A stretch of 64,000 nucleotides of DNA, taken from the NCBI GenBank assembly GCA_023078555.1, contig CM041200.1:6239361-6303360 (forward strand). Direction: 5' to 3'. Below, piece by piece: positions 1 to 64,000 of this stretch. How positions within the stretch are numbered: position 1 is the first letter of the stretch; each line of letters opens with the position of its first letter. A program made the translations under genes and the position numbers. Source of the stretch: Ulva prolifera. Taxonomy: Eukaryota > Chlorophyta > Ulvophyceae > Ulvales > Ulvaceae. The notes beneath the pieces were generated by a model. That model did no database searches, had not been told where the DNA came from, and saw nothing but the letters and a program-made list of their open reading frames with translations.

Positions 1-3000
1 GTCGGCTCATGCTCGCATACAAAGTCATGGTTCTACATCATCTCACTGAATGAACTGCTGAGCCACTGTGGGGGCTGGCACCCGCTTGAAGAGGTACCGG
101 CTTCCTCTACGGACACACGGGTGGCTGCACCGGCCAGGCAGCAAACAAGTGAGTCAGCGGAGTGGTAGGTGGTGGTGTGGAGCACCATTTGCTGGTGTGT
201 CAAATCTAAGGCGAAGTGTTCTGCACCTGTCTGTCGTGCCAAAGTCGACATCGTAGCGCTTCTGCAGGCAGTGCAGCAACAGGCCAAATGCCAGCAGCCC
301 TCTGAGCATGAGAATGTGGCCGCGTTGCTGGTCATCCAGGCCTGCGTCGCCGCCCAGCGTCTGTACAATCGAGTCGAAAGCGATCAATGAGTCGGTACAG
401 ACCCGCTGCACTAGGCATTGTTCTTTGCCGTCGATCCGGGCGAACCAATTCAGACACCTGTTGTTAGCATTACCCTTGTTCATCACAGCCCTGCAGATGG
501 CTCTGGACAGCTCTGGCCATGCCTGCTCCAACGTGTGCCCTGCACATCACTCAACATGCCTGAGTGATTCATCTAGCAGGCATTTGCAGCTTACATTGCT
601 AACAGCCTAGCAGGAACATGTGTCATGTTGAGCATTACCTGCAAGCAGCCGCACTTCTGGCACGCCTCCGTATCGATTGCTGTGATGCGTGACTTGTGCA
701 ATCTTGGGATTGCGCAGCAGCTTTCGTACTGTTTTGTCGCTTTCAAGCGCCTGCAACACCGCCTGGAGCACATGCACCCGCTCTGACAGTGCAGGCAGCT
801 GCTGCTGTGAGCCCCAAGCGTACACCAACTGGAATTTTGGGGTGAGCAGCTCGTCACACTCATCCAGGATCTCAAATGTCGGCAAGGACAAAATCTTCTG
901 TAGCTCCTGGAATTCCAGCCCAGTGCCTTGTCGGCTGTATGTCTCCTACAGTGCATCAAACACTATTGGTGTGGATCCAGATTGCACAGTGGTAGGCCAA
1001 TCTGCTGTTGGCAGGCTCGCAACTAAGGGTCCGAAAGCACATAGATGCAGGCACATGAGATCAAATCCGTATCAGACAAGTTACGTGCATTGTGATCAAG
1101 CTTCTGAATGTACACTCGCAGACATTCGCCGGGAGTTGTGTGGCTATAGACGTAACACACCTGAACCGTGAGCTCCAGTGACAGCCGCTGCTCCCTAGAT
1201 GCACAGACAAATGCTCGGGTCCTTGCGCAGAATGACAGATGTGCATGCATCCGTGCCAGGCACTTGGCATCACATACCACATCTCGGTCAAAGGGTATCA
1301 GGGAAAGCTTCACTTGCAGCAGAGACCCTGCATGTTTCATTCTCATCATTCGTATTCGTATTGGTTTTTCCAAGTTGCACATATTCACCACCATACGTCA
1401 TGTCAGGCAACATTGGAGTCGTGCTGCACTGTACGTATGCATTCACATGCCATGAACTCACCGGTGAGGCAGGAGTGCAGATAGTCAACTGCCTCGGGCA
1501 GCAACTCCTGCAGAAAGTTCAGGCGCACGACCTCCCCCCGGCCGCACAGCGCCAGCACTAGCATCGGCAGGATCACCCGCGTCTTGCCCTCGCCCATGTT
1601 AAGCTGCAGGATTGCCCCACGCTCCTCCTCGGCCAGTCCTGGCCCGCCGGGGTGCTCCAGCATGTGCTGCGCCACCGTGGCCTGTGTCTCACGGATCTCC
1701 AGCCCCTGCAGCACCTCCAGTGCAAGCCAGGCAGGCTGCTCCCAGGGGTCCCACGTGCGGCGATTGCCAAGCTCCGCCGCCAGCGCAAGTGTGCTCATGT
1801 CCATGTGAGCGGCAGCTTCACCTCTGCAACGGCAGATGCACCGCAGCAGTTTGTCCTCCAGCACGCACAGCCGCTGCCACTCCTGTGCGAGCCTTGTAGC
1901 CTCGATGCAAGCATCGTCTGATAGCAGTGGACTGATGGCCTGCATACCGAACGCCAAGTGACGAAGGCAATTCGCACTTTGCTGTGAGACTGGGTGATGT
2001 GCAGTGTCCGGTAGTGCATTCGGGCTTGCAATCTTTCTCTGTAAGGTCGTAATGTGCGTCTGCCGTGATGCCCGTACAGCCGCACCACAAAGCTGACCAC
2101 AACTAAGCAGTGCAAGCTGCGATGAATCGTCTTTGGCACGTGAAGGTGCATCTCTTTGCTCACGGCATGATTTGGATTTGGTTGCACGGGTGCAATGGAC
2201 GAAACGTTCCCACCCAGATGTATTCCAGAAAAAAGTAGGATTACAACTACACACGTGCTCTGCGGCGAAGTCACATCAGTGTGGCAATTGAACACCTCTC
2301 ACGCATCAGCACACTCTCTGCTGGAATGTGGACCGCTGTATCAGCACCGCACCGACAGGGTCTCGGGGAACATAGCAATGCGAACGAGGTCCGCCTGAGC
2401 TGGCTTGGCCATCACATTTGCTTGCTGCATCACTGAAACTGCAGTGCCGGTCAGGTCATCCGGGCTGTACTCCAGAACTCGCAGCAGGTAAACCGCCAGC
2501 TGGTGCCGAGCACGAGCGACCTGGTGGAGCAAGGCACCGATGTCCTCAGCCAGGGCAGCCAGTTGCTGCCGGTCCACTCGCATGTCTGGTGGAGAATCCC
2601 GGAAGACCTCCGTGCTGCTCCTGAGCTCCTCTGCAACCTCTCTGCCAAATTCATCGTGCATCAGGTGAGCTGTGCTCAGTTCAGCACCCGCAGGGGTGCC
2701 GCCAATCGGCTGTGGCACACAGTACTTCTTGTGCAAGGCTAGAAGCTGGCTGTGGAATTGCCTTTTGCGAAGTGCAGCTGCTAGCTGTGTGCTCAGCTTC
2801 CCGCAGGCGCCCTCGATATCACACCACTTGACACTGGGCCGCGTTCTCAGGCGGTCGACCAGCAGAGTGGCTGGGGTGACGTGCAGCAAAGTCTCCTCCT
2901 CGGCAGCGGGCATCTGTCTGCGGACATGCACAAAGGGGAACGGCCTTGTGCGCCGGCCTTCCTGTCTGTACATCCACTCAGCATCACGCAGCGCACTCGC

Positions 3001-6000
3001 ATCAGCGGCCTCCACCCGTGGGCTCTGCTTGTGAAGGAATGCCAGCGATTCGGATTCGTGCAGGAGGGCTTGGCAGAGCAGCTGCAGCGCGGGCGTGTGG
3101 CTTGCGAAGGTGGCCAACACCTGGAGCGCCCCTGCCTCCGCGTCCGACAGCGGGCGGTTGACCCAGCTGCGGCGCAGCAGCTCCACGGCGTGCTCCCCGG
3201 CAGTCATGCCGAGCTGCGGCAGGGGCACCTCGCAGTGCGTGGCGGCGTAGATGGCGGCGAGGAAGAGGCGGGAGTGCACGACCGTGGTGTCAAAGCCAAG
3301 GGTGCGCCTGTTGAATGAGTATGCATGGTGTTGTAGCCCTCCGGCGGCCACCTCTGTGGACGTGCGGATTGTGCACAGTGCTGCGTGGGGTGCCCGCTCC
3401 AGCGTCCCATCTGGCAGTAACATCTTGATGGGCATCGTTGAATCTGCGGGGTAGAGCAATAGGAAGTTTTGCTGTCTCAGCAGCGGCAGCACTGCCTCCG
3501 TAGGCGCAACTTCGTGGCGGACTGGGATGTGGTAGCCAGAGTAGTTGGCGCACTGCAGCTGCTGAGCCCCGGGGTGAAGCTTAAATGTGAGGCGGTAGCG
3601 TGGCAGGTCGAACAGGAGGGTGGCCGCCGTGCTGGACACGTCGGGCCGCTCTGGGTGCTCATCAATTGTGGGGGCTCCCTGTGCCATGATGTGGATAAAT
3701 TGGCTGTGTTCGAAGCGCTCCAAGATGTTGATTGGTGGGTCGCCCGGCTCATGAATGTGCCACAGCGTGTTCAGCACCGACGACTGCTGCATGATCTTGT
3801 GCCAGGGCTCCTCCTGCAGTGCTTGCTTTACCGAGGTGACGGACGTATATGCACACTGGACGCAAGCTGTAGCTATGCGCAGGCAGCTTGACCTCAGGGA
3901 ACAAGTGATTGCTGAGAAGCCGGGGCCTTCCACACCAGCATAGCTGCACCAGCTAGACAGATACTACAGCAATGACTGGACGCGTGACCGAAAAGCATGC
4001 TTCAGTCAACTGGCTTCAGCCAACCTCCACGTCCTGATTTTTCGTGCATACAACATCTGCACACTTTTTGGATCAGCGTACCTGCATGGAGGAAGGGACG
4101 CAGTAGCATGTCATCTTACCGCATGCCTCTTCGATGCTGTGTGTGTGTCCTCTCATATCGTCGAATCCGGAGTCAGTAGTCATCAGGAAGTGAGTGCGGC
4201 GGTCGTTGTAACTGATGCCCCGCAGCACAATAGCTTGCTTTGTGAAGGACTGCCAGTGCGAGTGCATCTGCTGCAGCCTCGGCGGCAGCTCCGGGGCCCA
4301 TTCACAGCCCGCTGCAAACACGCCGCAGTGCCTGTGAGTGTGGCCAATGTGTGGGACAGTCAGAATAAACTATATCGCTTGGGCCATGGGACTGGTGCTC
4401 TGCGCTATTCACTGTCAGCGCTCATGTCAGTGAGGCCCCCAAAGAATGGTGGCCTTGCATGTAGGACACAGAGTGCATTCATAAGTTAAGCCACCAGCAG
4501 AGTGCGCACATGGCAGTAGACACAGCTCGAAGTCGAAGAGCATGACCCCTGTGTCGCTGTCGACAGGACACTCTGCCACGTACAGGTGCTCTCAGCGCAG
4601 CTGGAACGTGTACATGTAGCCTCCATGACTCTGCACAGTGCGGAACATGCCCTGCTGCTCGCCCTGCAGCTGCGCAACCTCAAATGTCGCGTCACCAAAC
4701 AAGCGACGGTACTCAGGGTGGTCTACAACTGCGCGCGGCAGGTGTCCCGGGGCCATGCCGTTGCAGAGAACGCAGCCATTGACCACATTGATGGCGTAGG
4801 CCTGGCCAGCAGCGTGTGTGGTGTAGCATCCCGGGTGCCCATTGATCTCCTGCCAGGAGACACGCTGCGGGAGGTCAGCGAACACACTCCGCACTGCGGT
4901 GTCGAGCGAGCTGGAGTCGGCCTTGAGTGCTGCACGCAGGGCATGCAACTGGCAGGCCATCACGTGAGAGCACTGGTCTGTCACAATGCTGAGCCTGCGC
5001 ATCATCGTGTCTGACGAGTCGATGTGTGTCTTCTGGTACGCCTGGGAACGCTGCAAGCACAGAAAGGAGGCATCTTCTTTTGACATGCCGGGCACCAGTC
5101 GTGTGCTCGTCTCAGACTCCAGACGCATCGACATGTCCCCAAAGCATATGATCGCACAACAGTGAGCCACGGCTTGTTTCGTCTGTAGGATCAAACGGAG
5201 CTCAGACGTGTCGGTGCTGTCGCCGGCCTGTGGCTTGCCGAGTTTCTCGGTCTCTTCCTTGAGCTGGCTTGCCCAGCTGGCTGCCATGGCTTTGCAAGAA
5301 TGAGCCACCTCAAGGCCCTCGCAGGACAGCTGAGCCAGGTAAGCAGCTATCTCACACATCAGTGGCCCCTGCAAGCAAACTGCATAAGATCACGCCCAGG
5401 AAGTTTACTGCCTTCAGAGCCAGGCCACTGCAATGCAAACTGGCACTGGAACTGTTGCGATTGCAAATACGCACACGATGTCCTGCCATGGCCCTTTAGG
5501 ACGACACCGAAGGGTTTGAGTTAAGGGCAGGCGTACGCCACATAAGCACCACTTTGACAAGGCACGCATAGAGTGCCCTCCTCTCATGGCAGGGCGGACA
5601 ACTCAACCAGTAATCAACCCATTGCTTTCCTTCACCAATTGAGTAGTCTTTACGCTCGCAGAACAGCAAGGCGGTGCACATGGCAGCCATGACACGTCTG
5701 CCAGATTTCAAATCTGAGATTTCAAATCTGAGATTTGTGTCAGTTGGCGTAAGCCCGCACTTGCAGCAACAGCTTTGGCGCAGGCTTCATGAGCTCTGCA
5801 TGCCTCAGCATCTCCTCACATAAAGCGTTCAAATCCTTCCTGTCCTCCCACATCCGCCTCACGTGCCCGCCCCGGCTCTCCAGCTGGCCCGTGTGGTACA
5901 GGACCATGCGCACGGCCGCGGTCACCTGCACCCAGCGCCCCATCATGCATGAGGCAGTCAAACCATTCGGGTCGTCTAGCCAGCAAGCGAATAGGACTGC

Positions 6001-9000
6001 TGCAAGGGCCACTACTCACGCGGTGTCATCACAAACATCGACGGCATCACACCTGGGGGCAGTCGAGCTGCAGGCTGCCCTCGCGTAGGGCCACGCACAG
6101 CACCCGCAGCTGCTGCAGGGGGTACGCCCGCAGCGACGCAAACGCCCGCCACTGCTCGACGCTCATCCCCGCCGGCCGGGCCCCCTGCTCCGCCAGCACG
6201 CGATTGCCCCGAGCAGCCTCCACCTCCTCTGTTGCACCGCCGAGTGTATGATGCTTGCAGCAGAGCGCGCCACAGCTTTTGCTGTGTGCTCCAAGCCGTG
6301 AGACCTCAGACCTTGTTGCGACTTGGAGCCAGCCGTGATACTCACCAGGCTCCGTGAATGACGCCACCACCGCATCTGACTCCTGTGAGCTGTACGGAGA
6401 CTTGAATAGCCCAGAGGCATAGCGGGCTACGGGTCCGCCATGCCACCTGCGAATGGCCAGACCTGGTTTGGGATACAGTATACCGTCGAGACGATTGCGG
6501 TAATGCATCACATCTTTGAGCTTCTGTGCTTGCCCTTGCCCGCACGTGCGCATCATGCGTAGCTGTGCCGGTGGATCCTCTACACCCGCCCGATCCTCTC
6601 GAGGAACATACTTGCAAGACTGCTGTACCTGGTTGTAGAAGCGAGTCCAGCTCTCACATGGGTCGGCCGCGCAGCTGAGAATCAACTGGGGGGGTACGCG
6701 TGGTGCAACAACACACTGCTGCGCAGCGCAGCAGAATTGTCGGAGGATCGGGAACGATCCGGTGTGCTCTGGGTAGATGAAAAACAGCAGCGCCATCGCA
6801 GCTGCACGGTGGGAGCGTGTGTCTGGAAGAGCCTGCAGGACATCCGGTGGCGGCTTCCTGGCCTCTGTGATTGCCGCCTCCAGTCTGGAAATGCGTGCCT
6901 CTGTTTCTTCAGCCCTACGCTTAGCGCTTCTGTAGTTAGCGCCAGGGCCAGTTCGTGAAGATATAAAATTGGAGCAGCACAGCTTGTCCGCCTTCAGATC
7001 ACTCATACTCCGTTCAGCCGAGGTGCTGTCTGCTTGCGCCGCATGCAAGGCTCTCATAGACGCTTCTGGATCCTTCTGAATGCGCTGCACTGCTTCGCAT
7101 TTGACACTCCATTCCCCTGAAGCTCGGGCGATGGCCAGATCAAGCTGTGAACTTGCATGCTCAACAGCAGCCTCTCTCTGTTGAAGCTCCTCCTCAGCGT
7201 CTTGCTTTTGGCGGCACAACTTCTGCACCTCTTGCTGCGCTGCCACGATTGCCTGCCAGTGCTCTTCAATCCGTGCGTCTTCCAGCTCTTGATCCGCTGT
7301 AAACTCCGCTTGCAGCGCAGGGCTTAACTCTGCGTACTCCGCCGCGAGACTCTGTGTGGCATCCTTATAACTTGTGGTGAAGATGCTCCCCTTCGCTGCT
7401 GTACAGTTCACATCCGCAATATAACTCGCAACAACCTGTGCTGCGTGCTGTGCACGCTGGCTGCGCAGTACGAGGTGGCGAAGGTCGTCGGGGTGGACGG
7501 GCAGGGCGTACTCGCGCAGGCCGGGGAACTCTGCCGCCGCGGCGTGGTGCGCGAGGCACAGCATCACCCACACCACCACTGTCTCCCTGCTCCTCAGCTC
7601 CACCTTGAGCATGTCCGTGTGCGCGTCGCTGCTGTGGTCGCTGCAACACTTTTCCTCAAATTCAAGGAGCTCCTCAGAGTAGATTACGAGCAGGTCACGC
7701 GCGTGTCTGAGCTGAGTGCCTGTGATGACGTCCGAACTGGAAGGACTCATCAAAGATCTACCACGCATAAAGAACCAGGTCTCCACTTCATGAAACAGCT
7801 GTAGGCTTTGCTGTTTTGATAGATGGTACTGGTGGAGCTCCTCTGCCCATGTCTTCAACGTGGGCAAATCCGCTCGCACAATTGTGTTGTCTTTCGTCGG
7901 GACAGTGATCGGGCCCAGGGCAGCCAGAAGTTCAGCTTCGGTGGGGGCTGCGGCGTCTGGGTCAATGGACGAGTGGTCCTCTGACGTCCTCAATCTGAAC
8001 GCTTGCAGCTGTGCAGTGCTGGAGCTGTGACACAGCGGGGCCACCTCTGCAGCACCGCGGCAGCCATGCTGCAGCTGTGTCATCACTGCATCCGCGCTGT
8101 GCCGAACAGCCTTCATCGTACGCTGGAGTGCTTGTGCGATATCCTCGTACTCCGCTTCCTGGGGAAGGCTGACAACGGCTCGAGCAGCCGTCTCGAGCAT
8201 CAGCATGGTGTTGTCAAGGTGTACAGCCTGTACATCCGTACAGCTGTCTTGTTCTCGGTGCCTGAAGCTCATGGCACTGCTGTATGAAAGGACGGTGTGG
8301 AAGACGGCCACGACTGCCTGCGAGTCGATGCAGGCCACCTGCAGGCATGCCCAGGCTGTGAGCGCAGGAGATACATGTCAGCAGGTGAAAGCCTCATTCA
8401 TCTGCCCGACTTTCTGATGCAGAGCAGGGGATGTGCTGCAGTGCGTTCAAAGATAGTTCTGGAGCTTGTACGTTGTCTAATGTTGTCATGACTTGTACCG
8501 CCCCTTGATTCCGTATCTCTAGTTCGCTCACGTTGTCATGGGGCAGTGCCATACACACAATTTATATCTCCTCAGTTGACCATCATTTCATGATCAATCC
8601 CAAAAGGCAATTGGCCTCGGCACTCGCATGTAATAACCTCAATTCTGAATCATTATCACAGGGCAGCTGCAGACCTTTCTTGCAAAGAAGTGGAAGACCT
8701 GTTCCACGAGAGGCCAGCATGTTGGCAGCGCCTCTGCTGTGGTGTGATTCCCGACGTCCCGGAAGCCTCCAGATTGCTTCGCATTGTACTGGGGGTGCGC
8801 AGCCTCCCCCGTGTGTGCAGCAGGCTCAGGCTGCAGGGTCAGCTCATCATCGGCCTCGCCATCTTGCAGCCTGCAATTGTCGATCAATCTGCTTGCCAGG
8901 AAAGCAAAGAATCCTGGAGTCCAGCTTCTTTTTGGGCCACGTGCGGACTCTTTATGGGCGTTCTTGCTCAGCTCCACAAGGTCCACTCCGCCACTTGCAA

Positions 9001-9949
9001 CCTCGGCAACAAGGCGCTCCTGGGAACCTTTGCACACCGCTGTTGCAGTGCATTTGCCAGTCTCAGTCTGCCTGCATCACGACGCCAATGGCATCACGAC
9101 GCCGATGTCAAGGCAGATGCAAGGCAGTGCAGACATGCACAGCCATGCCGGCGTCACTGGACAAGTACACATGCATTTCTCCGATGCATGCAACATGGGT
9201 CTTGTCTTTGCGGCCTCAGTGGTTGCTGTAGGTTGCTGGCGTGAATCATGTAGAGAGAGGTCAGCAGTTGTAGCGCACATGTGCCGATGGCTCTCCCAGT
9301 TGTCAAGGCACACAGCGCGGATGACAGTCGTGGAATGTGGTTGACAGAACTGCTCCCCAGTCAGAGCAGCACCAAACTTGGGAGCCCAAACAACAGCTTC
9401 CGAGCAGGCCATGGTACATAGAATGCTCTCCACAGAATTGTACACCCTGAGAGCGCCTTCATGGTCACTCTTCGGTATCTTCAACCTGGCAAGGGCGTCC
9501 ATCAACCTGCCCTGAACAGACACGTCACGTCTGACTGTGACAGTCAAAGCGCAGCAAACGGGCTGAAGTGACTGGCTTGATGGGGAGCATCGCATCATTT
9601 ACCGTGACAAATGATGATATGTTGTTCTGTGTACGAATGTACTGTAGCGGAGAATGCTTGTGCGGCCACACAGTTAGTGGAGGCTGCACTGTTGCAAAAC
9701 TGCGCGACAAGGTCCAGTGGGCTGCATGTTCTTGTGATGCGTGCAACGCACCTGTTCAGGAATAGAGCGCCATACTTCACTCAGGAGCTGCACGAGTTGC
9801 TTGCATATGTCAGACTGCTGGCTTGTGCCAGAGGCGGTTCCCTTGAAAGCATAGACCTCTTCCAGCAGTGTGGCGGTTGATGAGAGCGCGTTTGCAAGGC
9901 CATCAGTCGGCTGCACATATGGCTCGCCCTCCACGACTGCGCCATTCAA
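1..9949 (-). CDS. Gene A: giant DUF3638/DUF3645-family protein, 3' end off the window
   Basis: Family assignment rests on ordered conserved blocks: the LGFDTTVVHSRLFLAAIYA block, the P-loop-like QLNMGEGKTRVILPM, LDECDELL...QLVYAWG and HILMLRGLLA. In fungi and protists these giant proteins (about 3,000 residues) are named P-loop or ubiquitinyl-hydrolase-like; their activity is unproven. Exons, read right to left: 9949-9752, 9511-9279, one unresolved, 9027-8675, 8338-6053, 5925-5761, 5368-4510, 4311-4082, 3813-2353, 1939-1462, 1327-1161, 945-639, 539-227. All resolved junctions are GT-AG with matching phases, at the same sites as in gene B. The start is the ATG at 9949 (MNGAVVEGEP...), chosen by alignment with gene B exon 1. 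One in-frame TGA lies at 4594-4592, so this copy may be a pseudogene. The C-terminal third (DUF3645, DEAH-like motif) should lie left of position 1. Gene A is divergent from gene B. Confidence 0.85.
227..945 (-). CDS. Gene A exons 12-13: post-P-loop DUF3638 region
   Basis: Exon 12 (945-639) begins ETYSRQGTGLEFQELQ and carries SLPTFEILDECDELL and FQLVYAWGSQQQLPALSERV; the LDExDExL and QLVY.xGxQQ elements are diagnostic of the family. Exon 13 (539-227) carries RGHILMLRGLLAFGLLLHCL and RYDVDFGTTD, matching the family's LRGLLAhGvL...RWRVNYG. The next exon should lie further left; no convincing match was found in 1-226. Confidence 0.85.
1161..1939 (-). CDS. Gene A exons 10-11: Walker A-like P-loop region
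   Basis: Exon 10 (1939-1462, phase 0 to 1) reads AISPLLSDDACIEATRLAQEWQ, then LEVLQGLEIRETQATVAQHM and GAILQLNMGEGKTRVILPML. MGEGKTR corresponds to the family's QxNMGEGKSSVIVPM signature, a P-loop variant expected to bind a nucleotide. Exon 11 (1327-1161) reads SLLQVKLSLIPFDRDV and ends LELTVQ at a GT donor. Lengths and phases equal those of gene B. Confidence 0.9.
2353..3813 (-). CDS. Gene A exon 9: conserved middle domain
   Basis: A 1,461-nt exon of 487 codons, the same length as in gene C. It contains HIHEPGDPPINILERFEHSQ, LPRYRLTFKLHPGAQ, NYSGYHIPVRHE, RRTLGFDTTVVHSRLFLAAI, HCEVPLPQLGMTAGEHAVEL and a helical C-terminal tail ending FPETLS. These blocks match the DUF3638-family segment just before the P-loop, where fungal members read roughly R.iG.dTs..RSRLYLA...LPD.LtGrTGtEeAle.L. 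Gene B splits this region with an extra intron. Confidence 0.85.
4082..5368 (-). CDS. Gene A exons 7-8, with an in-frame TGA in exon 7
   Basis: Exon 7 (5368-4510, phase 0 to 1) begins GPLMCEIAAYLAQLSCEG and matches B and C throughout. Exon 8 (4311-4082) reads EWAPELPPRLQQMHSHWQSF. After YTFQL the A copy reads CGC TGA GAG where B reads CAG GGC GAA, so a glycine codon aligns with the stop. Beyond the stop the frame still matches the family (VAECPVDSDTGV... to the donor at 4509), so a single nonsense change is the only visible lesion here. Confidence 0.75.
4592..4594 (-). other. In-frame TGA in gene A exon 7
   Basis: Codon 259 of the exon is TGA. Homologous protein sequence continues in the same frame on both sides. 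No alternative GT-AG pair close by would remove it without breaking the conserved blocks. Confidence 0.7.
6053..8338 (-). CDS. Gene A exon 5: large N-terminal (DUF6606-like) region
   Basis: Open for 762 codons, phase 0 at both ends. It carries a helical block with RSRETVVVWVMLCLAHHAAA and FPGLREYALPVHPDDLRHL, matching the family block that precedes the coiled coil. Next comes a charged, glutamate- and glutamine-rich coiled-coil stretch (about residues 360-480 of the exon), then MALLFFIYPEHTGSFPILRQ, and finally GNRVLAEQGARPAGMSVEQW and the LRAYPLQQLRVLCVALREGS end block, which is shared almost unchanged with genes B and C. Confidence 0.85.
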
Positions 9950-10986
9950 GTGTTCTGCATGTACAAGTCCATGAACACGGGATCAATGGTTGATATGTCA
10001 CTCAAGAAATCGATTTATCAGAGCATTGGTGTACAAACAAAATTAGCCTGCAGACATTTGCATCACACCTGCTGCATTGAGGATCATCGGTGACAAGATG
10101 AGCATGTCACATCAATGCAACATGCTCGCAGTTACACAAGCACAGGCGGCGAGTGAGGGCTCGTTATTCACCTGGGGACAGATTGTCTCCATTTCTGTTG
10201 CGCTTAGCAGCTGTCATACTTGTGTATATAATGCGTCAAGCGGTTCCAGTCTTGGACAACAGTATTTCGCCTGCAACGCTGGCGAGTTGCCCGCTGCCCT
10301 CTGGTGCAATGTTTGTGTGTCAGAAGAACAACTCGACCCTCTGTGAAAGAGACAGGGTTCAATAGAAGCTGTCCCTATGGTGGGTTGTCAGCAAGGTGCC
10401 GGCGGGAGAGATGGTGTCATCAACAATGGACAGCAAAGCTGCATCTTCGCTACAGTGAGTGGCAACCTGGGCGGGGCCCGCGGGGGCTGGCAGATTTGGG
10501 CAGTGGTTACCAGCTGCAGGGTCTGGCCTCAGCTCGGAGCACGCGTGCGTGCCCTGCGCACAACACACGCTCCTTGCTTAAGTCGCGGCACCGTCGCCGG
10601 CCCGTGCGTCAATTACTGGAAGTCGAAAGAACTTGAGCACAACGATAAAATAAGTTGACCCGATGAGTGTGCGAGGTGCTTTCAAGCACGAGGCAGTGGC
10701 CGCCTAGGCCTACAGCATCTGTCACTAGTCCGAGCTCGGATTGCAAATCGCTATCGTAATTGATCGGATTTGTGATGAAGCACAAGCATAGCGCTATTGC
10801 GCCATATCTTTCGTTGGGCTCGGTACCGCACAAGTGGACGTTCACATGTAGTGCGCGCAGACAATTGCAATTGGCGTCAGCTCGGACTCCGGAGACAAAT
10901 CTTCGATCGCCCGCAGCCTGCGATCCTGCCGGACTGAGTTGTGAGTGCGGTTGTAGTGTTCGTGTGTGTGTGAGTGTATGTTGCAG

Positions 10987-11471
10987 TTGATTCGGATGAG
11001 ATTCGGTTTCAGTGTTTGTTTTCTCCCGTTCACTCTTTTGTAAATTCCCGCAGCCTGCGTCGCGGCCAGCGCCGACCGCGAAGTATATGTGCAGTTTGAG
11101 TACAAGCAGACAGTATGTATGTCCGTCTTGAGAGAGTATGGGAACACGGCGGTGGCATCTGCATTTGCAGCCTTGCACGTTTCTGCATTCTGATCATGAT
11201 CACGTTTCCAGCACATAGCACGCGAAAGCGAGTTTGGCAAGTGTGATCGGTATATCGGTACGTACTCCGATCGCGACCACACTGAAATTTGAGCTTGCCA
11301 ACACATTGATCTGTCGATTTACAGACTCGTGCCAAGAGACAATGGCCATGTGGTTTGAGCCTCCTGCGGACCTGTGCACTGCAGTGCATGCATCCGGATG
11401 TTAACTTGAGTAATTTACAAAAGAGTGAACGGGAGAAAACAAACACTGAAACCGAATCTCATCCGAATCAA
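10987..11471. repeat. Inverted pair of a 59-bp dispersed repeat
   Basis: The left arm (10,987-11,045) starts TTGATTCGGATGAGATTCGG and ends TTTTGTAAAT. The right arm (11,413-11,471) is its reverse complement, essentially identical over the 59 bp. The 367 bp between the arms has no coding potential. Weaker similarity extends outward (AGTGTATGTTG on the left, its complement on the right), so the pair could be the ends of a small non-autonomous element or a fold-back. Confidence 0.75.
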
Positions 11472-11820
11472 CATCAACATACACTGAGTGGCAAGTGAGT
11501 TTTGTAGCCGTTCACCTCTGGGAGTAAACCCAGGTCACCCAGGCCTATAGATCCAGTTTCGCATGCAGGTCACCCAGATCTATAGATCCAGTTTCGCGTG
11601 CAGGTATTCAGTTACTGGCCTCGGCACGCGCAGGAGCAGATCTACTCACGTGCAGCACTTTTTGCAGAGCTGGTTGCCATGATGTGCAATTGGGAACTTA
11701 CGGGCACATCACGTACACTGGGCAACACACTGGGATACAAGCAGTGCTAACATGTTGTCTGCTTGTCATCAAGCATGGTCATCAATGATTGGGCTGAGAC
11801 ACTCAGGCCCACCAACATGA

Positions 11821-11825
11821 TATAC

Positions 11826-11907
<82 letters not shown>
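11821..11907. repeat. (TA)n microsatellite
   Basis: About 85 bp of nearly pure TA dinucleotides, with CATA interruptions at both edges. The apparent reading frames across it are artefacts of the repeat. Confidence 0.95.
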
Positions 11908-12247
11908 CGCGAGCAGAAAGTTTCGCAAACACAACACAACACAGGAGCTCATGAGCCACGACGACAATGATATCACATCATATATCCGTGCAATCCTCAC
12001 CGGAAATACCAACTGTACTCATTCAGGGACTTCAAATCTGTCACGAAGCAACTAGTGCTTAAGCTTCTGTTGGGCAGCACCTTTCTGCCACCATTCTCAT
12101 GCCAGAATACCAGATATATATATATATATATATATATCTGTCACGTGTTCCGCAGATGCAGTGCCGACATGGCTCTCGGGTATATCTGTGGGGTGCAGAC
12201 CATCAATGTACTGACCAATATTGCACATATGTGGATTACATATGTGG

Positions 12248-12306
12248 ATTACAAAAGAGTGAACGGGAGAAAACCAACCCTGAAACCGAAGCTCAGCCGA
12301 AACAAC
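12248..12306 (-). repeat. Diverged copy of the 59-bp dispersed repeat
   Basis: Begins ATTACAAAAGAGTGAACGGG and runs into a diverged GAAACCGAAGCTCAGCCGAA, matching the complement of the repeat at 10,987 with several substitutions. It is followed by TACACTCACACACA, as are traces at the other copies, which suggests the family has a longer full-length form. Confidence 0.65.
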
Positions 12307-13303
12307 TTCAATTTACACTCACACACACTGACCAATGTACATGTAAGACCAAGCGTGCACACCATTGCATGGTGGCTTAAAGACCATCGATATTGCAAGC
12401 CTATATTGCATTGTGCGGGGAGCCGCAATGACTTGGGTGTGCTGCACAAAGCTATGACAGCAAGTGCTGGAGGGTCTGATTGCCTCGACGTCAACTCTTG
12501 TCATGCCTTGAGCTTTGTACTGGCGACAGGTCAGTCACATGTGCGCTGCAGCGTTGCTCACGCGTAGGCATTCTGACTGGCGGAGACAAATTGCAAACTG
12601 CCACTCACACTTCCGCGAGCCTCTCCCATGCAGCGCTACCATATTCTTGATGTCACAAGCAAAGCAATCGTGATTTGAGAGCTCAATCGATGTCTGTGTA
12701 CGACGGGTCTCAGCGCAGTCTGCTTTGCGTGTACACGCACATGTACTCTGCGGACACACGTGCACACTCTGGATATCCGCCGAGAAGAGTTGACGGCAGC
12801 CGCAGCCAATTGCAAGACTCTATTTTTCGGAAGGTTCGAGTGTACCCGGGTCGTGTGACAGCGCGCACAGACACTTAACGAGCCAATGTCTGAAGGAGAT
12901 CTCCTGGACGGCCGAAGTTCGCGGAAGATCTATAGCTGGCTGCAAGTCAGCGGTTCAGCAGCTTAACGAACATCCCGAATCGAAAGAAGTGGAGAATTTT
13001 ATTACAGTCATGCTAAGTTGTGCTTCATGCTACGTGATCACGGACAAGAAGTGCCGTGCAAAGCGCCTGCCGGCCGCCAATCCGAAGTTTAGGCAGTCGA
13101 TAAAAGCTTCCCGAAATACTTGACAGCCAACAGTTGTACGCCATCATCATCTGTTAAGGCTGTAGAAGCTTGTGTTCTGCCCTTGCATCTTTGCAAAGCT
13201 ATATGTGTCCGAGCATCTGTCTGAGAGGGAGGAGGCCAGGTAGACCTGTTGGTGACCACTGTCATGGGCCTGCGGATCAACACTATGTAGTTGTGCAGGG
13301 AGC

Positions 13304-31164
<17,861 letters not shown>

Positions 31165-31806
31165 AATTGCGCACCGACAGCTGGCCTGCATCAAGACGTC
31201 TGACGAGCACAGGTGAGCGAAGAAGGTGATTGACTTGATGGGGCCGAGAAATACCTGGGTCACAAGTGTGTACACATAATGAGGCAGTGGAGGTGTCACA
31301 GTTGAAATATTTTCGTTGGGCGCCTTCGGCATTTGGCTCAGATTGGCAAGTGCACAGTTTGAATATGCAAATAGCGCTGGGGTTCCTGTCCATGTCTCAT
31401 AGATCCTGGGGTTTGAACCCACTGAAAGATCTGAAAGGCGTTCATATAACAGTATGTACCGGAGAAGATTGTGTTGTGGCTCAAGCATGCGTGCCTGTGA
31501 TCTGTTTGCGCAGACACTTGATGTCCGCCGACGCCTGCTCCGTTCGCTTGGCATAAGAATGCCCCTCCACTGTGAGAGCACAAGCAACCTGATGAACCAA
31601 GATGGAATAAATTTTATTGTCATCGTGCGAGACTTGGGAGAACGAAAGGAAACTGCATCAGGTGCACACCCCCAAATGGCCTGTTGATTCTTTCACATTC
31701 GAGCGGGCCTGTATCAGGGATCTTTCATCCAGAGGAATGAATGCAACAGATGAACTGCAGAAATGAGAAAGTGGCACATGCAAACATGACAGAGTGTGGG
31801 AGATTC

Positions 31807-31836
31807 TGTGCACTGTTCACCACAGAACAGTGCACA
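31807..31836. repeat. 12-bp perfect hairpin
   Basis: TGTGCACTGTTC and GAACAGTGCACA around a 6-nt loop (ACCACA). No terminator or RNA gene context is apparent. Confidence 0.6.
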
Positions 31837-32391
31837 ATGTGAAGCAATTGCAAGACGAGCCCTGATGATATGGGCAAGGTTCTGTTGCACTCAAAGTCCC
31901 ATCGGGCGATCTCTCGCCGCTTACAGCCCGGTCTCCCACGCGATGTGGGTTGTGGCTGCATGGCCTGAGCTGGATATACCATGGCCGGCACAGCCCTGAG
32001 ATGGCCTGGTGTGGGGCGTGCACGGCAGTGGGGGTGCTGCGTTGCTCCTGTGTGCAGGGTGGCTTAGGAGTCTGCGGTTGCGGCCCCCCGCAGCCGGGCG
32101 GTGCTCCGGTGAGGCGGTCCCATGTTCGGTTGCCTGTGGCCTGTGGTGCCACGGGTGAGTGGGTGAGTGTGTTGAGGGTGCTGCGGCAAGGAGGCAGGTA
32201 GCGCCGCAAAATTCAGTGAGCAGCTCAAGAAGAGCTACACAGACTCAGCGCAATGCACCCACGCCACAGCTAGTATTACTCACACAGAAAATGACTGCCC
32301 AACACTGCCCGCAAGCGCAGCAATTTGCGCTCCGCACAAGCAGAACCTATCGCGCCCGCACCGCCGCTCACAAGCAGCAACACCACCACGC

Positions 32392-32393
<2 letters not shown>

Positions 32394-32430
<37 letters not shown>
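32394..32430. repeat. Poly-C homopolymer, 37 bp
   Basis: An uninterrupted run of 37 C. Reading frames crossing it give poly-Pro or poly-Gly artefacts. Length is likely to vary between sequencing reads. Confidence 0.95.
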
Positions 32431-34149
32431 ATTCCGGCGCCGCAGCCTGCGTGGCGTCCAGCGCGGGTCGCTCCACATGGGTGTTCCGCGCCGCTGCTGC
32501 GGCATCGGTGTGGAGCAGCCTCCGACGCCGGCGCCGCGGCCACGCGTGCTGTCGGTGGCGGCGGTGAGGCTGGAGGCGACGGCCGCGCGGGCGACGTTGC
32601 CGCGCGTGAAGGGCTCGCAACGTGGGAGGTAGGCAGTAGGGGATCGGGAGGGGGGGGTCGACCGAGGCAAGCCGAGAGGACTGCTTGCACGGCCGTGCGT
32701 GGGTCATCCCGCGGGCTGCGCATTATCCGATTCACCGCAGCCAAACATACCCCTCCATTCGGCGCATGTGATCAGAAATGTGTGCCCGCGGCATCAGCAT
32801 TGTATGTATGGATGATATTGAGATTTGTAGAGTCTGTCTGCAGTGCCAAAATCAGCCGAACGATTACGCGTGCAGTCTGTGATCCACCATGCATGTCCAG
32901 CGGAATACCGAACATTCGTGCAGCTATAGCTTGCAGGTCTGGAATCCTGTTCTTGAGCTTGTTCCGCCTTGGTGCGCGAAGCATCTCGTGCCGCCGGCTA
33001 CCGCTTAGCTACACAGGCGTAGAATCTCAGATTGTGTGGGCTACAGCATTGACTTCCGTCTTGAATGTCACCTCTATGATCGTGGCCTTGCGCGACCACA
33101 ATTGAACTTTGTTCAGCCATGCATGGCTATATCATGTGAGACCATGCTGCACATAGCTGGAGCTTCTCCTGTGGCGTTGGCGGCAGTTCGCCCAGATGGC
33201 CGGCCTTGCGCTTGGCGTGTCGCAACGTTGGCGCCGCCCTTGCCGTGCAATTGCATGTGGCCAGCCATCGCAGCGCGACCGGGGGGTTTCGGGAAGGGCG
33301 GGCTAGGGTTTGGGGAATGGGGGTCCTGGTGTACAACTGTGTCATGATCGACTCTGGCTCGATCGACTCTCGCTCGCTACTCAGCAATGCATACCTGGAG
33401 GAGCAGCATCTGATTGTTTGAATGGTCTTGGCATGTTATATTTGTCTCTTGTAGCTCCACCAACCTGCTCATAGACTGTTCGAAAATTCAGAAGGAATCG
33501 ACCTCCGGTCACACAAACAGCGATCGCATACGAACTTTCAAGTTCCAGCCACCAAAAAGCCGAGCATCCTCAAGGATGAGAAGGCTTATGAGCACTGCAA
33601 CTACACCAAGCAGTGCAGAGACAAGCGTGCATCAGAGCTGATGGCACGGCTGAGCGCACAGTTGCGCATGCATGCATGTGCAGACGTATGCACGCAGCGT
33701 GAGTGCATTTGCGCGCAGCTGCGCTGGCTCGAGCAATGCTAGCAACGAGCATGGCTCAGTTACATAGCTAGGCCACGACAACTGAGCGGGGTGGCGTGCG
33801 GGTGGGGGCCGGCTGCTGGGCAGGGTGGGTCTTGCCGCGGGAGGCTGGGGCCTCCCCGGGATTGTTGTGGGTGTCTCTGTGTGTTTGGCTTTGCGGCCTG
33901 GGCTGCGAGTGCTTTCAGGGGTCTGGGGGACGGGGTGCGAATGGGTGTGGGTCTGCAAGTGTGATTGTTGTTGCGGGGTATGGGGGGCTGTGTGTGTATG
34001 GCTGCGGCCAGGGTGGGTGCTGGCGTGTGCAGTTGCATGGGCCCGGCGTGTTGGTGTGTGCTGCGTGTTGCTGGTTGTGTGGGTGTGAGCTTCCCCTGGT
34101 GGTTGCCCGTCACGGTGGTGCTACCCAGCTCACTTTTTCCTTGCAACAC

Positions 34150-34230
34150 ATAGCTGCAGCTTGATTCGGATGAGATTCGGTTTCAGTGTTTGTTTTCTCC
34201 CGTTCACTCTTTTGTAAATATAGCTGCAGC
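34150..34230 (+). mobile_element. Solo 59-bp dispersed element with 11-bp target-site duplication
   Basis: The 59-bp repeat (34,161-34,219, TTGATTCGG...TTTTGTAAAT) is flanked by identical direct repeats ATAGCTGCAGC at 34,150-34,160 and 34,220-34,230. That is the structure expected after a recent insertion of a very short element. The same 59 bp occurs at 10,987 and, inverted, at 11,413. It has no GT-AG ends, so it is not itself an intron. Confidence 0.75.
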
Positions 34231-35040
34231 TACATGGAGACAATATTGTACTCTATATATAGTACAACCATGCCTGTGGGGACACGCACTTGGCTAGCGC
34301 TGGAGACAATTGACCATCAGCCAGCTGCAGGCCGGTGGGGACACGCGTGATACATAAAGCATGATCATCATGATGACGTCGCGATGTTACGGGTGAAGTG
34401 TGGCCTTGGGGACAGCTGCGGTCGCGGATGTGAAACAGGCAACCATGACATCGATGTACATCGATATACAACGAACGTTTGTTAATGTTGCCCCACTGCC
34501 CCTAGTCTGCTTATGAGTGTGGCCAAGGCTCCTGCACATCCTGTCAACAGCAAGTTGCGCAGCCGCATTGCGCTCAACGTAAAGGTCGCCGGAGACAATA
34601 GCCGCATGCGTACACAGCGCACCGCAGACATGCACGCATTGCTGCGAAGAAGCACAGAAATATTTGTGATCTGAGCACTCGTAGGCCATGGCAAGCTAAA
34701 TCTTGTCTTTGGCAGCCGGGGACAGGGCTTGGAGACGTTTCGTTGCGCGCGTGATCACACGTGCATTCGTGGCTGTGTAGACAATTGAACCGCGCAAGAG
34801 GCCAGATGTTGGCTGGACAACATTCAGGCTTACCGTCCACAAGTGCGAACCTTGTGCATGACCTCTCATGAACTGCTTTAAATTTTTTTGGCGATGATTT
34901 GGACTGGGTTCACAACTTGGATCACGCATGTGCAAATCGTGCGGGCAAAGTTGGGTGTTGTGTGTTCCAGCTCGCGGGATGCACGCGAGTCCTGCGGCAA
35001 CACGAGGAGGCCACCCGCGAGCCTTCTCACCTGTGCCCTG

Positions 35041-35104
35041 TTGGTACACACCAACACGCACACGTGTGCCAATTGGTACACACCAACACGCACACGTGTG
35101 CCAA
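35041..35104. repeat. 32-bp tandem duplication
   Basis: Two identical 32-bp units starting TTGGTACACACCAACACGCA, each containing the palindrome GCACACGTGTGC. It lies about 350 bp upstream of the first recognisable exon of gene C and might therefore sit in its promoter, which is only a positional inference. Confidence 0.8.
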
Positions 35105-35411
35105 TTAATACACACACACGTTCGTGGTGTGACAGCGCGACTTGAAGTCTGTGAGCCTCACGCCAACAGCTGCGGCTCTTCCAATTCTAGATCCGCCCTG
35201 AAAACACACTTCTCTGATCAGACCGATCATCAAGTCGTGTGCTGCCCCTTGTTTCATGCATACGAGCCGGTCAATGCTGCGGCACATGTAGCCCAGCGAT
35301 GTGCACTACCTCCTCACACGAGGTCAACGCATCCTGCTACCTTTCACTGCCCCGCTGAAGTGCAGTGTACAGAGCCAGCTGCGCAAACTCAATCCAGGTT
35401 ATAAAGACGCA

Positions 35412-38400
35412 AGTTGTGCTGCAGGCCTTGATCAGTCGGACCAGTTTCATTCAGGGTGCAGCCCCGCAGAGAATGTAAGTCTCCTGGAGCAGCTCAAGCG
35501 TGGCGAGCTGCTCTCCATACTGGACAATGTGTACAATTTTGGGCAAACGCCACACTGCAGTGATCAGAAGGTCAAGTCTTGCGAGCGGCTGGTGCAATTG
35601 CTTGATGTGGTCTGCCAGGACGCTCGAGCATGGGTGAGGTTCCCAACACATGAGCCGTTTTCTGTGCATACAACATCATGCATTGCAATATTAATGCGTA
35701 GTATATTAATGTGTATGGTACTAACCAATCCATTGCCAGATGCATTGCTCCGTTGTTCACCAAATGGCGTGCAAAATCCGGAGATATGTATGCAGGGACG
35801 GCTACATGGTGCACTTCAGCCCTTATGCGGGACGAACGGCCTGGTGTCCGGACCCAACATACCGGATCATGATTCAATGTACTTCCTGAGTGAAACCAAG
35901 AAACTCCTCTCTAAGATGTGCGACCCCAGAACTGTTGCATGGGCTTCAAAGTTCGGTGCGGCGCTTGTTGCAGTCAAGAGCAGCGGGCCGGTGGCAAAGA
36001 CTTTTATCTATGCGGTCTGCTTGGATGGATGGCGTAACACAACACACAGGTGCGGCTTTCTGCAACTGTGTGCCAGCTTGCAAACCAGACCTGCCTTGTG
36101 CAACCAGTTGAAAACCTTGTGCCAGAGTCTGCTGGTAAATGTTGCAACACATGAATATTCACAGGTGAGACTACAGGTCAGACCGCTCGCTTCGGCCTAC
36201 ATGGACCAAGCTGAAGCGATCAACGCTTGCCTGAACTCTTCAGCATCAGACTGCAGCAAGCACGATCCAATGAGTATTGAGTCGGTGCAGGGATGTAGGC
36301 AGCGGAGTATATTCCTCCACATCTGATTGCACAGGCGCACAAGAGAGATTCATCACAACCTGCATGCCTGGCGAGATCGACATCAACGAAGTAAACAGTG
36401 AAGTGCACAAAGCAGTGAGCACTCAAGACAAGAAGAGCTACTCAGCCGGATTCTACATCTTTCTGGTGAACGAGATACTGCAGGCGGGATGCATCGGCTC
36501 CAAGCCGCTGAAGCACAGTCAGAAAGAGTCGGGTGGCTTCAGGGATATCGGAACGCACACCACTGCAGAGCCACTACCAACATGCTGGCCCCTGGTCGAG
36601 CATGTCTTCCATTTCCTTGCACAGGTCTGCTCCACCTGTCACCTGATCTATGCCGAGCGTGTGCCACACCCAAATTGCACGGGGTCGCTGCAGCAGTGCT
36701 GAAACTATGCAGACACCTGCTCCAGATGCATGCAGTCACCACTCCCTCACCACTTTCGATCACATCAATGCTCAGGAGGCTGGGCCACAGACAATTTCAG
36801 AGACATAGCAAGGATGCACGATACACATCGAATCGACTGCTGTGTGTGAGCCATGCAGGATTCCGGCTTAAACTCTGTCGCCATCGTGGCTGTCTTTCAT
36901 ACTGCACTAGCACATGCTGCAGCCACCCATGCCACTGAGGCCAGTGCAGACCTTGAGGACACTGTGTGGATGGACAGAGCGATGCGGATTCTTGAGGTTG
37001 CGGCGCAGGCGGTAGCCAAGCTGGTTCAGACATCCCCCGCATACGCCGACTTGTGCACAGAGCTGAACCAGGTCATGGGGGAAGCTCGTGCCTGCTTGAC
37101 GTCCAAGGTGCTCGCCCAGCAAGTGGCGTGCTGTGAGGGCGCGATGGCACGCCTGCCGCCACAAAGAAGCACAATGCAATCAACGCTTCACGAGCTGACA
37201 CTTCAAGAGCTGCATCCATTTGCAGTGCAATGGCCACCTATCCAGCCCTCAGGCCAGCCCTTGGGATTGGCCACCTTGACAGAGAAGGCCATCGCAGCTC
37301 TCGAGCCGATCCCAGCGCCCGCCAACAAGAGCCTTGATGTGCTCTTGAGATGGGCACAGCGCCTGTCAAGCGATGACATGCCGCAGCGCACTAGCATGCA
37401 GGTAATCTGGGAGGTTGAGTCCTGGTTCATGGTCCATGCAGTCTCGTACCTCGATGGCACAGCTGCACCAGACAGATCATTGCTCCTGACAGCACACGAG
37501 TTGGCGTGCTTGTTTTTCAAAGACATCCTTGAGTATGAGAGGCGATTCTGCAAGGAGCATAGCAGTGACAAGCACACGGACATGCTCAAGGTGGAGCTGC
37601 GGAGCAGGGAGACGGTGGTGGTGTGGGCGATGCTGTGCCTCGCGCACCGCGCTGCGGCGGCGGAATTCCCCGGCCTCTGCAAGTACGCTCTGCCCGTCAA
37701 CTCTGATGACCTCCGCCACCTCGTGCTGCGCAGCTGCAGTGCACAGCGCACAGCACAAGCAATTGCTGGGTACATCGCGGCTGTGAACTGCGCTGCAAAT
37801 GCTGGGGCGGTGTTCTCCACACGTGAGGACTCCACCCAGAGGCTTGCATCAGAGTACGCGGGAGGCTGTGACGGTCTTCTGCACCATTTTGAAGCAGAGA
37901 AGAGCCTAGCTGACCAGCGCATAGAGGGGCACTGGCAAGCAGTCATTACAAAGAAGGCCACAGTTCAAGAGCTACAAGACCAGCTTGCAAAGTGGACGGA
38001 TCATCTGCAAGCGTGCGAGTCAGCTGTAGAACGGGCCAACAAGGCCCACGCTGCTGCGAGGGCACAGGCCGAGAGCAAGGTTGACGAATGGAAAACTGTC
38101 ACAGCAGATCGCCAGCGAGAGGAGTCAAAGATCTTGGGTATCGACCCTACCGCCGTTGCTCGCAAAAACTCCCTCAGGGAGACCATCAAGGATCTTCAGA
38201 GAAAGGGCGCCGCAGCAGCAATCAAGCACAGGGAGCTGCAGGCAGAGTGAGACTCATCTTACAGTGAGGTGACGACGAAGTTGGGGGCTTCATGCCAGAA
38301 GGCAAGGCAGGACGCTCGCAGTGCTCGCAGTGAGGTAAAAGCCCTGACGCTGAAGCTTGCCAAGGCCAGGGTGCCACCCCCCCATGTGTATCAGCCACTG

Positions 38401-41400
38401 CCAGACCCTAGCTCACAGCGAAGTGCATGCCTGGCGCTGCTATTCTTCCTATACCCGCACCTCACAGGCTCCTTACCGCTGCTGCGGCAATACTGCTGTG
38501 CCGCGCAGCAGTGCATCGTGCCCCTGTCAGCCTCCGGCACCCCGCAGACGCCGCTTCATGCCGGCCGCGAGCAGCGAACAGTCTCATGGGCCGAATCATA
38601 CAACAAGGCGCGCAAGTGCTGCAAGTACAAGCCCCAGCCGGATTGCGAGGTTCCAGAGGATCTGTTAGATCAGCTGCAGCTGTTCCAGAGGCAGCACCCT
38701 CCACAACAGACGGACTTGGGCCCGCGTGATGTGATGGCTTACAGTAGCTCAGGCACTGGGGTGTGGTGGCCTGATGCCGATCTCAGCCTGAGGCTGTGGC
38801 AGGGTGGGCCCATCACCCGTTACAAGACCACCCAGTTCACTGACCCATTTACCTCTCAGGATCCGGTTGCTGTTGCCGGGTCGTTCACAGAGGGTGGCAA
38901 TTTCCATGCGTGGCTACAGATTGCTGCCACCACGCAGCCATCAAAGCTGTGTACCGAGCGCTGTGCCGGTGGGGCGCACTGCTGCGGGAAGCACCTTGTT
39001 GAGGGTGCACCGAAGGAGGTAGAGGCGACTCGAGGCAACCGGGTGCTCGCCAAACAGGCAGGCCGACCAGCGTCGATGTCGGTGGAGCAGTGGAACGCGT
39101 TTGCGTCGCTGCGGGCGTACCCTCTGCAGCAGCTGCGGACGCTGTGCGTAGCCCTGCGCGAGGGCAGCCTGCAACTCGACTGCCCCCAGGTGTGCACCCC
39201 AACACCATTTTGCGTGCACAGTGATCACCTGTTTCTCACATGTGTTACAAGAGCATCACCGGAAAGGATGGGGTATCGCTCTCGAGTCGAGTGCGTCTGC
39301 ACGGCTGACCTCTGTTGCTGCGCCCGCTGCAGAAGGGAACACATCGTGGGCTATTTCATGCGGCAGAAGACCTGCTGCTGAAGCAGCTGCTCATGTGTAG
39401 GTAGCTGCAGCGGTGAGGATGGCGCTCTATCATGTTGGCCAACTGAAGAGATCTGATAAAATTGTGACACGCCTTTGGCTCAGCAACAGCCATGACCTGA
39501 AGGCTCTGTGTGATGAGGTGGTGCGGCTGGCAGAGGCAATGCACTCGGCTCCCAAGCTTCTGCTTCAGGTGCCTTCTACCAGCATACATGCACTGCGCCA
39601 TTACCAGACAGCCTTGTGACCATGGCTGGCACCAGTGATACGCAATAGAAGTTGTAGCCATAGATATGACCGCATGCTTGTGTTGCCATCATGTAGTTCA
39701 ACATCAGGAGACTATGGTACCAGTGAAATACACGCCGTCCCCACTAGAAGAATGGCGACACGGTGAATCGGAGAGCTGACGTAGTGTGTGCGGAGGGGCA
39801 GTTGGAGAGCCTTCGGAGAATCGGTGGAGGCCGGACGTAGGTTGCTAGGAGTATCGGAGACTTGTGGCGGAGGTGGGGCAGAGGCAGGTAGGATTTTCCG
39901 ATTCCCGTCCGGTACGCCCCAGGGCAACGCCTTTTGTTACTAGCCTGCCTTCGGAGCCCAACCGGAGGATGTACGGAAGAAAAGACGGTTCCGTTGTGCG
40001 TCCGACGGAGGGCCTACGGACGCGTGCACTAAATTTCGGATCCGTCTCGGATCCGTATGGCGTCCGCCTCGGGGATGCGGGAAATACAGGCTGGGCCGTA
40101 GGATTGGTGACCTCTTGACGTACATGTATCCGTCTGGCTTGAGATAAACTCACGTATGGTTTCGAGGAGTGTGCACTTGTGGACACGCAATGCCTGACGT
40201 CATGGGCGTCATGGGCGTCATGGGCGTTATTACCGGATCAGACCTGGTCGCGCACATGTAAGCGGAGTGCAGGAAGGATCGCGGTTTTGTGGAAGCATGA
40301 TGTGGTTGTTTTCTTTGTTATGAGGCACGTGAACACGGGGCTGCAGTTGGCAATAGGCCTGCATTCATATGCTGTAGGTGCTTACATGGCGCGTGCTTTC
40401 CTTGTTCATCGCTAGATTCATACATAGCTCACACTCCCACACATTTCCTCAGGACAGACTCCCTGACATTCCGCGGACAGGACCGGGCAAAGGACCTATG
40501 TCTACGTACAGGCTGCAAGATGGTCCTGAGGTGGCCCAAATACAACCATACAATGCACTGGCATGTCTACTCGTCCTCGTCCGGGAAGTCGTCAATTAAG
40601 GAGTCTTGCACCTTTGACAACTCGGCCTGCATGCAATACCAGCTGCATGAGTGCACGGCTCTAATGCATTCGTGGTCTGAGCGACTGTCACACAAATAGT
40701 GCTACAATTGCAGGCATTGGTGTCACATGTTAGTTCAAGTGTATCGGGGTAGTGACATACCGTCAATACAGCAACCTGCTGTTTTAATTTCTGCACACTC
40801 GCACCCTTGCTCTTGGGCTGATGCCTTGCCAGCTTAGCCTCGCAATCCTCTATCTTTTTCCGAATATCCCTGCGCGCTTGTAGGGCGGCCTCCTTCTCTG
40901 CCTTGGCCTTTCGCTTCTCAAGAGCTTTGTTGGACTTCTGCAATGTACAGGCGCTCTTACACCTGGTCTGATGATGGGTGGGGCAAGTACAATCGGACTA
41001 GGCGTCAATTGGCACAAATCATAAGAGGACGTACCGGCGCTGCGGCTTGTAACTCCATCTCCGGGGACTCGCATCGATCGTCTGCCCGCTGGGGAGAATC
41101 AGGCTCTTCCTCTTCACCCATCTGATCGTGACCCACCTCTTCCACGTCACGCAGGTGCTCACTGTCCTTATCAGCAGTGCGGTCTGCCCTTGGATCTAGC
41201 CCTGGCCGCCGGGGAGAAAAGTCAGCGAGCATTGTGCGCCGTCCGCTGTTGGAATGAGTGCCCCGTCTTCCTGACTTCGATGCGGTAGGAGCCTGTACAC
41301 GCATGGCTGCCTCGAATGATGGCACATGCCGCTCACACAGGCGTCCGTACAATCCCGGTACCACTTAATGGTCAACCTCAGGCGGGCAGTACAGCGTGTG

Positions 41401-44400
41401 GTGAGATTGTACCTTCTCGGTCTTCCTTTGTCTCTTGCCCCGTTGGACGGGAGAGTCAGCGGTCCCTTCGAGGGCGCGCCGGGCCGCAGCAACCTTGGCG
41501 ATTCCTTCGCACACATACTCACCGTCCTCCATAGCCCAGGCCTCGGGGGTTTTCATGGGTTCGCTATCGATAGGGAAGCGGTCTCCTCTCACGGTGAACT
41601 GCGCACGAACCACATTGGTTGGAACACAGTCGCCGAATGGCAGGTCAGTGGCCATGCAAGTGCGGATTCAAGCAGGCCGCGCCGCGCTGGAGTGGCCATT
41701 CGGCGAATGGACACTCCGGGCGCGTGCAGTGCAACACAATGCATGACGCGCTGGAGTGGCCATTCGGCGAATGGCCACTCCGGGCGCGTGCAGTGCAACA
41801 CAATGCATGACGCGCTGGAGTGGCCATTCGGCGAATGGCCACTCCGGGCGCGTGCAGTGCAACACAATGCATGACGCGCTGGAGTGGCCATTCGGCGAAT
41901 GGCCACTCCGGGCGCGTGCAGTGCAACACAATGCATGACGCGCTGGAGTGGCCATTCGGCGAATGGCCACTCCGGGCGCGTGCAGTGCAACACAATGCAT
42001 GACAGGCTGGAGTGGCCATTCGGCGAATGGCCACTCCGGGCGCGTGCAGTGCAACACAATGCATGACGCGCTGGAGTGGCCACTCGGCGAATGGCCACTC
42101 CGGGCGCGTGCAGTGCAACACAACGCAGGACGCGCTGGGGTGGCCATTCGGCGAATGGCCACTCCAACTCTGACCAAGGTGGAGGACATGCCTTGGTGTT
42201 CTGGAACACATTCATTGCCGCGAGCAGCTTCCTCTGCTCGCGGGCGCTGGGATTCCTCCGCAGGCCCGTGTTATGGTCCCACGCCCGTCTCGCATACTTC
42301 CTGCACATCGGGTCACCTCCGTTTGGGCGGATACTGTGTGCTTCCCTTCTCCGCCACCGTTGGGCACGGTGTGACGATACGTCACAGTACGGGGAACAGT
42401 GGGCTGAGCTCAGCACACTGTGGCAGGTGTCGTACACAGGCTGTCTTATAGTATATAAGCAGCTGGACCTTAAAGGGTAGACGACAGATCTCATAGTATA
42501 TAAGCAGCTGAACCTTAAAGGGTAGACGACAGATCTCTTCTTCTATGTCTCTTGACTTCACAGTCGTTACACACGGCAGCAGGTACGGCATGGGCACGGC
42601 AACAGGCACGGCATAACCCGAGCATCAGCAGAGGCACACTCTTTGGTCACGGCGTTCAAATGGGCGTGCTGGCGGTAGAAAGCATGATTGATATTCGTCG
42701 CAGCTTTGTACGCTTCACCTGTTCTGCCGACCTGTACACGATACCCGTCACTGCATACTGACCGCGAATGGCGACTCTGACGCGCCAAGACACAACACTG
42801 ACAGTCGGTGGCATGGGATCCCGTGGGCCTGACGGGGTGGTAGTGGACCCCAGTTTGCAATCACGTTGTTAGTCGGAGACAGCAGCCGTACCCCATGTGC
42901 AGCTTTGCCGAGTGCGTCCGCCCGCGTTTTCGTTAGAATACTCCCGACCCACACCTTCTCGTCGTCTGGGAGGGCCAGGTTCACTAGTCCCTGCACCTTC
43001 TTGCCTTGCGTGTGGGCATCGGCCATTCCCGCCACCTTGGATCTCATCCCTTCCGTCCACATCATCACCGCATCCTTCATCGTTTCCCACCGCCTGTCAG
43101 CTTCCGGGTCCCCAGTCAAGGCCGTAGCTGTGGAGTGTGCAGTGCCGACTGCTGCCGACGCTTGTCCCACGCTCCCTCTGCCCTTGCCCAGCGCCTTCAC
43201 CAGCACGGGCGGCTTCAGCAGTCCAGCGATAGTGCCTTTCCTGAAGAAGTACCTTACGCACGTCATCAGTTTCTCGACACTGTCGATATCAACGGAGCTG
43301 TCTTTGTCGACGGTTGACGTCAAAGTCAACCCGTCGACGCCGGCACCTCTGCTCCACACGTTGCTGACCAGCACGTCAAGCATCCCTGCTCCGTTGTCTG
43401 CGTCATCTACAACTTCTTTCTCGATGACGACGGGCGCCGCGCGGAGGAACGTGAACTGCAGGTTGGACATGGTGGATGATTAGACAAAGCGGAATTAACA
43501 CACGTCTATGGCCCGTACTGTGGATGGTCGTATCGTAGGCACAGCTAACATATCGCGTCATTCGCACATGCTTTGCTGCTCCGTGCTTTGAATGGTATGC
43601 CGATGTAGCGTCGTCGCGCGGTCCGCCTTCAAAGGTTTGGCTGCCTCGATACCCCGGCGCCTCGCCTGGGATTGTGGCGTCAGTGCGAACATGGGATGCG
43701 ACAGGGAGGTCTTCGTGGGACGTAATGCCATCATAGGGACGACAAACACCAGAGGCCGCGCTATCGTTGAACATCTTCACAAGAATGCTTAAGTCCGGCT
43801 GGCTACCATGGCTGGTTCGGCGGATAGACTGAAGAGGGCGGAGGTGAACGAATTGGTTGCCAAAGCGAACTGTAAGCGCCTGATCCCTCCCGAGCCGACG
43901 GGGAAGGAACCGTTTAAATACCAGTGTCTAGGCTGTGGTGAGAAGTTTCAGAGGCACAACACCGCCCAAAACCATCACGGTCCTTGCAGCCGTCGACTGA
44001 GTGCAGCAGCCGCATCGCGGAGAGCCGCTGGTGGACACGACGACGCGGGCCCAGACTCGAGGCCAGCCGCTGGCCCGACCTCCGCTACTGCCGATGATGA
44101 CCGCAGCGGCAGACACGACGGGGCCGGTCCCTCTGGGAGATCCCCATCACCTCCAGACATGGGGGGTCCCCCCGATGAGCCTGCCCACTCCGACGACCTC
44201 TTCGACGTGCGTACCTTCGGTAGTTGACCGTGCTAAGTCCCGGTTTGCCTGATCATGATGCAGATCGGCATGACAGCGGCTCGTGATCACGATGGCCATG
44301 GGTGTCAGCGCTCCTGTCCCTCAGCTGTTTCTTGCCTGCTCGCCCAATGCAACTCCGAGGTGTTGGGATTGTGTACAGCTGCCCCCACCGTCCGAAAGCG

Positions 44401-47400
44401 ATCACGCCGAGGGCCCCGCACAATATTCAGACGACGACTCAGACTTCTCAGACGCCGACTCCATTGCCTTTTCATCAGAGACGGACTACAGTTCAGACGA
44501 ACCTGAGGTGTGTCCACATCTTCCATTACATACAATGCTGTGAATCAGCTCGTACTCCTCCGTAGGACACGCCTGATCGTTGCACATGCAGGAGGCGGAT
44601 GACGACGGCCCGGACCCCACCACAGGGGCCCGGAAGGGCACGGGCGCCTGGTGGCATGAGCAACGCATGAAACACATATACACCGGCAGCGCCCTCACCG
44701 TCCTCACAGTGTGCATGTGGATTGCCCAGTTGAAGAGCCTCTTCCGCATACAAGACGTGGTCGTCGACACGTGGTGCAGGTTCATACATTACCTCCTGCT
44801 ACCCGATGGAAACTTTTTCCCTCCCTCCTTCCACCTCGTCAAGGCGGTCTTGGGTGTCCCGCCTGTTTCCTCTGTAACGCGCCACGTTTGTCCCCAATGC
44901 TGGACCTTGTTCCCCCCACTTGATCCGGGTGACCATCACCAGCATCTGGCGGACACCTGTGGAACCCCAGGTTGTTGTCAACAGCGATTTGATGTCGATC
45001 TCACAGGGAAGGGTGTCCCTGTGCGCTCAGCTTTCTTCTTTGGCGAAGAAGCCTCGCTGAAAGACCTCCTCCTGCAGCCGGGGCTGCTGACGAGCGTACG
45101 GGAAGCCAGGGCAACAGCTGTCAAAGACAAAAGCAGCTTCCTCAACTCCCCGGCTGGAAAGGCCCTCAACCTGGCGTGTGGGGGCAAAATCCTGAAGCCA
45201 AAGCATAGGGAGCTTGTCCTGCTGTTCAGCCTCGGTGCGCTCCACCTCCTCATCTGAGCAGGTGGCTATCACACCGCATCGGCACGCCTATGCAACTCCG
45301 CGAATTGAGACCCTCTGCCTCGTGTCCCGACAGTCGCTTTTCCTGCAGGGGGGGACGGGGCCCAGCTGTACGTCAACAAGCAGCACGGTGTCACAATCTG
45401 GGGGATCCGCCTGCTTGACCTGCCGCCCCATCTCTCAAGTACCAATGTGGCCTGGATTCCCCTTGGAGTGGTGGAGGGGCCATCCGAACCAACATGCATG
45501 GCCAGCATTCTGGAGTCCGTGATGGCGTTCTTCAAGAAGCATGATCCGGGCGCGCACTCACCTTGTCTTCCTGGTCACTGCCGGGTGATGTGTACAGTTC
45601 CCGATCACGTAGTGTCTGGCCCCCGCACCACGTGATGGCTGGAGTGCAGGAGCTGGGGGTGAGGCACTCAAAATCACACTGCCCGGGGGCGAGGTACTGC
45701 ACGTGTGGCCGGTGCTGTGCTGTGTGGAGGGGGATATCCCATGGCTGGAGAAACTTACCAACAGCATCGGCCATACAGCGAAGAGGGCATGTTTCAGATG
45801 TGCCCAAAACGGCGTGTGGGATTACCCCTCCAACACTGTCAGGTCCGGGGTGTTCACTTACGTTTGTAATCTCTTTCCTGCTAGTGCTGTCTCACGTACC
45901 TGTCCTGCTTATAACTGCTATCATGCATGCCACACAGGTGGATGGGACACCATCACCCTCTGCACCAGCCCGTGCCCTGCTATGCCGACGGGCCTCTGAA
46001 AGGGAAATCACTCACCCCGGAGGAAGAAGCAGCATCCTCGGCTGCAAACCCCCGGATGGTGCCTGGGAGTGTACAACCGGACACTGGTGGCAACCCCCCA
46101 CGGACCGCGTGGTCTGAGCCCCGGCATGTGCAGCCCTCGTCCTGGGAGTCGGACAACCGCTTGAAGTACTCGGCGGCAGAGATCCTGGCCAGGGGCCGAA
46201 AGGGCGACACGATCGCTGCCCAGGTGCAATTCCATCTACAGTGTCATCGAATGCAAACTGTGCACATGCGGCCTACTCCCCTGCCCCCCCTCTGTGCGCC
46301 GCAACTCATCTTGCCAACCCCTCTGACACCGAACAAGCGTCGTTGGTGATACGGCTCTTTTCTTGTGGTAACCCTGGCCAGGCCTGTGGTAATGCAGGTC
46401 CACGCACCAACCTTGAAACGCTATTGCGACCGGAAGACACCGAAGTCCAGGGCCAAGCTCGCCAAAGATGAGTACAAGCTACTGGGGGTGAAAGGTTCTC
46501 CGCTGTTCAGTCTCCTCTCCTACTTCAAGTACGAGCACCCCCAGCCTGCTGCTGCCTGCCTCGCCCTTGAGTCTGGAGTTGATTATGAATTACGCTGTGG
46601 CGTTGCAGTCCCTGCCATTTCTTCCGGCTCGGAGTGGCGCACGTGTTTCTGCTCGGTGTGCTCATGGACTTCTGGAACCAGTGGCTCCCTCCCCTGGGCC
46701 GGAAGAAGTCCAAGAAGGCGCCATTGACTGGCCTCCGGGCCCTGTTCCGACTGCCAGAGGATGTCGTCAAGGCGATAGCTGCCAGAGCGCCCCACATCAT
46801 GCAGACCTCTCTTTTCAAGAAGGTGTACACCGACATCACCAAGTGCGCAGTCCCATCGCCTGCACACCCTGCTCGCATCCGAGGCTGCGCCATTTTTCGG
46901 ACTGTTACTTGGACACAGGAACCATGTGCACTCCTGTTGAAGCATCCCGTCTGAGTCAGGGTGACTGTTTGCGTAGGCACCGCAGTCGCTGGCTCATGGA
47001 AGACTGGCTGGCCTTCACCGAGACATTCTCGCTGTACCTCCTGCACGATCTCCCGTGGAAAGCCTCCGAGAAACGCATACGCAGCGTGTTTGAGCAGTCG
47101 TGGGGGCTCCTGCGAGCAGGGGCCCTCTACTTTCTCAGATATGAAGAGGGTCAGCACACACCGGCCCGAATCACGGAAGCACAGCGATTGCTGCTGCAGT
47201 ACGCCAAACTGGCGGAAGAGACGTTTGAAGGGGCTGCTCTCAGCACGTACAAGCTGCATCTGGCGGCCAGTCACCTACCGGATCAGGTGAGGTGCTGCGG
47301 TGCATCCTTCTTCAGTCTTGAATTCTGGATCGAGCGGATGGTCCAGCTCCTGAAGAGACTGATCAAGTATCGATCGACTCGTTGCCCTGAACAAGTATAT

Positions 47401-50400
47401 GTGAGCGATGAACTGCTGCGCCGCACATGTATGCGGCTGTTGCATGATGCAGCTTCACTGCCTGCTGCCATGACTTCACTGTCAGATGCCATAGCGACTG
47501 AGAAACGCCGGCGGGCACGAACTCGCAATGGAAGATCCGCTGACGGGGAGCAACCAATTGACAGTGACCGGATCACCGGCAGGGTCGTGGGGGTGGGCAG
47601 GGCCCTAGCCCAGTCTGAGACTGCGGCGGTCCTCCCCCTGGACTTTGTGGGAGATAATCTGACAGGGTTGCCGTACCTCCTCTTCCATCAGGACTCCCTA
47701 CAGGACGAGGGCTGGCCAACTCACAGTCGCCTGGGGGTTGGTTATGCACGTCAGGTGGCCATCCACCGAGCTCTGGGCCTGAAGGTGGATGGCAGTGTTG
47801 ATGAGGCTCGCCGTGAGGGCACAGTGACACTTATGAAGTTCCACCAGATGCAATCCCGCGTTGCAGACATGTTCAGCTGCGCGCAACAGTGTACGCAAGG
47901 GAAGAAAGACAACAAGTGGTGCCTCTTGAGGTACCTCATTGGGGGGGACGGGGACGGGGGTGGCGGGACAGTGACGTATTTCGTCGGGGAACTGCAGTAT
48001 TTCACGAGGGCGTGTCTGCAGCCCCGGGATGGCGTGTGTTGCGTGTCATGTGTTGCGAAACCAAACCCATTGTACCTGGGGGTTGCTGATCTGTATAATT
48101 GCACCTTGCCAGCCACCCCGGGAGCCCGCGCCCCAGATCCCGTGTTGAAACGTCCCCCCGAGTTTTTCGGTGTGGCGGGTGCAAACAGGGGGTCTCGGGC
48201 ATATGCCGGCAGATACGTCGTAGACTTGGACGCAGTTCCATGCCAGTTAGTTCCAGTCCGGAGGGTTGCACAAAATGTGCAGTATTGGTCCACAGCGAAC
48301 AAGGCTTCTGGCCGAACTGTGTAATTGTACAAGACCACCGCCAAATGCCTTCGTCAGCAATCCCAGTTGATGGCAATCCCAGTTGTGCCCACTTTGCATT
48401 TTCCATACTTGCCAGAGGGCCACGGGGGGGACCAGAGTCCCCGCCAGTGCGTGTCTACAGGCGCCACCCTCGTTGGAGCCATACAACCCACGTCCTGCGG
48501 CGTGCGCTCGTGGCCACTTTCGCTCCCTCTTCAAGCGTCGGTGTCGTCTGTTAGTGCACGTCGCAGGTCCAGCGGACAGATTAATGGTAGGTGCAAGGTC
48601 TGATGCAGTTGATGTAGGAAGACTGCGTCGCGATAGCGCGGATAGAACGTTTCTGTGCGGTGTACAGTCCACACGATGTGTGCCAGTATGATAACGGACG
48701 GGGACTTGCGGGCCTACCTTGCGACAATTCGTAGTAACCGTCAGTGTGACTCGTCTTTCAAGCGGTTCCTGGAAACCGCCCTGAAGGGTAACTGGACGCC
48801 TGGCCAGCCGATCCCAGCACTAACGATCTGTACCCGGAAGCCCGGGTTCCCGATAGACTTCATGGCCAACGCCTACCTATTAACGACTGTAGATGTTACC
48901 ATGGTGGGCTCTATAGTGGAGGCCGGGGGGGAAGGGTTAGACATGTACCTGGACTCGATCCGGGCGATGAAGGAGAGTGTAGAGGCTTCACACACCGCCG
49001 ACCACGCCGCGCGGGTAGAGCAGAAGATGAAATCCCTCTGGCACGACCTCCGGATGATCGCATTCGAGCGCGCGGTCCATACTAAGGCCCCGTGCAAGCC
49101 AGAGGAGATCGTGCTGTACCGGTCTTGCCAGGTCGGCGCGGGCATCATAGAAGACGCTGGCGGCCTGCTCGAACGTGTGCGGCACACGGGCGGGACAGAC
49201 TTGATCTGCGAGTGGATACAGTGCGAGGCAAACTTCGCACGGACTCCAAATCCTAAGTGGCCTGTCTCCGAGGTTCATGTGGGGCCTCTGCAGGCGCCCA
49301 TGTTGGCGTTACAGCTAGAGAGGGGTGGGGCGGGCGGGTCGCACGGTGAAGACCGGGGGGGACCCGACGCCGCTCTTGGGGGCGTCACCGGCACCGCCAC
49401 AGCCCCAGGACCGGGTGCAGCCGCTGCCCCGCCGCCAACAGAGTCCAGCGGCACCAGCATAGGCCCGGGTGACCGAAGGCAGGGGCGTGGCAGACACACC
49501 CATCCGCGGCAGCAGCAGCGGGTTGGCGAGGCACGAGGGGCACGGGCTCCGGGTAGAGGGCGCGCAGATCGGGGCACCAGTCTTCAGCAGCCCGCCCGAA
49601 TTAGGTGGCCCAGGGGGGCACGGGGTGCCGCACGGGGGGGGGCTGCGGCCGTAGCGCAGATCCTTAGCCGGGATCATCCGCCGCCCGAGGGGCCGGCTGC
49701 AGTAGGGGTTCCCCCTGTGGCGTTGCCCCAGCAGTCCCCACAGCCGGTTGGCCCTGTGAGGCCGCCGTCGCCATCGCGGACCAGTGGCTGTCTGCCGCCG
49801 CCGCGGCTGGACGAATCCGCTACAGCTATCGAAACCAGACTAGCTGCCGCAGACGCGGGGCCGGCAGGTCCCCCGGATGATCCCCCCGCCTGGGAAGGGC
49901 CCATTGCGGACCCCCCTGCCGAAGGAGACAATAAGGCGAGGTCGGACACCGATGCCAATCCGGTTCCATCCGTCACCCCTGATGATGGCCCTAGCGAGGG
50001 GCCCCAACCTGCCCCAGTCGGTGCAGCCATCTGCTCCATCGGCGAGGCCCCCCCCCCGCTCCGGACCTCTCCGGAGCCTGCTTGTCCAGCACCCGGTCAA
50101 GAGGGGCCAATCCAGTCCGCACCTCCTCCTGCCCCGGACGTCCCGGAGCCTTCGGCCGCCGGTAAGGATAAGCCGCGGCTGTCAGCATCCCTCCTGGCAC
50201 ACCCTCCGGTGGTGCCGCCGGATTGGGTCACAAACATCCCTGCAAAGCCTCCGGGCAAGCTGAAGCAGCAGTGGGGGTCCACTTCCAAAGACGCCGGTAC
50301 ATCCGCTGCCGACACAACGCAGGATGCAGCTGAACCGACCGTAGTGTCCTCCGACGACGACGATGGGGGGAGGTTCCCGAATGTGGTGGGGGGTGTGATC

Positions 50401-51284
50401 TTGCAACTAGGGCATTTTGGGGATGCTCGGGTGTCTGTGACAGTCGGTCTGGAAACCCTCGCGAGAGGCTGGCCCACCGCATGGGCCGAGAGTACACACG
50501 TTGACTACGCCTTGAGTAGGTGTGTCGCACTGGCCGGGCAGGGCGTCATTGCAACGCCTAGCCAGAATATGGCTGGGATATGTACTGGGGATGCGGACGC
50601 AGACTGGTCAAGCGGACGCACCAGATTTATGGGGCGGTGGTTGTTCAAAGCTCACACCTTTGAGCAAGAATGTGTCTTAGTCCCTGTCCCCCGGAACGGC
50701 CACTGGATGTTGGCTGTCATCTGGCATCCATGTACGCTCTCCCGCCGCAGCAGACTTTGTGATGAGGTAGCCTGCTGTGCGTAGGACTGTCATATTGCCC
50801 CCCGCCCCCCCATACCCCCCCCCCCCCCCCCACAGTAGGCCCGCTGAACGCCACTACTGACGTTTCAGCCATAATGCAGGGCGTATGAAGCAGAATAAGG
50901 CGCCGACTGTTTCGTTCTTTGACAGCCTGATCAGCGCCGGCTCAGGCACCGCTGAACGGGCCAGGGACGTCTTGAGTGAGGCTCTGTGCATGGCGCTGGA
51001 CTACCCCGAGGGCCGGGCCCCCTCCCCCCCGGAAGACCCCGCATCTACCACCCGGCCTCGGGTAAAAGCAGTGGGCCGCCCACACAACGTCCGACTGGCC
51101 ACCCGGCCGACCGAATCCACCGCTAGGATAACCCTGAAGTTGGCGAAGGTACAATGCCCACGTCCCACTGTTCTCCTGCGATACCATCCACACAGATGCT
51201 GTCCTCTGACCCTTGACAGTCGCGCATATTACCAAATGGACTGCAATCGTTGACACAACAGCACCCTCTGAATGCGCCCACCTG

Positions 51285-51320
<36 letters not shown>

Positions 51321-54300
51321 TTCTCTGCCCGAACCCGGACAGCGTACTGCTTTGGAACCACCCCGCGTCCAAGGTCTGCGGTGGACTTGATCTGTTGACG
51401 TAACATTAGCATTATAACCGTCCCCCAATGGTGTCCAGGTAGGAGGAACCCCGCAGCAACCAAACGGCCACGACTGCGGGGTTTTCACATGCATGCTGGC
51501 CGACGCTGTGTGCGACGTCATCCACCGCATGCGACAGGAGGGGGGAACTGTGTTCAGCAGTGACATCCACGGTGTCGAGGCGACTCGAAGGGTCCTGTTA
51601 CTCACCAACCGCGTCAAGGTGCAGCACGCGGTGCTGTACCGTATCGTCCTCACTCGAGCCCTCATTCAAGAGTGGCACCGAGGCGGGAGAGGGGGCGACA
51701 AGTTGGGACACTTATCAGTCGAGGATGCCACCAAGATTCTAGCCGACGCTAGGTGGGACCGCCACCTCCAGACACCGCCCTTCAAAGACTTTTCCGAAGA
51801 GCAGCTGAGGTGCGGGCGAGTCGATGCACCTGCCATGTCCACCGCAGCATTGTCACCATCTATCCTCTGGCACCCCCTTGGAGGCCCGGTGGGGACCTTT
51901 GCCTGATGAAGCTGCTGGATCTGCAGGGAGTGGTACCTGCAGGCGCGCTTTGACGCCTTCCTGGAGACTGCGCGCCCGGTAGTGGCTACCCTGAAACAGC
52001 AGTATAACAAGCTGATGGCTAAATCGCTGAAGACGCGTTTATGAGACACTGAAGGGTGGCATCCGGGAGATTCCGACGCCACAGGCCAGGTGATGCCATT
52101 TCGCTGCAGCTGCACTGAACCTCGGTGTCTCGACTGCAGCGCTGCGGGCTGCTGCCAGGCAGGCACAGCTGAAACTGTTCTGAACCCATTGTCTACAGAA
52201 GACAAGACGCCACAGTTTGCGTACGGAGTTCGACTCAGTATTCTAATCGTTATTTCGTGTAAAAAATACTATCAATCCTCAACGGCTACACCAGGTCGGC
52301 GCTGTAGGATTAGAGGGGTACAACGGTCAACCCCTGCATTATAGCAGAGCGTATGGCACTAGTAGACGGGGGTGCATCACTGTACAGTGATGTGGCCCAC
52401 CGTCCTTGTATTACCGTCGAAATGGGAATAATTTTGACGTATTCCCGTAGCATCTGCATTAACAAAGTTACTATGCTGATACTGCCGGGAAGTTCTACGC
52501 TTGATGGCTTAGCGGACACTGCACGCCGCATTAAAGTGTACTCCCACGCAGCTGTGCTACCGGCACCCCCATCCCCCAGGGACTTAGCTCATCAACCAGT
52601 ATTCACCACAGGCCCCCATCCCCCAGGGACTTTGCTCATCAACCAGTATTCACCACAGGATCCGGGGCTGGGACGGCTTCGCTGCCCTCTGTAGAATTGC
52701 GTCCCTGCACGGTCAACATCCCTGGGTACTGTACGTCTGCCTTGGGAGCGGGAGTAGAGAATTGGCCCACCACGGCCATGCGACAGACTGGCCAGGGGGG
52801 GTGGCGGGGGTTGTTTGCTTGGAGGAGCGCACCGTCTGAATCAGTGACACAACTTCGGATACAGTGCCTTCATCTGGTTGGAGCCCGTAAGCCGATATGA
52901 TCGACTTCATGCGGACTAAGCGCTCCGCTTTAGTCAAACCCATGCCGGCGGTGCTTACCAACATCAGGTCCACTGCCACGACAATGAGCCGCAGTTGAGC
53001 TGCACGCCCGACCGAACCACCCGGAGGGGATACGAAAGTGGCGGCCATGTGCAGGGTGGTCTTCTGCTCCTCGAAGGACTCGTCCACGGTTAGACGAACT
53101 GACCCCGAACTATCGTGCAGGTAGATTATTTGGGACGGCCTAGTCTCAGGGTCCTCTGCCGCCACTTCGTGCTCAGCGCAGCGGGGGTCCGCTGGGTCAG
53201 AACGAACCGAATCGTCATCCAAGCTGATGGATCCGAAATCGTCTGAGGAGTGGTCTTCCGGATACAGCACTGCCTCAGCGAGAGCATCTGCAAACATGGC
53301 GTCTGCTACCGGATCGTACACCAGACCCCCACTTCCTCCCGCACTGTCCGGTTGCATAAACCCTGAAGGTGTCGGTGCCGGTCCCCCCGCCGGCACGGGG
53401 ACAGGCAGGCCAAAGGGGCCCACTTCTGGACGACCTGTAGCGTCCTGACCCTGCAAGGGGATCCCCGCAACATCCCCCACAACTTCCCCCCCCACTGGTG
53501 GCTTCAACCCGCCACGCGCCGCCATGTCTGCCATAGCTTCCGCAGCCCAGCCCCCCCCAGCCCCCCCCCCCCCCCCCGCCCCCGCCACCGTTGGGCTCAA
53601 CCCGCCCTGCCCCGCCAAGCCTGCCGTAGCCTCCGCGTCTCCCCCCCCCGCTGCCCTCCCCTCCACGGGACTCAGTCCCGCCTTCAGCGCTGTGACTGGC
53701 AATGCCTCCGCAGCCCCCCCAGTGGCTGCCACCCTCACAGTGGGGTTCAATCCCGCCTTCGCCGCCGAATCTGCCACCGCCGCTGCTTTCCCCCCCAAAC
53801 CACCCCCCGCCCCACAGTCAGGCTCAACCCCCCTGTCACTGCCGTGACCGGCAGAGCCTCTGCGGGACGGCCACACGCATCCCCCCCCCGGCTGGGAGAC
53901 TGCCCCCCCCTGCCCCGGCCCCGCAGCGGCACCCGGGCCGAGCACCTCTGGCCCTGTGGCCACCTTGGACGCAGGGCGGGTGGTGCCCCTGTCCCCACCG
54001 GATTCCTGAGTGTCGCTGCCGCCGGTGTCGGTGCCGCCAGCGGCTGTGTCCCCCTTCTTGGCTGGTGGCAGGCCCATCTTACGCAGCAATAGCGACTTGG
54101 TACGTGCTTTAGCTACCTCGTGCTTCCCGGTTCGTCGACGGTTGCGCTGGCCAGAGGCAGGGGTGTCACCGGCACCCCCTGCCCCAGGGGTAGGCTGGGG
54201 TGGTACGACAGGCGGCTGCCGCAAGTCCTCGGGCAGGGTGGCGAGGATACCTTCGGGAATGTTATTGAGCTCCGCCCTGTAAAATTAACCAGAGTCGCCA

Positions 54301-57300
54301 ACAACAAACAGAACACGCTGGTAGTCCCAGGGCCCGTGCATGTCAACTCTGGATCAACTAACAGCAACACATGCTCCCGTTGGTGAAAGAACAGGAGGAT
54401 CTGATGGCCAGAACTCAGACGCATACGACTGAACATGCAGGGAGCATGTTCTGCAAGAGACACTCCTGGTCACTGTAGGGACCATCACCGGGGGTTCGCA
54501 CATGTAACACTTTGAGCTCTGCATCCCCTTGGCCAAGGACAGCTTGGCAAGCTCTTCAGCGCCGGCATAATCCCAGTCCTTGATCCCGGGGAATGATCCT
54601 GGCCTAAGGCGGACAACCGACGGGGATGCTGATTTCCCGGAACTGCTCCCCGCGATGTCTTTCTGCACCACGCTAAGGTACCGCCAGCTCCTGAGCGCCC
54701 AGTGCCACAGCGTGTGGGGCGGGCACAAGGGGATCAGGTCGTCGGCCAGCCTCTTGACGGGCTGACCATACCCCGATTTCACCAAACCTGGATGCACCGC
54801 GTGGTTCAGACGAGAGCACTGTCTGCAAAGCTGAGTCTTGCCCCACCTCGGGGGCTACAGCAGGTAACAACTGAATCCTGAACAATGGAGACGAAAAGGT
54901 TGGTAGCGCACTGCTGGTATTCACCGTGCACACCAGGATGGCGGCAAAGGCGGGATCCAGGAGGCTGGGCTCCAAGACTGGAATGTCCTGCACACGCCGC
55001 CTCTCCAGGACAGGCGCCCCCGGGTCCCCTGTCACAGCCGCGGCGACGAGGCGCCGATAAGCATGCATGAACAGGTGGACCCCATTCGTGGCGAAGGACG
55101 CCAGTTCCGTAGAGGTCAGCTGCAGCCCTTCACATGCCCACATGATGTGGGAATTGAATGCCTGGACAGAACTCCACGCCGGACGGAGAGCTCGGGCTAC
55201 TCGGTCACCCTGCACGGCGAGATCCAGGTATACTCAACAATTGGGGACGGGCAACAGCAAGCATATACAGCTCTGCACAGACACGCAGCTCTCGATGGCA
55301 TGTACAGGTCAGTGGCACCTCGCACCTCTGCACAATCAAACAGAGGGTGCTCCGCCGCATAAGCCACTACCCAGGGTCCTAAGTTGTCGAGCGCGGCGAC
55401 AAACTCACCGAGGATCTTGACATCCTGCACGCAAAGAGACCTGACTACAGAGCTCGAGCCCAGGCCGGTGACAGGCCAGTCTTGAGGGATCAACAGAAAC
55501 AGGGACAGAAACAGGGCCCGGGGCACCATGGCCACGATCATGCATGCGATAAGGCACAAATGCCGGGTAGAACAGGACAGCACACAGACCAACAGGCAGT
55601 CCCCCTGTCCATGCCGGAGTCATGTTAAGTCACCGGAGCGCACGAAAGCTTTGATGAGGTCCGAGTGCGAGGTGTGCATGTCGACTAACACCGGCGCGCC
55701 CGAGGTCAGCTGGAAAACCGGCTGTGCAGGGACCCCGTTTGTGTTCGCCAACATCCTGGGGCACCGGTCCCCAATGTGCCGTGCTATCGACTGACACGGC
55801 TCGAGCTCATCTTCATCCATGCTCTCGAGCTGGGCGCAGTGTGCGTGTTCATACAGCACCCACGCCACCAGCGGGTTCAGGTCCTCTGGGAGGTTGGATG
55901 TGGGTCTCTCCCTGCTCCTGGAGGACCCGTGACCCTCCACCGCGGGAGAAGCCTTTCCGGCTGTCCACAACTTGGTGCGATGAGGGGACAGCCCAGACAT
56001 GAAGGAAGCCCAGGCCCACACGACGTGTCGTGGGGTGGAGCAATGAAACACTGCACCGAGAACACCCATGTCACTTGTGCACGAATGCGGAGGCCATGCC
56101 GCGCACGATGTGGGGACAGCATACGTGACTGCGTTACATAACAACATGCGTGCAGAGAGCACACCGTCTGGAGGCGGGGGGTCCGGGCCTTTGCGCTTTT
56201 CCCCCACGTTGATCTGAGGAAGATCGAACCGCTGGCGAAGTTCCGGATCTCTCTCCGCTGTGATTCTGGTCTTAGGGAGGCCAGACTCACATACGTGGCC
56301 GGTGATCTCAACCTGCACAAATGGCGGCACTGAGTCCTGGCCCCACTCCACAGGTTAGCTGGGCCCCGTGTCAGTGGACTGGCAGTAAATGCAGATCGCG
56401 CTCAGCTGATCCACCAGCACACCGGGCACACACACCTCTTTCTTTCCCAACAGGGGCTTCCACCGCCGGGGCACAAGGCAGCCATGTGGGGTCTTCCCTG
56501 TGCCCTCCCACGAGGACACGAGCATTGCCTGCTCGTGCAGCCAGGAGGAGAGCGCGAGACAGGTAGTGACAATCACTTCCTTGGCCGTACCCAGCTCCCT
56601 CGTCCGACTCTCCACCACGTCGTCTCGCAGAACCACCCCCAGGGACCACCACACCGACACCCCAGGACCGGACAGTGGACCGTCGTTGCGGCCGACGCGG
56701 GCACGATCCGTAAAACGCCCGTCCCTTGAAATTAAAGTACCCACTACAGGGATTCTCTGAGTACGCATGCGACCAACGAGTAAGTCTCCGCTGCGAGCGG
56801 AAGTAGGCCCATTCTGGGTACTTGACAGTCCTGCAACTGCTGCAGCATGGCGCGGATCCATTGTATGCAAATAAATATTTTGGTCACTGCCGGAAGCGGA
56901 AACTGGTCACGAGCAGCGCAGCTAGGCGAAGGAATACGACGCCAGCAGGGACGCGGTGCACTTAAACGCCAGGTGAACTCCAAACGCTGGAAGTTAGCCG
57001 TATCATACACTATATCCACCGTTTGTCCCTTTCATGAAGCACGACCCAAGTTGGGGGCCCCGAATGCAAAGGCGCCTGATCACTCGGGTAGGGCAGGGTG
57101 AGATCAACCGCGCTGGAGCGGTCATTCGCCGAATGGCCACTCTGTACCACCGCATGCATTCGTGTCCAGGAGGACGGGCGCACGCCTTACCTGGAGCATG
57201 ATGACGTAACTCCGCCAGAGTGGCCATTCGCCGAATGGCCACTCTGTACCACCGCATGCATTCGTGTCCAGGAGGACGGGCGCACGCCTTACCTGGAGCA

Positions 57301-60300
57301 TGATGACGTAACTCCGCCAGAGTGGCCATTCGCCGAATGGCCACTCTGGACCACCGCATGCATTCGTGTCCAGGAGGACGGGCGCACGCCTTACCTGGAG
57401 CATGATGACGTAACTCCGCCAGAGTGGCCATTCGCCGAATGGCCACTCTGGACCACCGCATGCATTCGTGTCCAGGAGGACGGGCGTACGCCTTACCTGG
57501 AGCATGATGACGTAACTCCGCCAGAGTGGCCATTCGCCGAATGGCCACTCTGGACCACCGCATGCATTCGTGTCCAGGAGGACGGGCGCACGCCTTACCT
57601 GGAGCATGATGACGTAACTCCGCCAGAGTGGCCATTCGCCGAATGGCCACTCTGGACCACCGCATGCATTCGTGTCCAGGAACCTATGGGCACGCTTTCC
57701 CGGCCACCTTTCACAGGGCGACGACCAACACTACAAGGACTGCTGCCGAGCCTGACATACGGACCAACGCTATCTTGGGCGATGCAAAAAGTCACCGCTG
57801 TTGTGAGCCTGCCTCCAGCTTCCTGCCGCTTCGTCTCCTGCCCAAAGTCGATGTCAGTTGCCATGAGTATGGGTCCACATATACCTGCACCGTGTCCAAT
57901 CCAGTCGTTTCCAGATCCGCATGTAGTAATAAAGTAACCAATAGTATCATTCGATCCACTGTCAGCGCGGGCTTGGCCCGAAGTGACCTCGTATCATGGC
58001 AGCCGGCGCAGACATGCGAAGGCCACTTGCAGCGGTAAGGTACGTCCACAGTCCGGCGGAATATACCTGGGTCGGCGGATGGTTCGGTGCCAAAGTCCAA
58101 GGTCCATCCGACTGCTCGCATCCGATGACGTCGGAGAGGTATCAGAGAGTGAACGGACTTTCGGAATCTGGCGGACGACACCCGGATCCGTTTCAGTGTG
58201 TCGCCATTCTCCTAGGGCCCTGGGACGTGCATCGACTCTACCCAATGGTGCCTGATGATGATCTATGAGCCGCACCATTCCATGCTACCTGTAGCATTCT
58301 ACGTCATGTGCGCAAACACGAGTGTGACATCTATTTTAAGTAGGACAATCCATCTTGTAAGTTAACATACACACGGGCCGTAGATCATGAGATGATGGCT
58401 GGACATCTCGACCGCAGCAACGATTGCCGTGCAAGTCGGTGAGCAAGTACACATGTTTGGTCCACCGACTGGCGCCGCTACCGTGGCTGCGGCGAATGAG
58501 TGTGCGCACGCGTCATGCGCTGTGGTTTGACTGCGACCTGATAATCACCTGTGCACATGCAGGGGCCATTGCTCTGTGAGGTTGCAGCGTACCTGGCCCA
58601 GTGCTCCCTCAAAGGCAAGGAGGTAGCTCGCAGCTGTGCTGCCATGGCCGCGAGCTGGGCAAGCCAGCTTAAGAACGAGATGACTGACCTCAGTACAAAC
58701 GCTCAACACAGTAGCACTGTTCAGTCCGATCTCTACAGCACCCTTCAGACCAAGCGTGCAATCGCGCATTGTTGTGTTGTCGTCTGCTTTGGCGGCGCGC
58801 CACATGCGTGCCCCGCCAGGCCGGGAGGCAGTGCAGCACTGGACATCGCAGACGCTGCAATGCTGCTGCTGCATCAGGTGCAGGCATGCCTGCACAGTGT
58901 GAGCCAGGGCAGCGGAGAGCTGCATGCAAGGCTCAGCGTGCTGACAGAGCAGTGTTCATGGGTGATGGCGTCGAGGGTTGAGGGCCTTTCTGCTGCAATC
59001 GAGAGCGACAAAGCCATTTTAGACTCTGCTGTACGAGCAGTGTTTGCAGACCTACCCAAGCACTGCGCCTGGCAGCCCAGTGATGGTCATCTTGGGTGCT
59101 ACATAGCCCAGGCCGAGGGCCAAGTGTACAGCATCAAACTGTGTACTGGCCAAGTGCTCCGTGATGGCATAGCGCCGGGCCACCTGCCAACCTCTATAGC
59201 ACAGCACTCTGCATATCAGCAACTCTTTGGAAGCGCCTCGTTTGAGGTGGCTCAGGTAGGCGGGGGCGAGCAGGTGTTCCGGACTGTCAAGAGTCAAGCG
59301 GGTTGTATATATACCTTCCAGCTTCAAGGCTGTGACCTGGTGATCTTTGAGTGCCCTGTTAATCCAGATACAGGAGAGATGCAGAGGGATTTCGAGCTGG
59401 AGCTGCTGCCATGTGCGTGCCTTTCGCTTGCATGCAAGCTCTCTATTTGCTTGACATGTGGTTTGATGCAGCACGCGACTGATTGGAGTGCGTCCAAATC
59501 CTCATTACTCCAGCGCATTCACTAGTGTTTGCTCCTGCAGCACACTGCAAGTGGGCTCCGCATCTGCCACCTCGGCTGAAGGACATGCACTCGCACTGGC
59601 TTTGCCGGACGAAGCAGGCTGTCATTCTGAGAGACCAGCAAATCATGGGCCGGCATACCCAATTCATGCTTGTCAGCTCTTCACCGTCGTCTCATCACCC
59701 AGAAGGCCTCTCACACATGATGAAGTGCTACTGTGTTCCTACACACATGCAGGTGTGCTCCAGGGTTGTGCTGAATATCATGCACTGCCCTCATAGGATT
59801 TGCTTGTGTATATGGCTGTCAGTTGCAATTAGATTCTCAAGGAAGCAACATGCCTGTTACTCATTGCTATGCAGCTTGAAAGCATTGGTTACACTTCGCC
59901 GACGTCATGTGCTGCTGCAGAACAAGGACTGGAGCGATCTGATGACAATGATCACATGGATGGAGCTGCTATGGCACATCCCGAGCAGCGGACACCCCGC
60001 ACTCTGTGTCCTCCAACGATTCGAGGAATCCCGCTTCATTCATGCGTGCACCAAGCCCACGTTTGTGGACGCAGGCAAGGCACCAGCAATCCTCTTCCAT
60101 CTGCCCCGATTCCACCTCCAGTTCGAGTTGCATGCCGGCTGCAGCATGCTGTGGTGCTCAAACTACTCTGGCTACTACGTCCCAGTACAACATGTCTGCG
60201 GGTCGACTCCCGAGTCCGCAGATCCAGCAGACCCGCTACCCCTGGTGAGATTCCACAATTTCCTCCTACTTCACCCAGATCAAGATTCTATGCCCACAAG

Positions 60301-62713
60301 AGCACTTGTCCCAGATGGAGCAGTCACACAGACCCCACGTCTGTGCTCGATTGAGGCATCCACCAAGTCTCATGACAGCGAACTTGGGCACCATGTCTTT
60401 GCACTCAACAGGCGCACCCTCGGTTTTGACACCACGGTGGTGCACTCCCGCCTCTTCCTCGCCGCCATCTACGCCGCCACGCACTGCGAGGTGCCCCTGC
60501 CGCAGCTCGGCATGACGGCCGGGGAGCACGCCGTGGAGCTGCTGCGTCGCAGCTGGGTCAACCGACCGCTATCTTCCAGCGAAGCAGACGCACTGTCGGC
60601 CCTGGAATCATTCTCGAACCACACGCCTGCACTGCAGTTGCTGTGCCGCGCCCTGCTCGAGGAATCAGCCTCCCTTGCGTTCCTACATCCAGAACCAGGG
60701 CAGCAGGTCGGTGACGATGCCTCCACAGTGAGAAATGCATTGACAGTCTACCAGCAGCAGTCCCGGCGGGCCAACCCATTGCCATTTGTGAACCCCCGGC
60801 GTACACTGTCAGGAGCGGAGGAGCTGAAGCTTACGGGGCGTCAGCAAAAGAGCAAGAGAGTTGGCACAGCCCATGTCGTTCGGAGCGTGGAGTGGGATCA
60901 CCTGCAGATGTCATGCATGGAAGAAGTGCTGCAGCAGCAGACCATTCAATGCAGACACAGCAGCCTTTCGAAGCAAATCAGCCAGGAGCTGTATGATCTG
61001 CGGGAGCAAGTCTGCCATACACCCCAGCGGCATGCACAGGCGGCTTGCGCTGATATCAGCACAGCTCACTTAGAGCACGATGCCCATGGTCGAGATGTCG
61101 CTGCCGATCTCCAGGCCAGCATGCGAGTGTTCGCCAGCGCCGCTGCAGATCCGCACGTCGAGAGGGAAAAGTTGACATACGTGGCTGGCGAACTGGAGCG
61201 CCAACTTGAGGCGACCTCCACGTACAAGAAGCTGCTGCAGGACTTCTTGCTGCGGGCGTTGGCGCACTGTCCAGCTGGTGCACTTGGCACGGCGATGCAG
61301 GCATTTCAGCATGCGGCGGTTGTGGCGCTGCCGGCTCAAGCTGATTTGCTGCGAATCACAATCTTCCCAGCAGCCCTCTCGGTGCGGCTGTGCACCTTTC
61401 CCCTGCCCTATGTGCTATTATGACGGCTCTTGGAACAGGGCACTCTGCTGGTGACAGCAAGTGACCTGCTGCTGGCTTGGGTCTCCTGGGGTGTAGAAGT
61501 GGGCAGATTCACATCACCAGGGGTGCTTCATGACAAAGCTTGAAAGCAGAATACAGTCTGAGGTTGCCTGAGGGCATCTTGTCACCATTCCAGGAGTCTG
61601 CAGCTTCGATTCTCCGTTGCGTAACGCCTGCCGGAGTGTTCACCAGCACATTGGTTGCAGCAATCGTGCATAAATAAGTTGCTGCATGTCAGCAATCAAT
61701 GGCAGCATGTCAAACCTGGCAAAATTGCGGTGACGATGCCCACAATGGCGAGCATACGACATGTGACATGTCGTATGCTCGCCATCATCACTGCAATTGT
61801 GGGCAGCTGTCGCGACAGCTGCCCATAATCCACAAGATATGCATGCACGTCTGGCCATATGAGTGCAGTGCAATCTTTCTATGTGTCTTTTGGCTGCAGG
61901 ACCTGAATCCGTTGCTCTCTGAGGATGCATGTTGCAAGCTGACTGCTACTGCGCAAGAGTGGCAGAAGCTGTGCGTATTAGAGGACAAAATCGCCCGCTG
62001 CCTGCGCCGCTGCACGAGCGCCACTGACATGGATACTGCTGACCTGGCGGCAGAATTGGGTAACCGCCGCACGTGGGATCCTCATGAGCAGCCAGGATGG
62101 CTCGCATTTGAGGTGCTGCAGGGGCTGGAGATCCGCCGGCGACAGGCCACAGTGGCGCAGCACATGCTGAAGCATCCTGGCGGGCCAGGGCTGGCTGAGG
62201 AGGAGCGCGGGGCAATTCTGCAGCTCAACATGGGCGAGGGCAAGACACGGGTGATCCTGCCAATGCTAGTGCTGGCGCTGTGCGGCCGGGGGGAGGTCGT
62301 GCGCATGAACTTCTTGCAGGAGCTGCTGCCCGAAGCCGTCGACTACCTGCACGCCTGCCTCACTGGTGTGCCTATCATATGCTCGCTGCTCAGGTGGCTG
62401 CCGGTGGATCGTACATGTCAGTGCACAAGACTGTAGACTCACAATCTAGCTACAGTGTGCGCTATCATCATCGTGCCACAGCTCTTGTGGCACATCATAC
62501 CAAGCTAACCAGCACAAATCTAGCTAACTTGAGTTTAAACGCATAGGCACCCTACTGCAAGTGAAGCTACTCCTTATGCCGTTCAGCCGCGACGTGGAGG
62601 CGAATGTCCAAGAGCTGTCTGCGATGACATCTCAGCTGCGCTCTTGTGCAAGCATCCGAGCGTTCCTGTGCACCTCGAGGGAGTACCAGTTGTCCTTACA
62701 GCTCAAGGCCCAG
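35412..62713 (+). CDS. Gene C: giant DUF3638/DUF3645-family gene interrupted by an intronic transposon
   Basis: Third paralogue, co-oriented with B. Exons seen: about 35412-35633, 35796-36049, one unresolved, 36335-36624, 36859-39189, 39401-39568, 58563-59412, 59541-59752, 59921-61381, 61900-62365, 62547-62713. Junction phases equal those of A and B. The intron after exon 6 spans 39,569-58,562 because of the CACTA insertion; without the element it would be about 515 bp, as in B. The P-loop QLNMGEGKTRVILPM is intact. A single in-frame TGA lies at 38,248-38,250 in the coiled-coil part of exon 5. The start codon is not identified: the first conserved exon has no in-frame ATG, so an upstream exon may exist. 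The exon expected next (LDExDxLL...QLVYAWG) is absent up to 64,000, so the gene either continues beyond the window after a long intron or is truncated. Confidence 0.82.
35796..36624 (+). CDS. Gene C exons 2-4
   Basis: Exon 2 (35796-36049) starts GRLHGALQPLCG, as exon 2 of A starts GRLMDALARL, and carries TVAWASKFGAALVAV and FIYAVCLDGWRNTTH. Exon 4 (36335-36624) carries KESGGFRDIGTHTTAEPLPT and CWPLVEHVFHFLAQ. Exon 3 could not be placed without an in-frame stop. Confidence 0.75.
36859..39189 (+). CDS. Gene C exon 5: large N-terminal region with an in-frame TGA
   Basis: A 777-codon block, phase 0 at both ends, starting DSGLNSVAIVAVFHTALAHA. It carries SRETVVVWAMLCLAHRAAAA, FPGLCKYALPVNSDDLRHLV, a coiled coil, LALLFFLYPHLTGSLPLLRQ and the RGNRVLAKQAGRPASMSVEQ end block. 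TGA at 38,248-38,250 interrupts an otherwise continuous frame inside the coiled coil; homology is good on both sides. Confidence 0.8.
38243..38260 (+). other. In-frame TGA region; possible 18-nt GTGAG...ACAG segment
   Basis: The sequence around the TGA reads GCAGA, then an 18-nt segment beginning GTGAGA and ending TTACAG, then TGAGGTG. Its coordinates (about 38,246-38,264) place the stop inside it. Removing these 18 nt would keep the frame and remove the stop. Such a short intron would be exceptional, so a plain nonsense mutation is more likely. The feature span is approximate by a few bases. Confidence 0.45.
39401..39568 (+). CDS. Gene C exon 6
   Basis: 56 codons reading VAAAVRMALYHVGQLKRSDK... 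to APKLLLQ, phase 0 at both ends, matching A exon 6 (165 nt) and B exon 6 (168 nt). The donor GTGCCT at 39,569 opens the 18,994-bp intron that hosts the transposon. Confidence 0.85.
39739..39772 (+). repeat. Left target duplication and terminal inverted repeat
   Basis: CCC at 39,739-39,741, then CACTAGAAGAATGGCGACAC and the weaker GGTGAATCGGA. The next few hundred bases (to about 40,100) are rich in TCGGA/CGGAG words, as are the subterminal regions of plant CACTA elements that bind TnpA-like proteins. Confidence 0.8.
40567..41655 (-). CDS. Element gene 1: 245-residue basic/acidic coiled-coil protein
   Basis: Four exons, read right to left: 41655-41413, 41292-41035, 40937-40761, 40626-40567. 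All are phase 0 with clear donors (GTACAA, GTACGT, GTATGT) and CAG acceptors; the stop is TAG at 40,567-40,569. The protein starts MATDLPFGDCVPTNVVRAQF, has a basic stretch (SGRRGTHSNSGRR), an acidic stretch (MGEEEEPDSPQ), a lysine/glutamate coiled coil (SNKALEKRKAKAEKEAALQA) and an acidic tail, DDFPDEDE. No known domain is recognised. Its start lies about 25 bp from the left palindromic array. By position and composition it could be a TnpA-like accessory protein that binds subterminal repeats, which is inference. Confidence 0.75.
41690..42164. repeat. Left subterminal array: 64-bp unit x8, each with a 27-bp palindrome
   Basis: Units begin at 41690, 41754, 41818, 41882, 41946, 42010, 42074 and 42138. 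Each contains GAGTGGCCATTCG, then G, then CGAATGGCCACTC: a palindrome with 13-bp arms and a single central base. A 37-bp spacer (CGGGCGCGTGCAGTGCAACA...) follows. The middle units are almost identical and the edge units are diverged. Because 64 is not a multiple of 3, several frames stay open through the array on both strands; these are not called as genes. Confidence 0.95.
42448..42537 (+). promoter_or_regulatory. 45-bp tandem duplication carrying TATATAAG (possible twin promoter)
   Basis: Two copies of a 45-bp unit (starts 42,448 and 42,493), each with AGTATATAAGCAGCTG, then CCTTAAAGGGTAGACGACAG. TATATAAG is a good TATA-box match on the plus strand. It lies 1.3 kb upstream of the transposase start with element gene 2 in between, so a long 5' leader or an unrelated role is possible. 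Confidence 0.4.
42618..43470 (-). CDS. Element gene 2: hypothetical protein, at least 231 residues
   Basis: Exon 1 (43470-42892, 193 codons) starts MSNLQFTFLRAAPVVIEKEV and ends AAHG at a GTACGG donor. Exon 2 (42731-42618) reads VGRTGEAYKAATNINHAFYR...ECASADAR. The 3' end is unsettled; a further exon reading YARRAWDHNTGLRRNPSARE may follow near 42,300-42,170 and would run into the palindromic array. No domain is recognised. It is divergent from the transposase; the 337 bp between the two starts (43,471-43,807) is the likely shared promoter. Confidence 0.55.
43808..48324 (+). CDS. Tnp2-type CACTA transposase
   Basis: Nine exons: 43808-44206, 44277-44507, 44592-45234, 45349-45573, 45650-45842, 45938-46223, 46398-46528, 46609-46842, 46977-48324. 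All phases agree, giving about 1,229 residues. The start ATG has a good context (ACCATGG). N-terminal C2HC zinc finger: C40, C43, H56, C60. Then an acidic S/D-rich region (about 134-210). The Tnp2 core shows HVCPQCWTLFPPLDPG with further Cys pairs; DGAQLY (about D427) followed by LLDLPPHLS and GVVEGPSEP; GDIPWLEKLTNSIGHTAKRA with the CFRC pair (D528, C547, C550); RWMGHHHPLHQ; LGVKGSPLFSLLSYF; and HVFLLGVLMDFW. The C-terminal part has TYKLHLAASHLPDQV and WIERMVQLLKR. This order is that of Pfam Tnp2 (PF02992) transposases, which cut and paste CACTA elements by an RNase H-like DDE mechanism. The exon 4 donor (G|GTCACT) is the weakest junction. Catalytic residues beyond the first Asp are not assigned. 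Confidence 0.88.
48676..52044 (+). CDS. ULP1-like (C48) cysteine protease encoded by the transposon
   Basis: Four exons: 48676-50731, 50880-51148, 51439-51809, 51927-52044. Phases agree, giving about 937 residues. The N-terminal 200 residues are a helical domain of unknown type (MCASMITDGDLRAYLATIRS...). About residues 215-590 are a Pro/Ala/Gly-rich, probably disordered linker. The C-terminal region is a ULP1 fold: VLVPVPRNGHWMLAVIW (His676), VSFFDSLISAG (Asp700), QQPNGHDCGVF (Gln782 and Cys788), i.e. the full H-D-Q-C set in the normal order and spacing. ULP1/SENP proteases cleave SUMO-like modifiers; similar domains occur in some CACTA, Mutator-like and other eukaryotic DNA transposons, where their function is unsettled. 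The start could also be the ATG at 48,688. Introns contain poly-C runs. Confidence 0.87.
51286..51317. repeat. Poly-C homopolymer, 32 bp
   Basis: An uninterrupted C run inside intron 2 of the protease gene. A shorter C run lies in intron 1 near 50,816-50,831. Confidence 0.93.
52566..52659. repeat. 47-bp tandem duplication between convergent element genes
   Basis: Two near-identical units starting CCCCCATCCCCCAGGGACTT at 52,566 and 52,613. They lie between the ends of the protease gene (52,044) and the minus-strand element gene (52,713), where no coding sequence is apparent. Confidence 0.85.
52713..56870 (-). CDS. Element gene 5: multi-exon protein of unknown function with Gly/Ala-rich repeats
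   Basis: Blocks read right to left: 56870-about 56360 (MDPRHAAAVAGLSSTQNGPT...), 56336-55634 (DSVPPFVQVEITGHVCESGL... to AFVRSG), 55444-55326 (RSLCVQDVKILGEFVAALDN), 55209-about 54790 (GDRVARALRPAWSSVQAFNS...), about 54700-54490 (DIAGSSSGKSASPSV...), about 54285-52713 (AELNNIPEGILATLPEDLRQ...). Phases agree for the second to fourth blocks; the other junctions are unresolved, so it could be two genes. The last block has a basic start (RNRRRTGKHEVAKARTKS), about four tandem Gly/Ala repeats of 25-30 residues built on GLxPxV, then an acidic region and a conserved-looking C-terminus. No known domain is recognised. Confidence 0.55.
57116..57679. repeat. Right subterminal array: 102-bp unit x6 with the same palindrome inverted
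   Basis: Units begin at 57116, 57218, 57320, 57422, 57524 and 57626. Each has GAGTGGCCATTCG, then C, then CGAATGGCCACTC; the central base is C where the left array has G, so the right array is the reverse complement of the left. The 75-bp spacer differs from the left one (TGTACCACCGCATGCATTCG...). The first unit is diverged (GAGCGGTCATTCG). 102 is a multiple of 3, giving a spurious repeat ORF. Confidence 0.95.
58187..58220 (-). repeat. Right terminal inverted repeat and target duplication
   Basis: Plus-strand GTGTCGCCATTCTCCTAGGG ends at 58,217, followed by CCC (58,218-58,220). Reverse-complemented it matches the left terminus. The terminal five bases read CCCTA rather than CACTA, one substitution. 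TCGGA-type words also recur in the adjoining 58,040-58,190. Confidence 0.8.
58221..58562 (+). other. Right remnant of the gene C intron
   Basis: Sequence between the target duplication and the acceptor of exon 7 (CACATGCAG at 58,562). Together with 39,569-39,738 it makes an ordinary intron of about 510 bp. No other feature is seen. Confidence 0.7.
58563..59752 (+). CDS. Gene C exons 7-8
   Basis: Exon 7 (58563-59412, phase 0 to 1) starts GPLLCEVAAYLAQCSLKGKE and contains GCYIAQAEGQVYSIKL and ELELLPC at the GTGCGT donor. Exon 8 (59541-59752) contains HCKWAPHLPPRLKDMHSHWL and MMKCYCVPTHMQ. The glycine that is TGA in gene A is intact here (QLQGCDLVIFECPV). Confidence 0.85.
59921..61381 (+). CDS. 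Gene C exon 9: conserved middle domain
   Basis: 487 codons in one exon, identical in length to gene A. It contains NKDWSDLMTMITWMELLWHI, LQRFEESRFIHACTKP, RRTLGFDTTVVHSRLFLAAI, LPQLGMTAGEHAVELLRRSW and ALPAQADLLRITIFPAALS. Confidence 0.87.
61738..61825. repeat. Nested inverted repeats in the gene C intron before the P-loop exon
   Basis: A 20-bp perfect stem, ATGGCGAGCATACGACATGT (61,745-61,764), pairs with 61,766-61,785 across one base. Next to it is a 26-bp perfect palindrome centred on GCTGTCGCGACAGC (61,800-61,825). GCCCACAAT/ATTGTGGGC (61,738-61,746 and 61,796-61,804) encloses the first. The whole would fold into a cruciform or, in RNA, two long hairpins 75 bp upstream of the exon. Confidence 0.85.
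61900..62713 (+). CDS. Gene C exons 10-11: Walker A-like P-loop region
   Basis: Exon 10 (61900-62365) carries RGAILQLNMGEGKTRVILPM and LCGRGEVVRMNFLQELLPEA. It is 12 nt shorter than in A and B, in the linker before LAAELGNRRTWDP. Exon 11 (62547-62713) reads TLLQVKLLLMPFSRDV and SREYQLSLQLKAQ. Phases match B. Confidence 0.88.
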
Positions 62714-64000
62714 GTATTGCACTCCATCTTTGGACGTTGGAAGCTGCGACTCGGAATCAGCAGCGGGGCTTTTGCGCAAACGTTGCCGTAACTGCGTTTC
62801 TCAACACGCATTGCGTTCCCCCGTCGCATACTTGAAGCTGTTCCAAATGCGAGTCTACGATTGCACTGCGAGCAATGGCGTCGATTCATGGATGCTGTGG
62901 GTACGACGGCATGTGCATCGACACTTGCCAGGTCATGCGCCCAGCCACGCGCTGCTGCCTGATGCACGCAAAGCAGTGAACAAACCTGTTCTTCCGGTTT
63001 CGGTGTACGATCATGGAGTTGGAATAGTCGGTGTGGGCCAGTTTGGTCGGGAGATTCTTTCCCTGTTGACGCGAAACTTAACTGCCTTTCCGCAGTGGCC
63101 ACAGCTGTGCAGAGCCCGATCGCGCTCGCATCGACACTTGTATTCACATCCGCGCTGTTGCTGCAATGCAAGCGAGAGGACATGCTCCTTTCCCAATATG
63201 CCAATCGATGCTACTGATTTGTGTTGGTACGTCGGAAACTACGTGGGTCGAGCTTTCAAAATATGCAGCGCGAGACTAGTGGGGGTGAGACGTGTGCTTG
63301 CCTTAGTTGTCTAGCAAGCAACGATCGCATAACAATGAATTTGAAAGGAGCTAGATTGAAACAATGTGGTGCCTGTAGCGCGACACAGTATGCTGCGAAA
63401 CTGATTTTCTGTAGTTCAAACAGATCACATGGCGGGATGTTTCTAGGTGCACATCGGAATTGCTCGGATTGCATCACTGCACCACCCGACCTTCATGTCA
63501 GAGGCTCTCCATGGACACGATGGTATGCATGGCACCTGTGACTGGGTGGCGTCAATTGCCCCTCACTGTCCTGTATGTGCATGTGTGTTCAGAGCTGGCT
63601 CTCCCAGTACAGATATTTACCTAAAAATGCACTCATATATTCTGCCTGCTGCTTTCTTCAGCATACAAGCACACGCAGAGTGCCTGCGCCATTTTCGTAA
63701 CATGTTACCACACACCCGGGCAGGCAAATCCTGACAACCTGCACAACAGCCAGCATGAATCTGATCGCTGATGTCCATGCATCACCTCTGGTAATCCACA
63801 ATCCATCGCATGCTATTATCATGTTGATGGTGTCATGATTTTGAGCAGCATGGCACAGCAGCCAGCCACACAAGAACGCCGCAGCACCCTGCAGTGAAGT
63901 TGTGTGTATGCAAGCTACAAAGCGAAGCAAACAGCGGATGGCAGCCCTCGCTATGGGTCGCTTACGCTCGGCCTGGCCCGCACAGGCTAGATTGCGCAAT
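62714..64000. other. Right end: no recognisable exon
   Basis: In A and B the next exon starts 215-252 bp after this donor. Here 1,287 bp show no LDExDxLL or QLVYAWG block in any frame. Reading frames present (for example around 63,221-63,541) match nothing I recognise. Confidence 0.6.

Follow-up and report, generated by a model that had tools for sequence, protein, structure and literature searches.

A large element in the intron of a host gene

Within the window, the 64,000-nucleotide stretch of Ulva prolifera DNA analysed here, an 18,476-bp (∼18.5-kb) CACTA element lies within one intron of a large host gene (Table 1). The intron of gene copy C measures 18,994 bp and shrinks to 515 bp once the element is subtracted, while its equivalents in genes A and B, both bounded by GT and AG, measure 392 bp and 533 bp. 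The first-pass annotation had described an intron of ordinary length enlarged by an insertion, and we reproduced its lengths. Introns A and B were ruled out as an empty site because divergence among the three gene copies hides the insertion point. A search with the joined flanks did not recover an empty allele of this locus, matching only the locus itself and its right flank in contig C24, where part of the window locus is duplicated. In six 500-base contig ends, we recognized no telomere repeat by eye within 90 bases of each side.

Table 1. Features of the element and its insertion site (positions within the window)
Feature	Position	Strand	Basis or remark
Host intron, gene copy C, containing the element	39569..58562	+	intron comparison
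Target site duplication, left copy (CCC)	39739..39741	.	flank sequence
Complete CACTA element, composed of L1 (left half) and R1 (right cassette)	39742..58217	+	genome-wide recurring ends, 3-bp TSDs
Left terminal inverted repeat, with half-site GAATGGCGAC	39742..39761	+	end comparison
Left tandem array, 64-bp unit, 27-bp palindrome GAGTGGCCATTCGSCGAATGGCCACTC	41683..42165	.	repeat comparison
Left gene g1, predicted, 243-codon ORF stop to stop	42748..43479	-	codon-3 bias against relative C1x; metagenome homologues
Possible N-terminal zinc-finger-like transposase exon	43793..44227	+	C-x2-C...H, read by eye
Transposase gene	44577..48324	+	inferred exons; DUF4218 in 8/9 alignment members
Transposase exons (inferred)	44577-45234, 45349-45573 (donor uncertain), 45650-45842, 45938-46223, 46398-46570, 46609-46842, 46977-48324	+	
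Exchangeable right cassette, type R1	48325..57115	.	comparison among copies
Ulp1-type cysteine protease gene	48646..51906	+	inferred exons 48646-50766 (donor uncertain), 50894-51148, 51439-51906
Coding exon block, one or two predicted genes	52713..56906	-	approximate exon limits; conserved between cassettes, moderate codon-3 bias
Right tandem array (102-bp unit) with the 27-bp palindrome of the left array	57116..57681	.	start approximates right edge of exchanged cassette
Right terminal inverted repeat	58198..58217	-	end comparison; 58216 departs from family end CTAGTG
Target site duplication, right copy (CCC)	58218..58220	.	flank sequence

The left end reads CACTAGAAGAATGGCGACAC and the inverted right end CCCTAGGAGAATGGCGACAC, with 18 of 20 positions identical, and CCC flanks the element on both sides, confirming two further observations of that annotation. 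A search of the 88.9-Mb genome with the element ends, the check it had proposed, returned many other copies (at least 40 scored matches of 66 candidates for the left end and at least 40 of 72 for the right, both lower bounds on copy number), and the possibility that no others exist thus fails. We compared 39 other left and 39 other right ends from among these scored matches. CACTAG starts 38 of the left ends, the remaining one having CTATAG, and CTAGTG closes 38 of the right ends, the exception being the C24 copy, which ends in CTAGGG as the window copy does. As anticipated, the 3-bp duplications differ from place to place: they are identical within 21 of 27 end pairs elsewhere, in addition to the window pair, and variable in sequence, with matching duplications absent from the other six pairs. 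Uninterrupted paralogous sites were found for four of the eight other insertions tested.

A single 27-bp palindrome is common to the left and right tandem arrays, and its half-site is also found in both terminal repeats. Of 28 occurrences of this half-site in the element, 27 fall within the terminal repeats or arrays and one in the remainder, where 0.09 would be expected. The subterminal arrays and the half-site shared with the termini are candidate targets for an element protein. In maize En/Spm an element protein binds subterminal repeats, although there the TNPA motif is short and is not known to be a copy of the terminal repeat.

Coding content and class assignment

Four or five genes can be drawn where five had been claimed: g1 on the minus strand, a multi-exon transposase, a multi-exon Ulp1 and a minus-strand exon block that represents one or two genes. 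Codon-3 bias comparisons show coding-type change between copies in the element genes. The g1 reading frame is open for 206 to 240 codons in all nine copies, the length of its C terminus varying among them. We had initially read g1 as broken in six of the nine and withdrew this reading because the stops, at codons 207 and 226 of 241, sit near the end of the gene. A Pfam search with g1 gave no match, homologue searches gave metagenome homologues, one of them returning three unnamed proteins, and the predicted structure is poor (mean pLDDT 30.9). The minus-strand exon block likewise gave no match in Pfam, and one of its exons retrieved two unnamed proteins.

For the Ulp1 gene, Peptidase_C48 matches the spliced model above the cut-off (E = 4.3e-9; 1.7e-4 for the last exon alone) and, read by eye on this model, the catalytic His, Asp, Gln and Cys of peptidase C48 lie in GHW, FFDSL and QQPNGHDCG. 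Single stops in copies C7, C4 and C10 had suggested a broken gene, a reading we rejected. They lie 4 to 5 codons ahead of the drawn donor, which points to a wrongly drawn donor; the donors drawn for Ulp1 intron 1 and for transposase intron 2 are not conserved across all copies.

The DUF4218 region is associated with CACTA elements. It is the only Pfam family matched in our transposase alignment, in eight of nine proteins (best E = 2.7e-4), the window protein itself scoring below the cut-off (E = 0.16 to 0.27). Transposase_21 (Tnp2) had no match in the spliced window transposase, even at E ≤ 1, and its search of the same genome gave one sub-cut-off match, elsewhere (C1:7017852). We take the aspartates in GGDGAQLY and VEGDIPWL as candidates for the D-D-E triad, reading by eye against known motifs, with the core interrupted by introns. 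The C-terminal half has a poor predicted structure (alignment A1, mean pLDDT 47.8) and a PDB fold search with it gave no match at E ≤ 0.001, while the candidate upstream exon showed sub-threshold Pfam matches only. The missing Transposase_21 match would suit a separate superfamily outside CACTA/EnSpm whose CACTA ends and 3-bp duplications arose by convergence, but we consider this very improbable given the CACTA-type terminal repeats, the 3-bp duplications of variable sequence and the DUF4218 region in most of the aligned proteins. Together these features support a divergent CACTA (EnSpm) DNA transposon.

The element had also been called autonomous-looking. This holds for its genes, the spliced transposase and Ulp1 models and g1 being open in the window copy, but less so for its termini, which may be impaired. 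Mobility of this copy is doubtful because it ends in CTAGGG instead of CTAGTG through the change at 58216, unlike 38 of the 39 other right ends.

Probable reassortment of left halves and right cassettes

Comparison among copies indicates that the family is modular, its elements having apparently swapped nearly half their length, genes included, among themselves. The right cassette (∼8.8 kb, with Ulp1 and the minus-strand genes) runs from the transposase stop codon to the right repeat array and occurs in two forms, R1 and R2, which are 65% identical. Two left halves, L1 and L2, are 92 to 93% identical, and all four combinations of left and right occur. Between copy C1a and either C4 or C10, identity is 98.6 to 98.7% in the left half but 65% in the right. 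C7 and C3 are 97.6% identical on the left and 65% on the right, whereas the right half of C7 is 97.7% identical to that of the window copy. The tree of either half is rejected by the other (ΔlnL of 1252 and 7035, p-SH = 0). Among 40 scored places we found 25 R1 and 12 R2 junctions.

Near-identical, high-copy repeats are easily misassembled, and the partial duplication of the window locus in C24 and the unlike duplications of C5:7269666, one of three L2R1 copies, could both be taken as signs that the mosaic copies are assembly artefacts. We find this most improbable, as the 12 R2 junctions share an identical break on five contigs (C1, C2, C3, C4 and C9) and C1a, C7, C3 and C1b, all recombinant or R2 copies, each carry the same target site duplication left and right and are therefore each a single insertion. 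A second L2R1 copy, C5:9214990, begins with the altered CTATAG, and none of the 40 listed right ends lies close to it.

It is also conceivable, if rather unlikely, that R1 and R2 are old variants and that gene conversion homogenized the transposase half, the cassette never having moved as a unit. As expected of a conversion tract, the left junction coincides precisely with the loss of homology beyond the stop codon, and the L1/L2 marker sites are few and mixed across 46.7 to 48.3 kb. Such conversion would nevertheless still need recombination to join like left halves to both cassettes, and the L1/L2 differences persist over 39.7 to 46.7 kb, with each class found with either cassette. The main difference from the reading we favour is which half moved.

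We consider it very probable that a large CACTA (EnSpm) transposon with its main genes open and a DUF4218-type transposase inserted into the host intron, duplicating CCC, and that its family evolves by recombination between left halves and right cassettes. The transposase would cut at the CACTAG ends, and a DNA-binding activity, from the transposase or an accessory protein, would read the GAATGGCSAC half-site in the terminal repeats and array palindromes and thereby pair the two ends. The Ulp1-type protease and the products of the minus-strand genes would be accessory; most likely they would relieve silencing or strip SUMO from proteins of the host or of the element. The left half, comprising g1 and the transposase, would reassort with the right cassette through exchange between transposase gene and right array, the likeliest route being strand invasion and template switching while excision gaps are repaired.

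Elements carrying R1 and R2 have one transposase in common, and for the majority of exons the R1 cassette resembles that of a distinct family, Y, more closely than it resembles R2. We tentatively suggest, at somewhat less than even odds, that CACTA elements may resemble modular phages, lineages that keep one transposase exchanging an accessory cassette whole, its borders set by the transposase gene on one side and by the shared palindromic array on the other. R2 would then be foreign, and the cassettes perhaps rival anti-silencing or SUMO-directed counter-defence modules.

Relation to known elements

The textbook picture of a CACTA element has two genes. Against it the earlier claim of an unusually large gene complement is fair, but CACTAs of 10 to 25 kb, five families of them with a ULP domain, have been published from grapevine as Cactavine CACTA-ULP (PMC2528002). 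Similar transposases are common to a clade of the grapevine families, much as in our family, but that account presents the ULP as a domain acquired by transduplication, whereas our element has a separate multi-exon Ulp1 gene within a reassorting cassette; the window element also gave no Transposase_21 match.

Soybean Tgmt*, a putatively autonomous CACTA of 20.5 kb, is likewise very large and intronic, with imperfect CACTA terminal repeats, a 3-bp duplication and subterminal repeats that are asymmetric and able to form palindromes (PMC2613891). It differs in that a single complex gene provides the tnp2 and TNP1 functions, and the main text of that paper contains no words starting with ulp, protease, exchange or gene conversion. 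In our element, spaced tandem units carry the palindrome as a perfect 27-mer, and its half-site is shared with the terminal repeat. KAONASHI/VANC Vandal elements, according to the sections consulted, also carry a Ulp1 domain on a DNA transposon and encode a protein that recognizes short non-coding motifs of the element, but they are MULEs, a different superfamily, and the anti-silencing reported there is only a guess for our element (PMC13317346).

A large ULP-bearing or intronic CACTA as such is fairly ordinary, because such elements have been published from soybean and grapevine; the modular family is less so. In the limited literature consulted, which included parts of PMC2613891, PMC2528002, PMC4423477 and PMC13317346, we noticed no account of CACTA families exchanging a cassette, which is weak evidence of absence. 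The half-site shared by palindrome and terminal repeats gives binding assays a defined DNA sequence to test. That near-identical transposases are found with two deeply diverged accessory cassettes would mean that DNA transposons reassort functional modules, and because some elements are near-identical outside the cassette, the family provides a natural test for the function of its Ulp1-carrying part.

An intronic insertion and its relatives in the genome

The window holds three related giant genes, A on the minus strand and B and C on the plus strand. This host family carries DUF3638: gene B, the one member whose corresponding part was scanned, matches it at a Pfam E of 2.4e-22. The genome holding the window comprises 88.9 Mb and has genes with introns. 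The first-pass annotation had placed a CACTA transposon in an intron of gene C, and our analysis confirmed both its position and the intron sizes. The element is an insertion with a 3-bp target site duplication (TSD), its termini are inverted-identical at 18 of 20 bases, and the gene C intron of 18,994 bp comes to 515 bp once the element is subtracted, next to 392 bp in A and 533 bp in B.

Features of the window, of related copies (C numbers denote contigs of the same genome) and of empty sites
Feature	Position	Description	Identity
Whole element	39742-58217	CCC on either side	
g1	42748-43479	left gene of element, minus strand	
Right cassette	~48325-57115	Ulp1 and minus-strand genes	
Minus-strand block	52713-56906	coding exons	
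Left array		64-bp units	
Right array		102-bp units	
TG dinucleotide run	16115-16414	300 bp, host region	
L1 left halves		window, C6, C5b; plus C4, C10, C1a	
L2 left halves		C3, C7, C1b	
R1 cassettes		window, C6, C5b, C7, C4, C10	96.9-99.7% within
R2 cassettes		C3, C1b, C1a	88.9-95.4% within
Family Y	C2:3914984-3924810	third, distinct element family	
C3:4848072 insertion	C2:3906070-3906210	empty site	100%
C3:6511769 insertion		17 whole-block places among matches listed; dispersed repeats	86-98%
C1:3948780 insertion		15 whole-block places among matches listed; dispersed repeats	85-99%
C7:1769900 insertion	C6:706605-706717	part of a block	96%

Queries with the first 162 and the last 161 bases of the element each found at least 40 genome matches (40 scored of 66 and of 72 candidates, respectively), and 39 other left and 39 other right ends from the scored matches were compared. 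CACTAG starts 38 of the 39 left ends, the remaining one reading CTATAG, and CTAGTG finishes all right ends except that of contig C24, which reads CTAGGG, as does the window, at the second-last element base (58216). This small contig copies window 50553-64000 at 98.7-99.9%. Its match to 51286-64000 is 99.9% identical and extends over the right flank, and it was therefore not counted as an independent insertion; C24 is a duplicate of the window locus, either an unplaced allele or a segmental copy.

Ends were assembled by contig, strand and distance into 27 pairs, of which 21 have identical TSDs, varied in sequence (chance expectation 1 in 64 per pair), and 20 are 17.6-19.4 kb long. Shorter pairs, of 3.4 and 7.2 kb, whose TSDs match look like internal deletion derivatives, and those of 24-45 kb look like copies carrying further insertions. 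The six pairs with unlike TSDs include one of 31 kb, one with a diverged-type left end and one alike at two of three bases. Three are element-sized (18.1-20.1 kb), for which crossover between copies with flank exchange is possible. Several element ends on different contigs have identical 30-base flanks (C9/C1; C35/C1/C7; C36/C9/C9), so segments containing the element have probably been duplicated.

The genome search that the first-pass annotation had suggested yielded other copies with varied TSDs. A further query, the joined flanks of the element in the window, gave no empty allele of this locus. Insertions elsewhere were tested in the same way with 8 flank pairs out of 14 prepared (40 scored of 62 candidates). 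Among the matches listed, uninterrupted ones cross four of the eight sites, which carry a single TSD copy since the query contained the duplication once; no spanning match for the remaining four was among the 40 scored.

Coding capacity and transposase class

Copies of the element have one of two left-half types (L1 and L2, with g1 and the transposase) and one of two right-cassette types (R1 and R2). Comparison with C1x, a relative at C1:4105936, and with the other copies revealed change biased to codon position 3, on the minus strand in g1 and on the plus strand in the transposase exons and Ulp1 exon 1. The minus-strand block, which is one or two genes, showed a moderate bias, and g1 showed none when close copies were compared among themselves. 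The g1 frame is open for 206-240 codons in all nine copies, with a variable C-terminus; its three C-terminal lengths (stops at codons 207, 226 and 241) follow the left-half groups. The spliced transposase model (1038 aa) is open in seven of nine copies, and its intron 2 donor as drawn is GT in the L1 copies and AT in the three L2 copies. For Ulp1, the spliced model has 947 aa and hits Peptidase_C48 with an E of 4.3e-9. Of the R1 copies judged, the window, C6 and C5b keep this frame open, and C7, C4 and C10 have one stop, 4-5 codons ahead of the drawn first donor. The earlier description of the element as autonomous-looking fits the open coding frames of the window copy, but the base change at 58216 in its right terminus puts this copy's own mobility in doubt.

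DUF4218 was the only Pfam family found in the transposase (window protein E of 0.16-0.27). When eight database relatives were aligned with the window exon, it matched eight of the nine sequences (best E of 2.7e-4). Given a DUF4218 transposase, CACTA ends and 3-bp TSDs, we file the element as a divergent CACTA/EnSpm, though the defining Transposase_21 was not matched in the spliced window protein at E ≤ 1.

Left halves and right cassettes in all four combinations

Nine copies were compared at full length and two more over 44.5-48.9 kb. L1 and L2 are 92-93% identical, R1 and R2 65%, and similarity is back to 94.9-100% at the right end beyond the cassettes. All four combinations are present, recombinant copies included: L1R1 (the window), L1R2 (C1a), L2R2 (C3, C1b) and L2R1 (C7, and over 44.5-48.9 kb also C5:7269666 and C5:9214990). 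The two halves reject each other's tree, with a delta lnL of 1252 and 7035 and a p-SH of 0; few replicates were used in the AU test on the half trees. The left break of the cassette falls precisely after the TAA at 48324, and high identity resumes at ~57116, the start of the right array. Among 40 scored places, a probe across 48324 found 25 R1 (2 truncated), 12 R2 ending at the stop codon and 3 distant, and the reverse probe found 12 R2, 25 R1 and 3 distant. By identity, six of the R2 places are C1a-like (97-100%) and six less similar (91-93%).

At the transposase 3' end, the codon-3 difference is 0.19-0.20 between Y and the four L copies compared, versus 0.03-0.04 between L copies and the window. 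In the cassette it is 0.17-0.34 for Y against R1 and 0.30-0.48 for R1 against R2, and probes of the Y minus-strand region gave 85% to R1 and 74% to R2. R1 thus groups with Y and R2 lies outside, even though R1- and R2-bearing elements have one transposase in common; of the two cassettes, R2 is probably foreign. Some observations blur this picture: one exon, minA, is equally close to Y in both types (R2 0.22-0.26, R1 0.24), the types cannot be clearly ranked by protein identity to Y over Ulp1 part 1b (C3 0.77, window 0.73), and L1/L2 marker sites are mixed close to the junction. Gene conversion thus also acts on the transposase end.

Repeat arrays, termini and a proposed model of movement

Units of the left and right arrays have in common a palindrome of 27 bp, GAGTGGCCATTCGSCGAATGGCCACTC, and all seven copies examined carry it in their two arrays. 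The C1x left array carries it with one or two mismatches, and no right array was found in the C1x stretch examined (best, 11 mismatches). The palindrome half-site, GAATGGCNAC, lies also within both terminal inverted repeats (TIRs); 27 of its 28 element occurrences are in arrays or termini, with one elsewhere versus 0.09 expected by shuffling, and the rest of the window has one in 45.5 kb. These positions suggest that one protein may recognize both termini and arrays. PMC2613891 already describes subterminal repeats able to form palindromes in soybean Tgmt*, and the palindrome is therefore a variation on a known theme.

In the mechanism we propose, the DUF4218-type transposase would move the element by cut-and-paste, termini and arrays would be recognized via the common half-site, and the Ulp1 protease would have an accessory role. 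Cassettes would be exchanged by homologous repair of excision gaps, a route with precedent in the SDSA background given in PMC4423477. A CACTA element of 20.5 kb within an intron is published (PMC2613891), as are CACTA families of 10-25 kb that bear a ULP domain (PMC2528002), so a large intronic CACTA element is by itself of a known kind. What sets this one apart is the reassorting cassette, with the half-site common to palindrome and TIRs as a lesser feature.
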